From NCBI GenBank assembly GCA_017432685.1, contig JAFRIR010000021.1:1-64000 (forward strand): a stretch of DNA of 64,000 bases, given 5' to 3'. Shown here piece after piece: positions 1 to 64,000 of this stretch. This stretch comes from Flexilinea sp. (lineage in GTDB: Bacteria; Chloroflexota; Anaerolineae; Anaerolineales; Anaerolineaceae). Both the position numbers and the translations under genes were made by a program. The notes below the pieces were generated by a model that was not told the DNA's origin, ran no database searches, and saw only the letters and a list, made by a program, of their open reading frames with translations. The stretch's first letter is position 1, and each line of letters starts with the position of its first letter.

Positions 1-13
1 CCCCCAATCCAAG

Positions 14-85
14 TACGCCTACTGAGACTCGAACTCAGGCTCTTACCTCCGGAGGGTAATGTGATATCCACTTCACTATAGGCGC
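14..85 (-). tRNA. tRNA-Arg (CCG anticodon)
   Basis: The reverse complement folds as a complete 72-nt cloverleaf. It has a 7-bp acceptor stem (GCGCCTA with TAGGCGT, one G-T pair), a GTGA/TCAC D stem, an anticodon stem TTACC/GGTAA around the loop CTCCGGA, and a CTGAG/CTCAG T stem with a TTCGAGT loop. The discriminator base is A and no CCA is encoded. The anticodon CCG reads the arginine codon CGG. Confidence 0.9.
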
Positions 86-119
86 AAACAACAATATTTT
101 ACCACGGTTTCAAAATTGA

Positions 120-773
120 TTATGACAATTTAAGAAGGTATTTTAATCTCACAATATTGACAGTAAAAGGATCATAGCCCAGAGCTGCCGCCAATTCGTC
201 CGGACGACCCATGGCAGAGTCCCTGGCTGCCATTTGAACTTTCAGCACGGCTCCGCTATCCGGATCGGGCAAAACTGTCCAGTTCTCGACCAGTGGTTTC
301 ATGTCATAAATTTTTCCGCGTCTTTCCCGCTCGATCGTCTCCTGCTGCATTAATGCATCTATTTTGCTGTTCAGAACATCCTGGTTGATCCTGTCAGGAA
401 ATGTTATCAGATAAACAGCGCTCTGAATGATGATCGTCAAGGCGGGATCACTGTAAGGCAGTTTTTCTATCTCAAGGATCTTCAAACCTGCCGGCATGCA
501 GCGGTTTACATCACAAATAAATGTTTTTGCATCCACTTCCTTCCCATCCGGATCATCCAGCCAGATATCCATCAGCTCGCCCTGTGTTCCCCAGCCAAGC
601 GGAAGCGGCCAGGCATAAGCTATTTTGGGTGTCGGATGAAAGCCCTGCGTATAAGCAAGAGGAAGCTTTGCGCGAAGCAGCGCCCGAATCCATACTTTCT
701 GCAGATCAAGATGACTGGTATAACGCATCGCACCGGTTTTTTCAAAGGTAATGCGAATTCTTTCCATGCTCAT
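120..773 (-). CDS. DUF2344 protein, partner of radical SAM enzyme (TIGR03936 type)
   Basis: This 217-residue protein has the N-terminal signature of the DUF2344/TIGR03936 family (RITFEKTGAMRYTSHLDL, then GFHPTPKI at about residues 44-51). The family is encoded next to, or fused to, the radical SAM protein upstream of it. The start codon overlaps the upstream stop by 4 bp, so the two are translationally coupled. The biochemical role of the pair is not established as far as I know; an RNA or ribosome modification role is often suggested. Length is normal for the stand-alone form. Confidence 0.85.
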   Translation of the reverse strand: MSMERIRITFEKTGAMRYTSHLDLQKVWIRALLRAKLPLAYTQGFHPTPKIAYAWPLPLGWGTQGELMDIWLDDPDGKEVDAKTFICDVNRCMPAGLKILEIEKLPYSDPALTIIIQSAVYLITFPDRINQDVLNSKIDALMQQETIERERRGKIYDMKPLVENWTVLPDPDSGAVLKVQMAARDSAMGRPDELAAALGYDPFTVNIVRLKYLLKLS

Positions 774-2659
774 TTCCTTTCCGGCAGCGGACAGAACCAG
801 CGGACGGATTCTGTTTCCGGTTGAATATCATGAAATGCCTGAACGATTCCGCATCCATAGCATCCGGTACGGCAATCCGGCCTCAGCACTCCGCTGAGGC
901 TGTTTTCAAATTCCCTGCGAAGGACTTTTTTACTTACACCTGTGTCGATGTGATCCCAGGGGAATATCTCGTCTGCCTCGCGTTTTCGGTGAACGTAAAA
1001 TTCCGGAGACAGCCCGTTTTCCTCAAAAGCCTGCATCCACGCTTCTTTGCGATAGTGGTCAGCCCAGGCATCCAGTTTCGCACCCAGCTGCCATGCACGA
1101 TAAATCACTTTTGACATGCGGCGGTCACCTCGAGTGCTCCAGGCTTCAAACATAGTCGATTCAGGTTCGGACCAGCTGATTTTGATACCGGGTGTTTTCA
1201 GCGCCTTTTTCAGCAATGCCTGTTTATCCGCGACAACATCAGGGTCATCCAGCTGAGCCCATTGGAAAGGTGTGTGCGGCTTCGGAACAAAAGTCGCCAC
1301 TCCGAGATTCAGCTGTGAACGTTTCCCAAGCAGTCTGCGCCCGATCTTGATCACTTTGATCGCAAGATCAGCAATTGCCTGGACATCTTCCATGGTTTCA
1401 TTCGGAAGTCCGATCATGAAATAAAGCTTGATTGTCTGCCATCCCCGTCCGTAAATCACTTCAGCAGTTTTCAGCAGCTGTTCTTCAGTAATATATTTAT
1501 TGATGGTGGTTTTGATCTTTTCGGAAGCAGCTTCCGGAGCCAGGGTAAACCCGCCGGCACGGGAACCGCGCAGCTGTTCCAGAATATCTACGGAAACCGT
1601 GTCGATACGCAGCGAAGGAAGTGCAATGTTTAATTTTCGTTTTTGATATAAGTCATGCAGCTCAGTCACCAGCTGCTGTATCGGGCGGTAATCGGATGAA
1701 GAAAGCGAAAGCAGCGCAGCCTCTTCATAGCCTGTGTCGTCCAGCGCTTTGGCAAGTGACCTGACCACCATGTCAGCCGGACGTTCACGTACCGGCCTTG
1801 TGATAAAACCTGCCTGACAAAAACGGCAGCCACGGCTGCACCCGCGCATGATTTCCACAGCAACGCGATTCTGTACAACATCGATCGAGGGCACGATAAA
1901 CCGTTCAGGTGGTTCAGGCAGCACCGGGAGAATGCGTTTTTTGATACGGCTTTTGGTACAGGGATGGATTGCGGTAATGGCTGCTACAGTTCCGTCTTCG
2001 TTGTAGCTTGGTTCAAAAAATGAAGGAATATAAATGCCCTCAATTACAGACAGATTTTCGAGCAGGACTTCCTTCCGCTCTCCGCTCTTCTTCCATGACT
2101 GATAGCAGCGGATGATCTCAGGAAACACTTCTTCACCTTCACCGATTACAAATGCGTCAATAAAGGGTGACATTGGTTCAGGGTTAAAGGTGGAATGTCC
2201 TCCGGCAATGATCAGCGGACAGTTTTCATCCCGTTCCGCAGAAAATACGGGCATCCCGGCAAGGTCAATGAGCGTCAGTACATTCGTATAAAGACTTTCA
2301 TAAGGGATCGTAATGCCAATGATGTCCATGTCGCTGAGCTGTGTTTTGCTCTCCAGCGTATAAAGCGGAACTCCGTGAGAGCGCATCTCCGCTTCCATAT
2401 CTTCCCAGGGAAGGTAAACCCTTTCAGCCCAGACATCAGGCATTTTGTTCAGCTGATCATAAAAAATGGCTAAACCGAGGTTGGGAACACCAAGGTCATA
2501 AATATCCGGAAAAGCCAGAGCGACACGGGTCTCAACCTCAGCAGGGTCTTTCATCACTGCGTTATATTCACCGCCCACATAACGGCCCGGTTTCTGAACT
2601 TTCAGAAGAAAAGTGTCAATTATTCTTTCAATTTCGTTCGGCTGCATCTGACCATCCAT
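770..2659 (-). CDS. B12-binding-like radical SAM protein (TIGR03960 family)
   Basis: This 629-residue protein has an N-terminal cobalamin-binding-like region followed by a radical SAM core. The CxxxCxxC cluster motif is visible as CSRGCRFC at about residue 273, followed by QAGFITRPVRER. A C-terminal CRTGCYGCGI segment offers extra cysteines. This architecture matches the TIGR03960 family, whose substrate is unknown. It is co-transcribed with the DUF2344 gene downstream through a 4-bp overlap. An alternative start lies four codons inside (M5). Like other radical SAM enzymes it should release 5'-deoxyadenosine or use SAM as a cofactor, which may matter given the nucleoside salvage genes nearby. 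Confidence 0.87.
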   Translation of the reverse strand: MDGQMQPNEIERIIDTFLLKVQKPGRYVGGEYNAVMKDPAEVETRVALAFPDIYDLGVPNLGLAIFYDQLNKMPDVWAERVYLPWEDMEAEMRSHGVPLYTLESKTQLSDMDIIGITIPYESLYTNVLTLIDLAGMPVFSAERDENCPLIIAGGHSTFNPEPMSPFIDAFVIGEGEEVFPEIIRCYQSWKKSGERKEVLLENLSVIEGIYIPSFFEPSYNEDGTVAAITAIHPCTKSRIKKRILPVLPEPPERFIVPSIDVVQNRVAVEIMRGCSRGCRFCQAGFITRPVRERPADMVVRSLAKALDDTGYEEAALLSLSSSDYRPIQQLVTELHDLYQKRKLNIALPSLRIDTVSVDILEQLRGSRAGGFTLAPEAASEKIKTTINKYITEEQLLKTAEVIYGRGWQTIKLYFMIGLPNETMEDVQAIADLAIKVIKIGRRLLGKRSQLNLGVATFVPKPHTPFQWAQLDDPDVVADKQALLKKALKTPGIKISWSEPESTMFEAWSTRGDRRMSKVIYRAWQLGAKLDAWADHYRKEAWMQAFEENGLSPEFYVHRKREADEIFPWDHIDTGVSKKVLRREFENSLSGVLRPDCRTGCYGCGIVQAFHDIQPETESVRWFCPLPERK

Positions 2660-2849
2660 TTGTATGTAACTGGAACCTTCACAGATTCTTTTCTAATATT
2701 ATATGTTTTTTCAGAAAAACAAACAGAAAAAATATTTACAACATTATTTTTCGTATCAGAAATTTTTTCGTTCGGCGCTGATATGTCATAAGTTATAATC
2801 TATTTTCAATAGTTTTTCATTTCAGAAATGAAAGAATCAATTATTTGGT

Positions 2850-2855
2850 TATAAT
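2850..2855 (+). promoter_or_regulatory. Candidate -10 box for the alpha/beta hydrolase gene
   Basis: A perfect TATAAT stands 41 bp upstream of the hydrolase ATG, in an AT-rich 236-bp gap between divergent genes. No good -35 hexamer is seen at 16-18 bp spacing, so the call rests on the -10 box and position only. Confidence 0.4.
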
Positions 2856-2895
2856 TGAATCAGGGATATGACAAACACCCGGAAAGGAAAGTTCA

Positions 2896-3783
2896 ATGAA
2901 AAAACTGTTGCTTGTTTTATGTGCTTTAATGATGTTTGTATTTGCTGCAAACGCTGTTTTTGCGGATGCGGATTACCTTGAAACCTCTGTTCCGTCCTCC
3001 AGCAGAGAGGCTGATATTCCTGCCTATTTCCTTTTGCCGGAAGGCGCTACTGATTCTGTCGTTGTTTTGATCCATGGTCACCACGGCAATCACAATGAAT
3101 GGGGCGGCTATGACGTTGTTGCAAACGGTCTTGCCGAAAACGGAATTTTGGTGGCTGAACTTGACTTTGCCGGCTGCGGTGCATCCACTGAAGATTATCA
3201 TTTGAACGCCATGTCTTACATGTGCAAAGACGTTTTGGATGTCATCAATTATGCGAAAGGAACCTATGGTGTTTCGAAAGTCGGCGTTATGGGGTATTCC
3301 ATGGGCGGACGCATCGTCTGCCAGATGTTGATCGAAGACATGATCGCTTTTGATTCTGTCGCATTCGTTGCTCCCGCTGTCAGCCTGACGGATATGATCA
3401 TAATGTTCGGCGGTCAGGAAAATTATGACATGATGAAGGCAGCCATTAAAGACAGTGACGAGATGTATCCCTTCCCCGGGGCATTCGGCGAACAGCTGCT
3501 TTCCAACGAGTTCTTCACCGATTTGGAAAAATATGGCGAGGATATGGCCCAGATGGCTGCGGAAAAATACAGCGGTCATTCTCTGACGATCTACTCGACT
3601 GATGATTACATTGTCAATCCCGCGGTATCACAGATGGCGGCCGATGCATTTGGTTCCACTGTTATCACGGTCAGCAATCTTGGTCATTCCTACAATTTCT
3701 ATGGCGAGGATCCTACCACTGTTAATGCTCTGAACACAGCTCTGATCACTTTCCTCACGACAGATTTGGCTGCTGCTGAATAG
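2896..3783 (+). CDS. Secreted alpha/beta hydrolase
   Basis: This 295-residue protein begins with a clear signal peptide (basic MKK, hydrophobic LLLVLCALMMFVFAANA, likely cleavage after VFA near residue 23), so it acts outside the membrane. The alpha/beta hydrolase fold shows as an oxyanion-type HGHHGN at about residue 61, the nucleophile elbow GYSMGG at about 137-142, and a C-terminal catalytic His in LGHSYNF. The acid is probably one of the Asp residues in STDDYIVN. It resembles serine aminopeptidase S33/acyl hydrolase proteins; the substrate cannot be told. The start is supported by the purine-rich AAAGGAAAG 5 bp upstream. Confidence 0.85.
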   Translation: MKKLLLVLCALMMFVFAANAVFADADYLETSVPSSSREADIPAYFLLPEGATDSVVVLIHGHHGNHNEWGGYDVVANGLAENGILVAELDFAGCGASTEDYHLNAMSYMCKDVLDVINYAKGTYGVSKVGVMGYSMGGRIVCQMLIEDMIAFDSVAFVAPAVSLTDMIIMFGGQENYDMMKAAIKDSDEMYPFPGAFGEQLLSNEFFTDLEKYGEDMAQMAAEKYSGHSLTIYSTDDYIVNPAVSQMAADAFGSTVITVSNLGHSYNFYGEDPTTVNALNTALITFLTTDLAAAE

Positions 3784-3801
3784 GAGAATTTTTCATCGTA
3801 T

Positions 3802-3897
3802 CTGTTCAGTACGGAGCACACGGAGACTGCTCTGATGCTGCGGCGAAGCCCGCACAGCAAGGCTGTATCTCGTGATGCGTCGCCAGGTTCTGAACAG
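3802..3897 (+). other. Possible structured RNA element (multi-hairpin)
   Basis: Between the hydrolase stop and its terminator, perfect complements CTGTTCAG (3802-3809) and CTGAACAG (3890-3897) enclose three short hairpins. These are GAGCA/TGCTC (3814-3832), TGCGG/CCGCA (about 3839-3853) and ACAGC-AAG-GCTGT (about 3854-3866). The layout is that of a four-way-junction-like RNA. It lies upstream of the ahcY promoter, so it would be part of the hydrolase transcript or a separate RNA. I do not recognise a known family. Confidence 0.35.
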
Positions 3898-3919
3898 TTA
3901 CTTTTCATCAAATTCATAT

Positions 3920-3952
3920 CAGGGGCTGCAAAAGGGCAGCTCCTGTTTTTTT
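3920..3952 (+). terminator. Rho-independent terminator after the hydrolase
   Basis: A 10-bp stem CAGGGGCTGC/GCAGCTCCTG (one G-T pair) with loop AAAAGG is followed by seven T residues. Confidence 0.9.
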
Positions 3953-3977
3953 AATCACCTTTGTGCAAAAATTGACT

Positions 3978-4006
3978 TTGACGGTTTTCCATTCTTATGC
4001 TATGAT
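3978..4006 (+). promoter_or_regulatory. Sigma-70-type promoter of ahcY
   Basis: TTGACG at 3978-3983 and TATGAT at 4001-4006 are separated by 17 bp. Both are close to consensus. The predicted start near 4013 leaves a 65-nt leader ending in a GGAGG ribosome site. Confidence 0.75.
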
Positions 4007-4077
4007 TCTATTAATGTTGAACGATTGAATCGATCAGCAGTGACAATGTGTGAAACAGTAGATACTGGAGGATTTTT

Positions 4078-5322
4078 ATGAGTTATATTCGTGACATCAA
4101 TCTCGCTCCGTCAGGTAACGACAAGATTGAATGGGTACGCCGCAACATGCCGCTGCTTCGCAGCATTCAGCAGCAATTTGAAAAAGATCAGCCTTTCAAG
4201 GGTTTAAAGATCGGTCTTTCCATCCATCTGGAAGCAAAAACGGCCTATCTGTGCCGCGTTCTGGCAGCCGGCGGCGCCGAGATGCACATCACCGGTTCCA
4301 ATCCGCTTTCCACACAGGACGATGTAGCAGCAGCTCTCGCAGCAGGTGGATTGAACGTTTACGCTTTTCATGGAGCGGATGCGAAGCTTTATGACGAATG
4401 CATTGAGATGGTCGTCAAGGCTGAACCCGACATCGTTATTGATGACGGCGGTGACATTCTGAACATGATGCACAACAAATATCCCGAGATCGAAAAGAAG
4501 GTTCTCGGCGGCGGTGAAGAAACCACCACCGGTATTATCCGTCTGAAAGCCATGGAACGCGACGGTGAGCTGAAGTTTCCCATGTTTGATGTCAACGATG
4601 CAAACTGCAAACACCTGTTTGATAACCGATACGGTACCGGCCAGTCTGTTTTTGACGGCATCAACGGCACTACCAACCTGATCGTCGCCGGCAAACATGT
4701 GGTCGTAGCCGGTTACGGCTGGTGCGGACGCGGTACTGCCATGCGCGCCAAGGGACTCGGAGCCAAGGTGATCGTCACAGAAGTCGATCCGGTGAAAGCT
4801 ATCGAAGCAGTGATGGACGGTTTTGAAGTGATGCCGATGAGGGACGCAGCAAAGATCGGTGACCTGTTCGTCACCACCACCGGCTGCAACCAGGTCATCA
4901 CGGAAGATCACTTCTATACAATGAAAGACGGTGTTCTGCTTTCCAACGCGGGACACTTCAATGTTGAAGTTGATGTAGCAAAGCTGGAAGAAATCGCTGT
5001 CGAAACAAGACAGATGAAACCGAACATTATGGGTTATAAACTCTCCAACGGCAACTGGCTCTACGTTCTCGGAGAAGGTCGTCTGGTCAACCTGGCCGCC
5101 GGCAACGGACATCCGGCAGAAATCATGGACATGAGCTTTGCCATCCAGGCGCTTTGCGCCCGCTATGTTGCCGACCACCGCGGTCAGCTTCCAGTGAAAT
5201 TGATGCCGGTACCGGTCGAGATCGACGATCAGGTTGCACGAATGAAACTGGAAACCATGGGTGTTTCGATCGATGTACTGACTCCGGAACAGGAAAAATA
5301 CCTGAGCAGCTGGCAGATTTGA
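4078..5322 (+). CDS. ahcY: Adenosylhomocysteinase (SAH hydrolase)
   Basis: This cytoplasmic NAD-dependent enzyme splits S-adenosylhomocysteine into homocysteine and adenosine, relieving product inhibition of methyltransferases. The 414-residue length fits the shorter bacterial/archaeal form, which lacks the roughly 40-residue insertion. Visible motifs are the N-terminal SIHLEAKTAYL substrate segment, PDIVIDDGGD at about residue 119, and the Rossmann loop AGYGWCGRG near residue 207. The start has a GGAGG site 6-7 bp upstream, its own promoter precedes it, and a strong terminator follows. It heads the SAM-nucleoside recycling region, since the next genes handle related nucleosides. Confidence 0.96.
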   Translation: MSYIRDINLAPSGNDKIEWVRRNMPLLRSIQQQFEKDQPFKGLKIGLSIHLEAKTAYLCRVLAAGGAEMHITGSNPLSTQDDVAAALAAGGLNVYAFHGADAKLYDECIEMVVKAEPDIVIDDGGDILNMMHNKYPEIEKKVLGGGEETTTGIIRLKAMERDGELKFPMFDVNDANCKHLFDNRYGTGQSVFDGINGTTNLIVAGKHVVVAGYGWCGRGTAMRAKGLGAKVIVTEVDPVKAIEAVMDGFEVMPMRDAAKIGDLFVTTTGCNQVITEDHFYTMKDGVLLSNAGHFNVEVDVAKLEEIAVETRQMKPNIMGYKLSNGNWLYVLGEGRLVNLAAGNGHPAEIMDMSFAIQALCARYVADHRGQLPVKLMPVPVEIDDQVARMKLETMGVSIDVLTPEQEKYLSSWQI

Positions 5323-5340
5323 CTATTTGTGAATGAATGT

Positions 5341-5363
5341 TCCCCCGCAAGGGGGAGTTTTTT
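5341..5363 (+). terminator. Rho-independent terminator of ahcY
   Basis: The hairpin TCCCCC-GCAA-GGGGGA with a GNRA-like loop is followed by GTTTTTT, 18 bp after the ahcY stop. Confidence 0.9.
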
Positions 5364-5391
5364 AAATAAGAAATAAGAAATAAGAAATAAG
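5364..5391. repeat. Heptamer tandem repeat (AAATAAG)x4
   Basis: Four perfect head-to-tail copies of AAATAAG directly abut the MITE-like element at 5391; the last G is shared with it. The same heptamer recurs at 7946, 8108 and 59048, each time beside an element of the same family. Confidence 0.9.
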
Positions 5392-5551
5392 GGAACCTCT
5401 AAAAACTCATGAGCGGGGGTATGGGGGCTGCATAGCCCCCGAAAACCATGGCGCGGAAAAGTTATTTTCCGAGTAAAATCAATTAGATTCCCGCGCCATA
5501 ACGATTGAACTGTGAATGAGAATATAAGTTTAAGAGTTTTTAGAGGTTCCC
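5391..5551. mobile_element. MITE-like repeat element, copy A (161 bp, GGCGCGG subtype)
   Basis: Perfect 18-bp terminal inverted repeats occur at 5391-5408 (GGGAACCTCTAAAAACTC) and 5534-5551. Inside are the shared core GGGGGTATGGGGGC with its GCCCCC partner, and a second inverted repeat ATGGCGCGG/CCGCGCCAT. The element has no coding capacity. ATAA flanks both ends as a possible 4-bp target duplication. It has the same length and subtype as copy F at 59096. Confidence 0.8.
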
Positions 5552-5571
5552 ATAAAAAATATGAGTATGGT

Positions 5572-6867
5572 ATGAAGATATTGTTTGAACATGCAAATAT
5601 TCTGATCACGGAAGACGATGGTTTTTCCGAAATCAAAGACGGATATCTTGGCGTTAACGGAAAGAGAATCGACTATATCGGCAAAGAAAAACCGAAAGGC
5701 AGCTACGATGTTATAAAGGATTATACGAACAAGCTGCTGATGCCCGGACTCATCAACACCCACTGTCATGCGGCCATGACCATGCTGCGCGGTCTCGGCA
5801 GTGACCTCCCGCTGCAGGAATGGCTGTTTGAGAAGATGATGCCGGTGGAAGACCGCTTCACTGCCGAAAGCATCCGTGCGGCTTCAGAACTGGCTCTGCT
5901 GGAAATGATATCCACAGGAACTACAAGCTTTTGTGATATGTATTTCATCAATGAAGCCACGGTCCTGCCTTGTCTCGAATCCGGCATCAAAGCCAACATC
6001 TGCCGGCCCATGCAATCCTTTGACCCGGCTGATGTTTATGAGACCATGGTTCGGAAACTGGAAGCAGACACTTTGTTCAGTGAATATAACGGCGCCGGAG
6101 AAGGACGCATACTCATTGATGATTCGATTCATGCCGAATACACCTGTTCGGAAGCTGTCGTCCGGGCACATGCCCAGACAGCGAAGACACGCGGCACCCG
6201 CATGCATATCCATCTTTCCGAAACGAAACGCGAGCATGAAGAATGTATTTCAAAATATAGCAAAACACCGGCACAGTGGTTTGCGGACCTCGGTATCTTT
6301 GATGTTCCGGCTTACGCTGCCCATTGTGTGTGGGTGAGTGATGAGGATATCGCGTTGATGGCGGAAAAGGGTGTCAGCGTGATGCACAATCCTTCATCCA
6401 ACATGAAACTCGGCAGCGGATTTGCCCCTATCGTGAAAATGCAGCAGGCCGGCATCAACATCGCTTTAGGTACCGATGGAGCGGCATCCAACAACAACCT
6501 GAATATGTTTGAGGAACTGCACCTGGCTTCCATCATCCATAAGGGATATATGCAGGATTCCACCGTCACCAAATGTACCGATACGCTCCGCATGGCTACT
6601 CTCAACGGCGCCAAACTGCAGGGACGGCCGGATACCGGCGCTTTGAAAGCCGGGAATGCCGCAGATATCATCGCCATTGACCTCGATAAACCGCATCTTT
6701 TCCCGAACAATGATACTGTCGGACTGATCTGTTATTCCGCTCAAGGCTCTGATGTCTGCATGACCATGGTCGATGGAAAGATTCTTTATGAGAATGGCGA
6801 ATTTCTGACCATGGATCGCGAAAAGGTGATGTTCGACGCCCGCGCTGCTCAAAAGATGCTTTATTGA
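5572..6867 (+). CDS. mtaD: MTA/SAH/5'-deoxyadenosine deaminase (amidohydrolase)
   Basis: This 431-residue amidohydrolase deaminates adenosine-type nucleosides to inosine-type products. Metal and catalytic residues are visible: HCH at residues 64-66, HIHLSET near 210, AHCVW near 245, and LGTDGAASNNN near 300. The family acts on 5'-methylthioadenosine, S-adenosylhomocysteine, adenosine or 5'-deoxyadenosine; sequence alone does not choose between them. The frame is open upstream to 5512, but that part lies inside the repeat element, so ATG 5572 is taken as the start although its ribosome site is weak. The element's right end is only 20 bp upstream. The next gene follows after 11 bp. Confidence 0.88.
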   Translation: MKILFEHANILITEDDGFSEIKDGYLGVNGKRIDYIGKEKPKGSYDVIKDYTNKLLMPGLINTHCHAAMTMLRGLGSDLPLQEWLFEKMMPVEDRFTAESIRAASELALLEMISTGTTSFCDMYFINEATVLPCLESGIKANICRPMQSFDPADVYETMVRKLEADTLFSEYNGAGEGRILIDDSIHAEYTCSEAVVRAHAQTAKTRGTRMHIHLSETKREHEECISKYSKTPAQWFADLGIFDVPAYAAHCVWVSDEDIALMAEKGVSVMHNPSSNMKLGSGFAPIVKMQQAGINIALGTDGAASNNNLNMFEELHLASIIHKGYMQDSTVTKCTDTLRMATLNGAKLQGRPDTGALKAGNAADIIAIDLDKPHLFPNNDTVGLICYSAQGSDVCMTMVDGKILYENGEFLTMDREKVMFDARAAQKMLY

Positions 6868-6878
6868 GGAGGGAGCCG

Positions 6879-7943
6879 ATGGAACGACAGGATAAAGATC
6901 TTGCATTTATGCTGCAGTATGAAAACATTGCCTGGTATGAGGACGGCAAAGTGAAGATCCTCGACCGCCGCATTTATCCGGCTCAGAAATCCTTCGTTGT
7001 CTGCAAAACCCATCAGGAAGTCACACAGGCTATCCGGGATATGGTCACACAGTCCGCAGGACCTTTTACCGCTGCCGCCATGGGAATGGCGCTGGCGGCA
7101 TGGGAATGTCGTGATCTGCCGAAAACCGATCAACTGGACTATCTTGAAAAAGCTTCGGAAAACATCTCTCATGCACGTCCGACAACTGTCAAGCGCATGG
7201 CTCTCATTACCGGCGGCTGTCTGGAAGCAGCAAAGAAGGCTTTGAATGAAGGGAAGGATACAGCCCTCGCTGTCCGTGACTATGCCGTCGAATCCAACGA
7301 CATCCGTTATGCGAAAGTTGCCAAAATCGCTGAATATCTGGTGGATATGATCCCGGACAGAGGCACGGTCATGACACAGTGCTTTGCGGAAACTATCGTC
7401 GGGCAGATGCTCCGTGTCGCCAGGCAGCGGGGAAAGACCTTTAAAATGGTTTGTCCGGAGACAAGACCTTTTTTTCAGGGTGCACGTTTGACCGCTACTG
7501 TCTGCCATGACATGGGTTTTGATACAACCGTTATCACTGACAACATGCCGGCCTGGTACATGGAAACAGAAGGCGTAGATGTGTTCACCTGTGCCGCAGA
7601 TGCCATTTGTATGGATGGGCATGTGGTCAATAAAGTCGGTACACGTCAGATAGCCATTGTTGCCAAATATATGGGTGTGCCAATGTTCGTCACCGGCGCA
7701 CCGGATCGCGGCCATCCCGACGCAGCTTCCATCAAGATCGAGATGCGTGATCCGGAATTCCCGCTGCAGGCAATGGGTGTCCGCACAGCTGACCGGGGCG
7801 TCAAAGGCTGGTATCCCTCCTTTGACATCACACCGCCGCACCTGATTTCCGGCATCGTCACAGACAGAGGAATCTATTCGCCCTATGACCTGAACCGTTA
7901 TTTCGAGAAAGGCGAGCTCGGGCTATACGAAATGGTGGTATAG
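6879..7943 (+). CDS. MtnA-like isomerase (5-methylthioribose/5-deoxyribose 1-phosphate isomerase family)
   Basis: This 354-residue protein of the eIF-2B/MtnA fold isomerises an aldose 1-phosphate to a ketose 1-phosphate. The expected catalytic Cys (MTQCFAE, about residue 165) and Asp (MDGHVVNKVGT, about 245) are present. The C-terminal YPSFDITPPHLISGIVTDRG matches the family's NPAFDVTPPELI block. The N-terminus is more divergent than classical MtnA, so a 5-deoxyribose-1-phosphate preference is possible. ATG 6879 has a GGAGG site at 6868-6873; the longer TTG-initiated frame overlaps the previous stop and is less likely. It sits between the deaminase and the aldolase. Confidence 0.8.
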   Translation: MERQDKDLAFMLQYENIAWYEDGKVKILDRRIYPAQKSFVVCKTHQEVTQAIRDMVTQSAGPFTAAAMGMALAAWECRDLPKTDQLDYLEKASENISHARPTTVKRMALITGGCLEAAKKALNEGKDTALAVRDYAVESNDIRYAKVAKIAEYLVDMIPDRGTVMTQCFAETIVGQMLRVARQRGKTFKMVCPETRPFFQGARLTATVCHDMGFDTTVITDNMPAWYMETEGVDVFTCAADAICMDGHVVNKVGTRQIAIVAKYMGVPMFVTGAPDRGHPDAASIKIEMRDPEFPLQAMGVRTADRGVKGWYPSFDITPPHLISGIVTDRGIYSPYDLNRYFEKGELGLYEMVV

Positions 7944-7945
7944 AT

Positions 7946-7966
7946 AAATAAGAAATAAGAAATAAG
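7946..7966. repeat. Heptamer tandem repeat (AAATAAG)x3
   Basis: Three perfect copies of AAATAAG begin within 4 bp of the isomerase stop codon and run into the MITE-like element at 7966. Confidence 0.9.
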
Positions 7967-8095
7967 GGCACTTCTGAAAACTAATGGGCGGGGGTATGGG
8001 GGCGGCAGCCCCCGGAAACCTCCCGAGGAGATTCAGAGAATAAATTCTCTGAATCTCCTCGGGACAGAGAAAAATTGGAGTTTTTAGAGATTCCC
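7966..8095. mobile_element. MITE-like repeat element, copy B (130 bp, GATTCAGAGAA subtype)
   Basis: The terminal repeats are imperfect (GGGCACTTCTGAAAACT at the left, AGTTTTTAGAGATTCCC at the right). The G-rich/C-rich core is present, followed by a 20-bp palindrome arm CCCGAGGAGATTCAGAGAAT with its exact complement, separated by two bases. ATAA flanks both ends. Confidence 0.8.
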
Positions 8096-8107
8096 ATAAG
8101 AAGTAAA

Positions 8108-8160
8108 AAATAAGAAATAAGAATGAAGAATCGGGACAGTCCCATGAAGGGACAGTCCCG
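8108..8160. repeat. AAATAAG heptamers followed by a GGGACAGTCCC hairpin
   Basis: Two perfect AAATAAG units (8108-8121) and a decayed third are followed by a hairpin at 8132-8160. Its arms CGGGACAGTCCC and GGGACAGTCCCG surround a 5-nt loop, with a single central A-A mismatch. The hairpin ends 20 bp before the aldolase ATG, so it could affect that gene's translation or message stability. Confidence 0.7.
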
Positions 8161-8180
8161 GAGAGAATTGAAGAGGCAAG

Positions 8181-8780
8181 ATGACGAAAATTGAAGAACT
8201 GAAACAGGAGATCGTTGACAAGTCCTTGCAGGCGTTTCTCGCCGGGCTGTTTGCCGGAACCAGCGGCAACATGAGCGCCTATATTCCGGAAGAGGATATC
8301 ATGCTTATCACTCCGACCAGTGTGCGTTACGAGACTATGAAAGCCGTGCAAATCGTAGAAATGCGGCTTGACGGAACTGTCCTCTCTGACGGGAAGCCCA
8401 GCTCTGAGTGGCATCTCCACGCGGAGATGTACAAAGCTCATCCGAATATCCGGGCGGTCTTCCATACTCACAGCCCCTATGGGACTGCCTTCGCGGTTAA
8501 CCACATGTCAATTCCCGCAACCCTGATCGAGGCTTATTTCTTCCTTGGTGGTGAAGTTCCCTGTGCAGATTATGCCACGCCGGGCACAGCGGAAGTCGGT
8601 ATCGGCGCAGCGAAAACCATCGGGGATAAGGGCGGCGTTCTGCTTGCCAACCATGGCGTGGTAGCCGTCGGGAAGGATCTTGCAGAGGCTTATCTTCGCG
8701 CTGAATATATTGAAGATGCCGCAAAGATCTATACCTTCGCCAGACAAATCGGCACACCGGTGGAGTTGAAACAACTGTAA
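8181..8780 (+). CDS. Class II aldolase, FucA/AraD family (probable 5-deoxyribulose/methylthioribulose-1-phosphate aldolase)
   Basis: This 199-residue zinc aldolase has the family's usual length. The phosphate-binding GTSGNMS segment is near residue 28. The proton donor Glu is in SSEWHLH (about residue 75). The zinc ligands are in HTHSPYG (about residues 94-96) and the third His in ANHGVVA (about 155). Family members split ketose 1-phosphates into DHAP and an aldehyde. With the upstream MtnA-like isomerase and deaminase, the likely products are DHAP plus acetaldehyde (from 5-deoxyribulose 1-P) or methylthioacetaldehyde. L-fuculose-1-phosphate remains possible, but no other fucose genes are nearby. 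The start has a GAAGAGG site 5 bp upstream. Confidence 0.82.
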   Translation: MTKIEELKQEIVDKSLQAFLAGLFAGTSGNMSAYIPEEDIMLITPTSVRYETMKAVQIVEMRLDGTVLSDGKPSSEWHLHAEMYKAHPNIRAVFHTHSPYGTAFAVNHMSIPATLIEAYFFLGGEVPCADYATPGTAEVGIGAAKTIGDKGGVLLANHGVVAVGKDLAEAYLRAEYIEDAAKIYTFARQIGTPVELKQL

Positions 8781-8789
8781 CGAAAATTA

Positions 8790-8817
8790 GAAATGAGAAA
8801 TTAGAAATTAGAAATGG
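8790..8817. repeat. Heptamer tandem repeat (GAAATTA)x4, imperfect
   Basis: The units GAAATGA, GAAATTA, GAAATTA and GAAATGG follow each other in exact 7-bp register, just after the aldolase stop codon. The sequence differs from the AAATAAG family but the period is the same. Confidence 0.75.
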
Positions 8818-8824
8818 GATAATT

Positions 8825-8891
8825 GAATACGCGGAGACTGGATTGCTGTTGTTGCAAAATCAATACAGTGGTCCAATCTCCGCGTATTTTG
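8825..8891. terminator. Bidirectional terminator between aldolase and phosphorylase genes
   Basis: A 17-bp arm AATACGCGGAGACTGGA pairs with TCCAATCTCCGCGTATT (one mismatch) around a 29-nt loop, with a TTTT tail on the plus strand. It lies between two convergent genes. Confidence 0.7.
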
Positions 8892-8894
8892 TGC

Positions 8895-9746
8895 TTATAG
8901 ATTCGGAAGAATCTCTTTGAGAATCGTGATGATCTTGGGGCCGATGGTCTTGGCAGCTTCCATCACTTCCTCGTGATTGGTCTGCACCTCACCGTTGTCG
9001 CTGTTTTTGTTAGTAATACCGGAAAAACCGAGAACACGCATACCGCAGTGACGAGCGATGATCACTTCCGGCACTGTGGACATACCCACCGCATCAACGC
9101 CCCATGATCGCAGCATTCTGACTTCAGCAGGGGTCTCAAAAGAAGGCCCGCTGAGCCAGACATAGATTCCCTCTTTCAGGTCGATGTTATGTTTGACTGC
9201 AGCAGCTTTTGCCATCCTGCCGTACTCACGGTCATATGCCTGAGACATATCCGGGAACCGGGTACCGAATTCTTCCATGTTCGGACCGCAGAGCGGGTTG
9301 TTGCCTGCCATCCCGGCCAGTGCGATATGATCCGTGATTAGCATGACGTCCCCGGGGTGGAAGAAAACGTTCACACCACCGGCGGCATTGGTTACGACAA
9401 GTGTTTTTACACCCAAAATCTTCATAACACGTACAGCAAAGGTGACTTCATGCAAGGAGTAACCTTCATAAAAATGGGTTCGTCCCTGCTGAACGATGAC
9501 ATTCCGCCCGCCAAGCTTCCCAATCACCAGCTGTCCTTTATGACCGAAAACCGTGGAAACCGGCCAGCCGGAAATATCTCTATATTTGATCACAACAGGA
9601 GCTTCACCGGGTTTGGCGCCTTCCACTTCATCAGCCAGTGGGCCAAGCCCTGACCCCAGCACCAGCCCGATTTCCGGTGTGATCGAAATTTTACTTTTGA
9701 TCTCATTTGCAGCATCCTGATACTCAGCAAAAGAATACGTACGCAT
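8895..9746 (-). CDS. Purine nucleoside phosphorylase (PunA/MtnP family)
   Basis: This 283-residue trimeric-type phosphorylase cleaves a purine nucleoside with phosphate to the base and a ribose 1-phosphate. Visible are the phosphate loop VLGSGLGPLAD near residue 30, GRTHFYEGY near 90, TNAAGG near 120, LSGPSFETPAE near 205, and GMSTVPEVIIARH near 228. The Asn of GITNKNSDN favours 6-oxopurines (inosine/guanosine type). That fits a pathway in which the neighbouring deaminase first makes inosine-type nucleosides. It is convergent to the aldolase gene, with only a shared terminator between. The start carries a strong AAGGAGAAGG site. Confidence 0.88.
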   Translation of the reverse strand: MRTYSFAEYQDAANEIKSKISITPEIGLVLGSGLGPLADEVEGAKPGEAPVVIKYRDISGWPVSTVFGHKGQLVIGKLGGRNVIVQQGRTHFYEGYSLHEVTFAVRVMKILGVKTLVVTNAAGGVNVFFHPGDVMLITDHIALAGMAGNNPLCGPNMEEFGTRFPDMSQAYDREYGRMAKAAAVKHNIDLKEGIYVWLSGPSFETPAEVRMLRSWGVDAVGMSTVPEVIIARHCGMRVLGFSGITNKNSDNGEVQTNHEEVMEAAKTIGPKIITILKEILPNL

Positions 9747-9850
9747 TACCTTCTCCTTGATGTAGTAAACTGACCTGAATTTAATTATACCTGATGATTG
9801 TCATAGTCAGGAACAAATCAGCATTTAAAATCCACTATTTTTTCCTCAAA

Positions 9851-9880
9851 TGTGACGCTTTCAATGCGTAATGTTATAAT
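9851..9880 (+). promoter_or_regulatory. Candidate promoter of the proline-rich surface protein gene
   Basis: TATAAT lies at 9875-9880 with TGTGAC at 9851-9856 (18-bp spacing). The -35 match is only partial. AAGGA precedes the ATG at 9906. Confidence 0.45.
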
Positions 9881-9905
9881 TAGCTGCAGATAAGGACGGT
9901 ATGAA

Positions 9906-11369
9906 ATGAACAATATGAATCCGAATTTCAATAATCAGCGCAATCCCGGCCAGTGGCAGCCTCCGGCTCCGCAGCGTCCGAATCAGAATTTTCCCCAATA
10001 CCATCCAAACTATCAGCAGCCTTCCCAACTTCCGCAGCCGCCCTCTCAGCCAAATCTACCGCTGACGGGAAAACAGCCGCCAAAAGACGAAAAACCCAAA
10101 AAAGAGAAAAAACAGCGTGCAATTCCGTTTTCTGAACTGTTTTCCCGCATATTTGTCGGTGCGCTGACACTGTTCATTGTCATTTACATGGGGTGGCTTT
10201 ACGCACCGCAAATCCGCAATTCAATGACCTTCTGGCCAACAAATACACCGACACCTGTCACACCCACACCCACAATTCCCGCAACAGCGACAGTAACGCC
10301 ACTGGCTACAAATACGCCGACACCCTCTCCCACACCGACACCAGGACCGATTTCAACTTATTGGATCGCCAGCGGCAATTCTCTCGATCCGGAAGTTCCC
10401 AACGCGCCGGAAGGTTTGGTGATCCTTTCCGCAAAAAACAGCGCAGAGGTGAATCCCTCACTGGACAGCATCTACTGGACCAGTTCAAGTCAAATTGTCC
10501 AGGACCTTGGCAGACTGACATCGAATTATGACAGTGAATGGTTCGCCACCGTGAACAATGGATCCATCCGTTATTACATGGATCAGCCGCTTAAAGAGGG
10601 GCTATACGAAATTTATGTAATGGACACTTATTACAGTTCCGGCGGTAATCTTGATTTTCTGGTTCAGGTCGGCAGCCAGCCGCTGACACCCATGACAGGC
10701 ACTTCGTCCGTCACCTTTATGACCAGTCAATATGACCCGCGTCAAAATTACGACACATGGCGCAGTTTGGGAATTTACTATATACCACAATCCCGGGATG
10801 TGTTGAACGTCTCCACCTCCTGGGGTTTTCGTGATGAATACAGCTATGTCGCTGCCGACAGGATCATGATCGTCCCGCGGAAGATAACGGATCTCGGTTT
10901 GCTCAATGCACTTCCGGCGTCAACAGGGACACGGTATATCATGGATGATACCCAGGCTTCCATCAGCGCGGGGAACAGCCAATTCAAAGAAACTGTCAGC
11001 ACAGCCTGGGACGATTCTTATCAGCTGATTATCAACCCGAAACAGAAATGCACCATTGAATATAACTCTCTCGAGCCCTGGCCGATTGGCTCCTACAGCA
11101 TTTATCTCTTTATTCCGGAAAGCAAAGGCGGACTGGACGCTGAAATTCAGGTGAAAACAGATAACACGATTTTGGAGACCGTCGCAGGGTCTGAGACAGT
11201 ACAGATGCACATTCCTGCCGGAGGAAGCTGGGTATTGATCGGACAGTATAACACCGACCGTTACTATGAACGCCCGGTCAAATTCAAGGTAACGATTACC
11301 GTCCCGGAAGGTCAGCAGGGTGAATACCCGATAGATGCTATAGCTTTTGTCCGAGATCCCTTTAACTAA
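9906..11369 (+). CDS. Membrane-anchored surface protein with Pro/Gln-rich tail and Thr-Pro linker
   Basis: I do not recognise a specific family. The 487-residue protein has a cytoplasmic Pro/Gln/Asn-rich segment (residues 1-75, ending in a Lys-rich stretch) and one membrane helix at about 80-100. A Thr-Pro-rich spacer follows at about 108-150, then an extracellular beta-rich region to the end. In that region two similar halves each contain a Y-x-I-x-V/F repeat (EGLYEIYVMDTYY and IGSYSIYLFIPES), which suggests duplicated golvesin/carbohydrate-binding-like sandwich domains. A cell-surface binding role is inferred. The gene is monocistronic, with its own -10 box and a strong terminator. Confidence 0.7.
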   Translation: MNNMNPNFNNQRNPGQWQPPAPQRPNQNFPQYHPNYQQPSQLPQPPSQPNLPLTGKQPPKDEKPKKEKKQRAIPFSELFSRIFVGALTLFIVIYMGWLYAPQIRNSMTFWPTNTPTPVTPTPTIPATATVTPLATNTPTPSPTPTPGPISTYWIASGNSLDPEVPNAPEGLVILSAKNSAEVNPSLDSIYWTSSSQIVQDLGRLTSNYDSEWFATVNNGSIRYYMDQPLKEGLYEIYVMDTYYSSGGNLDFLVQVGSQPLTPMTGTSSVTFMTSQYDPRQNYDTWRSLGIYYIPQSRDVLNVSTSWGFRDEYSYVAADRIMIVPRKITDLGLLNALPASTGTRYIMDDTQASISAGNSQFKETVSTAWDDSYQLIINPKQKCTIEYNSLEPWPIGSYSIYLFIPESKGGLDAEIQVKTDNTILETVAGSETVQMHIPAGGSWVLIGQYNTDRYYERPVKFKVTITVPEGQQGEYPIDAIAFVRDPFN

Positions 11370-11414
11370 AACAAAATGTTCGATGTGAAATGTTACAGTT
11401 GTTAAGTTATAGGT

Positions 11415-11451
11415 AAAAAAATACCCGTCATTATTTTGGCGGGTATTTTTT
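11415..11451. terminator. Bidirectional terminator between surface protein gene and larA
   Basis: The arms AAAAATACCCG and CGGGTATTTTT, extended by T-G, C-G and A-T pairs, flank a short loop. Runs of A and T on the two sides allow function on both strands between convergent genes. Confidence 0.85.
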
Positions 11452-11470
11452 ACTATTTTCATTTTACATT

Positions 11471-12718
11471 CTACTTTTCCGGTACGGGCAGTGTCGAGCC
11501 GCCGTAGGGCATAAGCAGGACAGAGGCGTTCCCGCCGTACTGTTTCAGCAGGTCATTGATAGTTTTTTGCAGGTCAGCCACGTAATTAAAATGTAATTTC
11601 TCCACAAAATCCTGCTGTAATTCGGTGTAAAGATAAATTTTTGCCCGCTTCATAACCATAGCAATGGCAGCGGCTTTGTGACCGCCAAGGACAAACTCCC
11701 GTTCGATATGAGGGATCATGTCCAGAGGATTTTCATGATTCAGCATCCAGTCCTCGAAATGCTTTTCACCCAGGCCTTCAATGCCCGAAGCGATCCAGAC
11801 GATGGAACCACCATCACGAATGGCTTTGCCGGCATTGTCAAGCGCCTTCTGAGCCTGATAAAGGTTCATATCCTTCGGGAAACCACCTGCCGAAACGATG
11901 ACGATATCCGCCTTTTTCGGGATCGGAAGGCTGTACATTTTATCCAGCAGCTTGCAGCCGGCACGATGAGCTTCAATCACGTCACCGGCAACACAATGCC
12001 GAATCTGCTTATGCTCATCTAATACGACATTGACGATGAATGCAACGGGGACAAACTCACGGACAGAATCAATGTCCGCACGTACCGGGTTGCCTTCTAT
12101 CTTCCCTGTAGTTGCCGCAGGATCCACCATGCGGCTGTGATTTTTCTGAATCGCTTCCCGGGTGGAAACGCCTGGCATGATAGCTTTCATACCGCCGCTG
12201 TAACCGGCAAAGTAATGGTACTCTATATTCCCCAGACAGACCACTTTATCCGCTTCCGCGACCGGTTTGAAAATGTCGACCGGTGTCCCATTGGCAGTGT
12301 AACCAAGGTGAACCATTTCCCCGTTGGAATCAAGGATCTGATAATTTTCAAAAACCTTTTCGCCGCAGAGCTTTTTCTTTTCCTCGTCGGTATGTCCGCG
12401 GTGACTGCCCAGCGCCAGGACGATCGAAACATCTTCATTCGGTACTCCGGCAGATTTGATCTCTTCCAAAACAGCAGGAAGAACTTTGTAGGATGGCATC
12501 GGACGGCTGATGTCGGAGGTCACGATGACTACCTTCTCTCCAGGTTTCACGATTCGGCTCAAACGCGGAGTTCCGATTGGATTTTCAAGCGCATTTTTTA
12601 TAGTTTTTTGCTCATCCAACGGAATATCCGGAAGATTTGCGTGAAGTACATCCATCACATTGTTATCCGGGATCTCAACTTCAACCTGTTCTTTGCCGAT
12701 CGCAAATATTTGTTTCAT
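11471..12718 (-). CDS. larA: LarA-family nickel-pincer racemase/epimerase (DUF2088)
   Basis: This 415-residue protein matches the lactate racemase LarA family, whose members interconvert 2-hydroxy acid stereoisomers using a Ni-pincer nucleotide bound to a lysine. The catalytic His is in GSHRGHT (about residue 105), a second His lies in EYHYFAGYSGG (about 170), and the pincer-attachment Lys is in GGMKAIMPG. Family members also include malate racemases and sugar-acid epimerases, so the substrate need not be lactate. It is the last gene of a minus-strand catabolic run. Its start overlaps the lacI stop by 4 bp. No larB, larC or larE genes lie in the window; cofactor synthesis must be encoded elsewhere. 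Confidence 0.85.
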   Translation of the reverse strand: MKQIFAIGKEQVEVEIPDNNVMDVLHANLPDIPLDEQKTIKNALENPIGTPRLSRIVKPGEKVVIVTSDISRPMPSYKVLPAVLEEIKSAGVPNEDVSIVLALGSHRGHTDEEKKKLCGEKVFENYQILDSNGEMVHLGYTANGTPVDIFKPVAEADKVVCLGNIEYHYFAGYSGGMKAIMPGVSTREAIQKNHSRMVDPAATTGKIEGNPVRADIDSVREFVPVAFIVNVVLDEHKQIRHCVAGDVIEAHRAGCKLLDKMYSLPIPKKADIVIVSAGGFPKDMNLYQAQKALDNAGKAIRDGGSIVWIASGIEGLGEKHFEDWMLNHENPLDMIPHIEREFVLGGHKAAAIAMVMKRAKIYLYTELQQDFVEKLHFNYVADLQKTINDLLKQYGGNASVLLMPYGGSTLPVPEK

Positions 12719-13704
12719 TTCCGTGTGCTCCTTCTTACCACTAATTTTGGTTCAAGCATAATATGATGCTCGGGAATATCTTTATCCTGAATCTGGCTGA
12801 TAAGCATTTCAGCTGCCAATTTTCCCATTTGATTTCTCGGTTGGGCAACCGTTGTCATCTGTATCTGCGGCAGTCCAGCCAACAGGATATCGTCAAAACC
12901 GATAACACCGACATCCTCAGGAATCTGCTTGTTATTCCCCATTAAATACTGTAAAACACCCAACGCGATCACATCATTCCCGCAGAAAATTCCGTCCACA
13001 TCCGGATATTTGCCATACAACTGTTTCGCCATCGTATATCCGCTGGAAAGAGTGAATCCGCCGTAAAGGATATGATCCGTATCGATTGATTTGCCAAGTT
13101 CCAGCAGTCGGTCACAGTATCCGCTGATCCGGATCCCATTGGACTGACTGTTTTCGGTACCGCCGATAAAAGCAAGGTGACGATAACCACATTCTACAAG
13201 ATGATCCGCAGCGATTCGTCCGCCCTTGTAATTGTCAATTTCTATGTATGATTCATTTTCGCCGGGAATACACGATATCAGAACGCTTGGCATAGACAAA
13301 CGTGAAAGGTCGAGCGGTTCCTTCCCGGCCGGTTTGTAAATGATGCCATCCACCCGCTGATTTTGCAGATGTTCCAGCTGTTTTGCTTCATTTTCCTCAT
13401 TCCAATGGGTATTGCACAAAATCGTCGTATAGCCGTTTTCGGAAGCGTATTCATCCACTGCATAGGCAATGTCAGCAAAAAAGGGATTGGATATATCGGG
13501 CAGCAGCAGGGCAATGGTATTGGTTTTGTTTGTTTTCAGACTGCGCGCGAGAATATTCGGCCTGTAGCCAAGCTCTTCTGCGGCAGCAAGAACCTTATCC
13601 CGGGTGACAGGACTCACACCGCTAAGGTGGTTCAGGGTTCGCGAAACAGTGGCATAAGAAACACCTGTGTATTCCGCTATGTCTTTGATCGTGACTTCAC
13701 CCAT
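12715..13704 (-). CDS. LacI-family transcriptional regulator
   Basis: This 329-residue repressor has an N-terminal LacI helix-turn-helix (TIKDIAEYTGVSYATVSRTL, residues 4-23) and hinge region (LGYRPNILARSLK). A periplasmic-binding-protein-like effector domain follows. It is embedded between the split transketolase and larA, coupled to larA by a 4-bp overlap. A LacI-type palindrome (central AAACGTTT) lies in front of iolG at the head of the run, so it probably controls the whole set. The inducer is unknown; an inositol- or sugar-acid-derived compound is a reasonable guess. Confidence 0.9.
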   Translation of the reverse strand: MGEVTIKDIAEYTGVSYATVSRTLNHLSGVSPVTRDKVLAAAEELGYRPNILARSLKTNKTNTIALLLPDISNPFFADIAYAVDEYASENGYTTILCNTHWNEENEAKQLEHLQNQRVDGIIYKPAGKEPLDLSRLSMPSVLISCIPGENESYIEIDNYKGGRIAADHLVECGYRHLAFIGGTENSQSNGIRISGYCDRLLELGKSIDTDHILYGGFTLSSGYTMAKQLYGKYPDVDGIFCGNDVIALGVLQYLMGNNKQIPEDVGVIGFDDILLAGLPQIQMTTVAQPRNQMGKLAAEMLISQIQDKDIPEHHIMLEPKLVVRRSTRK

Positions 13705-13727
13705 AATCTACATCAATTCCAACTGAT

Positions 13728-13757
13728 TGCAGTGCCCCGTTTTACCGGGACACTGCA
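13728..13757. other. Intra-operon hairpin between transketolase C gene and lacI
   Basis: The arms TGCAGTGCCCCG and CGGGACACTGCA pair with one mismatch around a 6-nt loop. No T-run follows on the minus strand, so it looks like an RNA-processing or stability hairpin rather than a full terminator. Confidence 0.55.
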
Positions 13758-13766
13758 CAATGTTAA

Positions 13767-14729
13767 TTATTTCCGGGCAATTGTCTTTTTGACTTCTTCG
13801 CAAACTTTTTCGGCGGTTAAGCCATATTCTTTTGCCAGAAAGTCCACTGTACCAACCTGACCGAAACGATCACGGATACCGACCATGGAAATGGGAGTCG
13901 GCTGTTTTTCACCAAGCAGTTCTGCAACAGCCGCGCCAAGTCCGCCGACAACGTTCCCATTTTCGGCAGTCACGACAGCGCCGCACTTCTTTGAATATTC
14001 AAGGACGACTGCTTCATCCAGCGGCTTGATACACCACATATCGATCACAGCTGCATCAATACCTTCTTTTGCCAGTTCTTCGGCAGCTTTCAGCGCTTCA
14101 GAAACCATATAACCGGCAGCAATGATAGCGACATCTTTGCCATCACGCAAAACGTTGGCCTTTCCCTGCTCGAAGGTGGAATCTTCTGAGTAAACAGCTA
14201 CACAGTTTTTGCGGCAAATTCGGACATATGTCAGCCCTTTGTTTTCCACCAGCTGCGGCAGAATGGAACCGAGCATGGCGCTGTCAGTGGTATCGATCAC
14301 GGTTGCTTCCGGAACGGCACGATACAGGCAGATATCTTCGAACGGCATATGGGTACCGCCATTATAGGCAGCGTTGATACCTGAATCGGAACCGATGATG
14401 ACGACATTGTTCTTTGCATAAGCAACAGACATGAAAGCCTGGTCGAAGACACGGCGGCCTGCAAAGGAACCGAAGGTGTGAGCGATCGGCTTCATCCCGG
14501 CCGCAGACATGCCGGCCGCGACACCGATCATGTTGGCTTCCTGGATACCGACTTCAACGATCTGGTTCGGGTAGTCTTTATCTAACCCGAAGGTACCGAT
14601 GGAATTCATGAGGTCTGCATCAAGATAGACGACTTTCGGATCGTTTTGGACCATTTTCTTGATCGTAGCGCCGAAAACATTCTTCCCGGCAGCTTTTTCT
14701 TTTTCACCGTTATAAATGCATTTGAACAT
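13767..14729 (-). CDS. Transketolase, C-terminal subunit (split transketolase)
   Basis: This 320-residue protein carries the pyrimidine-binding and C-terminal domains of transketolase. The ThDP-activating Glu is in VEVGIQEANMIG (about residue 55), and a HTFGSFAGRR segment follows near residue 85. It must pair with the upstream N-terminal subunit to form the active ThDP enzyme that transfers two-carbon ketol units. The start at 14729 (MFKCIYNG) is chosen because AGAGG lies 7 bp upstream; the frame extends further upstream but overlaps the previous gene. The gap between the two subunit genes is 10 bp. Split transketolases are common in anaerobes, where some serve dedicated catabolic routes. Confidence 0.9.
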   Translation of the reverse strand: MFKCIYNGEKEKAAGKNVFGATIKKMVQNDPKVVYLDADLMNSIGTFGLDKDYPNQIVEVGIQEANMIGVAAGMSAAGMKPIAHTFGSFAGRRVFDQAFMSVAYAKNNVVIIGSDSGINAAYNGGTHMPFEDICLYRAVPEATVIDTTDSAMLGSILPQLVENKGLTYVRICRKNCVAVYSEDSTFEQGKANVLRDGKDVAIIAAGYMVSEALKAAEELAKEGIDAAVIDMWCIKPLDEAVVLEYSKKCGAVVTAENGNVVGGLGAAVAELLGEKQPTPISMVGIRDRFGQVGTVDFLAKEYGLTAEKVCEEVKKTIARK

Positions 14730-14739
14730 CTGGCACCTC

Positions 14740-15558
14740 TTATTCCATTTCAGCCTTGAGCTCTGCGATATAACCATCAGCTTCATCACCAACATTCAGG
14801 TGGTGATTCAGCTTTGTATCTTCAATCGCTTTGACACCCGCACCCTTGACAGTGTCAAGAATGATCATTGCAGGTTTGTCACCCTGATTCGCTTTGGCAT
14901 CATTGACTGCTTCAACGATTTTGTCCGGATCAGATCCGTCAATGCGGAGTGTATACCAGCCAAAAGCCTTGAATTTTTCGTCAACAGGTTCAATGCTGCA
15001 AATTTCGGAAGTATATCCATCCAGCTGGCGTTTGTTATTGTCAAGGAAGGCAATGAAATTATTCAGTTTGTGCTGAGGAGCAAACAAAGCCATTTCCCAA
15101 ACCTGGCCTTCCTGGCTTTCACCATCACCAAGGATCAGGTAAACACGGCAATCTTTGTTCTGAGCTTTCAGACCCAATGCCAAACCGGCAGCAGTGGAAG
15201 CGCCCTGTCCCAGAGAACCGGTCGTCATATCGATCCCGGGAGTGAGGTTCTTGTCACAATGGCTCGGCAGGTGAGTACCATTGGCATTCAGCGTTTTGAG
15301 CATTTCCATGGGGAAATATCCCATGATGGCCAGTGTCGCGTAAAGCGCCGGACCGGCATGACCCTTGGACATGACCAAACGATCCCGATCTTCCCACTGG
15401 GGATTTTTCGGGTCAAATTTCATGATTTCGCCGTAAAGCGCGGCCAGACAATCCGTAATGGAAAGAGCTCCGCCGATATGACCGAAACCACGGGCTTTGA
15501 ACTCTTCCAATTGCGCAATGCGGATCTCTGTTGCCAATTTCTTTAATCGAGATTGCAT
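14740..15558 (-). CDS. Transketolase, N-terminal subunit (split transketolase)
   Basis: This 272-residue protein holds the ThDP/metal-binding half. HIGGALSITDCLAALYG lies near residue 26, SKGHAGPALYATLA near 65, the TGSLGQG loop near 110, and the GDGESQEGQVWE...LDNN thiamine motif near residues 145-173. It precedes the C-terminal half by 10 bp. Upstream, towards pgk, is a 103-bp gap with a perfect hairpin. In this operon the enzyme may act on a ketose from the iol-like steps rather than in the ordinary pentose phosphate pathway; that is inference from context. Confidence 0.9.
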   Translation of the reverse strand: MQSRLKKLATEIRIAQLEEFKARGFGHIGGALSITDCLAALYGEIMKFDPKNPQWEDRDRLVMSKGHAGPALYATLAIMGYFPMEMLKTLNANGTHLPSHCDKNLTPGIDMTTGSLGQGASTAAGLALGLKAQNKDCRVYLILGDGESQEGQVWEMALFAPQHKLNNFIAFLDNNKRQLDGYTSEICSIEPVDEKFKAFGWYTLRIDGSDPDKIVEAVNDAKANQGDKPAMIILDTVKGAGVKAIEDTKLNHHLNVGDEADGYIAELKAEME

Positions 15559-15605
15559 TTTTCTTTTCCTTTCGGCAAACTTTTCTGTTCACCTCTTAAC
15601 TGACT

Positions 15606-15635
15606 GATTGCATTGCTGTTCGAAGCAATGCAATC
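15606..15635. other. Perfect intra-operon hairpin between pgk and transketolase N gene
   Basis: The arms GATTGCATTGCT and AGCAATGCAATC are perfectly complementary over 12 bp around a 6-nt loop. No clear T-run lies on the minus strand, so a processing or stability role is more likely than termination. Confidence 0.6.
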
Positions 15636-15661
15636 GTCATTTTTATACAAAATTCTTCCTT

Positions 15662-16906
15662 CTATTTGCCCTTATCACGTTCGTAGGCTTTTTCCATTGC
15701 CGTGATCAGCGGCATCTTCTTCCCGGACATAAAGCGAACCATAGCGCCGCCACCGGTACAGACATAGCTGATATCGTTGAGATCAATGAACTTCGTTGCG
15801 GAGCTGATGGTATCTCCACCACCGATGACAGAATAAGCAGGGCTTTGCGCGATGGCAGTCCAGACAGCTTTTGTGCCATATTCAAACATCGGGTTTTCAT
15901 AGACACCGGCAGGACCATTCGCAAAAACAGTCTTTGCCTTATCCAGGATCTCTTTGTATGCGGCAACGGTCTTGTGACCGATATCCGGGTAAAGACTGTC
16001 GACCGGCATATCTGCGACATCGATTTCCACCCGTTCACCATCTTTTTCGTAGGCGACATCAACGGGCATAAAGATCTTTCCGGGGAATTCCGCCAGGAAT
16101 TTCTTCGAATCGTCCACAAACCCGAGCAAGTCCTTATCTTTCAGGAACTTCAGCGTCTTCTCACCGATGTTGACACCGGAGGCATAAAGCATCACCAGCC
16201 CCGTGACACCCGTGGTCAGGATGGCGTCCGCGGTTCCGTTTTCCAGAACCGGGCGCATCATTCCATAGGCATCCGAGATCTTGGCGCCGCCCAGCACGAA
16301 GACGCAAGGCTTTTCCGCATTGTGCAGCACGTTGTAGAGCGCTTCATATTCCTTGAAGAGCAACGGACCTGCAGCAGTTGGCAGCAATTCCTGAAATGCA
16401 ACCATGGAAGGCGAATTGCGGTGCGCGGCAGAGAAAGCTTCATTGACATAAAAGTCAAACAGCGGAGCCAGTTTCCTGACTTCCCAGCAGTGAGTGTATT
16501 CTTCAGCTGTCTGTTTGACATCTTTTTCAAATGTCGAGACCTCCTCTGTTAAATAGCGAAGATTCCCCAGTATGACCACTTCACCGGCTTTCAGCGTTTC
16601 CACACGGGCAATCGCCGCGGGACCGCAGACATCATCAATATATTCAACGGGCTGGTTCAGCAGAGAAGAAAGCCGCTCAGCGTGTTCATGCATATCGACC
16701 AGGTTCTGATAATCCAGCGTATCACCCTGATGGGCAATGATCGCAATCGCAGCACCTTTCTCGAGCAATTCTTTGATAACCGGGATCGTTTTCACGATCC
16801 GGTTATCATTCACGATTTTCTTTGTGACGGGATCGACCGGAGAGTTGATGTCCGGGCGGAGAAGAACTTTCTTTCCCCGCAGATCGATCCCCTCAAGGGA
16901 ACGCAT
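15662..16906 (-). CDS. Archaeal-type phosphoglycerate kinase homologue
   Basis: The protein of about 414 residues follows archaeal rather than bacterial PGK patterns (RPDINSPVDP near the N-terminus, AHQG, VNEAFSAAHR, GGAKISD, NGPAGVYE, IGGGDTISSATKF, TGGGA). PGK makes ATP from 1,3-bisphosphoglycerate. Two departures are visible. The Arg that normally follows HxG (HQGRP) is replaced by Asp (HQGDT), and the second Lys of GAKxxDK is Ala (GAKISDAY). Both positions lie in substrate/nucleotide regions, so a different acyl phosphate is possible. ATG 16906 has GGAAG 5 bp upstream; an alternative ATG at 16918 overlaps the gap gene and lacks a ribosome site. Confidence 0.82.
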   Translation of the reverse strand: MRSLEGIDLRGKKVLLRPDINSPVDPVTKKIVNDNRIVKTIPVIKELLEKGAAIAIIAHQGDTLDYQNLVDMHEHAERLSSLLNQPVEYIDDVCGPAAIARVETLKAGEVVILGNLRYLTEEVSTFEKDVKQTAEEYTHCWEVRKLAPLFDFYVNEAFSAAHRNSPSMVAFQELLPTAAGPLLFKEYEALYNVLHNAEKPCVFVLGGAKISDAYGMMRPVLENGTADAILTTGVTGLVMLYASGVNIGEKTLKFLKDKDLLGFVDDSKKFLAEFPGKIFMPVDVAYEKDGERVEIDVADMPVDSLYPDIGHKTVAAYKEILDKAKTVFANGPAGVYENPMFEYGTKAVWTAIAQSPAYSVIGGGDTISSATKFIDLNDISYVCTGGGAMVRFMSGKKMPLITAMEKAYERDKGK

Positions 16907-16908
16907 CT

Positions 16909-17937
16909 TTACTTCCATTTGCCCAGTCCCAGATACTTGTTGGTTTCGGCAACGGCCTTCAGGCGATCGGTCTCCATGTTGCAGGCAGCGCGGATACCGT
17001 CCATGGTTTCCGGAATGGTGACGGATTCCTGAGGGATGTTGATAGCATACATAATGTCATCGCCGGATTCGACGATGCTGTCAGCCCACAGGCCGATCTC
17101 GTACATATCTCCACGGCGGTTGCCAAGGTCACGGGCATAGCGGAAGAAGGATGCATTGCCCTTGAAGCCTTCATCGATGGTGACGACACGAATGCGGTCA
17201 TGGGTCAGGAATGCATCGAGAGCCATCTGCTTTGTGATCTTCTGTTTGCCTTTGGCAACGACGGTGATGATGTGACCGTGAGTGACAGGAGTGTGAACAA
17301 GGATACCGGTTGCTTCGATGTGCGGCATGATGGTCATGAGGTCAACAGCCTGATGGGACGGAGCTTTGTCCATCTGCAGGGCATTGGTCAAACCGCGGTG
17401 ATAGTCACCGGGATCAGCAACGCGGCGGATGATGGTGATGGCAACTTTTTCAATGCCATAAGCACGATCCAGGCAGTCAACGGAGCGGATCAAACCGGTG
17501 GTGTTGCAGGAGGTCAGTTTCAGATAATTCTGGCCGACACCCTTTTCATAGTTGGCATAACCATGGAAGAACACATCCGCGACGGAATTCTTTTCGCCGC
17601 CCTGGAAGATGGCTTTGGTGTTATGCTTGACATAAAGTTCCTTGTTTTTTGCACCGACACCGCCGGGGGAGGAGTCCAGCATGATATCGACCTTGTCGAT
17701 CAATTCTTCAAATGTTCCGGAAACGGGGATACCGCAGGCATCAAACTGAGCTTTGTCTGCTCCATCGACCAGATAGAGGTCATAGGGCATACCCTGTTCT
17801 TTCAGTGCGCGAATGGAAAGGGTTGGGGCGAGGTCCGCAACACCGACCAGTTCCATGTCGCCCTGTCGGGCGACGCCGTCAGCCAAACGCTGACCGATAA
17901 CGCCGTAACCGGCGACACCAACTTTAATCTTACTCAT
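16909..17937 (-). CDS. Archaeal-type (type II) glyceraldehyde-3-phosphate dehydrogenase homologue
   Basis: This protein of about 342 residues has the archaeal GAPDH signature: KVGVAGYGVIGQRLADGV at the N-terminus, GAKNKELY near 98, FQGGEKNSVADV near 115, and the catalytic Cys in SCNTTGL near residue 140. RRVADP follows near 165. It oxidises an aldehyde to an acyl phosphate with NAD(P). Bacterial-type GAPDH (SCTTNCL) is clearly different, so this gene and the pgk homologue probably came together by transfer from archaea or an archaeal-like donor. The start at 17937 has AAGGAG with 8-bp spacing; the ATG two codons earlier is too close. Pgk follows immediately or overlaps. Confidence 0.87.
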   Translation of the reverse strand: MSKIKVGVAGYGVIGQRLADGVARQGDMELVGVADLAPTLSIRALKEQGMPYDLYLVDGADKAQFDACGIPVSGTFEELIDKVDIMLDSSPGGVGAKNKELYVKHNTKAIFQGGEKNSVADVFFHGYANYEKGVGQNYLKLTSCNTTGLIRSVDCLDRAYGIEKVAITIIRRVADPGDYHRGLTNALQMDKAPSHQAVDLMTIMPHIEATGILVHTPVTHGHIITVVAKGKQKITKQMALDAFLTHDRIRVVTIDEGFKGNASFFRYARDLGNRRGDMYEIGLWADSIVESGDDIMYAINIPQESVTIPETMDGIRAACNMETDRLKAVAETNKYLGLGKWK

Positions 17938-17958
17938 ACTCATTGCTCCTTATAAAAA

Positions 17959-18858
17959 TTACAGACCAGCAACTTCTTTGATATATTTCCGGGCTTTCAC
18001 TGCATATTCAAACGGATTGGCTTTCGCCGGATCCTGTTCAGCTTCAACCAGGACATAACCTTCATAATTGTTTTCAGCAAGGACTTCGAAGATAGAGGTG
18101 AAGTCTACATCACCATCGCCCGGAACCGTAAAGACACCGGCACGGACCGCATCCAGGAAGCTCATGTTCTGCTTCTTGACTTCTTCATAGACCTTCAGGC
18201 GCAGATCCTTGAGGTGGACGTGCTTAATGCGCTTGATATATTTCTTCAGGACCGGGAGCGGATCAATGCCGGCAAAGGAAAGGTGACCGGAATCGAACAG
18301 CAGGTACACGAGTTCCGGATCGGTCTCATCCATCAGGCGGTCGATCTCTTCAACAGTCTGGACACCGGTGCCCATATGGTGATGGATCGTCAGGTACATG
18401 CCCTTTTCACGTGCAAGCGCGCCCATCTCATTGAAACCCTTACAGACGGTCTTCCACTGCTCTTCGGTATAAACCGGTTTGTCAGGACCGAGGATCGGCA
18501 CATCGAGTTTCCCCTGGATGGAGTTGCCCTGTTCGGAAGCACCGATGATCTTCGCGCCGAGGTAATTCAGTTTATCGCGGTGAGCGATGAAGTTCTGAAT
18601 GGTCACTTCATAGGGTTCACTGGTCAGCAGGGAGGAGAACCAGGCATTGCAGACTTGAAGCCCGCGGACATCCAGCTTGTGCTTCAGGACTTCGGGATCC
18701 TTCGGATATTTGTTACCGATTTCCGTGCCTTTGAATCCGGCCAGCGCCATTTCACTGACACACTGTTCAAAGGTGTTTTCAGCGCCGAGATCCGGCATGT
18801 CATCATTTGTCCAACCGATAGGGGCAATCCCCAACTTTACTTTATTCGGATCAAGCAT
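17959..18858 (-). CDS. iolE: Inosose dehydratase-like protein (IolE family)
   Basis: This 299-residue TIM-barrel protein of the xylose-isomerase-like superfamily matches myo-inosose-2 dehydratase, which dehydrates 2-keto-myo-inositol to the trihydroxycyclohexanedione. APIGWTNDDMPDLG at residues 12-25 and GTEIGNKYP near 45 are IolE hallmarks. The metal site residues are in TIHHHMGT (about 157), LFDSGHLSFAG (about 187), KHVHLKD (about 210) and VEAEQDP near the end. The gene lies 21 bp after iolD and 21 bp before the gap homologue, in one operon. Confidence 0.88.
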   Translation of the reverse strand: MLDPNKVKLGIAPIGWTNDDMPDLGAENTFEQCVSEMALAGFKGTEIGNKYPKDPEVLKHKLDVRGLQVCNAWFSSLLTSEPYEVTIQNFIAHRDKLNYLGAKIIGASEQGNSIQGKLDVPILGPDKPVYTEEQWKTVCKGFNEMGALAREKGMYLTIHHHMGTGVQTVEEIDRLMDETDPELVYLLFDSGHLSFAGIDPLPVLKKYIKRIKHVHLKDLRLKVYEEVKKQNMSFLDAVRAGVFTVPGDGDVDFTSIFEVLAENNYEGYVLVEAEQDPAKANPFEYAVKARKYIKEVAGL

Positions 18859-18879
18859 TATTTACCTCTATACGAAATT

Positions 18880-20748
18880 TTAGTAATCACGTGCTTCAGC
18901 GATGTGCTTCTGCATGTCTTTCCAACATTCAACGACCTTCGGGTCATTGGCAACTTCAGCGACGCCAACACGCCACCAGCTTTCGTAACCCGGGGTCATA
19001 CTGCCGTGAGCAACCTTCATATCAAAGACGCAGACACGGTTTTCTTTCTTAGAATCTTCAAGCGCGGCTTTCAGTTCTTCTGCGGTATGAATGGTATACC
19101 CCTTTGCGCCATACCCCTCACCGATCTTTGCAATATCCATCGGGACAATCGGACCATCGAGCTGGCCGGTTTCTTCATTGCGGTAGCGGAAGACTGTACC
19201 AAAAGTCTTTGTCCCTTGATTGTTCTGCAGGTTTTCAATGCAGCCCCAGCCTGAATTATCAAAGACCATGATGTTGATCTTGATGCCTTCCTGAATCGCT
19301 GTATAAAGCTCACTGTGTGACATGATGAAGGAACCATCACCAAGGAAGGTATAAACTTCGCTTTCCGGGCATGCCATCTTGACACCGACAGCCGCATTGA
19401 CTTCGTAACCCATGCAGGAGAAGCCATATTCCATATGATAGGTGCAGGGAAGTCCTGGACGATAGAGACGCTGCATATCACCCGGGAGTGACCCGGCAGA
19501 ACCGACGCCGATATCTTTGGGATCCATGAATTTGTTGATTTCACCCAGCGCTCTTGTCTGCTGCAGAACGCCATCAACATCCGGCTTGGAATACCAGTCA
19601 TCAACGATGGCATCCCATTCTTTTTTGGCTTCAGCATATTCCGTTGTGTAGGCAGTCTTGTAACCGCGCTTCTTCAGTTCAGCGCCAATTGCTTCCATTG
19701 AAACTTTGGCATCACCAATGATCGGTTCTGCATCCATCTTGATTGCATCGAAAGCAGCAACGTTGATGGTCAGGATCTTTACATCCGGATTCCGGAATGC
19801 CCACTTGGAACTGGTTGTGAAGTCAGTCATACGGGAACCGACAGAGATGATCAGGTCCGCATCTTTTGCTATCACATTGGCAGCCTTACCGCCGGTTACG
19901 CCCAGGCCACCGAGGTTCAGCGGATGACGCCAGTCGATAACGCCCTTCCCGGCCTGCGTTTCACCGAAGGGGATGTTGAAATCTTCAGCAAACTGTCGGA
20001 AGGTTTCCCAGGCTTCACTGTAACGGACACCACCACCGCAGATCATCAGCGGTTTCTTTGCGGCTGCGATCATGTCAGCTGCTCGTTTCACCTGAGAATC
20101 ATTGATGCCGCGGCGATCCATGTGCCAGACACGCTTGCGGAAGAAGTATTCCGGATAATCATATGCTTCACCTTCAACGTCTTGCGGCATGCAGACACAG
20201 ACAGCACCGGTATCAGCCGGGTCAGTCAGCACACGCATAGCATGGATCATGGCTGTCATGACCTGCTCCGGGCGTTCAATCTTGTCCCAGTACCGGCAAA
20301 CACCTTTGAAAGCTTCGTTGACAGTCTTTGCATAGCTGTCATAGAACTCAACCTGCTGCAGAACCGGATCCGGCTGGCGGGTCGCAAAGGTATCACCCGG
20401 GAGAACAAGCAGCGGAATACGGTTTGCACTGGCAGTCCCACAGGCAGTAACCATGTTCATAGCGCCGGGACCGATTGAAGAGACGCAGGGAATGATGCGG
20501 CGGCGGTTGCTCTGTTTTGCGAACCCCATCGCCACATGAGCCATTGCCTGTTCATTATGACCCTGATAGAAGCGGAGGTTATGGCCGCCCTGTTCCAATG
20601 CCTGGCCGACACCGACCACACATCCATGACCGAAGATCCCGATGATCCCGTCAACAAATTTTTCTTCTTTTCCGTCAAATTCAACGTATTGATTATCAAG
20701 GAATTTTACGATTGCCTGTGCCATCGTGATACGAATTCGATTGGCCAT
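18880..20748 (-). CDS. iolD: Trihydroxycyclohexane-1,2-dione hydrolase-like ThDP enzyme (IolD family)
   Basis: This 622-residue ThDP-dependent enzyme is of IolD length and organisation. The catalytic Glu is in YQGHNEQAMAHVAMGFA (about residue 66), SSIGPGAMNMVTA is near 92, a central FAD/DHS-like domain follows, and the C-terminal ThDP motif GDGSFIMSHSEL ends in VFDNSGWGC near residue 490. IolD hydrolytically opens the ring of 3D-trihydroxycyclohexane-1,2-dione to 5-deoxy-D-glucuronate. It is separated from iolG by a MITE-like copy and a strong hairpin, and followed at 21 bp by iolE. ATG has a GGAGGG site upstream. Confidence 0.88.
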   Translation of the reverse strand: MANRIRITMAQAIVKFLDNQYVEFDGKEEKFVDGIIGIFGHGCVVGVGQALEQGGHNLRFYQGHNEQAMAHVAMGFAKQSNRRRIIPCVSSIGPGAMNMVTACGTASANRIPLLVLPGDTFATRQPDPVLQQVEFYDSYAKTVNEAFKGVCRYWDKIERPEQVMTAMIHAMRVLTDPADTGAVCVCMPQDVEGEAYDYPEYFFRKRVWHMDRRGINDSQVKRAADMIAAAKKPLMICGGGVRYSEAWETFRQFAEDFNIPFGETQAGKGVIDWRHPLNLGGLGVTGGKAANVIAKDADLIISVGSRMTDFTTSSKWAFRNPDVKILTINVAAFDAIKMDAEPIIGDAKVSMEAIGAELKKRGYKTAYTTEYAEAKKEWDAIVDDWYSKPDVDGVLQQTRALGEINKFMDPKDIGVGSAGSLPGDMQRLYRPGLPCTYHMEYGFSCMGYEVNAAVGVKMACPESEVYTFLGDGSFIMSHSELYTAIQEGIKINIMVFDNSGWGCIENLQNNQGTKTFGTVFRYRNEETGQLDGPIVPMDIAKIGEGYGAKGYTIHTAEELKAALEDSKKENRVCVFDMKVAHGSMTPGYESWWRVGVAEVANDPKVVECWKDMQKHIAEARDY

Positions 20749-20792
20749 TTATTTCCCTCCGATTTTTTTATTTTTTTACATGAAACCATTAA

Positions 20793-20922
20793 GGGCACCT
20801 CTAAAAACATCAATTTTTCTCTGTCCCAAGGAGATTCAGAGAATTTTTTCTCTGAATCTCCTTGGGAGGTTTCCGGGGGCTGCCGCCCCCATACCCCCGC
20901 CCGGGAGTTTTTAGAGGTTCCC
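20793..20922. mobile_element. MITE-like repeat element, copy C (130 bp, inverted, between iolG and iolD)
   Basis: The terminal repeats are GGGCACCTCTAAAAAC at the left and GTTTTTAGAGGTTCCC at the right. The internal palindrome arm CCCAAGGAGATTCAGAGAA has a perfect partner, and the C-rich core follows, in the opposite orientation to copies A, B and F. TTAA occurs at both ends. Confidence 0.8.
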
Positions 20923-20925
20923 TTA

Positions 20926-20958
20926 AGTGAAAGGTGAAAACAATTTTCACCTTTCACT
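20926..20958. other. Perfect 15-bp hairpin downstream of iolG
   Basis: AGTGAAAGGTGAAAA pairs perfectly with TTTTCACCTTTCACT across a CAA loop, 18 bp past the iolG stop. The minus-strand tail has no U-run beyond TTAAG, so it may attenuate or process the transcript between iolG and iolD. Confidence 0.6.
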
Positions 20959-20976
20959 CTTCAGTTTTCAGCTTAT

Positions 20977-21990
20977 TTATTTGATTTCCGACAACTTCAC
21001 CGGGCGATGTTCTTTCATGGACAGATTTGCAGCCTGGGCGATCTTGATCGGGGCAAGACCATCCTGGATGCCGACCGGGACATCAGTTCCATTCTGAATC
21101 GCTTTGATGAATTCACGGACTTCATCACCGAATGACTGCATGTAGCGTTCCAGGAAGAAGAACAGCGGTTTGTCTTTTGAGACACATTCTTTGGTGCTGA
21201 CAGTGACATTGGTTTCCGTATCGTTATCGGCAGCGGCAGCACCCTTGGTGCCGAAGACTTCCACGCGCTGGTCATAGCCATAAACAGCCTGACGGCAGTT
21301 GTCGATGACACCAATGGCGCCGTTTTCGAATTTCAGGGTGATGATGGCGGTATCAATATCACCGGCTTCGCCGATGGCGGGGTCAACAGTCACTGCACCG
21401 ACTGCGTAAACTTCTTCAACCGGGCTGCCGGCCTGGTAGGCAGCCATATCGAAATCATGGATGGTCATATCCAGGAACATACCGCCGGATGCGGCAGCAT
21501 ATTCGGCTGACGGCGGTTCCGGATCACGGGAAGTGATCTTAACGATCTGGATCTCACCCAGGTCACCGTTTTTTGCCAGTTCATGGATCTTGCGGAAGTT
21601 ATGGTCAAAGCGGCGGTTGAAACCGATCTGCATTTTGACGCCTGCTTCTTTGACAACTCTTTCGGTTTCAAGGATCTTCGCGACAGAAGTGTCGATCGGT
21701 TTTTCACAGAAGATGTGCTTTCCGGCTTTAGCAGCTTCCATAGCGATGTCAGCGTGGGTATTTGTCGGAGAACAAACGAAGACAGCCTGGATCGTGGGGT
21801 CTTCAAGGATCTTGTGATAATCGTCATAGTAATTCGGAATACCGAATTCTTCTGCAGCTTTCTTTGCGGCTTCAACGAATTTATCGGAAATCGCAACCAG
21901 TTCAGCTTCGGGAATGTTGTTTGTCAGAGACTTGGAATGAACACGACCGATTCGGCCAGCGCCGATGATACCAACACGAACTTTTTCCAT
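20977..21990 (-). CDS. iolG: Gfo/Idh/MocA oxidoreductase, inositol 2-dehydrogenase-like (IolG)
   Basis: This 337-residue NAD-dependent dehydrogenase has the N-terminal Rossmann motif GIIGAGRIGRVH (residues 8-19). EKPIDTS near 97 holds the family's catalytic Lys, and GGMFLDMTIHDFDMA near 168 holds the catalytic Asp/His pair. This pattern is typical of inositol 2-dehydrogenases, which oxidise myo-inositol (or a chiro/scyllo isomer) to an inosose, the substrate for IolE. It is the first gene of the minus-strand run. The ribosome site AAGGAG precedes the ATG, with a LacI-type operator upstream. Related sugar dehydrogenases in this superfamily cannot be excluded. Confidence 0.85.
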   Translation of the reverse strand: MEKVRVGIIGAGRIGRVHSKSLTNNIPEAELVAISDKFVEAAKKAAEEFGIPNYYDDYHKILEDPTIQAVFVCSPTNTHADIAMEAAKAGKHIFCEKPIDTSVAKILETERVVKEAGVKMQIGFNRRFDHNFRKIHELAKNGDLGEIQIVKITSRDPEPPSAEYAAASGGMFLDMTIHDFDMAAYQAGSPVEEVYAVGAVTVDPAIGEAGDIDTAIITLKFENGAIGVIDNCRQAVYGYDQRVEVFGTKGAAAADNDTETNVTVSTKECVSKDKPLFFFLERYMQSFGDEVREFIKAIQNGTDVPVGIQDGLAPIKIAQAANLSMKEHRPVKLSEIK

Positions 21991-22020
21991 TATATATTCT
22001 CCTTAAATGCAAAGACTTTC

Positions 22021-22038
22021 TTTGCAAACGTTTACTAT
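22021..22038 (-). promoter_or_regulatory. LacI-type operator upstream of iolG
   Basis: TTTGCAAACGTTTACTAT contains the palindromic core AAACGTTT with a central CG and flanking GC/AC, the form typical of LacI-family operators. It lies 31 bp upstream of the iolG ATG and overlaps AT-rich candidate -10 boxes on the minus strand, where binding would block transcription. A small hairpin GCAAAG/CTTTGC follows in the leader. Confidence 0.6.
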
Positions 22039-22122
22039 ATACTATGATATCATCATTTCCCGAAAAATGTATACGTTGAGTGTCATTATTTTTAAGATAT
22101 AAATGTCATAATTATTTTCGGA

Positions 22123-22128
22123 TATAAT
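22123..22128 (+). promoter_or_regulatory. Candidate -10 box for the DUF2007 gene
   Basis: TATAAT stands 21 bp upstream of the ATG at 22150, between divergent genes. No convincing -35 box was found. Confidence 0.4.
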
Positions 22129-22149
22129 AGATTTACGGAGGTAAAAATC

Positions 22150-22404
22150 ATGGAAGATCAAAAAATCGTCTATTGGGCTGAAAACCAGGTTGAGGCAGAT
22201 ATCATCAGCGGTCTTTTGAAAGAATGTGGTATCCCCTGCAAACAGCTGAAAGAATCGCTCGGGAAAAGTCTGGGATTGAATTTCGGAATTCTCGGTGAAA
22301 TCGCATTGGCTGTACCAGCGGATAGAGTGCCTGAAGCAGAAGCCGTTATTCTGGACATTGAAAACAACAGACCGGAAGAAGAAAACGAGGAAGAGCAGGA
22401 ATAA
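22150..22404 (+). CDS. Small DUF2007-type protein
   Basis: This 84-residue cytoplasmic protein has the DUF2007 pattern (VYWAENQVEADIISGLLKECGIPC, then a hydrophobic strand ALAVPADRVPEAEAVI) and an acidic C-terminal tail of Glu/Asn residues. The family is annotated as putative signal-transducing or PII-like, but no function is established. The start has a strong ACGGAGG ribosome site. It is monocistronic, with a perfect terminator one base after the stop. Confidence 0.8.
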   Translation: MEDQKIVYWAENQVEADIISGLLKECGIPCKQLKESLGKSLGLNFGILGEIALAVPADRVPEAEAVILDIENNRPEEENEEEQE

Positions 22405-22451
22405 AAAGCAAGAGGACAAATCTCCAATCGGTTGATTTGTCCTCTTGCTTT
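22405..22451. terminator. Bidirectional terminator with 18-bp perfect stem
   Basis: AAAGCAAGAGGACAAATC pairs perfectly with GATTTGTCCTCTTGCTTT around an 11-nt loop. It serves the DUF2007 gene (+) and the convergent operon (-), whose last stop codon touches it. Confidence 0.9.
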
Positions 22452-23035
22452 CAGAAATCGAACAGGCTCAGCTGCTGAACGCTGTTCTCTTCTTTCTTCT
22501 TCCGCTTGCCCTTTCCTGAAGATTTCGCGGGTCTCTGTTTTCCCTCCGCTTTTGTTCCGTTTATCTTCTCATTAATCAAAAGCTCTATTTTTCTGTACGT
22601 TCCTTCATTCATTTCGCTGACATAACGGATCTCATAGGGAACGGGAGTTTGCTGATAGGAATAAGCGGGCTGCAAACCGAAATCTTCCCTGATGATCAAT
22701 ACTTCACATTCCGCATCATCTGTGCTGATCATGAAGCCGTTTTCAGTTTCCGAGATTTGAGCCTCAACGCCTGAAGCTTTTAATTCAATATCCACGAATG
22801 GCAGAAAATTCCGATACGACTCGTCATTCTGCAATTTCTGATCAAGAAAACTCAGGTAAAGTTTATTTTTTGTTAAATTATCAAATGACGGCAGATAAAA
22901 ATGCTGTTTCTGAAACCCGCTGCGGCTCAACCCCGACAGGACGATTTCTCTTAAGGCAAGATATCCGGCTTCTTTTGGGGTCTTTTTTGGGCTATTTTGT
23001 ATTGTCTTTGAAAGCTGCAGTATAATTGCGTCCAT
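22451..23035 (-). CDS. AbiEii-like partner protein lacking nucleotidyltransferase motifs
   Basis: This 194-residue protein sits where the type IV toxin AbiEii normally follows AbiEi, and its start overlaps that gene by 44 bp. Residues 25-48 (ALREIVLSGLSRSGF...FY) resemble the N-terminal helix of AbiEii, and FLPFVDIELKASGVE resembles the later region. The catalytic block that should lie between them (FYGGTxLRI, then SEDLDFSL) is replaced by unrelated sequence of similar length (FYLPSFDNLTK...). The C-terminus is Lys-rich and ends in a QLSLFDF tail. It may therefore be an inactive relic or a repurposed protein. The relationship is inferred by eye and is not certain. Confidence 0.5.
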   Translation of the reverse strand: MDAIILQLSKTIQNSPKKTPKEAGYLALREIVLSGLSRSGFQKQHFYLPSFDNLTKNKLYLSFLDQKLQNDESYRNFLPFVDIELKASGVEAQISETENGFMISTDDAECEVLIIREDFGLQPAYSYQQTPVPYEIRYVSEMNEGTYRKIELLINEKINGTKAEGKQRPAKSSGKGKRKKKEENSVQQLSLFDF

Positions 23036-23615
23036 ATTTCTTTCTCAAAAATGATTTCAAAAGGTGCAGGTTCCGGCACCCGTAAAGATCTGCAATACTG
23101 AAGATAACTGCCGGATCGAGCCTGAAAATTTTCCGCTTTCCAATACCGATCTCACCAAACAGTAAATCTTTCAATTCGTTCAGGTTCGAAGCAGGAACAG
23201 AATTATACAAAGTATCACACAGCGCCTTTTCCGGTGAAGCCATGATGAAACAGTAACCGTTTTCGTTATGCAAAACCAGCTCCTTTGGATAAGCATCCTT
23301 CGGGATATCCCTGTAGGTAAATGTACCAAACATGGTTTCATGGAGCTTTTCCTTCCGTTTTCCGTAAGCAGCGCAGGTTATCGGCCAATCTTTTTTTGTT
23401 ATCAGTCCGTAATAGCTGAGCGCGTATTCAAAGGATATATAGGACGGTCCGTAAATGCTGCCGGCGAGATAAATTGCAGGTGTTTTCGGATCATCTTCAT
23501 ATATCCCGCGTATGATCGGAAAAAGGTCACCGTTTTCCACCATTCTCCCGATTTTCGCTTTGGGGTTAACATACCCTTTCAGCTCGGAAATTAAGATAGC
23601 AGTCGTTTTGATCAT
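22992..23615 (-). CDS. AbiEi-like transcriptional regulator/antitoxin
   Basis: This 207-residue protein has the AbiEi pattern: an N-terminal winged-helix region (residues 5-42, KIGRMVENGDLFPIIRGIYE), then AGSIYGPSYISFEYALSYYGLI near residue 51. The C-terminal domain includes ASPEKALCDTLY near 127. AbiEi proteins repress their own operon and counter AbiEii nucleotidyltransferase toxins. It lies 3 bp after the acidic membrane protein gene and overlaps the partner gene downstream, so all three are probably co-transcribed, an unusual arrangement for a toxin-antitoxin pair. Confidence 0.75.
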   Translation of the reverse strand: MIKTTAILISELKGYVNPKAKIGRMVENGDLFPIIRGIYEDDPKTPAIYLAGSIYGPSYISFEYALSYYGLITKKDWPITCAAYGKRKEKLHETMFGTFTYRDIPKDAYPKELVLHNENGYCFIMASPEKALCDTLYNSVPASNLNELKDLLFGEIGIGKRKIFRLDPAVIFSIADLYGCRNLHLLKSFLRKKYGRNYTAAFKDNTK

Positions 23616-23618
23616 AGA

Positions 23619-25469
23619 TTAGTCGCCATTCCCACCCGTGGATTTCTGCCGAGCAATCACATCAAACACAACATTCGTGAAGTAACTGTTCTTTTCTTCC
23701 ATCTCTGTCCCGTATTCCAGTTCAAGAACCTTGATTTCAACAATCAACGTTTCCGTTTCAAGTACATAAACATCATGCTTGCGGATCCGGTCGCATTTTC
23801 CGCGCTGCTCAAGCCGCTTACTGATCCCTTCATTGTCAAGAGCGAAATCACTCATCAGGTACCAGGTGGCAGTATGGATGTCATCTTTATCGAACAGCCA
23901 AACTTCAAAAGCAGTTACCGCTTTCGGTTCGGTGTTATTCAGTGTCTCACCAATACTAATTCCACATTCACCGCGGAAGTTGTCACCCTGGTCAATAGAA
24001 AAGACTTCATCATACATATCGTTCCCGATTCGATATACTGACTGATAATGGATCAAAATATCGTCAGTAGACTCTGCTGTTTCTTCATCCTGATCCGGCG
24101 ATAGAGAATCATCATTTTCCGTCGAATCAATTACAACAGGATCCGCTTCTTCCTCTACGGCAGCTTTTTCAGAGGCAGAAGATGAATCATCTTCGTTTTG
24201 AGCAGAAGAAGAACCACGAATGAGCTTCAGCAATTCATCCTCGTTTTCAGGATCACTGCCCGAATCAGTTTCAATCAATGGCTTTTCGGCATCAGAATTC
24301 GAGATCTCAATGTCCGTGTTTTCATTCAGATTTACCAAATTATCACTGCCGTCATTTTTTTCATCCTGTGATATCTCTTCTTTGCCAAAGGGAGTATCTT
24401 CGTTTTTTTCATCATTTTGATCAATATGATCTTCAGTATCATTGTCATTAAAACTATCTTCTCCGGCAGGGGATGAATCTGATTCATCAATCATATGAAC
24501 ACTTTTCCCAAACTCCAACCCGGGCTGAGTGATTTCCGAAACCGGAGACTGTTCTCCTTCAGGTTCACTGTCTTCATCATTTTCGTTTTGCTCTGCGTGA
24601 GCAGTCTGAGCATCCTCATTTTCCTCGACAGGAGCATTTTCTTCAAAGTATTCTTCGGTCGGCAGCTCTATTTTCTCCTGATGCTGTTCCTGACTGGCTT
24701 CATCATCAGCGCCGATATTCAATTCATGAATCAGTGTACCTGATGAGTCGAATTCCACATTCGATTCTGTTTCATCTGTATTCTCGTGACTATTGTTTTC
24801 CTGCTCCTGCTGTTTATCCTCAGCGGCCGGCTGCTCACTGTCATGAGGGAACAGTGAATCCAGATCAAAGAGTGTATCCGGTGCGGTACTTTGTTGGGAC
24901 TGTGCCTTTTCAGGAGTGATCATATTGAGCGGTTCATTATCTGAGAGCGGGCTCACCTCGGAACGGCGTTTTTGCCTGTTCTTAGTCTTGATCAGCGAAG
25001 TAACATAAAGCCCGCCGGCAGCTATGATAACAAGTCCCAGAAGGATCAGCAAAACTTTACCGAAACCGGACAATCCTTTTCTGGGATTCGCAGGAGTTCC
25101 TCCGTTAGTTGGATTTATATCATTTGTACCCCAAAGCTTATCTGCCTGTCCGATGGCTTTTGCGAAAGAAACGACCTGCTGTGCCGGAATTGACTCATCT
25201 GCCGCCATAAGTTTTAGTGTTTCTCCTGCTTTTCTGCCAAGGTGTTTGTAACGCCAATCCGCTAATAGTTCGTCATTGTTACGAGTATATTCGTTTATGC
25301 TCATCCGGAGGTAATCCTGCTGGATAATCTCGTCATTTCCGGCCAGTGTTTCCCCATGATCACGAAACAGACTGAGGAATCCTACACAAAGAAGGCAAAT
25401 CAGGATTCCAGCGGCAATCCCGGTCTGAAATGGAAATCTTCTTATTTTAGCGGTAATTTTATCGATCAT
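23619..25469 (-). CDS. Acidic two-TM membrane protein, unknown function
   Basis: I do not recognise a named family. The protein of about 616 residues has an N-terminal membrane anchor (residues 10-35), a stretch of about 100 residues outside, and a second helix at about 130-150. A Lys/Arg-rich boundary follows, then some 310 residues of Glu/Asp/Ser/Asn-rich low-complexity sequence. The C-terminal 140 residues are folded-looking (IHYQSVYRIGNDMYDEVFSID; FRGECGISIGET; AFEVWLFDKDDIHTATWYLMS). I believe similar C-terminal domains occur in other Anaerolineae envelope proteins, but cannot verify this. ATG 25469 with GAGG upstream is preferred to the GTG at 25484. Confidence 0.65.
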   Translation of the reverse strand: MIDKITAKIRRFPFQTGIAAGILICLLCVGFLSLFRDHGETLAGNDEIIQQDYLRMSINEYTRNNDELLADWRYKHLGRKAGETLKLMAADESIPAQQVVSFAKAIGQADKLWGTNDINPTNGGTPANPRKGLSGFGKVLLILLGLVIIAAGGLYVTSLIKTKNRQKRRSEVSPLSDNEPLNMITPEKAQSQQSTAPDTLFDLDSLFPHDSEQPAAEDKQQEQENNSHENTDETESNVEFDSSGTLIHELNIGADDEASQEQHQEKIELPTEEYFEENAPVEENEDAQTAHAEQNENDEDSEPEGEQSPVSEITQPGLEFGKSVHMIDESDSSPAGEDSFNDNDTEDHIDQNDEKNEDTPFGKEEISQDEKNDGSDNLVNLNENTDIEISNSDAEKPLIETDSGSDPENEDELLKLIRGSSSAQNEDDSSSASEKAAVEEEADPVVIDSTENDDSLSPDQDEETAESTDDILIHYQSVYRIGNDMYDEVFSIDQGDNFRGECGISIGETLNNTEPKAVTAFEVWLFDKDDIHTATWYLMSDFALDNEGISKRLEQRGKCDRIRKHDVYVLETETLIVEIKVLELEYGTEMEEKNSYFTNVVFDVIARQKSTGGNGD

Positions 25470-25672
25470 AAGAACCTCATTCACGCAACCTGCTTTTTTA
25501 GGATAAAAACGGAAAGAATTTGTACATTGTCTTATCCGTTTTCAGAAATAAATTAATTTTATCATTTACAATATTATATAAGATTTTCTGAAATAAGCAT
25601 TTGAAATTTTGGAAAGTCGAAGATTTGATGATTAAAATAATCATCAGCACCTTTCGAGAGGAGAGCCGTAAC

Positions 25673-26725
25673 ATGAAAAAAAACAGGTTTTTGATTGTAT
25701 TGAATGTACTCTTTTCGGGGATGATTTTTTTTGGCATTTGCTCCTGCACTTCACTGAAAACATTGCTCCCGCAATATGCATTGGTCGTGTTGTCGCTGCT
25801 TCTCGGGATCGTTCTCACACTGATATCAGATAAGCTTTTATTCTTTCTTTCTGAAAAGATTAAAAATTCGAACTTTACTTATTTACTGCTTGTGATGATC
25901 ATTATAATCATCAGTTCAATATGCGGAGGTTTGCTTGCAATTCCGTTTTCTGCGCTTCCGGGATTGTTCGGCCAATTTTTACCCATTATTGTTGTAACGC
26001 TCTTTTTTATTCTTTGCGCAATCTTTTTTAGCTATCGAATGGAAGCTTTTGTTGATTTGGCGAACCGCGTTACCAATGGTAAGCTGCAAATTGCCGAAGT
26101 GGCTTCAGAACATGAAGCCACTGCCCTGCTCGACACCAGTGTGATTATTGACGGACGGATCGCCGATATTGCTCACTGCGGATTCATCCCGGGATCACTG
26201 ATCGTCCCGAACTTTATCCTTCAGGAGCTTCAGTTTATTGCGGATTCAGAAGACGCACAGCGCCGCCAGCGCGGACGCAGGGGATTGGAAACGCTCTCAA
26301 ATATGCAAAAGGACAAGTTCATTTCCATTTCTATAGTCGATTTTGATATACAAAATGTTCGGGAAGCAGACGCAAAACTGATGCATGTTGCAAAAGAACT
26401 TGCTTGTCCGATTCTCACCAATGATTACAACTTGAATAAAGTCGCAGAGCTTCAGGGGATCCGCATCCTTAATGTGAATGATTTGACCAATGCGGTAAAA
26501 TCGATCCTGCTGCCCGGTGAAAAATTGATCGTGAATGTCATTCAGGAAGGAAAAGAGATCAATCAGGGTGTAGGATATATGGAAGATGGTACAATGGTCG
26601 TAGTCGAAAACGGCCGTCCTTACCTTGGACAGCAAATCGACGCAGTTGTTACGAAAATTCTGCAAACCGCCGCAGGCAGAATGATATTTGCCCGGCATGA
26701 AAAGGAACTCGGAGTAAGACGATGA
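25673..26725 (+). CDS. YacL-like PIN/TRAM domain membrane protein
   Basis: The protein of about 350 residues has about four N-terminal membrane helices (residues 5-130). A PIN nuclease-like domain follows (LLDTSVIIDGRIADIA near 155; Asp in EAD and LTNDYNLNKVA near 235), and then a TRAM domain (about residues 280-335). This matches Bacillus YacL-type proteins, whose role is not well defined; the retained PIN Asp residues suggest RNA cleavage. ATG 25673 has GAGGAG upstream, so the 24-codon extension of the frame is not used. Its stop overlaps the cysS ATG by 4 bp. Confidence 0.85.
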   Translation: MKKNRFLIVLNVLFSGMIFFGICSCTSLKTLLPQYALVVLSLLLGIVLTLISDKLLFFLSEKIKNSNFTYLLLVMIIIIISSICGGLLAIPFSALPGLFGQFLPIIVVTLFFILCAIFFSYRMEAFVDLANRVTNGKLQIAEVASEHEATALLDTSVIIDGRIADIAHCGFIPGSLIVPNFILQELQFIADSEDAQRRQRGRRGLETLSNMQKDKFISISIVDFDIQNVREADAKLMHVAKELACPILTNDYNLNKVAELQGIRILNVNDLTNAVKSILLPGEKLIVNVIQEGKEINQGVGYMEDGTMVVVENGRPYLGQQIDAVVTKILQTAAGRMIFARHEKELGVRR

Positions 26726-28128
26726 GCATTCAATTATATAATACGCTTACAAACAAAAAAGAACCGCTGGAAACCCTCGAACCGGGAAAAGTCAAAATGT
26801 ACGTCTGCGGTCCGACGGTCTATAACAAAGCGCACATCGGTCACGCAATGTCCGCTATGGTCTTTGACATCATCCGCCGCTATCTGGAATATCGCGGTTA
26901 TGATGTTCAGTTTGCGATGAATTTCACAGATGTGGACGACAAGATCATCAAACGGGCAAACGAGATGGGCGTTGATCCCTTCAAACTTGCAGAGGGATAT
27001 ATTGATGATTTCCAACAGGATATGAAAGACCTGAACATAAAACCGGCGACATTCAACCCCCGAGCGACACAGGAAATCGATGAAATTATCAAAATCGTCC
27101 AGGGCCTGGTTGACAAGGGTTTCGCCTATCCTCTCGACGGAGATGTTTATTTTCGTGTCCGCAAAGACCCGGGATACGGCAAGCTTTCAGGCCGCAACGT
27201 TGACGATATGCGGTCTGGATTCCGCAAGGAAGTCGATGACCGGAAAGAAGACCCGCTGGATTTTGCACTTTGGAAATCAGCAAAACCCGGGGAACCTTCC
27301 TGGGACAGTCCATGGGGGCCGGGTCGTCCCGGCTGGCACATCGAATGCTCAGCTATGAACCATCATCTGTTTGGTGATTCCATCGATATCCACGGCGGCG
27401 GCAATGACCTGATCTTCCCGCACCATGAAAACGAGATCGCCCAAAGTGAATGTTACACCGGAAAACCTTTTGCCCGTTACTGGATGCACAATGGCATGCT
27501 GCGGCTGAATGGCGAAAAAATGTCTAAATCCATCGGCAACATCATCAGCATCCAGGAGTTTCTCAAACAGCACAGCGCGAACTCCTTCCGCTACCTGATC
27601 CTGAATTCAGCCTACCGCAATCCTATCATTTTCAGTGAAGAGACACTTTCTCAAGCTGAAAAGGCAGTCGATCGCATGAAAGGCTCTCTGAAGCCGGCAA
27701 ATCCAAAAACTGAGATTAAAGATGCAGTAACACTGGAAAAATTCAACGCGAAGATCGCTTCCGTCAAAGAAGAGTTCATCACCAACATGGATGATGATTT
27801 CAACTCTGCCGGCGCCCTGGGCTCCATCTTTGAACTGGTTCGTGAGATCAACACCATGCGCGATGCAGGTGCATCACAGGAACAGCTCGATCCGGCCCAG
27901 AATCAAGTTCGTGAGTTTGCCAACGTCTTTGGACTTGTTCTCGAAGAAGAAAAGTCAGATTCCGGTCAGTCTGCGGATCCCTTCATCCAGATGCTGGTCG
28001 ACCTGCGCTTCGAACTCAAGAAACAAAAGAACTGGCCGCTTGCCGATCAGATTCGCAAAGAACTCGGTGAACAGGGCATCACCATCGAAGACAGCAAAGA
28101 GGGCTCCCTCTGGTATCGGAATGCCTGA
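26722..28128 (+). CDS. cysS: Cysteinyl-tRNA synthetase
   Basis: This 468-residue class I aminoacyl-tRNA synthetase charges tRNA-Cys. The HIGH motif is in KAHIGHAMS (residues 33-41) and KMSKS lies near residue 268. The zinc ligands are Cys29 (YVCGPTVY), Cys in WHIECSAM near 211, and His/Glu in FPHHENE near 236. Length is normal for bacteria. It is translationally coupled at both ends: a 4-bp overlap with the PIN/TRAM gene and a 1-base stop/start overlap with rlmB. Confidence 0.97.
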   Translation: MSIQLYNTLTNKKEPLETLEPGKVKMYVCGPTVYNKAHIGHAMSAMVFDIIRRYLEYRGYDVQFAMNFTDVDDKIIKRANEMGVDPFKLAEGYIDDFQQDMKDLNIKPATFNPRATQEIDEIIKIVQGLVDKGFAYPLDGDVYFRVRKDPGYGKLSGRNVDDMRSGFRKEVDDRKEDPLDFALWKSAKPGEPSWDSPWGPGRPGWHIECSAMNHHLFGDSIDIHGGGNDLIFPHHENEIAQSECYTGKPFARYWMHNGMLRLNGEKMSKSIGNIISIQEFLKQHSANSFRYLILNSAYRNPIIFSEETLSQAEKAVDRMKGSLKPANPKTEIKDAVTLEKFNAKIASVKEEFITNMDDDFNSAGALGSIFELVREINTMRDAGASQEQLDPAQNQVREFANVFGLVLEEEKSDSGQSADPFIQMLVDLRFELKKQKNWPLADQIRKELGEQGITIEDSKEGSLWYRNA

Positions 28129-28868
28129 TGAAGGAGTGGATCTCCGGGCGAAATCCGGTTTATGAAGTTCTTTCAGCCCACCATCGGGATTCTTTCCAAT
28201 TGAAAATTGCCGATGGAGCAAAAATTGAAGGGCAGCTTGCCAAAATCTGTGATCTGGCAAAAAAATATCGCTTGCCGGTCACCAAAGTTCCACGGAAACA
28301 ACTGGATAACCTTTCGGAAAACCATCAGGGTGTGGCGCTGGAGACAGCGCCATACCACTATTCTGATATCCATGAGATCATTTTTGCCGCAAAAAAACGC
28401 GAAGAACCCCTGTTCATTCTTTTACTGGACATGATCCAGAATCCACAGAATCTCGGCACGCTTGTACGAACTGCTGCAGCTGTCGGAATGCACGGCATTA
28501 TTATGCCACAGGCAAAAGCTGCCGGTGTAACGCCGGCCGTGGTTCATGCGTCAGTCGGAGCAACGGAACATATACGCATTGCACAGATGAACCTGTCTCA
28601 GGCCATCGACATTCTCCATGAAGAAAACCTGTGGATCATCGGTCTTGAAGGTGGGGATGGCTCAACTCCGGTTCAGCCGAAACATCTGGGTGGTCCGCTT
28701 GGCATTGTTGTCGGTAACGAAGGGGAGGGCCTGCGTCAGCTCACACGCAAAGCCTGTGATGAACTGTCTGCGCTTCCCATGACCGGTCAGGTTGAATCAC
28801 TCAATGCAGCAACAGCCGGTTCGGTAATGATCTATCTGGCATATCTTCGAAGGCTCGGCACATTATGA
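28128..28868 (+). CDS. rlmB: 23S rRNA (guanosine-2'-O-)-methyltransferase, SpoU/TrmH family
   Basis: This 246-residue SPOUT methyltransferase is likely to modify G2251 of 23S rRNA. The N-terminal L30e-like substrate domain opens with WISGRNPVYEVL. The three SPOUT motifs are visible as LLDMIQNPQNLGTLVRTA near 103, GIVVGNEGEGL near 192, and MTGQVESLNAATAGSVMIY near 218. ATG shares its first base with the last base of the cysS stop. The stop overlaps the next gene by 4 bp. The cysS-rlmB order is common in many bacteria. Confidence 0.93.
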   Translation: MKEWISGRNPVYEVLSAHHRDSFQLKIADGAKIEGQLAKICDLAKKYRLPVTKVPRKQLDNLSENHQGVALETAPYHYSDIHEIIFAAKKREEPLFILLLDMIQNPQNLGTLVRTAAAVGMHGIIMPQAKAAGVTPAVVHASVGATEHIRIAQMNLSQAIDILHEENLWIIGLEGGDGSTPVQPKHLGGPLGIVVGNEGEGLRQLTRKACDELSALPMTGQVESLNAATAGSVMIYLAYLRRLGTL

Positions 28869-30406
28869 GCGGAGATGGAATAAAGAAAAGAAAACCTCAG
28901 CTCCTGCCTGTTGCAATTTACATTCTGATTCTGACAATCATAATTCTGTATCGAGCTTTCATCCTTTTACAATATAACGCTGAGTTTATTGACGAAGACC
29001 AGGCTTTGATGTGGAACGGCGCGGCTGCATTTTCCCATTTTATTATGCCGGAACCATGTTTTTGGGGACAATCATATGGAAGCATGTTTGAATCTTTTCT
29101 CGCCGCCCCGCTTCTTTGGCTGAAAATTCCGCTGAAATACGCAGTACCTGCTTCCACCGCAATGATTGGGTTCTTTCCCTTTTTGTTTATCTCATATCTC
29201 CTTTATAAAAATAATTTCAAGTTAGAGTCCTGCATTACGCTGATGCTGTATTTATCCCATGGATGGAAATGGGATATTATCACATCGATCCCACGCAGTT
29301 TTGTCAGCGGTTTTCCTTTTGCCGTCATCGGAACGATTCTCCTCAACGATGAAAGGCGTAGATCCTATGCAGGTATCGGAACATTCATTGCCGGAATCGG
29401 GGCGATCATGACCCCCACTTCAATTATGGTCACGTCATTTGGATTTCTGAATTATCTGTTCAACATCAAGAAAAAAAGCCTAAAACAGCATTTATACATT
29501 TTTACCGCATTGCTCAGCTGCGGGATCATCTATTTGCTGATCAAAAATTTTTACAGCATCAATCCGGATTTTTCACTGCATCGTCCTTTGTATTATGATA
29601 TCTCTTTTGAAACATTAATGTACAATATACGAAATATTCCGGAACTTTTCAAAGATTTTACTTTTACAGGCATTTGGATGATCGTTTTGATTGCTTTTAT
29701 TGCAGGAATTATATATTCATTTCTCAAAAAACAATGGAAACTGACGATCATGCTCGCTGTTCATATTTTTTTGGCTTTGGGCTTAATGAGCATGACAAAA
29801 ACGTTACGTTTTACGGAGCATTCCGTTTTACATTCTCAAACAAGAATGTTCTTGTGCTTCAGTTATTCTGCTTTGCCGATTTTATACTTTTATACTGACG
29901 ATCTATTGCTTAATAAAGGACATAATGCTCCGAATTTCTGTCAATGCAACAGAAAAACATTACTTTCTGTCAGCGGAGCAATATTATTATTAATATTCGG
30001 GGTCATATTTAAAGCCAATAACATTTTAGCTGAAATAAATGACCCGGAAAGTTCTCTGAATAACCCGGGCGCCTGTCAATTAAGAATGATCGATCCATTG
30101 ACAGCAAGGGCGAAAGAAGTAATTGAATATTCGAGGGAGAATAATATTGATGTTATCGTTGTAAAAAATGATACACGCCCCTTTGCATATCTTTTGGACG
30201 CCATGTATTTTCAGGAGTTTGTTTATTACAATATTACATACGACAGAAGAACATGGGTTTACCACTATCTTGAACAAATTACCCCACACCGCTGTCTTTT
30301 CGTCAGCTATCATGATGATTATATCAGTACAACCATATTCACAATCGAAGATGAATCAGTAATACAATTTATTGCAGAAAATTACGGTATGTACCGAAAT
30401 TCATGA
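28865..30406 (+). CDS. Polytopic membrane protein, GT-C glycosyltransferase-like
   Basis: This 513-residue protein has about ten membrane helices. After helix 1 is an acidic outside loop (FIDEDQALMWNGA, residues 39-51) followed by FWGQSYGSMFESFLAAP. Acidic residues in the first loop are a mark of GT-C fold transferases that use lipid-linked sugars, so a cell-envelope glycosyltransferase role is plausible but not shown. A soluble domain of about 100 residues closes the protein. It is coupled to rlmB by a 4-bp overlap; codon use becomes more AT-rich than in cysS and rlmB. Confidence 0.6.
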   Translation: MSGDGIKKRKPQLLPVAIYILILTIIILYRAFILLQYNAEFIDEDQALMWNGAAAFSHFIMPEPCFWGQSYGSMFESFLAAPLLWLKIPLKYAVPASTAMIGFFPFLFISYLLYKNNFKLESCITLMLYLSHGWKWDIITSIPRSFVSGFPFAVIGTILLNDERRRSYAGIGTFIAGIGAIMTPTSIMVTSFGFLNYLFNIKKKSLKQHLYIFTALLSCGIIYLLIKNFYSINPDFSLHRPLYYDISFETLMYNIRNIPELFKDFTFTGIWMIVLIAFIAGIIYSFLKKQWKLTIMLAVHIFLALGLMSMTKTLRFTEHSVLHSQTRMFLCFSYSALPILYFYTDDLLLNKGHNAPNFCQCNRKTLLSVSGAILLLIFGVIFKANNILAEINDPESSLNNPGACQLRMIDPLTARAKEVIEYSRENNIDVIVVKNDTRPFAYLLDAMYFQEFVYYNITYDRRTWVYHYLEQITPHRCLFVSYHDDYISTTIFTIEDESVIQFIAENYGMYRNS

Positions 30407-30571
30407 TCCAACATTACGTTATTGGATCGGGAAAATTTGTCATACATCATCCAAATTTTTAATAATTATCATTATAATAAACTTCGTTTTGGAAACAAAA
30501 CGATATCTTATATCTTTAAAAGGGTGAAGGTAACGGCATAATGGCCGTGAGAGGCGCCCGAAGGAAGAAAA
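30407..30571 (+). other. Leader region of rplY with -10 box and small hairpins
   Basis: A weak hairpin GATCCAA/TTGGATC (30405-30428) follows the membrane protein stop but has no T-run. TATAAT stands at 30474-30479 without a clear -35. The leader then has ACGGC-ATAATG-GCCGT (about 30532-30548) and a GAAGGAAG ribosome site before the bL25 start. Confidence 0.4.
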
Positions 30572-31207
30572 ATGGAAAGAGTTGTTATTAAAGCTACAAA
30601 GCGAGACGTTACCGGTAAAAAGGTCGGCCAGCTGCGCCGTGAAGGGAAAATGCCCGGTGTTGTTTATGGTCACCACATTGAACCGATCGCCATCGTTATG
30701 GATGCCCGTGAAGTTACCCGTGCCATGATTGGCCTTACCCCGTCTTCCATCGTCACCATCGATATTGACGGCGAAGATCATGCAGCCCTGATTCGTGAAC
30801 GCCAGCGCGATTATCTGCGCAATAAGTTCATCCACATCGACTTCCAGGCTGTATCCAGGACCGAAAAAATCCGCGCCCGCATCGAGACCGTTCTCGAAGG
30901 AACTGCTCCGGCTGTCAAGAACTACAACGGTATCGTTCTCCACGAAAAAGAATATATCGAAGTTGAAGCTCTTCCGGAACACCTGCCGGAACGTTTTGTC
31001 ATCGATATTTCCAACCTCAACCGCATCGGCGATATGGTCCGTATCAGCGATATGAAAATTGCTGATGATGTCACGGTATTTGATGATGTCAACGACGTGA
31101 TCGTCTCCATCTCCGGCGTCAAGGAAGATAGCGGCAGCGAAGAAGAAGCTGCCGGCGCAGATGAACCGGAAGTTGTTGAAAAGGGCAAGAAGGAAGAAGA
31201 AGCCTGA
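30572..31207 (+). CDS. rplY: Ribosomal protein bL25, long (Ctc/TL5) form
   Basis: This 211-residue protein binds 5S rRNA in the large ribosomal subunit. The N-terminal L25 domain (residues 1-90; KATKRDVTGKKVGQLRREGKMPGVVYG) is followed by the TL5 C-terminal beta domain (about 95-185), as in Ctc/TL5 proteins. The tail is rich in Glu and Lys. The gene is monocistronic, with a leader of about 90 nt and a strong terminator. Confidence 0.95.
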   Translation: MERVVIKATKRDVTGKKVGQLRREGKMPGVVYGHHIEPIAIVMDAREVTRAMIGLTPSSIVTIDIDGEDHAALIRERQRDYLRNKFIHIDFQAVSRTEKIRARIETVLEGTAPAVKNYNGIVLHEKEYIEVEALPEHLPERFVIDISNLNRIGDMVRISDMKIADDVTVFDDVNDVIVSISGVKEDSGSEEEAAGADEPEVVEKGKKEEEA

Positions 31208-31225
31208 TTTTTTCTTCAATGAGCA

Positions 31226-31263
31226 AAAACAGGAAGGCAGGTGCTGCCTTCCTGTTTTGTTTT
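31226..31263 (+). terminator. Rho-independent terminator of rplY
   Basis: A perfect 15-bp stem AAAACAGGAAGGCAG/CTGCCTTCCTGTTTT with loop GTG is followed by a short T-rich tail. Confidence 0.92.
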
Positions 31264-31310
31264 AATCAAAGAAATTTCTAAAATAATAACTGAAATGTTT
31301 TCAAATCGCT

Positions 31311-31316
31311 TATAAT
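31311..31316 (+). promoter_or_regulatory. -10 box deciding the start of the lipoprotein gene
   Basis: A perfect TATAAT lies only 5 bp before the ATG at 31321, so that codon would be at or before the transcription start. The next in-frame ATG at 31336, with GGAGAG at 31325-31330, is therefore the likely start. Confidence 0.65.
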
Positions 31317-31335
31317 AGAGATGTTGGAGAGAAAA

Positions 31336-32739
31336 ATGGCAGACAATCATTCCCCTGAAAAAATGAATAAAATTCTTCTATTTTCGATTTTGATAATCAT
31401 CAGTATAATCTTTTCCGGCTGCAGCAACGCTCAAAGCGGAAACAATTCAATTAATGATTTTTTTAATTCGATAGGATTGACGAAAAACTCAGAACCCGCG
31501 GTATCTGAATCTGCATCAGCAGAAAACAAGTCGATGTCCGCTGTAATCATTGAAACGCCCGCAGCCGGACAGGAGGGAGGAACAGAAACAGTAACTGAAA
31601 CACCGGTTCCCACTCCCAGCTCCTATTTGATCGAACTATGGATCCCACCGGCCTTTGACCCGTCACAAAATAACAGTAAAGCGGGTAATGCTCTTGAAAA
31701 AATCATAGAGCAATACATGAATGATCATCCAAACGTTGAAATCACACTCCGGGTGAAAGCAACGAGCGGTGACAGCAGCATGCTCAACACACTAACCTCG
31801 GCAAGTCACATTGCCGCAGATGTTTTGCCTTCGCTGGCTCTCTTGTCAAGAAACGATATGGAAACAGCTGTTCAAAGAGGTCTTCTGCAGCCGATCAATA
31901 CCTCAGTATTTGAAGACGGTGATAGCTGGTATAATTTTGCCAAACAATCCTCTTCAATTGATTCTGTAACCTATAGCATTCCGGTTTTAGCCGATGCCTA
32001 TGTTCTTACCTACAGACCATCCAAGATCGGGCCTGAATTGGGAGATTGGAACGATATACTGACCAGAGGGCTCCCGATCGGTTTTGCGCCCTCTTCTTCT
32101 ACGTCGATGTTCGGGTTATTCGTTTACATGAGTCTGGGCGGAAAACTTACCAATGAACAGGGGCAGCCTTATCTGGATCAACAAAAACTCACGGAAACAC
32201 TGAACTTCTTTTTGACAGGCGGACAAAACGGCGCATTTCCTCCTTCGATTGCGCAGCTGGTGGATCAGGGGCAGGTTTGGCAGCGTTTTAATGAAGGCAC
32301 GATTTCATTGATCATTTCCCAGCTTTCATCTTTCCGTCACTATCAATCACCGGAAATTTCAGTTTTGGCGTTGCCATTAAGTGATAACGTCACCGAGTAT
32401 CCGCTGATCAACACCTGGAACCTCGTTCTGATTGAAGACAATCCGATCTATCAGGAAGAAGTCACCCGTTTTGCAGAATATTTCAGCGATATGGCCGTAA
32501 ATGATGAGCTGTCAGCGCAATCCGGTTATTTGCCGGTTCGCAGCGGTGAACACAAGTCATGGGAAGCAGATCCTCAGCGTGAGATCGTTGAAAAGATGAG
32601 CGAAAACGGGATGCTCGTTCCAGGCAATCAAATCACGAACAAACTTGTCCCGCTGGTCAATAATGCTGTTTTGCAGGTCATCAAAAATCAGATGAGCCCT
32701 GAAGATGCAGCAAAAGAAGTTATGGCAAGTTTCAATTAA
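31336..32739 (+). CDS. Extracellular solute-binding-like lipoprotein
   Basis: This protein of about 467 residues has a lipoprotein signal peptide (hydrophobic IIISIIFS, lipobox SGC near residue 35). A Ser/Thr/Pro-rich spacer (TPVPTPSSY) is followed by a bacterial solute-binding fold of the ABC sugar-binding type (LWIPPAFDP; YNFAKQSSSIDSVTYSIPVLADAYVLTYRPSKIG; RFAEYFSD near the C-terminus). No permease or ATPase gene is adjacent, so it may bind a ligand without importing it or serve a transporter encoded elsewhere. It is followed by three further surface proteins on the same strand. Confidence 0.75.
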   Translation: MADNHSPEKMNKILLFSILIIISIIFSGCSNAQSGNNSINDFFNSIGLTKNSEPAVSESASAENKSMSAVIIETPAAGQEGGTETVTETPVPTPSSYLIELWIPPAFDPSQNNSKAGNALEKIIEQYMNDHPNVEITLRVKATSGDSSMLNTLTSASHIAADVLPSLALLSRNDMETAVQRGLLQPINTSVFEDGDSWYNFAKQSSSIDSVTYSIPVLADAYVLTYRPSKIGPELGDWNDILTRGLPIGFAPSSSTSMFGLFVYMSLGGKLTNEQGQPYLDQQKLTETLNFFLTGGQNGAFPPSIAQLVDQGQVWQRFNEGTISLIISQLSSFRHYQSPEISVLALPLSDNVTEYPLINTWNLVLIEDNPIYQEEVTRFAEYFSDMAVNDELSAQSGYLPVRSGEHKSWEADPQREIVEKMSENGMLVPGNQITNKLVPLVNNAVLQVIKNQMSPEDAAKEVMASFN

Positions 32740-32754
32740 ATAAAGGGAGTCAAT

Positions 32755-33063
32755 ATGTCGAAGTATATTACAGATAAAAGGTATTTCATGATTCTCCTTT
32801 TGCTGATTCTTCTGGTTATCTTCGCGTTTGTGGTGATTATATTCTGGTCGGACATTTCAGGGTCGATTCTGCCACTACCCACTCCCCAATTTACCCCGAC
32901 AATCACGCCTACTCCTACCGAACTGCCGACAAATTTTCCGAATGTCATCCGTGATTATTTTGAAAACCAAAACGGTACAAACGGGGTGCTCGCGGGCAGT
33001 GTAGTTCTCGTTTTGATCATATTGCTGGGTGTACTGATTTCGATTCGGAACAATGAAAAATAG
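32755..33063 (+). CDS. Small two-TM protein with Thr-Pro linker
   Basis: I do not recognise a family. The 102-residue protein has a hydrophobic N-terminal helix (residues 11-30), an outside stretch with a Thr-Pro-rich linker (residues 41-60), and a second helix near the C-terminus (about 77-97). The start has an AAGGGAG site 8 bp upstream. Its end overlaps the next gene by 11 bp. It may act as a membrane partner for the neighbouring surface proteins. Confidence 0.65.
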   Translation: MSKYITDKRYFMILLLLILLVIFAFVVIIFWSDISGSILPLPTPQFTPTITPTPTELPTNFPNVIRDYFENQNGTNGVLAGSVVLVLIILLGVLISIRNNEK

Positions 33064-34450
33064 ATATAAACCTTTTTTCTATGATGAAAAAAGGATCTCT
33101 TTCCGCAAATTCATATTATATTTTCTTCTGGCGGTCATTATCCTGATCATTGCCGGTTATCAGGTTCCCGGAATCCGTCAGATCATCTCAGAGCCTTTGT
33201 TTGCTGCGGGCTCTTTTACCTGGAACGGTATCAAGGAGTTTTTCAGCATGACACGCATGTATCATGAACAGCCAAAACCCCGCCAAACCTATACCCCTAT
33301 TGAGTTGCCGGATAAAGATGTTTTGTTTGCGGAAAGCCTGGAAAATCTTTCAGCGATCACTCAGGCAGATCCGCTTGCTGACTTAAGGCAGACACCTACT
33401 CCCTCCGAATACGACAGGGTTGCCCAATGGGAATACCTCGACCCCAACCTGAATTATGCGATCAGTTCCGGGGCAAGACAGATTGAAGATGACGTTAATA
33501 TTCGGCTAATTCCTCCGGTGTTTGAACATGCCGACCTGTATAATGACGGAGCTGCTATTCTCAGCGCTTTGATGCGCTATTGGGGGATCGTCGAAAATCA
33601 ATATCACATAGCAGATCAGATACATTCGGATTCTCTCGATCCATTCATCAGCTTTTCTGATATGGAAAATTATATTTCTGAGACATACCCGGATTTTTCG
33701 ACTTTAACTCGTGACAATGGAGATCGGGACCTGTTGATTGAGCTGCTTAACAGGAACATTCCTGTAATTATTTTTGTTCAACAAAAATCATCTCTCTATT
33801 TCTGGCCCGGCGACGACCATTTTTCCGGCACCTATCAGATGCTCCTTGGATACAACTCACAGAAAGGTACTTTTTACTATCAGGATACACGAAACGGAAA
33901 CTCTTTGGAAATTCCTGAAGATGAGCTTTTGTCCTGCTGGTATCCGTTTCAGAGATCATATTTTCTCGTTTATCCGACAGAATTTGATGAAGAAATTCGC
34001 GAAGCATTGTCCGAAAATTATTATGAAGAGTTGAACATACAGCGGGCTTTGGCAAAATTCAAAACAGACAGTGAAATGCTGCCTGATAATGCCTTTGCTC
34101 AATACAATCTCGGTACAGCACTGTATAAATACGGTGATGAAAAAGGCGCCTGGGATGCTTTTGAAATCGCAGCAGATAAGTCTCTTCCACAGCGATTTAT
34201 AAACTACCGAAGCGAGATGTTGGATACAGCTCTGCGGCTGGGTTACGCTGATGATATAATCCGGATCACAGATGCTCAGTACGAACGGAATTCACATGAT
34301 GAAATTCTGACACTTTATCGCGGTTGGGCAGCCATCCTGCGGGGAGATAAAGAGGAAGGCAGCAGGCTGTTTAAGAAAGCAGGAAAAATAAATCCAACAA
34401 GTGAATTGGTTTTATATGCGATAAAATATAGAGATACAATGATTGATTAA
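33053..34450 (+). CDS. C39-like (pseudo)peptidase with TPR repeats, membrane-anchored
   Basis: This 465-residue protein has an N-terminal membrane helix (residues 17-40). A papain-like C39 domain follows at about 150-310, and the last 130 residues contain TPR-like repeats (AQYNLGTALYKYGDEKGAWDAFEIA). The block that normally reads NCGPASLAMVLRYWG is here NDGAAILSALMRYWG, so the catalytic Cys is replaced by Asp. The region that normally holds the catalytic His (GHWVVVxGY) reads GTYQMLLGY. It is probably a binding pseudopeptidase rather than a protease. It overlaps the small membrane protein gene by 11 bp and precedes a zincin by 14 bp. Confidence 0.7.
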   Translation: MKNRYKPFFYDEKRISFRKFILYFLLAVIILIIAGYQVPGIRQIISEPLFAAGSFTWNGIKEFFSMTRMYHEQPKPRQTYTPIELPDKDVLFAESLENLSAITQADPLADLRQTPTPSEYDRVAQWEYLDPNLNYAISSGARQIEDDVNIRLIPPVFEHADLYNDGAAILSALMRYWGIVENQYHIADQIHSDSLDPFISFSDMENYISETYPDFSTLTRDNGDRDLLIELLNRNIPVIIFVQQKSSLYFWPGDDHFSGTYQMLLGYNSQKGTFYYQDTRNGNSLEIPEDELLSCWYPFQRSYFLVYPTEFDEEIREALSENYYEELNIQRALAKFKTDSEMLPDNAFAQYNLGTALYKYGDEKGAWDAFEIAADKSLPQRFINYRSEMLDTALRLGYADDIIRITDAQYERNSHDEILTLYRGWAAILRGDKEEGSRLFKKAGKINPTSELVLYAIKYRDTMID

Positions 34451-34464
34451 AAGGAGAAGTATCT

Positions 34465-35868
34465 ATGAGTGAAAAGGATAAAACTTTATTGATCGTCATT
34501 CTTGCAGTCGCTGCGTTATGCGGCTGTTTCATGATTTCATGTTGTGCAGCCAGTTTTTTCATCGTATCACATGCTGATAAAAATACTTTTCATGAGATTT
34601 TTGAAAGCGGAATTGTCGAAAACTATACAGTTGATACTCAAAATGACAGGCTTGATGAAAACACTCCGGACACATTTTCTGTAGACATCAATAATTCCGA
34701 TGGACTTTCCGAAGCAGAGCAGAAGATCATCGATGAAACTGAAAAGGTAAGAGGTCTAAAATCAACAGAAAAGCTTGCCCCAACCTACCAATCAGAAGAA
34801 GAATTGCGGGAATATCTGATCGATCAGCTGGATGAAGTCAGTGACGAAGAACTTGCCGATGAACTGCTTCTTTATAATGTTCTCGGCTTTGCTCCCAAAA
34901 ATTTTGACCTGAGGCAGTTTTATCTCGACATGTATACTGAACAAATCGCCGGGTTTTATGATCCTGAAGAAAATCAAATGTACCTGATCAAAGATGATTC
35001 ACCTTATGAAAACGCTCTCACGCTTTCTCATGAATATACGCACTTTCTTCAGTATAATCATCCGGAGTTTTCAAAAACACTTCAATATGATGATGATTTT
35101 TGTGAAGATCATGGAGAAACCTGCCTGATTATTAACGCACTGATCGAAGGTGATGCCACACTGACCGAAAGTCTGATCGATGCCGAATCGATCATCGGAA
35201 ATTACCGTGATCAGTCAGGTTCTTCACCATCAAGCAATGTTTATGATAATGCTCCGAAATATTTCCAGGATTCACTTCTCTTCCCTTATGTTTACGGTTA
35301 TGACTTCGTTGCTTATCACTATCTGAAGGGCGGGTTTGAGGCAGTAAATGATTTATTTATTAACCTGCCCCAAAGTGTTGAGCAGATCATGCACCCGGAA
35401 AAGTATTTGAAAGATGCTCCTGTTGAGGTAACAGCGGAACCTTTCCGAAAAAAAATTGCCGATGAATTTGACATCATTCGTGAAGATGTTTTGAATGAAG
35501 CTGACATCAAAATGCTGCTTTCAGACGGTTATAATGAGAATTGGCAGCTTTCTGAACAGCAGGCTTCTATCGCAGCCGAAGGATGGGGCGGTGGCTCGTT
35601 TATCATTGCGAAAAATGATGGAAAACCGCTGTTTTTCAGCAAGATGATCTGGGATACAGAAAAGGACGCTGAAGAGGCAGAAACCGCATTCTCGCTTTAT
35701 TCAGACAGACGTTTCGGACAATCCGAAAATACCGGTATCTGGAAATCTGAAGATTCGTCTTCCGTATATCTGATTCGGCAGAATGACGTTCTTTATTGGA
35801 TGATCCTGCCTGATAATTTTGAAGCCGGGAGTTTTATCAGTCTCCTCCAAAACGGCAGCATTTTGTAA
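34465..35868 (+). CDS. Membrane-anchored HExxH metallopeptidase-like protein
   Basis: This 467-residue protein has an N-terminal membrane helix (residues 9-35) and a zincin motif LSHEYTHFLQ at about residues 190-199. EGDAT lies about 35 residues later and would supply a third, glutamate, zinc ligand as in gluzincins. The upstream segment TEQIAGFYDPEENQMYLI is typical of an active-site edge strand. The C-terminal 100 residues (GWGGGSFIIAKND; SVYLIRQNDVLYWMI) form a beta-rich domain. The substrate is unknown. The start has AAGGAG upstream. It is the last of four consecutive surface-protein genes and is followed by glpK at 18 bp. Confidence 0.72.
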   Translation: MSEKDKTLLIVILAVAALCGCFMISCCAASFFIVSHADKNTFHEIFESGIVENYTVDTQNDRLDENTPDTFSVDINNSDGLSEAEQKIIDETEKVRGLKSTEKLAPTYQSEEELREYLIDQLDEVSDEELADELLLYNVLGFAPKNFDLRQFYLDMYTEQIAGFYDPEENQMYLIKDDSPYENALTLSHEYTHFLQYNHPEFSKTLQYDDDFCEDHGETCLIINALIEGDATLTESLIDAESIIGNYRDQSGSSPSSNVYDNAPKYFQDSLLFPYVYGYDFVAYHYLKGGFEAVNDLFINLPQSVEQIMHPEKYLKDAPVEVTAEPFRKKIADEFDIIREDVLNEADIKMLLSDGYNENWQLSEQQASIAAEGWGGGSFIIAKNDGKPLFFSKMIWDTEKDAEEAETAFSLYSDRRFGQSENTGIWKSEDSSSVYLIRQNDVLYWMILPDNFEAGSFISLLQNGSIL

Positions 35869-35886
35869 ACACTATGTGAGGACAGA

Positions 35887-37383
35887 ATGGCAAAATATAT
35901 TCTTTCTCTGGATGCGGGAACCACTTCCAATCGGGCAATTCTTTTTGATCATAACGCAAACATGTGCGCAATTGCTCAAAAGGAATTCACCCAAATCTAT
36001 CCGAAACCCGGCTGGGTCGAACATGATGCAAATGAAATCTGGAATTCAATGTCCGGCGTTATCGACGAGGTAATGTCGATATCCGGTGCATCTTTTACTG
36101 ATATTGCCGCGATTGGCATCACCAACCAGCGTGAAACCACAGTTGTTTGGGATAAACGTACCGGAGAACCGGTCTCTAACGCAATCGTCTGGCAGTGCCG
36201 CCGTACTGCAGAATACTGCGATAAACTGAAGGCACAGGGGCTGGCTGAACCAATCAGGGAAAAGACCGGCTTACTGATCGATGCTTATTTCTCCGCGACA
36301 AAGTTACGCTGGATTCTTGAGAATGTACCCAATGCCCGGGTCAGAGCAGAAAAAGGGGATCTGCTTTTCGGTACGATCGACAGCTGGCTCATCTGGAAAC
36401 TGACCGGAGGTGAATCTCATGTCAGTGATTATTCAAACGCATCCAGGACCATGCTTTACAACATCCATGAACTGGAATGGGATGAAGAAATACTGAAAAT
36501 TCTGGGAATCCCCCGAAGTATGCTCCCGGAAGTGAAACCTTGTGGAAGTATTCTTGGCTATACAACTGCCTCCCTGACCGGACGTGCCATACCGATCGCC
36601 GGTTCCGCAGGTGACCAGCAGGCAGCTTTGTTTGGTCAGGTATGTTTCAACCAGGGACAGGCAAAAAACACCTATGGTACCGGCTGTTTCCTGTTGATGA
36701 ATACAGGAGAAAAACCTATATACTCTTCAAATGGCCTTGTTACAACAATTGCCTGGGGCTTTAACGGAAAAGTAAACTACGCTCTGGAGGGATCAATTTT
36801 CACAGCAGGAGCTGCTGTACAATGGCTCCGGGATGAATTGAAACTTGTCAAATCGGCCTCAGAAACGGAAGCTGCCGCGAGAGAAGTTCGGGATACCAAC
36901 GGTGTTTATGTCGTACCGGCATTCACAGGTCTTGGGGCTCCGTATTGGGATTCATATGCCCGCGGTACAATCGTCGGGCTTACACGCGGCGCTAACCGCA
37001 ATCACATCATCCGGGCAGTTCTGGAATCCATAGCTTTTCAAACCAATGATGTTTTGACAGCCATGCAGCAGGATTCCGGTATAAAACTCTCATCTTTACG
37101 GGCAGATGGAGGGGCGGCAGCCAATGACTTCCTGATGCAGTTCCAATCAGATATCATTCAGGCTCCCGTTTTGAGGCCTGCATGCCTTGAGACAACCGCA
37201 ATGGGAGCAGCTTTTTTTGCCGGATTGACCGTTGGTTTCTGGAGCTCACAGGAAGAAGTATCCCGAATGGTGACCATATCTAATGAGTTCACCCCTCAGC
37301 AAAATGATGAATGGAGAAAAAATGCCTGTGATGGATGGCATAAGGCAGTAAAACGATCCTTTGCATGGATGAAAGAGGAATAA
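35887..37383 (+). CDS. glpK: Glycerol kinase
   Basis: This 498-residue FGGY-family kinase phosphorylates glycerol to sn-glycerol 3-phosphate. The N-terminal phosphate-binding motif is [15 protein letters not shown] (residues 6-20), with [12 protein letters not shown] near 80. The substrate segment [11 protein letters not shown] lies near 135, and the C-terminal [18 protein letters not shown] near 402 is a FGGY signature. Length is normal. It heads a glycerol operon: the next gene begins with GTG one base after its stop, using a GAGGA site inside glpK. Confidence 0.96.
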
Positions 37384-37384
37384 A

Positions 37385-38848
37385 GTGATAAACAATTCTT
37401 ATGACGTAATCATTATCGGCGGTGGTGTTGTCGGCTGTGCCACAGCACGGGAACTGACAAAATACGACTTGAAGATTGCTTTGCTCGAGAAATCGACAGA
37501 TATTTGCGCCGGCCAGTCCAAAGCAAATACAGCAATCATCCATGGCGGATATGATGCCAAACCGGGTACGAAGAAAGCATACTACAATGTGCTCGGCAAC
37601 AAAATGTTCGGGAAAGTTTGTGAGGAACTTGATGTTCCGCACGAATGGAACGGTTCTCTGGTAGTATCTTTTGAATCCGATCAGGACGACAAAATTTTTG
37701 AATTGTACCAAAGAGGTCAGAAAAACGGTGTTCCGAATTTGGGCATCATAAAGCACGATGAGATCATGCGCCGTGAGCCGAACATCAATCCGGAAGCGCG
37801 CCTTGCCCTTGATGTCCAAAACGGCGGCATCTGCTGCCCGTATGAACTGACCATTGCATATGCGGAAAACGCAGCCAAAAACGGGGCCGATTTCTTCCGC
37901 TCTTCTCAGGTTACCTCAATACGCCGTGAAAATGAAGCCTGGATCGTCGAAACCCCTTCACAAATTTTCTCCTGCAAAGCAGTGGTCAATTGCGCCGGTA
38001 TGTATTCCGATGAGATACATAACATGGTTTCAAAAGACAAACTTAGTATACAGCCACGCAGAGGCGAATATTACCTGATAGATAAAAAATATGCATCCGC
38101 GTTTCATTCTGCTATTTTCCAGGTTCCCGGAAAAATGGGGAAAGGTATCCTGATCGCCAGGACAGTTGACGGTACAACACTCGTCGGTCCTACAGCAGAA
38201 GACATCCAGGACAAAACAGATACAAGGACCACTGCGGAAGGCCTTTCGAAGGCACTTGCAGGTGCAAAGATCACCTGGCCGAGCCTGCCGACAAGGGCAT
38301 TCATCACAACCTTTTCCGGGCTTCGTTCCCATTGTGATCGTGATGATTTTGTCATCGGAAAAGTTTCGGATGCCCCGCTCTTCTTTGATGCAGCCGGGGT
38401 TGAATCTCCCGGACTGACTTCATCACCCGCCATCGGTTTTGAATTAGCTGAAATGGTTGCTCAGGCTTTGAATTCGGGGAAAAATGATAAATTTGACCCG
38501 ATACGCAAAGGCATACCGAAATTCAGAGAATTATCGAACGAAACACGGGCAAAGCTGATCGCCGATAACAGTGATTTTGCCAAAGTCGTCTGTCGATGCG
38601 AGACAGTAACAGAAGCAGAAATCAGGGAGGCCATTCGCCGTCCTGTGGGGGCTGTTACAGTTGATGGGATCAAGATCCGTACAAGGGCAGGCATGGGGCG
38701 CTGTCAGGCCGGTTTCTGTACCCCGAGAGTGTTGGAAATATTATCCGAAGAGTTAAACATTCCGCTTGAAATGGTAAGAAAATTCGGTGGCGATTCCAAA
38801 TATGTTTACGGAAAAATCTTTGAAGCATCGGAGGCCTCACATGACTAA
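37385..38848 (+). CDS. FAD-dependent glycerol-3-phosphate dehydrogenase-like protein with BFD-like [2Fe-2S] domain
   Basis: This 487-residue protein starts with the FAD dinucleotide fold (YDVIIIGGGVVGCATAREL, residues 5-23) of the GlpA/DadA family. It ends in a BFD-like iron-sulfur domain with cysteines in VCRCETVTEAEI (about 400) and RCQAGFC (about 440). Together with the next two genes it forms the anaerobic glycerol-3-phosphate dehydrogenase-like set seen in Firmicutes and Thermotogae. Oxidation gives DHAP, with electrons leaving through the partner subunits. The start is GTG, supported by GAGGA 6-7 bp upstream. It overlaps the next gene by 8 bp. Confidence 0.88.
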   Translation: MINNSYDVIIIGGGVVGCATARELTKYDLKIALLEKSTDICAGQSKANTAIIHGGYDAKPGTKKAYYNVLGNKMFGKVCEELDVPHEWNGSLVVSFESDQDDKIFELYQRGQKNGVPNLGIIKHDEIMRREPNINPEARLALDVQNGGICCPYELTIAYAENAAKNGADFFRSSQVTSIRRENEAWIVETPSQIFSCKAVVNCAGMYSDEIHNMVSKDKLSIQPRRGEYYLIDKKYASAFHSAIFQVPGKMGKGILIARTVDGTTLVGPTAEDIQDKTDTRTTAEGLSKALAGAKITWPSLPTRAFITTFSGLRSHCDRDDFVIGKVSDAPLFFDAAGVESPGLTSSPAIGFELAEMVAQALNSGKNDKFDPIRKGIPKFRELSNETRAKLIADNSDFAKVVCRCETVTEAEIREAIRRPVGAVTVDGIKIRTRAGMGRCQAGFCTPRVLEILSEELNIPLEMVRKFGGDSKYVYGKIFEASEASHD

Positions 38849-40109
38849 CATTGATATCCTGATTATTGGCGGTGGTCCGGCAGGGCTGGCTGCGGCTGTG
38901 GGAGCTTATGAAGCCGGTGCCCGCGATATTCTGATTCTGGAACGGGAAGAAGCATTGGGCGGTATTCTCAAACAATGTATTCATAACGGTTTCGGTCTGC
39001 ACACATTCAAGGAAGAATTGACAGGGCCCGAATATGCCCAGCGTTATATTGACAAGGTGTTATCTTACGAGATCCCTTATCAATTGAATTCCATGGTGCT
39101 GGATATTTCTGCGGACAAAGTTGTCACCTGTGTCAGTCATGAAAATGGCGTCCAGCAATTCAAAGCCGGAGCGATCATTCTGTGCATGGGCTGCCGTGAA
39201 CGTCCCCGCGGCGCACTGGGGATTCCCGGAGAAAGGTGTGCGGGTATTTTCACAGCCGGTACCGCTCAAAAGCTCGTTAACCTGGAAGGCTATATGCCCG
39301 GTAAAAAGGTTGTCATTCTCGGTTCGGGCGATATCGGTCTGATCATGGCAAGACGCATGACGTTTGTAGGCGCTGAAGTCCTTTGCTGCGTGGAACTGAT
39401 GCCTTACAGCAGCGGTTTGAAACGAAATATCGTCCAATGTCTTGATGATTACAACATTCCGCTGTATTTAAGTCATACCGTGGTAGACATCAGTGGAAAA
39501 GAACGGGTGACCGGTGTCACAATTGCTGAAGTTGATTCTTCTTTAAAGCCTGTTCCAGGAACAGAACAGTACTTTGAATGCGATACCCTTTTGCTCTCCG
39601 TCGGTTTGCTTCCGGAAAATGAACTGAGCGAGATGGCCGGAGTATCCCTTTCTCCGAACACAAGCGGCGCTGTGGTTGATGAATCGCTTCAAACCTCAGT
39701 TCCGGGAATTTTTGCAGCAGGCAACGTTCTGCATGTCCACGATTTGGTAGATTTTGTTTCACAGGAAGCCGAACTTGCCGGGAAAAACGCTGCGTTATAT
39801 GTCAGCAGCTCAGAGCACACAGGCAATGAGCCGGGATTCCGTCAGGTCGTGATGGGTAACGGAGTCAACGCGATCGTTCCGCAAAAAATATCCGCCACCC
39901 CATCCCAGGACGTGAGAATGATGTTCCGTCCCCGTGCCGTTTATAAAAAAGCGCAGATCGTCGCATCTATTGGAGATACTGTTCTCTATACGAAAAAGGC
40001 AAAAATTCTTGCGCCAGGAGAAATGGTAAACTTTACCTTATCGAAGGTTTCTTTATCCTCAGCGGATGTGAATGAGCCGCTGAATGTCATGATCAAGGAG
40101 GCAGCCTGA
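38841..40109 (+). CDS. FAD/NAD(P)-dependent oxidoreductase subunit of the glycerol cluster
   Basis: This protein of about 422 residues is a pyridine nucleotide-disulfide-type flavoprotein. The FAD motif IDILIIGGGPAGLAAAVGA is at residues 3-21. GCRERPRG near 114 and the NAD(P) motif VVILGSGDIGLIMARR near 155 follow. A C-terminal GIFAAGNVLHVHDLVD completes the FAD site. It probably passes electrons between the dehydrogenase flavin and NAD or a ferredoxin-like carrier. ATG 38841 has GGAGG upstream; the longer frame upstream is not supported. It shares one base with the DUF1667 start. Confidence 0.88.
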   Translation: MTNIDILIIGGGPAGLAAAVGAYEAGARDILILEREEALGGILKQCIHNGFGLHTFKEELTGPEYAQRYIDKVLSYEIPYQLNSMVLDISADKVVTCVSHENGVQQFKAGAIILCMGCRERPRGALGIPGERCAGIFTAGTAQKLVNLEGYMPGKKVVILGSGDIGLIMARRMTFVGAEVLCCVELMPYSSGLKRNIVQCLDDYNIPLYLSHTVVDISGKERVTGVTIAEVDSSLKPVPGTEQYFECDTLLLSVGLLPENELSEMAGVSLSPNTSGAVVDESLQTSVPGIFAAGNVLHVHDLVDFVSQEAELAGKNAALYVSSSEHTGNEPGFRQVVMGNGVNAIVPQKISATPSQDVRMMFRPRAVYKKAQIVASIGDTVLYTKKAKILAPGEMVNFTLSKVSLSSADVNEPLNVMIKEAA

Positions 40110-40465
40110 TGAATAAGACACTGACATGCATTGGATGCCCGATGGGGTGTTTGATTGAAGTTGAACTGGATGAAGCAGGAAACTTCCTTTCATCAAAAGG
40201 TTGGTCCTGCAACATCGGGAAACGATATGCACAGGAAGAAGTGACTGCACCGGTTCGAACAGTTACGGCCCTGGTCAATGTGACAGACAGAACTGAACCA
40301 CTTTCGGTTAAGACTGCCGCACCGGTTCCGAAAAGCAGCATTTTTGATTGCCTCAGTGACTTAAGAAAACTGAAAGTTCAAGCTCCGGTCCATATCGGAG
40401 ATGTCGTAACAGACAATGTTGCCGGCACCGGTATTGCGGTTGTGGCAACAAAAAACATATTGTGA
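40109..40465 (+). CDS. DUF1667 protein of the glycerol-3-phosphate oxidoreductase cluster
   Basis: This 118-residue protein has four N-terminal-half cysteines (CIGCPMGC at residues 7-14 and SCNIG near 33), enough for an iron-sulfur or zinc site. A beta-rich C-terminal domain ends in GTGIAVVATKNIL. DUF1667 proteins almost always follow GlpA/flavoprotein pairs, so it is likely a small electron-transfer or assembly subunit of the same complex. The ATG shares its first base with the last base of the upstream stop codon. Confidence 0.88.
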   Translation: MNKTLTCIGCPMGCLIEVELDEAGNFLSSKGWSCNIGKRYAQEEVTAPVRTVTALVNVTDRTEPLSVKTAAPVPKSSIFDCLSDLRKLKVQAPVHIGDVVTDNVAGTGIAVVATKNIL

Positions 40466-40562
40466 TATATTCTGCAAACTGATTCTAACCATTCGCCAAT
40501 ATCTTGTGATAAAATGGTTTGGTAATTTTATTGAATGAAGAGAATGTAGTTTCGAGGTGTTA

Positions 40563-42341
40563 ATGACAAAACCAGTTCTTGTGACAGCCGCATGGCCTTA
40601 TGCCAATGCTTATATCCATGTCGGAAACCTGACCGGTTCTTACCTTCCGGCAGACATATTTGCCCGATACCAGCGTTTATCCGGGCGTGATGTCCTGTTT
40701 GTCTCAGGTTCCGATGCCCATGGTACGCCGATCACCGTCCGCGCAGATGCAGAAAAAACAACGCCTGAAGCGGTTTATAAGCGATTTCATGAATCATTCC
40801 TTGAGATGCAGACAAAGGTTGGCATCACCTATGACCTTTTTACAAGCACTCATACGGAAAATCACTTCAAGGTCTCACAGGATGTGTTCCTTGCATTAAT
40901 GGAAAACGGTTACCTTTATAAACATACCGAAAAACAGTGGTATGCGCCGTCTCAGAGTCGCTTTCTTCCCGACCGCTATGTAGAAGGGAAATGCTATATC
41001 TGTGGCTACGAAGGAGCCCGCAGTGACCAGTGCGATAAGTGCGGCAGCCTGCTCGATCCTGAAAAACTCATCAACCCGAAGTCAAAAATCGATGGTTCCA
41101 CCCCTGAGCTGAGAGATACAGAACATTATTATCTCGATCTGGGGAAACTTCAGCAAAATGTAGTTGAATTTCTGAAGGCACGGGAAGATTACTGGCGGCC
41201 AAATGTGGTACGTCAATCCCTCGGGCAGATCCTCGCAAACGAACTGCACGGACGGGCCATCACCCGTGACCTGGACTGGGGGATTCCGGTCCCTGTTCAG
41301 GAAGCAGCCGGGAAATGCCTTTATGTCTGGTTTGAAGCCGTAGTGGGATATCTTTCTGCGACGATCGAATGGTGCAAACTCAACGGTACACCTGATGAAT
41401 GGAAAAAATGGTGGCAGGATCCCGAAAGTAAGACATACTACTTCATCGGTAAGGACAACATTCCGTTCCACGCAGTGATCTGGCCGGCCCAGCTTGCCGG
41501 CATGGGAACGAAATTCGACGTGGTCTTCAACGGTCAGGAAGGAAAACCGCTGAACCTGCCTTATGATGTCCCGGCGAATGAATTCATGAACCTTGAAGGT
41601 CAGAAGATCTCCGGCTCCCGCAACTGGGCTGTCTGGGTAAATGATTTCCTGGCAGATTACGACCCGGATCCGCTGCGTTATTACCTGACAGTCAATATGC
41701 CTGAATCCAAGGATACCGACTGGGACTGGGAAGATTTTTATAAGCGGAACAATGATGAACTGGTAGCTACGTGGGGCAACCTGTGCAACCGCGTCATCTC
41801 CTTTGCAAACAAGCATTGGGGCGAAGTTCCGGAACCGGGCGAACTGGACGACATCGACAAAGCGCTGCTGACAACGATTGAAAACGGCTTTGAAACAGTC
41901 GCAAAGGAATATGAAGCAGTTCACCTGCGTGCCGCGCTCGGTGAAACTATGCGTCTGGCTACCGAAGTCAATAAATATCTGGATGTTGCTGCTCCGTGGC
42001 AGCTGGTGAAAACAGACAAGGAAGCAGCCGGCCGTAAGATCTATACAGCGCTTCGTGCTATTGACAACCTGAAGATTTTATTCGCCCCTGTTCTGCCGTT
42101 TACATCAGAAAAACTGAATCAGATCCTTGGCTACGAACATCACATTTTCGGAAGTCAATACATTGATACGATTCAGGATTCTCTCGGGGAACACCGTGTA
42201 AATCGCTACGATCCGAGTGATGCACAGGGCAGCTGGACAAAATCCGACCTGCAGGCAGGCCAAAAATTTGGTCAGATCAGTCCTCTTTTCAAAAAACTTG
42301 ATGCTTCTATCATTGAAACGGAAAGAGCAAAATTAGGCTGA
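40563..42341 (+). CDS. metG: Methionyl-tRNA synthetase
   Basis: This 592-residue class I synthetase charges tRNA-Met. The HIGH region reads YIHVGNLTGSYLPADI (about residues 16-31). The zinc knuckle is CYICGYEGARSDQCDKCG near 141-158, and the KMSKS-type loop is KISGSRNWAVW near residue 350. The anticodon-binding helical domain follows. No C-terminal tRNA-binding (EMAP-like) domain is present. ATG 40563 is preferred to GTG 40557 because GAGG then has normal spacing. It is monocistronic and terminated by a shared hairpin. Confidence 0.95.
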   Translation: MTKPVLVTAAWPYANAYIHVGNLTGSYLPADIFARYQRLSGRDVLFVSGSDAHGTPITVRADAEKTTPEAVYKRFHESFLEMQTKVGITYDLFTSTHTENHFKVSQDVFLALMENGYLYKHTEKQWYAPSQSRFLPDRYVEGKCYICGYEGARSDQCDKCGSLLDPEKLINPKSKIDGSTPELRDTEHYYLDLGKLQQNVVEFLKAREDYWRPNVVRQSLGQILANELHGRAITRDLDWGIPVPVQEAAGKCLYVWFEAVVGYLSATIEWCKLNGTPDEWKKWWQDPESKTYYFIGKDNIPFHAVIWPAQLAGMGTKFDVVFNGQEGKPLNLPYDVPANEFMNLEGQKISGSRNWAVWVNDFLADYDPDPLRYYLTVNMPESKDTDWDWEDFYKRNNDELVATWGNLCNRVISFANKHWGEVPEPGELDDIDKALLTTIENGFETVAKEYEAVHLRAALGETMRLATEVNKYLDVAAPWQLVKTDKEAAGRKIYTALRAIDNLKILFAPVLPFTSEKLNQILGYEHHIFGSQYIDTIQDSLGEHRVNRYDPSDAQGSWTKSDLQAGQKFGQISPLFKKLDASIIETERAKLG

Positions 42342-42349
42342 AAATGCTG

Positions 42350-42392
42350 AAAGTAAAAGAGGCTGGAAGATTTTCAGCCTCTTTTACTTTTC
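42350..42392. terminator. Bidirectional terminator between metG and the SUMF1-like gene
   Basis: The arms AAAGTAAAAGAGGCTG and CAGCCTCTTTTACTTT are perfectly complementary over 16 bp around a 9-nt loop. The minus-strand gene's stop codon lies inside the distal arm. Confidence 0.9.
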
Positions 42393-43235
42393 ATATACGC
42401 ATCTGAATCCTCTGTTAAACCCCGGCGAATTTGGATCATGCCAGTCACGGGCATATAATCTCAAATGGGATACATCATCAATATAGGAGCCTCCCTTCAA
42501 AATCCGACCTAACGGACTGTATTCACCGCTCCTGATTTCTTTCCATGGTTTAGAGCTGACCGGCTGGTCTGTTTCATATAACCAATCCAGCACCCATTCT
42601 CTGACATTTCCGGATATATCCATCAAACCATAGCTTGTTTTTCCGGCAGGCAGCCAGCCGGAAAAAGTTTTTCCATTATAGAAATCATCATAATTTGCCA
42701 TATTGAAAGCCTTCTTCGAGTCATCCCATTGCAGGACAACACCTTCTGTTCCCCTGGCAGCTTTTTCCCATTGTCCTTCAGTCGGCAGATGTCCGCCGTA
42801 AAACTCGCAATAGTCTTCAGCCTGTCCCCAGCTTACAAAAACAACAGGCAGCAATTCGTAAGCTTTTTGATCCCAGTATTTTTGATAATCATCATGATAT
42901 CTTGGAGATAGATAATAATTGCTTTCATTCAAGAAATTTTTATATTCTTTCACAGTGACAGGAATCTGATCGATCCAAAAATCTTCGAACCACTGTTTTT
43001 CTTTCATTTCATCTTTACCGATAATAGCATATCCGCCAGGAATCCTGATTTTATTTTTATTGTCTGAGCCGATTTTTGTTTGAGTTGCATTTTCTCCCCG
43101 GAACATAAAAATACTGTACGGAAACAATAATTGGTAATGATGAGGCCGGATAAAGTGATTAAAAAGACCCCATCCGCCTGAAATCAGGATGATGGGGATC
43201 ATTATATATATAAATAACCTTGCTTTTTTCAGCAT
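42384..43235 (-). CDS. Membrane-anchored SUMF1/FGE-sulfatase-domain protein
   Basis: This 283-residue protein has an N-terminal membrane helix (residues 5-25). A formylglycine-generating-enzyme-type (SUMF1) domain follows: DFWIDQIPVTVKEYKNFL near 88, LPTEGQWEKAARGTEG near 150, LMDISGNVREWVLDW near 203, RILKGGSYIDD near 245, and RGFRCVYEK at the end. The full catalytic Cys pair of true FGEs is not evident, so it is more likely a binding or surface-diversity type member. The start lies 2 bp after the stop of the Pro/Gln-rich protein gene, so the two are co-transcribed. Confidence 0.82.
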   Translation of the reverse strand: MLKKARLFIYIMIPIILISGGWGLFNHFIRPHHYQLLFPYSIFMFRGENATQTKIGSDNKNKIRIPGGYAIIGKDEMKEKQWFEDFWIDQIPVTVKEYKNFLNESNYYLSPRYHDDYQKYWDQKAYELLPVVFVSWGQAEDYCEFYGGHLPTEGQWEKAARGTEGVVLQWDDSKKAFNMANYDDFYNGKTFSGWLPAGKTSYGLMDISGNVREWVLDWLYETDQPVSSKPWKEIRSGEYSPLGRILKGGSYIDDVSHLRLYARDWHDPNSPGFNRGFRCVYEK

Positions 43236-43237
43236 GC

Positions 43238-44686
43238 TCAGTTGTTTTGTGTATTTTGCTGGGGAGCCTGAGGGTTATATTGGCCTCTGAATTGCTGCTG
43301 ATTCGGCTGTGGTTGTTGATTGGGCTGCCATTGCGGATTAGCGCCAGCATAAGGCTGTGCCGGATTAGGGGCCTGCCATTGCTGATTTTGCATATTTTGC
43401 TGGTTTTGCATCCACCCCTGCGGAGGGAATTGCGGTGCCGGGCTGTTTTGTGTATTTGAATTAGGCTGTACCGGCATATTAGGCTGGTACATCTGTGGGG
43501 AATACTGCTGAAAATTACCCATGTTCGGATTCATTTGTGGATAGCCGGGGTTCGGATTACCATATGGAGCCTGAGGATAAGGCATATTCGGTTGAACCAT
43601 TCCATTATTTGGCATCGGAGGCTGAGGAATGAACTGCTGCGGGTAAGGATAATTCCGGTTAACAGCAAACGGATTGTTGGGCTGCGGTATGTTTTGCGGT
43701 TCCCGATTGGCGAAAGGGTTTCCCTGTTGAGGAACAGAAAAATCCGGTGCCACCGTCTGATTGCTGCTGACTTGTTCATTAGAAGAAAGCGGCTTGCTTA
43801 TCGGGGAGGGATCACTTTGAGAAACTTCATTGGGCATGTTCCGGCTTTGTTCATTATTGGCAGAGGGTTCCGGTCTTACTCCCTGAGCGGAGAATTGTGA
43901 TGTCGGCTCCCGCCTGGGCATCGTATCGATTTTTCTGCCATATATTTTCTGAAGTTCAGCAAATGCAGAATCCGGCTCTGGAGTTGATTCAACAACAGAC
44001 GGAGAAACATTTTCCGAAAACTCTCCCTCAGAAGTATATGTGTTTGCACCGGTATTGTAACGTGAATCGGGATCCAGAACCGGTGAGGTTTCGATTCTTG
44101 TCGAGGCTGGCTGAGCCGGTTTTTCATCCGGTTTGACAATCAGGCCGGTCAAAAGCGCCAGCTCATAATCCGGATTTGCGAAGATATCCGGTACGATTTC
44201 ATCGATGATTCGGTGTTCTGCTTCTTCACGACATTCAGGCGGCAGCTGCATTCGGCTGATCGTAAAGATTGTTTTCAAAAGGACCCGCTTTATTTCCAGC
44301 GGAGCATAGGAAGCTAAATCGAAAACATCGCCGGATGTCGCACTGTTGGTAAGTTTTTTGATTGCAGTCTGAACAAGAAAATTTGCTTCCTTCACTGTCA
44401 TGGAATGCCAGTTTCTTGTTTTGATCACTTTTCCAAAGGGAGGAAGGATCTCGTCTTCTTTGATTTTGGGACTTTTCGCATTCAGCACGATAACAAGCAT
44501 ACCGGAAAGTCCAAGGGATATTGCATTTTTATCATTACTGTCAGCATCCAGAATATCATAGGTAAAACCGTCTGACTGAATTTGATAATCCGGAGGATTT
44601 CCTTTATATGACCAGATATCGTTCGAAAAATCAACGACTTCCGGCATATCCATTTTATTGTCTTTTTTCTTTCCGAAAAGCGGCAT
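43238..44686 (-). CDS. Protein with conserved N-terminal domain and Pro/Gln/Asn-rich tail
   Basis: I do not recognise the N-terminal 180 residues (DIWSYKGNPPDYQIQSDG; LPPECREEAEHRIIDEIVP), which look globular and cytoplasmic. From about residue 190 the sequence becomes Ser/Pro-rich, and from about 280 to the end it is Pro/Gln/Asn/Met-rich low complexity with repeated PNxP/PQ units. No signal peptide or membrane helix is seen. The composition is like the cytoplasmic N-terminus of the surface protein at 9906. It is co-transcribed with the SUMF1-like gene 2 bp downstream. Confidence 0.6.
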   Translation of the reverse strand: MPLFGKKKDNKMDMPEVVDFSNDIWSYKGNPPDYQIQSDGFTYDILDADSNDKNAISLGLSGMLVIVLNAKSPKIKEDEILPPFGKVIKTRNWHSMTVKEANFLVQTAIKKLTNSATSGDVFDLASYAPLEIKRVLLKTIFTISRMQLPPECREEAEHRIIDEIVPDIFANPDYELALLTGLIVKPDEKPAQPASTRIETSPVLDPDSRYNTGANTYTSEGEFSENVSPSVVESTPEPDSAFAELQKIYGRKIDTMPRREPTSQFSAQGVRPEPSANNEQSRNMPNEVSQSDPSPISKPLSSNEQVSSNQTVAPDFSVPQQGNPFANREPQNIPQPNNPFAVNRNYPYPQQFIPQPPMPNNGMVQPNMPYPQAPYGNPNPGYPQMNPNMGNFQQYSPQMYQPNMPVQPNSNTQNSPAPQFPPQGWMQNQQNMQNQQWQAPNPAQPYAGANPQWQPNQQPQPNQQQFRGQYNPQAPQQNTQNN

Positions 44687-44712
44687 TGTTCACCTCTTCT
44701 GCTAATTATAGA

Positions 44713-45918
44713 TTAATTCTCATACAATTCAGGATAAGGATCCTGTCTTTTTATTTTACTAATTATAAAGTATAAAATCTCTTTTGCAAGGGCAATCATG
44801 GGAGCTGCGAAAATCGCTCCGAGAAGTCCCATGCGGGAACTGAGCGCTAAAATGCCGATGATGATGACCACCGGATGCAGCTCCAACGCGTTTCCCATGA
44901 TATGCGGGACAAGAAAGATGTTTTCCGATTGCTGAATAATGACAGCGGCAATAACAGCAAGAATGGCAACGATGATGTTATTCAATGGCAGCCATCGGGA
45001 ACCGAAAATCAACGCACTGATGATAGCCGGTATCGCGGCCAAAGTCGGGCCGATGTTGGGAACAACTTCACAAAACCCCGCTATGATCCCCAAAAGCAAA
45101 GCCCAGCGCAGCCCCAGGACAAAATATACCAGAAATGTGATCAAACCGATATAAAGCATCAGTTTCAACTCGCCGGCGAAATAACTGTTCCATACAGATT
45201 TCATCCGAACCATAAGTTCATTGATCTCCGGCTGATATTTTTCCTCAAATAAAGCGACAACGTATCCCCGAACTTTATGCCCGTCCCTGCAAAAATATAT
45301 AGAAGCCATAATGGCAGTTACGGTCATGATCAGCGCTGTCAGAATTTGACCGAATACATTGGTTGAAAATGAAAAAATCTGTCTGGCGGTTGCAGATATG
45401 GCGGAAGCATCGGGAATCAGGGATTCCAGATTTATTGATTCAGAACGGAGTGAACGGATACTGTTTTGTAAATTTTCCAGAGGCCTGGAGAGATCGATGG
45501 TAAAGCCGCCAATGCTGATCGCATCCGTTTCTATTTCATTGACTAAAAACTCAATATACTCATCGATTGCAGCCAAAACCTGAGGCCAGTCAATGGCAAA
45601 GAAATTCCTGACAGCCTGTGTGATCCACGGGATGATGATCGACACGGCAAGACTGATCACGATCAGCAGCAGAATATATGCAATTGCAATAGACCAGTTC
45701 CGAGGAATATGAAGTTTTTGATTAAAAAGCCGGACAACAGGGTTTAATAGATATGCTACCAAAGCAGCTAAAACAATTAATGAAATACTCCCACGAATCA
45801 GGTAGCAAATGATCAGGAAAATGAAGATCAGACAAACCAACGCAATATAACGAACACTGTTCGTCCAAACAGGGCGATCGTTACCGGATTTTATCTGATT
45901 GTTACTTTTTTGTTCCAT
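44713..45918 (-). CDS. AI-2E family (PerM-like) transporter
   Basis: This 401-residue polytopic protein has the AI-2E/PerM pattern: paired N-terminal helices (VAYLLNPVVRLFNQKL near 59), a long loop region, then AGFCEVVPNIGPTLAAIPAIISALIFG near 275. HPVVIIIGILALSSRMGLLGAIFAAPMIAL lies near the C-terminus. Substrates differ between members (autoinducer-2 export, Na+/H+ exchange, isoprenoid-related transport) and cannot be assigned here. It is bounded downstream by the Pro/Gln-rich protein gene (26 bp) and upstream by a MITE-like copy. Confidence 0.88.
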   Translation of the reverse strand: MEQKSNNQIKSGNDRPVWTNSVRYIALVCLIFIFLIICYLIRGSISLIVLAALVAYLLNPVVRLFNQKLHIPRNWSIAIAYILLLIVISLAVSIIIPWITQAVRNFFAIDWPQVLAAIDEYIEFLVNEIETDAISIGGFTIDLSRPLENLQNSIRSLRSESINLESLIPDASAISATARQIFSFSTNVFGQILTALIMTVTAIMASIYFCRDGHKVRGYVVALFEEKYQPEINELMVRMKSVWNSYFAGELKLMLYIGLITFLVYFVLGLRWALLLGIIAGFCEVVPNIGPTLAAIPAIISALIFGSRWLPLNNIIVAILAVIAAVIIQQSENIFLVPHIMGNALELHPVVIIIGILALSSRMGLLGAIFAAPMIALAKEILYFIISKIKRQDPYPELYEN

Positions 45919-45920
45919 AG

Positions 45921-46111
45921 TTGTTATGTGTTTATCATTTTTTTCTCTGTCCCGATGATGTTCAGAGAATCAATTCTCTGAACATCATCGGGAGATTTCC
46001 GTGGGGCGAAGCTCCTGCTCCGCATATAAATCGGGTGTCAGCCCGTACCTTACGGAGCAGGTTAGAACCTGCCGCCCCCATACCCCTGCTCGATAGTTTT
46101 TTTGAGATACC
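45921..46111. mobile_element. MITE-like repeat element, copy D (about 190 bp, long subtype)
   Basis: The terminal repeats are decayed (right end AGTTTTTTTGAGATACC). The internal palindrome is perfect over 20 bp (CCCGATGATGTTCAGAGAAT and complement). An extra module of about 70 bp carries CCTGCTCCG/CGGAGCAGG and CGGG/CCCG hairpins, followed by the C-rich core. It shares this long form with copy E. Confidence 0.7.
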
Positions 46112-46116
46112 TAAAT

Positions 46117-47292
46117 CTAATAGAAATTGTTCGGATTCACCGGCACGCCATTGTAACGCATCTCATAGTGCAAATGCGGGCCGGATGAGTTGCCTGTGGT
46201 ACCGAGAGCGGCAATTGTGTCACCCTTGAAGACGTAATATCCGCAATCCACATTATAAGAATCCAGATGAGCATAAAGTGTCTGCCATCCGTTTCCGTGA
46301 TCTATCATCACAACGTTTCCGTAGCCGTGATTGTTCCAGCCTGCATAAACCACCACACCGGCATCTGCCGCAAAAACCGAATTACCGAGTGAACCCGCGA
46401 TATCGATCGCCCGGTGGTTGGTTCCTTCATCATAATCATAGCCTGAGATCCAGGTCTCTGTTGTCGGCCAGATGAATGTTCCGCTTCCGAGCGGTCCATC
46501 TGTCACAGCCTGGCAGGCGCCCGGCCCGTAAATTGAGGCAACCGCCGGGTTTTCCCGTGTGATCAAAGGTGCGGACCAGTTCACAAAGGCACGGGAACCG
46601 CCCGGAATGATCAGCCATGTACCCGGTCTGATGTTCGGATTACTGTAATCTCCGATGGTTTCCCGGGAAAGACCGTTCGCAGGAAAATCAATAATATCCT
46701 CAGGGGAAACTCCAAAAACATCCGAGACTCCGTTCAACCCGTCACCGTCGTGCCATTCATAGTAAACACCATCAACCGGCAAGATGTTGATTTCCAATCC
46801 TGCCAAAAGCGCATGAGGATCATCCGATAAAGTATAAGGATTCCCCCACAAAATAGTGCTTGGTTTCAGATTGAATTGTTCGCTGATCCCGATCACCGTA
46901 TCATTTTCCTGCACCGTATATCGCTGGACCTGGTTTCTGGCTTTTGCCGGTAAATTTGTGTGATTTTCTGAAATCCGATAAACACCATCATAGAGACGGG
47001 CTTTTTCATTATTCGGAATTCCCGGTGAAAAATAGGGTAAATTTGCATCAGTCATCGGAGAAAAAACATTTGTCTCGACAGTCTGTGTTTCGGCCGTTTC
47101 TTTTTTCTGCAGGTAATATCGGGAAGCAAATACGATAACTACGCCGCACAACAGCAAAGTTACGATAACTGATCCCAATTTAATGAAAGTTTCGCCGAGG
47201 CCATTCCACAATATCTGATTCCAGAAATGATTCAGTGAAAAGGATGGTTTTTCTTCATTGTTGTTATAATCTTCATTTTCGTTATTATTCAT
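46117..47292 (-). CDS. LysM-M23 cell-wall endopeptidase-like protein
   Basis: This protein of about 391 residues has a short Asn/Glu-rich cytoplasmic tail, a membrane helix (about 38-60), and two LysM-type repeats (YTVQENDTVIGISEQFNL near 123; EWHDGDGLNGVSDVFGVS near 182). A C-terminal M23 domain follows. The zinc ligands are in HRAIDIAGS (about 290) and HLHYEMR near the end, with the catalytic His in TLYAHLDSY. It should cleave peptidoglycan cross-bridges outside the membrane. The ATG at 47292 is preferred to the TTG five codons earlier, which has no ribosome site. It is divergent from the chelatase gene. Confidence 0.9.
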   Translation of the reverse strand: MNNNENEDYNNNEEKPSFSLNHFWNQILWNGLGETFIKLGSVIVTLLLCGVVIVFASRYYLQKKETAETQTVETNVFSPMTDANLPYFSPGIPNNEKARLYDGVYRISENHTNLPAKARNQVQRYTVQENDTVIGISEQFNLKPSTILWGNPYTLSDDPHALLAGLEINILPVDGVYYEWHDGDGLNGVSDVFGVSPEDIIDFPANGLSRETIGDYSNPNIRPGTWLIIPGGSRAFVNWSAPLITRENPAVASIYGPGACQAVTDGPLGSGTFIWPTTETWISGYDYDEGTNHRAIDIAGSLGNSVFAADAGVVVYAGWNNHGYGNVVMIDHGNGWQTLYAHLDSYNVDCGYYVFKGDTIAALGTTGNSSGPHLHYEMRYNGVPVNPNNFY

Positions 47293-47314
47293 AGTTCTCT
47301 TTTTCAATTTCTAT

Positions 47315-47320
47315 TATAAT
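47315..47320 (+). promoter_or_regulatory. Candidate -10 box of the chelatase gene
   Basis: TATAAT lies 31 bp upstream of ATG 47352, which has AGGA at normal spacing. This leaves a leader of about 25 nt and excludes ATG 47319 upstream in the same frame. No clear -35 box is seen. Confidence 0.45.
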
Positions 47321-47351
47321 GTCATTCAGAAAGAAAAAGACAGGATTATTT

Positions 47352-48458
47352 ATGAAACAGTTCATTTTCCCATTTACAGCCATCGTCGGACAAGAACAAA
47401 TGAAGCTCTCTCTGGTCCTGAATGCCATCGACCCAAAAATCGGCGGCGTTTTAGTGAAAGGTGAACGGGGGACGGCAAAATCGACTGCCGCGAGAGCCCT
47501 GGCCGATCTGCTACCGAGTCAGGCTGTGATTTCAGGGTGCAAATTTGGCTGCTCGCCGGATGATCCTGTCCACGCCTGTGATGAGTGCAAAGAATTGTTC
47601 TCGAAACAAGAATTATCGGTCAGTTACAGAAAAACCCCTTTCATCAACCTGCCTGTTTCCTCTACCGAAGACAGAATTGTCGGAACACTGGATTTTGAAA
47701 AAGCGCTGACAGACGGAAAAAAACATTTCGAACCAGGCCTGCTTGCTCAGGTAAACCGCGGCATCCTTTACGTCGACGAGGTAAACCTTCTTGAAGACCA
47801 CATCGTGGATACGCTCCTGGACGCTGCGGCAATGGGTGTCAACCATATCGAGCGGGAAGGGATCTCATTTACTCATCCGGCACGCTTTATCATGATCGGT
47901 ACCATGAACCCGGAAGAAGGTGACCTCAGACCGCAGCTGCTGGATCGGTTTGCGCATTCCGTCACCATCAGCGGTGTTCCCGACGCTGAGGAGAGAGTAC
48001 AAATCATTCAAAGAAGCATCGCTTTTGAAGATGACCCGGAAAAATTCTGTACTCAGTTTGAAGAAAAGCAGCAGAATCTGGCTGAAAAGATATCTGAAGC
48101 ACAGAAAAATTTACCTAAAGTAGCCTATTCCGAGAAAGACCTCTACGCAATAGCAGAACTGACATCGGCATTTCATACGGAAGGACACCGGGCAGATATC
48201 GTGATCCTGAAAACAGCAAGAGCGCTCGCGGCTTTTGAAAATCGGTTCTTCATAACAGACGAAGACATCAAACGTTCAGCGGAACTGACACTCCCGCACC
48301 GTATCATCTCCGGTCATGGGACGGACGATAACGTTTCTGTCGATGAGATCGGAAAAAAGGCAGCTCAAATCCTGGCTGAAAAGCCAAAATCTTCAGCTAA
48401 CACGAAAGACGATTCCATTACGGACGAAAGTACGGATAAAAAAAAACTGACGAACTGA
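47352..48458 (+). CDS. Magnesium/cobalt chelatase ATPase subunit (ChlI/BchI-like), zero-frame product
   Basis: This 368-residue AAA+ protein is the ChlI-type motor of a metal chelatase inserting Mg or Co into a tetrapyrrole. Walker A is GERGTAKST (about residues 36-44) and Walker B is [13 protein letters not shown] near 135. A four-Cys segment CKFGC...CDEC lies near 63-82, as in cobalt-type ChlI proteins. The zero frame ends at a TGA 10 bp after a run of nine A residues (48438-48446). The -1 frame at that run continues for 315 codons as ChlD, so this product is probably both a stand-alone I subunit and the N-terminal part of an I-D fusion. No CobN or ChlH gene is in the window. Confidence 0.88.
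48438..48446 (+). promoter_or_regulatory. Putative programmed -1 ribosomal frameshift site (A9)
   Basis: Nine consecutive A residues in the zero frame (AAA AAA AAA, then CTG) contain the slippery heptamer A AAA AAA. A one-base backward slip joins the ChlI frame to the ChlD frame (KKK followed by TDELNF). No start codon (ATG, GTG or TTG) occurs in the ChlD frame before 48806. I saw no obvious stimulatory hairpin or strong internal ribosome-binding site beside it. Confidence 0.75.
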
Positions 48459-49393
48459 ATTTCACCCATCTGTTCATACACTCTGACAGCGACAATTCAT
48501 ACACCGCAGAAACTATCTACAATCAGAACCAGCCGTTCTGGTGGGATGCCGCACGCATTGTCGAAGATGATTTTACTTTCCCGCTATACGAAAAAGCGCC
48601 GGCAGAGACGAAACACAAGGGAAAGAAAAACAGGATCGTTTCAAGCGATAAACACGGACATTATATCAAAGCAATACCGGCAGATAAGGATTATTCTGAT
48701 ATAGCCGCAGATGCAACGCTGCGAAATGCCGCTTTACGACAGAATTTCCGTCAGTCTTCATTTGAACACGATACTCCGGTCATTAGAATCAAAAGCGCCG
48801 ATATCATGAAGAAAGTCCGGATACGCAAAAACACATCCCTTGTCGTGTTCCTGATCGACCTTTCCTGGTCTATGGCGGTCACACAGCGTCTGGCAGCAAC
48901 CAAAAGGGCAATTTCGACTATTCTCTCAAAAGCGTATCAATTCCGTGATGATATCTGTCTGATCGCCTTTCAAAAGGACAGCACCAGAGTCATTATTCCG
49001 CCAACACATTCCATCCATTTAGCCGAAAGCGCCATGCAGGGCATCCCCGTCGGGGGAAAAACGCCGCTTTCTGCGGGATTATCGCTGGCTTACGAGATCC
49101 TTCAAAGAGAACGCACCGTTTACGGGAAAGAAAATATCCGTTTTATCCTTCTTTCCGACTGTGAAGGAAATGTCACCATGTCTGACAGAGATCCACAGGA
49201 AGAAGCTGCGGAAAAAGCCAGACTGATTGCAGCAGGCGGCTATCGAAGCATTATAATCAATTCCGACAAAATGTCCTTCGGGCAGGGGTATGCCAATCAT
49301 CTGGCAAAACAACTGAATGCCTCCTGTTATCTGATTTCAGAACTCAATGAAGGTCATTTGATCAAAGCCGTCCGGGATGAATTGATTCTTTGA
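48446..49393 (+). CDS. chlD: ChlD-type chelatase subunit, -1 frame continuation of the ChlI gene
   Basis: The -1 frame encodes about 315 residues. A linker is followed by the conserved [20 protein letters not shown] and TLRNAALRQ segment and the [16 protein letters not shown] segment. A VWA/integrin I domain follows, with MIDAS residues DLSWS (about residue 134 of this part), Thr in GGKTPL and Asp in LLSDCEGN. Conserved ChlD sequence extends more than 40 codons before the first ATG (48806), so an independent start there would cut the domain. The fused product would be about 680 residues, normal for bacterial ChlD. Programmed frameshifting in chlD genes has been described, so this is a known type of arrangement. 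Confidence 0.8.
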
Positions 49394-49423
49394 TAAAAAG
49401 ATATGTAAAATAAGGAAAAGCTT

Positions 49424-50500
49424 ATGAATGATATTCCAAAAATAAAAGAAATACTCACTGATTTATGCTCTTTGCCGGGCGTTTCCGGTCATGAAACACC
49501 TGTAGCCGAAGAGATAAAAACTATCTGGAGTAAATTGTGCGATGAGATATCTGTTTCCCGTCTTGGAAACGTCTACGCGCTCAAAAAAGGTATAAATGCA
49601 CCGGAAGATGCTCACCGCAAGGTCCTTTTCGCGACTCATATGGACGCGGTAGGGATGATCGTGACGGAGCTGACCGGTGAATTTGTCCGCTTTGAAGAAA
49701 TCGGCGGACTGGACCCACGGATCCTGCCTGGGCAGTTCGTCACTATTCACACAAAGACCGGTCCCGTCAAAGGTTTGATCGTGATGCCCACCAAAAGTCT
49801 TACAAAAGAAACATACGGCAGTAATCCGATTCCCTTGAAAGACCTGCTGATCGACACAGGATATGAAGCCGAAGACTTGCAAAAAATTGTACGTCCCGGC
49901 GATGTTATTTCCTATGCAAATGATCCTGTCAGCATGCAGGATGATACTTTTTCCGGGCATACGCTTGACAACAGGGCGTCCGTGGCTGCTGTGGCAGTAT
50001 GCCTGCAGGAATTGCAGACAATACAGCACAAATGGGACGTTATCGCCGCAGCTACCGTTCTTGAGGAAGAAAGCATGGCAGGCGGAAAGACTGCTCCGGT
50101 CGACATCCGTCCGGATATCGCTGTTGCCATTGACGTGACGTTTGCGACCGGTCCCGGCTCGAAAGAGTGGAACACACGTCCTTTAGGCAGCGGCCCTGCC
50201 CTGGGGTTCGGCATGAACATCCATCCCAAATTATACGAATTGTTCAAAGGAATTTGCGAAGAATTGCGCATCCCCTATACGACAGAATTTTCTCCGCGGA
50301 TGACCGGCACCGATGGCCGTGAGCTGCAGGTAGCGCTCAATGGTATCCCGACTATTGTCATCAGTATTCCCCTTCGCTATATGCATACCGCAAACGAACT
50401 GATCTCCATGAAAGATGTTCGGGATGTCGGTCATCTTCTTGCTGAATTCGTTCACCGCCTTGATGAAAACACGATGGACAGTCTGGTATGGGAGGACTAA
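49424..50500 (+). CDS. M42-family metallo-aminopeptidase (paralogue 1)
   Basis: This 358-residue protein belongs to the M42 (FrvX/CelM, tetrahedral aminopeptidase) family. Metal ligands are visible as His in ATHMDAVG (about 69), Asp in HTLDNRAS (about 183), Glu-Glu in VLEEES (about 215), Asp in AIDVTF (about 239) and His in RYMHTANE (about 322). The catalytic block is less canonical (VLEEESMAGG instead of VQEEVGxRG), so specificity may differ from the next two copies. It trims cytoplasmic peptides from the N-terminus. It is the first of three tandem paralogues; its TAA overlaps the next ATG. Confidence 0.88.
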   Translation: MNDIPKIKEILTDLCSLPGVSGHETPVAEEIKTIWSKLCDEISVSRLGNVYALKKGINAPEDAHRKVLFATHMDAVGMIVTELTGEFVRFEEIGGLDPRILPGQFVTIHTKTGPVKGLIVMPTKSLTKETYGSNPIPLKDLLIDTGYEAEDLQKIVRPGDVISYANDPVSMQDDTFSGHTLDNRASVAAVAVCLQELQTIQHKWDVIAAATVLEEESMAGGKTAPVDIRPDIAVAIDVTFATGPGSKEWNTRPLGSGPALGFGMNIHPKLYELFKGICEELRIPYTTEFSPRMTGTDGRELQVALNGIPTIVISIPLRYMHTANELISMKDVRDVGHLLAEFVHRLDENTMDSLVWED

Positions 50501-51582
50501 TGATGAAAAACGATAAACAATTGTCTCTGCCGGTTTTGACACAAACTGACATTGATCTCCTTGCAGAGCTTTCCCACGCCTGTTCCGTTTCCGGAGACGA
50601 AAGAGAAGTTCGGAAAATTGTCCGCAGGGAAATCCAGCCGATCGCCGACAGCTTTGAAGTCGATGCGCTCGGGAATGCTATTGCGGTCAGGAAGGCAAAA
50701 ACAGCCGAATTCACAAGAGTTTTGATTTCAGCCCATATGGATGAGATCGGGTTCATGCTCGTCAACGAAGAAGATCCCGGCATCTTCCGCTTTAAATCAG
50801 TCGGTGGCATCGACCCGAGACAAATGGCAGGAAAAGCGGTATGGGTCGGCCCTGATCATGTTCCCGGTGTCATCGGCGCCTGCCCGATCCATCTGACAAC
50901 ACCGGAGGACAGGAAAAAGACCATAAAAGAGTCTGACCTCCGCATTGATATCGGCGCGGAAAACAAAGCTGTCAAACCGGGAATGTTTGCTTATTACGCG
51001 ACAAAGTTCTCTGAAATGGGCAGCAGCGTTTGCGGAAAAGCGTTGGATAATCGCTTCGGGGTCTGCATCCTGATTCGGCTCTTCAAAGAATGTCCTGACA
51101 ATGTCGAATTGATCGCCGCATTTACTGTTCAGGAAGAAGTCGGGATTCGTGGTGCAAGTGTCGTTGCCTGGGACAGGAAGCCTGATTTGGCGATCGTTAT
51201 CGACAGCACACCCGCCATGGACCTTCCGCGCTGGGACGGAGAAGAGAGCTTTATTTATAAATCAAAACTCGGGGAAGGGCCGGCTATCTATACGCATGAC
51301 GGAAGGACGCTCAGCGATCCGCGCATCATCAATTATTTGATCGACACAGCCGAAGCTTATGGCATTCCCTTTCAGCGCAGACAGCCTATGCCTGGAGGAA
51401 CCGATGCCGGAGCCATACATCTGACACAGGAAGGTATCCCGACTGTCTCTATGTCCGTTCCGGGACGCTATGCTCACTCAGCAGCAGCGATTGCGCGAAA
51501 ATCAGACTGGGAAGCCCAGATCCAATTGCTTTATGCGGCACTCGCCAACCTTGACAAAACTCTGCTTGCTCAGCCCAGATAA
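50500..51582 (+). CDS. M42-family metallo-aminopeptidase (paralogue 2)
   Basis: This protein of about 360 residues has canonical M42 motifs: SAHMDEIGFML near 82, ALDNRFGV near 182, TVQEEVGIRGAS near 208, IDSTPAMD near 232 and GRYAHSA near 328. GGTDAGAIHL near 305 belongs to the active-site wall. ATG 50500 (or 50503) with GGAGG upstream is preferred to ATG 50488, which precedes that ribosome site. The start overlaps the stop of paralogue 1, so translation is coupled. It probably forms a dodecameric particle like other M42 enzymes. Confidence 0.9.
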   Translation: MMKNDKQLSLPVLTQTDIDLLAELSHACSVSGDEREVRKIVRREIQPIADSFEVDALGNAIAVRKAKTAEFTRVLISAHMDEIGFMLVNEEDPGIFRFKSVGGIDPRQMAGKAVWVGPDHVPGVIGACPIHLTTPEDRKKTIKESDLRIDIGAENKAVKPGMFAYYATKFSEMGSSVCGKALDNRFGVCILIRLFKECPDNVELIAAFTVQEEVGIRGASVVAWDRKPDLAIVIDSTPAMDLPRWDGEESFIYKSKLGEGPAIYTHDGRTLSDPRIINYLIDTAEAYGIPFQRRQPMPGGTDAGAIHLTQEGIPTVSMSVPGRYAHSAAAIARKSDWEAQIQLLYAALANLDKTLLAQPR

Positions 51583-51604
51583 TCAACAACGATAAGGAAA
51601 CAAT

Positions 51605-52594
51605 ATGAAAGAACTGCTTGAAAAACTCACATCCGCCTTTGGTCCCTCCGGTTATGAAAGCCGGGTCCGGGATCTGATTCTGGAAACGATTAAAAATGAT
51701 ATCGATGAATATCGCATCGACGCACTCGGAAACCTGATCACACGGAAAGGTACACGAAAGGCAAACGGAAAGCGAATCATGGTTTCGGCTCACATGGATG
51801 AGATCGGCCTGATGGTGACCCATGTGGATGAACAGGGCTTTGCCTATGTCACCAACCTCGGCGGGGTCCGTCCGCTGAACTTAATGTCCAACCGTGTGGT
51901 CTTTGCCGACGGCACCGAGGGAATGCTCTGCGCCCGCGACATGGAACCCGGAAAGATCCCTGCATTGGATCAATATTTCGTCGACACCGGAGCCTCTTCC
52001 CGGAAAAGCTGTAAGGTGAAGATTGGTGATCCGGCCGTCTTTGTCGGGCGTTTTGTCGACATGGGAGACCGCAGGATGTCAAAGACGATGGATGACCGGA
52101 TCGGATGCCTGATCGCCATTGAGGCGCTCAAAGCGCTCAAAGATAGTCCACATGAGGTCCGGTTCGTGTTCAGCGTGCAGGAGGAAGTTGGTCTGAGAGG
52201 AGCTAAAACATCTGCTTACAGTGTCGATCCGGAAATTGGAATTGCACTGGATGTTACGCTCTGCAATGACACACCGGGGCTGACAGAACGGAACCTGAAA
52301 TTCGGAGCCGGTCCCTGCATTAAAGCCAAGGATGGCTCTCTGGTCGGGACGCCATGGCTGAATAATGCGCTCTATGATGCCGCTGAACGGGCAGGAATTC
52401 CTTATCAGGTCGAAGTCCTGCGCGGAGCCGGTACCGATGCAGGAGCGATATCCCTGACACGTTCCGGTGTGCCGAGCAGCGTAATTTCCGTTGCCTGCCG
52501 TTATGTACACACTCCGTCGGAAATGGTCGACGTTAGCGATGTCAAACAGGCGATACAGCTGTTAGTTGAATTTCTGTCTAAGGAAATAAAATAG
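51605..52594 (+). CDS. M42-family metallo-aminopeptidase (paralogue 3)
   Basis: This 329-residue protein is the shortest and most typical of the three. It has SAHMDEIGLMVTH near 61, TMDDRIGCL near 161, SVQEEVGLRGAK near 188, LDVTLCND near 212, GTDAGAISLTRSGVPS near 279 and CRYVHTPSEMVD near 300. The tandem set may form hetero-oligomers or cover different residue specificities. It starts 22 bp after paralogue 2 with AAGGAAAC upstream, and ends the operon with a strong terminator. Confidence 0.92.
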   Translation: MKELLEKLTSAFGPSGYESRVRDLILETIKNDIDEYRIDALGNLITRKGTRKANGKRIMVSAHMDEIGLMVTHVDEQGFAYVTNLGGVRPLNLMSNRVVFADGTEGMLCARDMEPGKIPALDQYFVDTGASSRKSCKVKIGDPAVFVGRFVDMGDRRMSKTMDDRIGCLIAIEALKALKDSPHEVRFVFSVQEEVGLRGAKTSAYSVDPEIGIALDVTLCNDTPGLTERNLKFGAGPCIKAKDGSLVGTPWLNNALYDAAERAGIPYQVEVLRGAGTDAGAISLTRSGVPSSVISVACRYVHTPSEMVDVSDVKQAIQLLVEFLSKEIK

Positions 52595-52601
52595 ATTTCA
52601 T

Positions 52602-52650
52602 GTGAGACACCGGGAACAGCTCCCGGCGTCTCACTTCTTTTTTTCTTTTT
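52602..52650 (+). terminator. Rho-independent terminator of the M42 operon
   Basis: The arms GTGAGAC-A-CCGGGA and TCCCGG-C-GTCTCAC form a 13-bp stem with one mismatch, followed by a long T-rich tract that runs up to the repeat element at 52652. Confidence 0.9.
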
Positions 52651-52651
52651 T

Positions 52652-52844
52652 GGGGACTTTTACAAACATCATATTTTCTCTGTCCCGAGGAGATTCAGAG
52701 AATTCGTTCTCTGAATCTCCTCGGGAGGTTTCCGTGGGGCGAAGCTCCTGCTCCGAATATAAATCGGGCGTCAGCCCGTACCTTACGGAGCAGGTTATAT
52801 CCTGCCGCCCCCATACCCCCGCCCGGTAGATTTTAGAGTTGTCC
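52652..52844. mobile_element. MITE-like repeat element, copy E (193 bp, long subtype)
   Basis: The decayed terminal repeats start GGGGACTTTT and end AGAGTTGTCC. The palindrome arm CCCGAGGAGATTCAGAGAA closes on a TTCG tetraloop. The extra module with CCTGCTCCG/CGGAGCAGG hairpins and the C-rich core match copy D almost base for base. It ends 2 bp before the FtsH-like gene's stop codon. Confidence 0.78.
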
Positions 52845-52846
52845 TT

Positions 52847-54013
52847 TTATTTATGCATATTGATTTTTACATCTATTTTTTCTGATGCTGCCATAATATC
52901 GGAAATTGTAATTTCCTGAGCATTTCTTGCAAGTGAAATAGAAGCCGCTTCGTTCAGGATCGTCTCGATTTCAGCACAGCTCAGGTCTTTGAACATATCA
53001 GAAAGCCTGCCTTCACCCAGTTCGGCCGACAGCTTTTTCCCATTTGTATAAAGCCGGATCAATTCTTTTCTGGTTTCCGCATCCGGGTTACCGATATGAT
53101 ATTTCAAATCAAAACGACCCGCACGCACTAAAGCCGGATCCAGAGATTGATAGGAGTTTGTCGCACCGATCACCAGAATCCCGGAAGAAGGATTGAACCC
53201 GTCCATTTCATTGAGCATGGTTGTGATAATGCGGTTGTTTTCTTTGTCGATACCGGTCCCGGCATAATTCCGGCGTTCACCGATGCTGTCAAACTCATCA
53301 ATAAAAACAATACATGGTCTGTTTTTTCTTGCCTTGCTGAAAAGCAGCTTGATCTTCATAGCGCCCATTGACATCAACGCGCTTTGAAAATCAGCTCCTT
53401 TTGTTGCAATAAAATTCACATTGCACTCTTCAGCCAGTGCACGGGCAAATAGTGTTTTTCCGTTCCCGGGAGGACCTTCCAGAATAACGCCTTTTATCGG
53501 ACGAATACCTTTCTCTGCCGCGGTTTTCGGATCTTTCAGAAAGTTGACGACCAAAGCCATGTCACGCTTGACATTGTTCATCCCTGCAATTTGATCAAAC
53601 TTTATTCCTGTATGATGAACAACACGGAAGGTATTCATGTAAAGAGACACCAGTTTGTAAACACCGAAAACAAGGAGACCGATGAAAAACAGGTTGAAGA
53701 TCATATCCAGATAATAATTCAGGCTGTCGTCTTCCTTCGTATGATCAGTAACCTTGATAGTCTCTTTAAGCAGGAGCTGTTCTTTGAATCCGTCGCGGTC
53801 CGGGTTGTCTGTTCGATATGACGTATCAGATCCGGTTGTTTTGTACTCTAATCGATCTTTATAGATGTCAACTGAAGCAATATGCCCGGCTTCCAGATCC
53901 GCGACAAAGCCTGGGTATGTCGCATATGTACCCTGATGAAACTCACCGAACACCCATACAGCGCAGCCGATGAGAGCAACAGCAGCCAGAATCAGTAAAA
54001 TCTTTTTCTTCAT
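52847..54013 (-). CDS. FtsH-like AAA+ ATPase without the M41 protease domain
   Basis: This 388-residue protein has the FtsH front end: an N-terminal membrane helix (residues 4-24), an extracytoplasmic FtsH_ext-like domain (about 30-90), a second helix (about 105-127) and an AAA+ domain. Walker A is GPPGNGKT near 180, Walker B is CIVFIDEFDSIG near 234, the second region of homology is LDPALVRAGRFD near 290, and the C-terminal helical lid follows. The sequence stops after the lid, with no HEAGH zinc-protease domain, so it may unfold or remodel membrane proteins without cutting them. The repeat element lies just downstream, but no protease remnant is seen beyond it. A 14-bp gap separates it from the Pr6Pr gene. 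Confidence 0.85.
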   Translation of the reverse strand: MKKKILLILAAVALIGCAVWVFGEFHQGTYATYPGFVADLEAGHIASVDIYKDRLEYKTTGSDTSYRTDNPDRDGFKEQLLLKETIKVTDHTKEDDSLNYYLDMIFNLFFIGLLVFGVYKLVSLYMNTFRVVHHTGIKFDQIAGMNNVKRDMALVVNFLKDPKTAAEKGIRPIKGVILEGPPGNGKTLFARALAEECNVNFIATKGADFQSALMSMGAMKIKLLFSKARKNRPCIVFIDEFDSIGERRNYAGTGIDKENNRIITTMLNEMDGFNPSSGILVIGATNSYQSLDPALVRAGRFDLKYHIGNPDAETRKELIRLYTNGKKLSAELGEGRLSDMFKDLSCAEIETILNEAASISLARNAQEITISDIMAASEKIDVKINMHK

Positions 54014-54027
54014 GAATGCGCTCCCGG

Positions 54028-54678
54028 TCAGAATAATTTACGGATAAAAATCAGGAGCAATCCTGAGAGGACAAACACAACAGTCACCAAAGCGCAATTC
54101 CGTGCCACAACGAGCCAGCCATGACGGCTGACATCCATGAAATCATAGGGATACGCACTGTTTGTGTGTTCAAAATTTTTTCCTTTTGCGCCCATGATCA
54201 TGGAATAAATCACATAGATCCAGGGAATGACGATCCAAATCAGTGCCCAGCTATAGGATAATTCTGCTTTTTTCGCAAAAATCAGCCAGTTCAGCAGGCT
54301 CAGCAGCGGAACGACATAATGAACACAATAGTTAGAAAAAGAATGCAGCATCTTGAATTCCGGGCTGTCTGAAGGAGCTTTTTTAAACTGCGGAACAAGA
54401 ACAAAATGAAAAATCCCAAACGTCAAAAATATAGACATGGTCACGCTGTAAAACCAAAGTTCCGAAAACACGATCTTTCCGAAAAAACCGTCATAAGATC
54501 GCATTATGCGTACAACAGTTCGGATCAGATAAAACATCACCACCAGCAGGTTGCTGAGATTCGTATAATAACGAAAAAAATCACGTCTGACATTGCCCTG
54601 AACCAACCCCGAATGCAGCGCCATTCCGCAGGCGCCGACGAAAACAATCAACACTTCCAATATTATTTGCAGAGCCAT
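54028..54678 (-). CDS. Pr6Pr-family membrane protein
   Basis: This 216-residue protein has six predicted membrane helices and the features of the Pr6Pr (FAR-17a/AIG1-like) family: RRDFFRYYTNLSNLLVVMFYL near 31, conserved His in FHFVLVP near 95, and YPYDFMDVSRHGW near 176. No function is established for bacterial members; eukaryotic relatives include lipid hydrolases, so a lipid substrate is a guess. It is packed between tlyA (3-bp gap) and the FtsH-like gene (14-bp gap). Confidence 0.78.
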   Translation of the reverse strand: MALQIILEVLIVFVGACGMALHSGLVQGNVRRDFFRYYTNLSNLLVVMFYLIRTVVRIMRSYDGFFGKIVFSELWFYSVTMSIFLTFGIFHFVLVPQFKKAPSDSPEFKMLHSFSNYCVHYVVPLLSLLNWLIFAKKAELSYSWALIWIVIPWIYVIYSMIMGAKGKNFEHTNSAYPYDFMDVSRHGWLVVARNCALVTVVFVLSGLLLIFIRKLF

Positions 54679-54681
54679 ACA

Positions 54682-55464
54682 TCATCCTTTCATACACACA
54701 CTGATCAATTTCTGCACATCGAACGGACCTCCCGGATAACGCAGATCCGCAAGAAATTCCACATTGCCTTTCGGCCCGAGAAGCGGTGATTTTACCAACC
54801 CCTTGCACTCATATCCAAAGCCGGCTGCTGATTGGAGAACTTCTTCGAGCACCTTTTGATGGACATTGGGATCACGAATGACGCCTGCTCCTTTCGCTGC
54901 TTCCTCTTTTCCGGCTTCAAATTGCGGTTTGATGAGAGTGATCAACCTGCCTGGTTCTTCCTGAAACCAGTTACAGATCACCGGCAGCAGAATTTTGAGC
55001 GAGATAAAGGAAGCATCGCAGACTGCCAACTCGATCCGCTCCGGCAGCATCTTCACATCCCGGGCATTGGTTTTTTCCATGGAAATCACCCGCGGATCAT
55101 TGCGCATTTTCCAATGAAGAATACCGTATCCGACGTCGATCGCATAGACTTTCGATGCGCCATGCTGCAGCAGGCAGTCCGTAAAGCCGCCCGTAGAAGC
55201 GCCTACATCCGCGCAAACGGCTCCGTTTACATCCAACAGGTCAAAAGCCTGCAGAGCGCCAAGCAGCTTTTCTCCGCCGCGAGAAACAAACTGCGGACCA
55301 TTATCGACCGTAATTTCAACATCATCGGTAAATTGCTGGGAAGGTTTGATGATCATATTTCCGTTTACGCGCACTTCACCGGCCATGATCAGTTTTTGCG
55401 CCAGCGTCCGGCTCTCCGCCAGACCGCGATTTTGCATCATGATATCCAATCGTTTTTTTGTCAT
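54682..55464 (-). CDS. tlyA: TlyA-family rRNA (cytidine-2'-O)-methyltransferase
   Basis: This protein of about 260 residues has an N-terminal S4 RNA-binding domain (KRLDIMMQNRGLAESRTLAQKLIMAGEVRVNG, about 3-35). An FtsJ-like methyltransferase domain follows, with the SAM motif VCADVGASTGGFTDCLLQHGA near 82-102 and catalytic Lys/Asp positions in AVCDASFISLK near 150 and LIKPQFEAGKE near 182. The family methylates 2'-OH of cytidines in 16S and 23S rRNA. ATG 55464 is preferred to TTG 55479; neither has a strong ribosome site. Confidence 0.9.
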   Translation of the reverse strand: MTKKRLDIMMQNRGLAESRTLAQKLIMAGEVRVNGNMIIKPSQQFTDDVEITVDNGPQFVSRGGEKLLGALQAFDLLDVNGAVCADVGASTGGFTDCLLQHGASKVYAIDVGYGILHWKMRNDPRVISMEKTNARDVKMLPERIELAVCDASFISLKILLPVICNWFQEEPGRLITLIKPQFEAGKEEAAKGAGVIRDPNVHQKVLEEVLQSAAGFGYECKGLVKSPLLGPKGNVEFLADLRYPGGPFDVQKLISVCMKG

Positions 55465-55772
55465 AATTTCACTTTTCAAAAAATCAAATATTCTTCAAAA
55501 TTATATCATTTTTACAGAATAAACATACCTTGCTCCCACTTTTTCATCGTAAATCAGGCTAAAAAGCAAAACTACAGGTACACAGACCAAATGAGTCTTC
55601 AGAATCAGTGAAAAACGTCATGTTTTTCGAATGAATAAGCGCCTTTTTGTCAGATAGTAATTAGAATTTTGTCTAAGGTTTATGTATTACCATTCAGTGA
55701 ATTTATTTGAATTTTGCTGTAACCAATCATCGGGCGTCAGCCTATTTCTATAAAGAAAGAAGGACTTGGAAT
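55465..55772. other. Intergenic region between tlyA and ilvB, no clear signal
   Basis: These 308 bases hold the divergent upstream regions of tlyA and ilvB. I found no terminator, tRNA-like leader or T-box specifier/antiterminator, and no convincing -35/-10 pair. A TTGTCA at 55647 is the best -35 candidate but has no good -10. An AAGGA ribosome site lies at 55760, before the TTG start of ilvB. Confidence 0.5.
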
Positions 55773-57479
55773 TTGAAGAAAACAGGGGCTGAAATTATCA
55801 TGGAGTGCCTGCTGGAGCAGAAGGTCAACACGATCTTTGGATATCCCGGCGGTACGATTCTGAACGTATATGACGCACTTTACAAGTACAAAGGGAAGAT
55901 CAAGCATTATCTGACCGCACATGAGCAGGGAGCCGCCCATGCGGCAGATGGGTACGCCCGCAGCACAGGGAAAGTTGGCGTAGCCTTCGCGACTTCAGGG
56001 CCCGGTTCAACCAACCTTACTACAGGAATCGCAACTGCTTATATTGATTCTTCTCCAATCGTTTTCATCACCTGCAATGTTTCTGAGAACCTGATTGGCA
56101 AAGATTCATTCCAGGAAGTGGACATCACCGGCATCACGCTGCCGATCACCAAAGCGAATTTTCTCGTCAGCGATGTCAATAAACTGGCCGACACCATCCG
56201 CGCCGCTTTCTCCATTGCCCGCAGCGGCCGTCCGGGACCGGTTCTCATTGATATTCTGAAAAATGTCACTGCTGAAAGCGCTGAATATGAATTCCTGCCT
56301 CGCAAAAAACATCGCGAAAGCGGGAAGCTGAAAGAACTGATCGACCGTTCCACCATTGATTTCGAAACGCCTTCCATTGATGAAGGTGATATCGACAAAC
56401 TGGTTGATATGATCAATGAATCCAATAAACCGCTGTTGATCTGCGGTGGTGGTGTTGTACGCAGCCGGTGTGACAAAGAATTTTCGGAATTTGCGAACTT
56501 GATCGATTCTCCGACTGCTGTTACCGTAATGGGCGGCGGGGGAATCTGCGGACGAAACCCGCTGGTGACCGGTATGATCGGCATGCACGGATCCATCGCT
56601 TCCAACATGGCATGTGATAACTGTGACCTGCTGATCGCAGTCGGATGCCGCTTCTCAGACCGTGTGGCGTTGGACCCGAAGAATTTTGCCAAACAGGCGA
56701 AAATCGTCCATATCGATATCGACCGTTCCGAGATCAACAAAAACGTACAAACTGACCATCACATTGTCGGTTATGCCAAAGATGTGCTCAAGATGCTGAA
56801 TTCCCGTTTGAAACAACAGGACCACAGCGACTGGAAGAAGTTTGTTTTTTCCTATCCGACAGAAACTGAATATGCCGACGGCGGGAAAACATTGAACCCG
56901 AAACAGATCCTTTCGGCAATCGCACGGATCTGCCCTCAGGACACCATCGTTTCCACCGACGTCGGACAGCACCAGATGTGGGCGATCCAGCATTTCCATT
57001 TCGATTATTCAGGACAACTGCTGACTTCAGGCGGTTTTGGTACCATGGGCTTCGGACTTGGCGCAGCGATCGGTGCAAAGGTCGGGAATCCCGATAAGTG
57101 CGTTATCCATATCACCGGTGACGGTTCTTTTCGTATGAATTGCAATGAACTTTGTACCGAAGAATTCTATAAACTGCCGATCATCACTTTCATTTTCAAC
57201 AACCAGACACTCGGGATGGTTCGCCAGTGGCAGAACCTCATTTATAATGGAGACTACTCCGAAACAACCCTTGACAGAGGGCCTGATTTTGTCAAACTTG
57301 CAGAGGCCTATGGGTTGCATGGCCGGCGTGTCAACAACCAGGAAGATCTCTGCAAAGCCATTGAAGAAGCGTTGGCTTGCGGTGAAGGTTATGTGATCGA
57401 CTGCATGATCGACATCGACGAAATGGTCCGCCCGATGGTCAAGGCCGGCGACCCGATCGTTCAATTCCTTTTGGATTAG
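55773..57479 (+). CDS. ilvB: Acetolactate synthase, large (catalytic) subunit
   Basis: This ThDP/FAD enzyme of about 568 residues condenses two pyruvates to acetolactate, or pyruvate with 2-oxobutyrate, opening valine/leucine/isoleucine synthesis. Visible are GYPGGTILNVYDAL near 23, the catalytic Glu in LTAHEQGAAHAADGYAR near 48, FATSGPGSTNL near 73, and the ThDP motif GDGSFRMNCNEL ending in FNNQTLGMVRQW near 450. The start is taken as TTG 55773 because AAGGA lies at proper spacing and homologues begin with KxxGAEI; the open frame reaches 55707. IlvN follows after 9 bp. Confidence 0.95.
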   Translation: MKKTGAEIIMECLLEQKVNTIFGYPGGTILNVYDALYKYKGKIKHYLTAHEQGAAHAADGYARSTGKVGVAFATSGPGSTNLTTGIATAYIDSSPIVFITCNVSENLIGKDSFQEVDITGITLPITKANFLVSDVNKLADTIRAAFSIARSGRPGPVLIDILKNVTAESAEYEFLPRKKHRESGKLKELIDRSTIDFETPSIDEGDIDKLVDMINESNKPLLICGGGVVRSRCDKEFSEFANLIDSPTAVTVMGGGGICGRNPLVTGMIGMHGSIASNMACDNCDLLIAVGCRFSDRVALDPKNFAKQAKIVHIDIDRSEINKNVQTDHHIVGYAKDVLKMLNSRLKQQDHSDWKKFVFSYPTETEYADGGKTLNPKQILSAIARICPQDTIVSTDVGQHQMWAIQHFHFDYSGQLLTSGGFGTMGFGLGAAIGAKVGNPDKCVIHITGDGSFRMNCNELCTEEFYKLPIITFIFNNQTLGMVRQWQNLIYNGDYSETTLDRGPDFVKLAEAYGLHGRRVNNQEDLCKAIEEALACGEGYVIDCMIDIDEMVRPMVKAGDPIVQFLLD

Positions 57480-57488
57480 GAGGACAGC

Positions 57489-58049
57489 ATGGTGAAAAAC
57501 GAAAACGCAAAACTTCAAACCCTGGCTGTCCTGGTTGACAATGAATCCGGTGTTCTGTCACAGGTCTCCCGTATGTTTTCCCGCAAAGGATACAACATCG
57601 AATCGCTCGTAGTCGGCACCACCGAAAATCCGCGTGTTTCCCGTATCACGATCGATGTACTTGCTGACGAACAGCAAATCAATTTGCTTGGAAATCAGCT
57701 GCGGAAGCTTCTGCCTGTCCATTCCGTGAAGCGGCTGACCCCGGAAACCTCAATTCAGCGTGAACTGATGCTCATCAAAGTCCATACAATGGATGGAACA
57801 CAGCGTAATGAAGTGATCCAGTTGGCAAATGTCTTCCGCGCTCAGATCATCGATGTTTCCATCGAAACGCTGACCCTCGCAGTAATCGGCGATACCGATA
57901 AAATTTCGGCTATCGAAAAAATACTGAAAGAATTCCATGTTTTGGAAATCGCACGTACCGGCGGAATCGCGCTTGAACGCGGTAAAGCCACCATCCATGA
58001 TGAAACCAAGGAAAAAGGAGAATTCAATTATGGCAAAAATGTATTATGA
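57489..58049 (+). CDS. ilvN: Acetolactate synthase, regulatory (small) subunit
   Basis: This 186-residue regulatory subunit has an N-terminal ACT domain ([30 protein letters not shown], about residues 9-38) for valine feedback. A second ACT-like domain occupies the C-terminal half (ELMLIKVH onward). It stabilises and activates IlvB. The ATG has AGGAGG upstream, and its 3' end overlaps the ilvC start by 20 bp. Confidence 0.95.
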
Positions 58050-59049
58050 AAAAGATTGTAATCTCGATGTTCTGAATGGGAAAACCATCGCGATCATCGG
58101 TTATGGCTCTCAGGGTCACGCTCACGCGCTGAATCTTCGCGATTCCGGCTGCAACGTTATCGTCGGCCTCCGCAAAGGCGGAAAATCATGGCCGGTCGCT
58201 GAAAAAGACGGATTTCAGGTATTCACTGTCGCTGAAGCTGCTGAAAAGGCTGATATCATCATGATGCTCATCAACGATGAAGTCCAGGCAGAAGTCTACA
58301 AAAAAGAAATCGCCCCACAGATGAAAGCCGGAAAGGCCATTGCCTTTGCCCATGGTTTCAACATCCGCTACAAACAGATCGTTCCACCCGCTGACTGCGA
58401 CGTGTTCATGGCTGCCCCGAAAGGCCCGGGCCACACTGTTCGCAGCACCTATGTTGCCGGAAAAGGCGTTCCCTGTCTGATTGCAGTCGAACAGGATGCT
58501 TCCGGTAAAGCCTATGACATCGCATTGGCTTACATTGCCGGTATCGGCGGCGCCCGTGCCGGTATTCTTGAGACCACAATGGATGAAGAAACCGAAACCG
58601 ACCTCTTTGGCGAACAGACCGTTCTCTGCGGCGGTGTCGTAGACCTGATGCGCTGCGGTTTCGAAGTGCTGGTTGAAGCAGGTTACAAACCGGAAAATGC
58701 CTACTTCGAATGCATTCATGAGATGAAACTCATCATCGACCTCGTCAACAAGGGCGGTATCGCTGCCATGAACTACTCCATTTCCGATACAGCTGAATTC
58801 GGTGAATACGTCTCCGGTCCGCGTGTCCTGCCCGCTGAACAGGTCAAAGCCAACATGCGCGCAGTTCTCAAGGACATCCAGGACGGTACATTCGCCGGCA
58901 AGTGGATCGCTGAAAACAAGAACGGACGTACCTTCTTCAACTCCAAGCGTGCTCAGCTGGCCAAACACCCGATGGAAATCGTCGGCAAACAGCTGCGTGA
59001 ACAGATGCTGTGGAAGAACGACTCCGATTTGGATACAGCCTCTAACTAA
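58030..59049 (+). CDS. ilvC: Ketol-acid reductoisomerase
   Basis: This 339-residue class I enzyme converts acetolactate to dihydroxyisovalerate using NADPH and Mg. The Rossmann motif [21 protein letters not shown] starts at about residue 20. [13 protein letters not shown] lies near 122. The metal ligands Asp/Glu are in [13 protein letters not shown] near 187-199, and [16 protein letters not shown] is near 213. ATG 58030 with AAGGAG upstream is chosen; the open frame extends further upstream inside ilvN. The stop codon merges into an AAATAAG heptamer run. Confidence 0.97.
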
Positions 59050-59096
59050 ATAAGAAATAAGAAATAAGAAAGAAGAAATAAGAAATAAGAAATAAG
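59048..59096. repeat. Heptamer tandem repeat (AAATAAG)x7
   Basis: Seven units in exact 7-bp register, six perfect and one AAAGAAG, run from the last bases of the ilvC stop codon into the MITE-like copy at 59096. Confidence 0.92.
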
Positions 59097-59256
59097 GGAA
59101 CCTCTAAAAACTTATAAGCGGGGTATGGGGGCTGCATAGCCCCCGAAAACCTTGGCGCGGGAAGACTATTATCCGAGGTGAAATAAATCTGAATCCCGCG
59201 CCATAAAGAATCAACCGTGAATGAGGAGAAAACTTCATTACTTTTTAGAGGTTCCC
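59096..59256. mobile_element. MITE-like repeat element, copy F (161 bp, GGCGCGG subtype)
   Basis: The terminal repeats are GGGAACCTCTAAAAACTT at the left and CTTTTTAGAGGTTCCC at the right. The G-rich/C-rich core and the GGCGCGGG/CCCGCGCC inner repeat match copy A at 5391 in order and total length. ATAA lies at both ends. It separates ilvC from ilvD. Confidence 0.82.
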
Positions 59257-59323
59257 ATAAGAAATAAGGAATCAGGTTTCAGAAGTGTCAGGACAGCAGG
59301 ATATTCACACGAAACCCGGAATA

Positions 59324-59351
59324 CTGATACCTGATAGCTGATACCTGATCT
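59324..59351. repeat. Heptamer tandem repeat (CTGATAC)x4, imperfect
   Basis: CTGATAC, CTGATAG, CTGATAC and CTGATCT follow in exact 7-bp register, 28 bp before the ilvD start. This is a third sequence family with the same period as the AAATAAG and GAAATTA repeats. Confidence 0.8.
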
Positions 59352-59378
59352 CTAAAACCTTGTAAGAACGGAGTTCTT

Positions 59379-61040
59379 ATGAATTCAGATCAAATCAAAA
59401 TCGGCGTTGATCGTGCTCCAAACCGCAGTTTACTATATGCGTTAGGACTAACGGAAGAAGAACTGAACCGACCGATCATCGGTATTGTCAGCTCTTACAA
59501 TGAGATCGTACCGGGGCATATGCACCTTGACAAGATCGCCGAAGCAGTCAAAGCCGGTGTACGTGCCGCAGGCGGGACCCCGATCCTTTTCCCGGCAATT
59601 GCCGTATGTGACGGAATCGCCATGGGCCACATCGGCATGAAATACTCACTCGTGACACGCGATCTGATCGCTGATTCTACGGAAGCCATGGCGATTGCCC
59701 ATCAGTTTGACGGACTGGTCATGGTTCCCAATTGCGATAAAAATGTTCCGGGACTGCTGATGGCAGCTGCCCGCATCAATATCCCGACCATCTTCTGCTC
59801 CGGCGGACCGATGCTCGCAGGCCGGCTTCCGGACGGACGACGCACCTGCCTGAGCCATATGTTCGAAGCAGTCGGCGCCTATCACGCGCATACGATCGAT
59901 GAAGCAGGGGTACAGACCTATGTTGAAGAAGCCTGCCCCTCCTGCGGTTCATGCTCCGGTATGTACACAGCCAACTCCATGAACTGCCTGACGGAAGCTA
60001 TCGGTATGGCGCTCCCCGGCAACGGGACCATTCCTGCTCCATACTCCGCCCGCATCCGACTGGCAAAGAAGACCGGTATGCAGATCATGGAACTGGTCAA
60101 AAAGAATATTCGCCCCTCTGACATCATGACGGCAGCTGCTTTCCATAACGCGGAAACGGTTGACATGGCATTGGGGTGTTCCACGAACACCATGCTGCAC
60201 CTTCCGGCAATCGCCCACGAAGCTCATGTCACAATGGACTTTGATATGGCAAATGAAATCAGTGGAAAGACTCCAAACCTCTGTCATCTGGCGCCTGCTG
60301 GTGATACTTTCATGGAAGATTTGGATGCGGCCGGCGGTGTTTATGCCGTTATGAAGGAACTGACAAAAGGGAAGCTGCTGGATACGTTCGTGATGACAGT
60401 TACCGGCAAAACCATGGAAGAAAACCTGGAAAGTGTACAAAACCGCAACCCTGAAATTATCCGCCCCTATGAAGAACCCTTCATGAGTACCGGCGGCATC
60501 GCAGTCTTGAAAGGTAACCTGGCGCCGGATGGATGTGTCGTCAAACAATCTGCCGTTTCTCCATCTATGATGAAACACGAAGGGCCTGCCCGTGTGTTTG
60601 ATTCAGAAGAGGAAGCGATCCGTGTAATTTATGACGGCGGTATCAACCCCGGTGATGTGGTCGTAATTCGCTATGAAGGCCCGAAAGGCGGTCCGGGTAT
60701 GCGGGAAATGCTGAACCCGACATCCGCAATTGTCGGTATGGGTTTAGGCGAATCCGTCGCATTGATCACCGATGGCCGGTTTTCCGGGGCCACACGCGGC
60801 GCATCCATCGGTCACGTAAGCCCGGAAGCCGCTTCCGGTGGTCCGATCGGACTGGTTCAGGAAGGCGATCACATTGCCATTGACATTCCTGCCCACACGA
60901 TCGAACTGCTTGTCTCCGACGAGGAACTGGCAGCCCGCAAAGCAAATTGGGTATGTCCGGAACCGAAGGTGAAAACCGGTTATCTGGCACGTTACGCCAA
61001 ACTGGTTTCCTCTGCTGACAAAGGAGCCATTCTGGAATAA
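59379..61040 (+). CDS. ilvD: Dihydroxy-acid dehydratase
   Basis: This 553-residue iron-sulfur enzyme dehydrates dihydroxyisovalerate (and its methyl homologue) to the 2-oxo acid. Cluster and substrate motifs are visible: [19 protein letters not shown] near 117, [21 protein letters not shown] near 186 (cluster cysteines), and [19 protein letters not shown] near 466 (conserved Ser base). Length is normal. The ribosome site is GGAG ahead of ATG 59379. LeuA follows after 17 bp. Confidence 0.97.
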
Positions 61041-61057
61041 AAAGTAAGGAGTAAGGT

Positions 61058-62602
61058 ATGGATCAGGTAAAAATATTTGATACCACCCTACGTGACGGAG
61101 AGCAATCGCCGGGATGCAGCATGAATCTCAAAGAAAAAATCGAGATTGCACGCTGCCTGGAAAAGCTCAAAGTGGACATCATTGAAGCCGGATTCGCCAT
61201 TGTTTCCCCCGGTGATTTTGAATCCGTAAAAACCATTTCCGAAACCGTCAAAGAATGCACGGTTGCTTCCCTTGCTCGTGCTACTGTCAAGGATATTGAT
61301 GCCGCATGGGAAGCCGTTAAAAATGCCGTTGACCCGCGTATCCATGTTTTCATTGCCACATCTCCGCTTCATATGGAATATAAACTGCGGATGAAGCCGG
61401 AAGAAGTACTGGAACAGGCAGGAAAAATGGTCGCCTATGCGAAGAAATTTTGCTCAAATATCGAATTTTCTGCCGAAGACGCAACCCGCAGCGATTTGGA
61501 TTTTCTCTCACGGGTGACAGAAATTGCAATCGCAAACGGGGCAACGACCATCAACCTGCCGGATACCGTCGGTTATACAACACCGGAAGAAATGCGGCAC
61601 CTGATATCCTATGTAAGGGAACATGCTGCCGGTTCCGAAAAAGCAATTTTCTCGGTCCACTGCCACAATGACCTGGGCATGGCTGCGGCCAACTCTCTTG
61701 CAGGCGTTTTGGGCGGTGCTCGTCAAATCGAATGTACCATCAATGGGCTCGGCGAACGTGCCGGAAACACTGCGCTGGAAGAAGTCGTCATGGCACTGCA
61801 CACACGCCCGGACACTTATCAGGTTGGCACCCGCATCGACACGACACAGATCTACCGCACCAGCAAAACAGTCTATAACATTATTGGCCAGACTGCACCG
61901 CTGAACAAAGCCATCGTGGGCAAAAATGCTTTCGCTCATGAAGCGGGCATTCATCAGCACGGCGTACTGGCCAACAAGAAGACTTATGAGATCATGACCC
62001 CGGAAGCTGTCGGCATCGTTGCAAACAGCCTCGTTCTCGGCAAGCATTCCGGACGGCATGCCTTCTCCCAGCGTATTGAAGAACTTGGTTACACACTTTC
62101 CAAAGAGGAGATCGACCGCTGCTTTGAAGAGTTCAAAGATGTCTGTGACAAGAAAAAGAACATCACCGATGCTGACCTCGAAGCGATTGTCACGCATCAC
62201 ACCGGAAACCTGATTCCGGAAGCTGATGAAAACGGGTACAGTCTTGACTGGTTCCAGACTTCTACCAGCAACTTTACCACAGCGACCTGCACAGTCAGCA
62301 TCAAGAAAAACGAAGAGAAATTCCAGGCTGTTGCGCTGGGCGACGGTCCGATCGATGCTGCATTCAATGCCATCGACCAGATCATCAAACCATCAGAACA
62401 TTCTTTCGATATTTTCTCCATTAACTCCATTTCCGAAGGTAAAGACACTCTGGGTGATGTCACTGTAAAGATCAGTTCGCACGGCAAAACCTTCACCGGG
62501 CGCGGTCTTTCCACAGATATCATCGAAGCCAGCGTCAACGCTTACCTGACAGCAATGAACCGCCTTTCCTCTTATGAGGAGAAATCAAAGGAGGCTGCAT
62601 AA
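61058..62602 (+). CDS. leuA: 2-isopropylmalate synthase
   Basis: This 514-residue enzyme condenses acetyl-CoA with 2-oxoisovalerate, the first committed step of leucine synthesis. FDTTLRDGEQSPGCSM at residues 7-22 is the HMGL/LeuA catalytic site. HCHNDLGMAAANSLAGV near 201 carries metal-binding histidines, and NGLGERAGNTALEEV near 229 is the second signature. The C-terminal allosteric LeuA dimer domain occupies about 385-510 and implies leucine feedback. It is adjacent to leuC with no gap. Confidence 0.96.
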   Translation: MDQVKIFDTTLRDGEQSPGCSMNLKEKIEIARCLEKLKVDIIEAGFAIVSPGDFESVKTISETVKECTVASLARATVKDIDAAWEAVKNAVDPRIHVFIATSPLHMEYKLRMKPEEVLEQAGKMVAYAKKFCSNIEFSAEDATRSDLDFLSRVTEIAIANGATTINLPDTVGYTTPEEMRHLISYVREHAAGSEKAIFSVHCHNDLGMAAANSLAGVLGGARQIECTINGLGERAGNTALEEVVMALHTRPDTYQVGTRIDTTQIYRTSKTVYNIIGQTAPLNKAIVGKNAFAHEAGIHQHGVLANKKTYEIMTPEAVGIVANSLVLGKHSGRHAFSQRIEELGYTLSKEEIDRCFEEFKDVCDKKKNITDADLEAIVTHHTGNLIPEADENGYSLDWFQTSTSNFTTATCTVSIKKNEEKFQAVALGDGPIDAAFNAIDQIIKPSEHSFDIFSINSISEGKDTLGDVTVKISSHGKTFTGRGLSTDIIEASVNAYLTAMNRLSSYEEKSKEAA

Positions 62603-63862
62603 ATGGGAATGACCATGACGCAAAAGATCCTGGCTGCACATGCGGGACTGCCGGAAGTGCATGCAGGAGACCTGATCGAAGCCAATCTCGATATCGTCTT
62701 AGGGAATGATGTGACAACACCTGTCGCGATTTCTGTATTTGAAAAGGCAGGATTCACAAAAGTGTTCGATCCGGAGAAAATTGTCATTGCTTTGGATCAT
62801 TACACCCCCTGCAAGGATATTAAATCCGCGGAACTGTGCAAAACTGCACGCGATTTTGCCCGAAAACACAAAATCACACATTTATACGATGTCGGAACTG
62901 TAGGCATCGAACATGCGCTGCTGCCGGAGCAGGGTCTTGTTGGTCCCGGGGACTGTGTGATCGGCGCTGATTCACACACCTGTACCTATGGCGCTTTAGG
63001 AGCTTTCTCCACCGGTGTCGGTTCCACGGATATGGCTGCCGGGATGGCTTCCGGTCAAAATTGGTTTAAGGTTCCATCCGCTATCAAAGTTGAATTGGTC
63101 GGAAAACCCGGTTCCTGTATCTCCGGTAAAGATGTGATCCTTCATCTTATCGGCGAGATCGGCGTTGACGGGGCGCTTTACCAGTCACTGGAATTCACCG
63201 GTGAAGGTGTCGCAAACCTCAGTATTGATGACCGCTTTACGATAGCAAATATGGCAATCGAAGCCGGAGGAAAAAACGGTATTTTCCCTGTAGATGATGT
63301 CGCAAAGGATTATATCCAAGGTCGATTCCAGCGGGAGCCTGTCATTTATGAAGCTGATCCGGACGCAGAATATACACGCACAGCCACCATTGACCTTTCA
63401 AAATTGGAACCGACTGTTTCTCTGCCCCACCTCCCCTCTAATACAAAAACCGTTTCAGAAGCCGTCGGCATGCCCATTCAGCAGGTCGTCATCGGTTCCT
63501 GTACCAACGGACGTATTTCTGACCTGCGTATTGCCGCCTCTATCCTGAATGGGAAAAAGATCGCTGATGGCGTTCGCTGTATCGTGATCCCGGCTACACA
63601 GGAAATCTACCTGCAGGCGCTGCAAGAAGGTCTTGTGGAAGATTTCATCCATGCCGGGTGCGCGGTATCCACACCGACCTGCGGTCCCTGCCTTGGTGGG
63701 CATATGGGTGTAATGGCTGCCGGTGAACGGGCTGTCACCACCACAAACCGCAATTTTGTCGGACGCATGGGAGATACAAAATCTGAAGTGATCCTTGCAA
63801 GTCCGGCTGTTGCTGCTGCTTCGGCATTGGCCGGCTGTATTGCGGATCCGCGGGAATTGTAG
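62603..63862 (+). CDS. leuC: 3-isopropylmalate dehydratase, large subunit
   Basis: This 419-residue aconitase-family subunit isomerises 2- to 3-isopropylmalate with LeuD. It is the shorter, archaeal/HacA-like form. Motifs include [20 protein letters not shown] near 121 and the 4Fe-4S cysteines in GSCTNGR (about 298) and [13 protein letters not shown] (about 357-369). ATG starts immediately after the leuA stop with AAGGAGG upstream inside leuA. LeuD begins 12 bp downstream. Confidence 0.95.
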
Positions 63863-63874
63863 AAGGAGGAGATC

Positions 63875-64000
63875 ATGTTCAAGGGAAAAGTTTGGAAATA
63901 CGGCGACAATGTAGATACAGACGTGATTATCCCTGCACGCTATCTTAATTCTCCGGATCCGAAAGATCTGGCATCTCACTGCATGGAGGATATTGATAAA
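63875..64000 (+). CDS. leuD: 3-isopropylmalate dehydratase, small subunit (partial, runs off the window)
   Basis: The first 42 codons are present. They show the small-subunit start [22 protein letters not shown], in which [12 protein letters not shown] is the LeuD signature. AAGGAGGAG lies 4 bp before ATG 63875. The C-terminal part lies beyond the window. Confidence 0.93.

Follow-up and report, generated by a model that had tools for sequence, protein, structure and literature searches.

Within the window, the whole 64,000-nucleotide stretch of Flexilinea sp. DNA analysed here, an inositol operon with iolG, iolD and iolE continues into genes for a type II GAPDH-like protein, a PGK-like protein, two transketolase halves, a LacI-family regulator and a LarA homologue. 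The nine-gene, same-strand cluster described in the first-pass annotation was borne out: an ORF check of the window recovered all nine genes as ORFs on the reverse strand at 11471–21990, with the coordinates first listed, and the family matches agreed (Table 1). The genes, their linkage, their family assignments and the residue changes described below are direct observations. Profile searches used NCBIfam and Pfam models, scored against the cut-off of each model, and the source genome is a MAG which is 87% complete. The C half of the transketolase probably has its true start at the ATG at 14729 rather than at the listed 14795, because the listed frame overlaps the N half. An AbiE-type pair was considered as the identity of two genes upstream of the operon and was rejected, there being no Pfam match.

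Table 1. Features of the inositol cluster and its upstream region in the window, with model scores and cut-offs
Feature	Position	Strand	Evidence
Putative LacI-type operator, palindrome	22022..22037	.	Matches TTGTAAACGTTTACAA with 2 mismatches; upstream of iolG
iolG, inositol 2-dehydrogenase	20977..21990	-	TIGR04380, 469.9 bits (cut-off 355)
iolG-iolD gap with interspersed-repeat copy	20749..20976	.	iolB in this spot in congener
iolD, THcHDO hydrolase giving 5-deoxy-D-glucuronate	18880..20748	-	TIGR04377, 897.3 bits (cut-off 715)
iolE, inosose dehydratase	17959..18858	-	TIGR04379, 406.6 bits (cut-off 290)
Type II GAPDH-like; proposed phosphorylating malic-semialdehyde dehydrogenase	16909..17943	-	TIGR01546, 302.7 bits (cut-off 232.9)
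PGK-like; proposed malyl-phosphate:ADP phosphotransferase	15662..16918	-	PF00162, 352.3 bits (over cut-off)
Transketolase N half (TPP domain)	14740..15558	-	PF00456 Transketolase_N, 170.5 bits (over cut-off)
Transketolase C half	13767..14795	-	PF02779 Transket_pyr, 97.2 bits, and PF02780 Transketolase_C, 116.1 bits (over cut-off)
LacI-family regulator	12715..13704	-	PF00356 (LacI, 66.2 bits, over cut-off) and PF13377
LarA homologue, predicted nickel-pincer malate racemase (LarAH6/Mar2 group)	11471..12718	-	NF052593, 549.3 bits (cut-off 500)

IolG, IolD and IolE of the window all exceed the curated NCBIfam cut-offs for the myo-inositol equivalogs. With NCBIfam and Pfam, no match to IolB, IolC, IolJ or an aldolase family was found among the nine cluster proteins. 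The earlier statement that iolB, iolC and iolJ are lacking thus stands for these nine genes, but its extension to a replacement of iolB was rejected in view of a congener operon with the order iolG-iolB-iolD, the presence of iolB in 31 of 37 loci with iolD and iolE, and, in the source genome itself, an isolated iolB-like gene on contig C16. This gene scores 161.6 bits with PF04962 (over the cut-off) and 87.5 bits with TIGR04378 (under the cut-off of 205), and is 72% identical to the iolB sited between iolD and gap2 in loci L100 and L105. The repeat in the iolG-iolD gap has further copies in the window and flanks the C16 gene on both sides. The chemistry proposed below for 2-deoxy-5-keto-D-gluconate (DKG) needs IolB. 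The first-pass annotation had also proposed a search elsewhere in the genome; this returned the C16 gene for iolB and nothing over the cut-off for IolC. Across the 27 genomes searched, IolC was over the cut-off in none (best score 199.2 against 300 bits), with 3 of 14 over the cut-off in the control set. Just the IolC/IolJ half of the pathway looks to have been replaced.

The putative operator is the only match in the window to its pattern at up to 2 mismatches (0.03 expected), and among 11 sources tested a site within 2 mismatches was also found upstream of iolG in L033, L053, L054, L083 and L113. Its use as a regulon marker was rejected: the genome holds four more sites at up to 2 mismatches, of which two adjoin ABC permease genes (PF00528), and at up to 3 mismatches there was no genome-wide enrichment (25 sites against 27 for a control pattern). 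No site within 3 mismatches was found in the 12 kb surrounding the C16 iolB-like gene.

A search for conservation of the cluster, as first proposed, showed that the gene content recurs in other genomes with its order shuffled. Among the 80 closest GAPDH-homologue loci, iolD and iolE occur together in 37, spread over three phyla as judged by record titles, and are accompanied by PGK in 36, iolB in 31, both transketolase halves in 25, LarA (at least 45% identity) in 24 and malic enzyme in 17. The split transketolase is missing from 12 of these 37 in the stretch covered, nine have neither malic enzyme nor LarA at 45% identity or above, and none has a match to IolN or IolO. Nine control loci with GAPDHs of 34–37% identity (of 22 such matches) were all without these neighbours. 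The clustering is more than chance because many other genomes cluster the same genes. The other 43 loci lack iolD, some being incomplete and others true variants. E1/E2-type genes are present in variant loci L115, L119, L124, L082 and L098, and in L086 and L089 GAPDH and PGK were alone of the genes sought, 10 kb on either side. In L119, from Acetobacterium wieringae, the same pair adjoins a malic enzyme (PF00390 and PF03949) and LarA, with no inositol genes in the stretch covered. Since some of the 43 loci are true variants, the GAPDH/PGK pair is not confined to inositol. Besides the gut bacterium analysed here, relatives of numerous microbes from the gut and rumen also have the cluster.

For the route encoded by this cluster, we infer all substrates and the direction of flow. 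IolG, IolE and IolD, with IolB encoded elsewhere, would convert myo-inositol to DKG, from which the split transketolase would take a two-carbon ketol, in place of the IolC kinase and IolJ aldolase steps. DKG has the C3/C4 geometry of D-xylulose or D-fructose, and glyceraldehyde-3-phosphate would accept the ketol to give xylulose-5-phosphate. The four-carbon remainder would be (R)-3-hydroxy-4-oxobutanoate (malic semialdehyde), which resembles D-glyceraldehyde-3-phosphate with a carboxylate instead of the phosphate. With phosphate as co-substrate, the GAPDH-like enzyme would oxidise this aldehyde to malyl phosphate, from which the PGK-like enzyme would form ATP and D-malate using ADP, and LarA would convert D-malate to L-malate, to be passed to fumarate or, where the cluster encodes malic enzyme, to pyruvate. 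The need for a racemase would be explained by the stereochemistry, derived by hand, which yields D-malate. From these sequence comparisons it is likely that the operon specifies an inositol breakdown route whose upper steps are the usual ones and whose lower steps are new, running through transketolase, the GAPDH-like and PGK-like enzymes and LarA to malate. The scheme first suggested, of ketol transfer on a cyclitol-derived acid, an ATP-conserving GAPDH/PGK pair and LarA acting on a 2-hydroxy acid, gains support from the conserved gene content, the separate housekeeping GAPDH and PGK copies, the lack of IolC over the cut-off in 27/27 genomes and the LarA score over the malate-racemase cut-off. 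The substrate and the 2-hydroxy acid, both left open at that time, can be proposed as DKG and malate.

The transketolase of the window has the TPP, pyrimidine and C-terminal domains (Pfam), and among solved structures its C half comes closest to chain C of 6yaj, a split transketolase from Carboxydothermus. The canonical substrate-channel H and D, H469 and D477 of the yeast enzyme, are here D and N. Within the cluster transketolases the former position is D in 40/44 and Y in 4/44, and the latter is N in 44/44 (at 35% identity or above, 40/43, 3/43 and 43/43). Second transketolase paralogues in genomes G408, G411, G416 and G420 retain H and D, and D and N are also found in another transketolase group (L156, L158, L159 and L165). 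Clusters without transketolase were considered as contradicting the proposed route, an objection weakened for L102 and L104 only, of the 12/37 such iolD+iolE loci, with a D/N-type copy elsewhere in both genomes. The genomes of L107 and L118, whose clusters are without a split transketolase, contain transketolase N halves. In the 87% complete source genome the N half was the sole PF00456 match at E ≤ 0.001, and as the only transketolase found there the split enzyme may also serve central metabolism.

The SCNTTG motif, catalytic in type II GAPDH, is invariant in 9/9 aligned GAPDH-like proteins. Four solved relatives were found, all of them archaeal GAPDHs; the best solved relative of the PGK-like protein is 2cun (E = 3e-89), which is archaeal, followed by 1vpe (2.8e-56). 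The label archaeal-type thus suits the GAPDH and applies loosely to the PGK. Proteins of the GAPDH-like clade are 68–80% identical to that of the window, and the gene adjoins a PGK gene in 8/8 class relatives. Clade-specific changes relative to the four solved GAPDHs were found at 26 columns, which are not mapped to substrate contacts, two alignments differing near the second histidine motif. A plasmid search with the GAPDH-like protein gave 37 records, each below 60% identity, and no lead. Extra glycolytic copies, acting on glyceraldehyde-3-phosphate and 3-phosphoglycerate and co-expressed for handling inositol-derived triose and pentose phosphates, would account for the membership of both proteins in glycolytic families, for the transketolase being the only one found, and for D23, N25, R40, R121, H166 and R167 of PGK, unchanged in every cluster PGK covering them (80–82 sequences). 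The basic residue of the PGK H-x-G-R/K motif, which binds the 3-phosphate, is R in 1vpe and 1php and K in 2cun, but is lost in 82/82 cluster PGKs, being S in 57 and D in 25. The concern that the GAPDH, PGK and transketolase genes might be the only copies holds for the transketolase but not for the other two, with a housekeeping PGK (544.2 bits) and a type I GAPDH both on contig C114. Because of these housekeeping copies, the lost basic residue and the malate-racemase and malic-enzyme neighbours, retained in L119 even without inositol genes in the stretch covered, the ordinary glycolytic role is considered improbable.

5-Deoxyglucuronate, the product of IolD, bears a free aldehyde, and this counts for another order of events, in which the GAPDH-like enzyme acts ahead of transketolase on 5-deoxyglucuronate or another C5–C6 aldehyde acid, the PGK-like enzyme gives a deoxy-aldarate and LarA epimerises it. 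IolB, encoded in most iolD+iolE loci, yields a ketose and so removes this aldehyde. The LarA homologue has Mar2 (6d6z, E = 2.8e-116) as its best solved relative and carries a GHK motif, kept in 47/47 LarA proteins covering the motif at 40% identity or above. According to the accessible parts of the sources, this motif is linked with malate (PMC7583248), and LarA enzymes use several 2-hydroxy acids, malate racemases epimerising tartrate too (PMC11770544). Such breadth would suit a deoxy-aldarate, but the LarA of the window is over a malate-specific cut-off and malic enzyme clusters alongside, and oxidation ahead of transketolase is highly unlikely. The epimerisation of tartrate bears also on a module for a different cyclitol or a hexuronate, with iolB, iolD and iolE homologues acting on analogues and tartrate or another C4 diacid as product. 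IolN, IolM-like or IolO-like genes are present instead in L036 and L038, and partly in L085 and L109. A gene of the tartrate/isopropylmalate-dehydrogenase family also occurs in L036, scoring below the NCBIfam cut-offs. The myo-inositol equivalog scores of the window and the lack of IolN and IolO in the iolD+iolE loci leave very little probability for such a module.

For malate as the product, it should be noted that LarC was not found in the source MAG, at 87% completeness, and was found in 18/19 relatives, including the genomes of L052, L053 and L054. The window operon is without malic enzyme, and the malic enzymes of other clusters score under the cut-off of the best NCBIfam model, which was built for a longer protein.

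Taken across genomes, the cluster likely represents a widespread kinase-free anaerobic route in which transketolase acting on DKG feeds two new activities, a GAPDH-family malic-semialdehyde dehydrogenase and a PGK-family, ATP-forming malyl-phosphate kinase, the pair being recruited again alongside other enzymes for ring opening or acyloin cleavage. No description of this route was found in open-access PubMed Central among the titles and abstract starts of the matches listed. If the route is correct, gut, rumen and termite-gut anaerobes would be spared the ATP cost of IolC when fermenting inositol freed from plant phytate, and would gain extra ATP from the GAPDH/PGK-like pair, which would repeat the ATP step of glycolysis on a carboxylate. 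The best-known step of glycolysis that forms ATP would gain two enzyme activities, there would be one reason for malate racemases being common, and genes of this clade annotated as "type II GAPDH" or "phosphoglycerate kinase" would be misnamed.

The Bacillus-type inositol pathway consists of IolG, IolE, IolD, IolB, IolC, IolJ and IolA. It shares with the window IolG, IolE and IolD, each of which scores above its curated cut-off. IolB is encoded in the congener operon, and the source genome has the iolB-like gene on C16, but the cluster has transketolase, GAPDH-like, PGK-like and LarA proteins in place of kinase and aldolase, and the proposed product is malate rather than malonic semialdehyde and DHAP. 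The Thermotoga-type pathway consists of IolG, IolM, IolN and IolO; L036 has IolN (over the cut-off) with IolM-like and IolO-like proteins (under it) beside the GAPDH/PGK/transketolase set, and L038 has IolN and IolO homologues, whereas this type is absent from the window, where IolE and IolD would open the ring. The synthetic 2,4-dihydroxybutyrate pathway reportedly phosphorylates the other carboxyl of malate. As far as the accessible parts of PMC5481828 and PMC12104201 describe it, that pathway likewise has malyl phosphate or malate semialdehyde as intermediates, but it is engineered and starts from malate, while the route proposed here would be natural and lead toward malate. With the LarAH6/Mar2 malate racemase (PMC7583248) the window LarA shares the model score over the cut-off, Mar2 as best solved relative and the GHK motif; in the available main text of that paper inositol, transketolase and phosphoglycerate kinase each occur 0 times. 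The sulfo-TK pathway (PMC9594981, in the part available) is alike in that a dedicated transketolase, SqwGH acting on sulfofructose, cleaves a ketose that carries an acid group and transfers the ketol onto glyceraldehyde-3-phosphate. Sulfoquinovose isomerase and sulfonate families were absent among the matches of the nine proteins, the coverage of those families by the libraries being uncertain. In sulfo-TK the C4 aldehyde is isomerised and then cut again, whereas here the acid would be a carboxylate derived from inositol and the proposed fate of the C4 aldehyde is oxidation coupled to ATP formation.

The nine genes that the first-pass annotation had placed on one strand were recovered there as open reading frames with profile matches. 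Because the intergenic gaps from iolD to the type II GAPDH-like gene (gap2) are short and gap2/pgk and lacI/larA overlap, most of this set looks like a single operon. Within it lies a gene for a LacI-family regulator, and a putative LacI-type palindrome precedes iolG. Among 11 sources tested, similar palindromes precede iolG in the congener locus (L033), in Flexilinea flocculi (L113) and in loci L053, L054 and L083, with no site at up to three mismatches in L052, L088 and L114, the first two of which begin inside iolD and iolG, respectively. In the genome of the window (3.97 Mb, 151 contigs, 87% complete) the motif at three mismatches is not commoner than a control pattern (25 vs. 27 sites), which counts against its being an operator. 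Four other sites with at most two mismatches occur in this genome (see table); those on contigs C10 and C61 adjoin ABC permease genes (PF00528), which could be parts of an inositol transporter.

A type II GAPDH match was found in 27 of 396 genomes of the class. Proteins of the operon clade (68–100% identity) occur in nine of these, the window's own genome included, with the remaining matches at 34–39% identity except for one in genome G040, an incomplete second copy (61%) that sits at a contig edge and has no PGK gene in the 15 kb examined. A PGK gene adjoins the clade GAPDH gene in all eight class relatives; among the 34–39% matches, nine of 22 surroundings were examined (34–37% identity), with PGK, transketolase, LarA and iol neighbours in none. 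A scan of public genomes with a GAPDH alignment was then analysed for the best 80 of 484 relatives, which represent the nearest loci and not a sample, and in which absences are upper bounds as many loci stop at contig edges. Both iolD and iolE were present in 37 of these 80, spanning Chloroflexota, Bacillota and Spirochaetota by record titles. These 37 loci contained pgk (36), iolB (31), both transketolase halves at no less than 40% identity (25), larA at no less than 45% (24, with a weaker larA in four more), iolG at no less than 45% (23) and malic enzyme (17, or 33 of all 80; tblastn with the Acetobacterium wieringae protein, E ≤ 1e-15). Three tested malic enzyme copies have both Pfam domains. 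The congener order is iolG-iolB-iolD-iolE-gap2-pgk-tkN-tkC-lacI-larA, where tkN and tkC are the transketolase halves. Conservation, suggested earlier as a check on gene order, was thus seen in content among the nearest loci but not in order, which differs widely, and this combination speaks more for a common function than for inheritance as one block.

The product of IolB is 2-deoxy-5-keto-D-gluconate (DKG). Viewed from its CH2OH end, DKG is a 2-ketose with D-threo C3/C4 as in D-xylulose and D-fructose, which is the normal donor geometry of transketolase. Removal of a two-carbon ketol from DKG would leave (R)-3-hydroxy-4-oxobutanoate (malic semialdehyde), which would share its aldehyde and (R)-hydroxyl with D-glyceraldehyde-3-phosphate but bear CH2-COO- in place of CH2-O-phosphate. 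Phosphate-dependent oxidation followed by transfer to ADP would give D-malate, whose conversion to L-malate would require a racemase; no ATP would be spent on IolC and one would be gained. The configuration was derived by hand and not by program, and the chemistry is drawn from established pathway knowledge.

The basic residue of the canonical PGK H-x-G-R/K motif (R in 1vpe and 1php, K in 2cun) is S in 57 and D in 25 of the 82 cluster PGKs (the loci with a PGK match among 88) and is basic in none. In the C half of transketolase, the substrate channel canonically holds H and D, both of which were seen in the Carboxydothermus sequence and in an aligned sequence which we take to be human. Among 44 cluster proteins (at least 34.5% identity), the H position holds D in 40 and Y in four (L034, L036, L038 and L040), and the D position holds N in all. 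These PGK and transketolase positions are presumably contacts to the substrate phosphate. Among 18 stretches read, second transketolase genes of genomes G408, G411, G416 and G420 retain H and D, and other transketolase genes in G253, G403, G405 and G414 show other residues. One to four Transketolase_N matches were found in each of 30 further genomes searched. D and N also occur together in another group of split transketolases, 41–44% identical to that of the window and located at L156, L158, L159 and L165 (genomes G407, G412, G421 and G422).

The first-pass annotation had allowed that the GAPDH and PGK genes might be the only copies; contig C114 carries a further PGK gene (544.2 bits) and, at most 3 kb from it, one for a type I GAPDH, and the operon pair is therefore not the sole copy. 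For Transketolase_N, the split enzyme of the operon gave the only match in this 87% complete genome. IolC was over the 300-bit cut-off in none of 27 genomes (best 199.2), with the control over it in three of 14. Two KduI/IolB-family genes were found in the window's genome, one a KduI and the other IolB-like, scoring below the TIGR04378 cut-off and 72% identical to the iolB genes of records L100 and L105, both from rumen Lachnospiraceae, where iolB sits directly between iolD and gap2. A gene of this family was present in 11 of 13 further genomes and not found in those of L119 and L085, both lacking iolD in the stretch examined. An interspersed repeat that carries long inverted arms recurs many times. 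Copies stand on both sides of the solitary iolB-like gene of contig C16, and another lies in the iolG–iolD gap, the position of iolB in the congener, as though repeats had contributed to the relocation or replacement of iolB.

Positions of the features described
Feature	Source	Position
Nine-gene set, iolG to larA (- strand)	window	11471-21990
Putative salvage gene group	window	4078-9746
Two small adjacent genes	window	22451-23615
Interspersed repeat, iolG–iolD gap	window	20749-20976
Interspersed repeat	window	near 7963-8099
Interspersed repeat	window	near 52652-52846
Interspersed repeat	window	near 5388-5447
Interspersed repeat	L050	2981-3164
Interspersed repeat	L050	4008-4138
Operator-like site	C10	15697
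Operator-like site	C25	12381
Operator-like site	C61	15299
Operator-like site	C91	29564
Acetobacterium wieringae cluster	L119	5269-14780

Elsewhere in the window, genes for adenosylhomocysteinase, a deaminase-like protein (related to N-ethylammeline chlorohydrolase/5'-deoxyadenosine deaminase, below cut-offs), an MtnA-like isomerase, a class II aldolase-like protein and purine nucleoside phosphorylase lie together, a group which we take to resemble a 5'-deoxyadenosine/methylthioadenosine salvage route. Immediately before the operon, two adjacent small genes resembled an AbiE-type toxin-antitoxin pair by eye; neither matched a Pfam family, and this assignment was dropped.

The LarA protein exceeds the threshold of the curated model for LarAH6 malate racemases, and Mar2 is its best solved relative. 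The GHK motif, linked to malate racemisation in PMC7583248, is kept in all 47 LarA proteins covering it at no less than 40% identity. Genes for malic enzyme are also often found nearby. LarC was present in 18 of 19 relatives, among them the genomes that carry L052, L053 and L054, and was not found in the window's own 87% complete assembly; as the GAPDH genes of these three loci (uncultured Chloroflexi and goat-abomasum Anaerolineaceae records) are 98–99% identical to that of the window, its absence is probably an assembly gap. The same near-identity makes a ruminant-gut Anaerolineaceae the probable source of the window. The A. wieringae cluster (L119) runs E1 alpha, E1 beta, E2, disulphide-oxidoreductase (E3-like), GAPDH-like, PGK-like, malic enzyme and LarA, with E1 alpha and E2 below their best NCBIfam cut-offs; the inositol genes looked for were absent from the 21 kb examined. 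Judged by gene content, the GAPDH/PGK pair is therefore associated with malate even in clusters whose upstream chemistry is different. The same combination in one cluster, with the sought inositol genes absent, was observed at L115 and L124, and in such clusters another substrate is possibly cut to malic semialdehyde.

E1-type subunits adjoin the pair at L035, L037, L082 and L098 as well as L115, L119 and L124, which suggests another way to cut a ketose or acyloin. An IolO-like gene lies beside the pair in five of eight class relatives (L034, L036, L038, L039 and L040); L036 and L038 combine IolN, IolO-like, split transketolase, GAPDH-like and PGK-like genes, joined in L036 by an IolM-like gene and by a tartrate/isopropylmalate-family dehydrogenase gene, the latter below NCBIfam cut-offs. 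With lower confidence, such loci may represent a parallel route via D-tagaturonate-like acids to tartrate.

Since no account of the route was found among the matches listed in open-access PubMed Central literature, the system would be inositol catabolism in which the lower half is the new element, a proposal that is strong on genomics and chemistry. The nearest known system in logic is the sulfo-TK pathway (PMC9594981).
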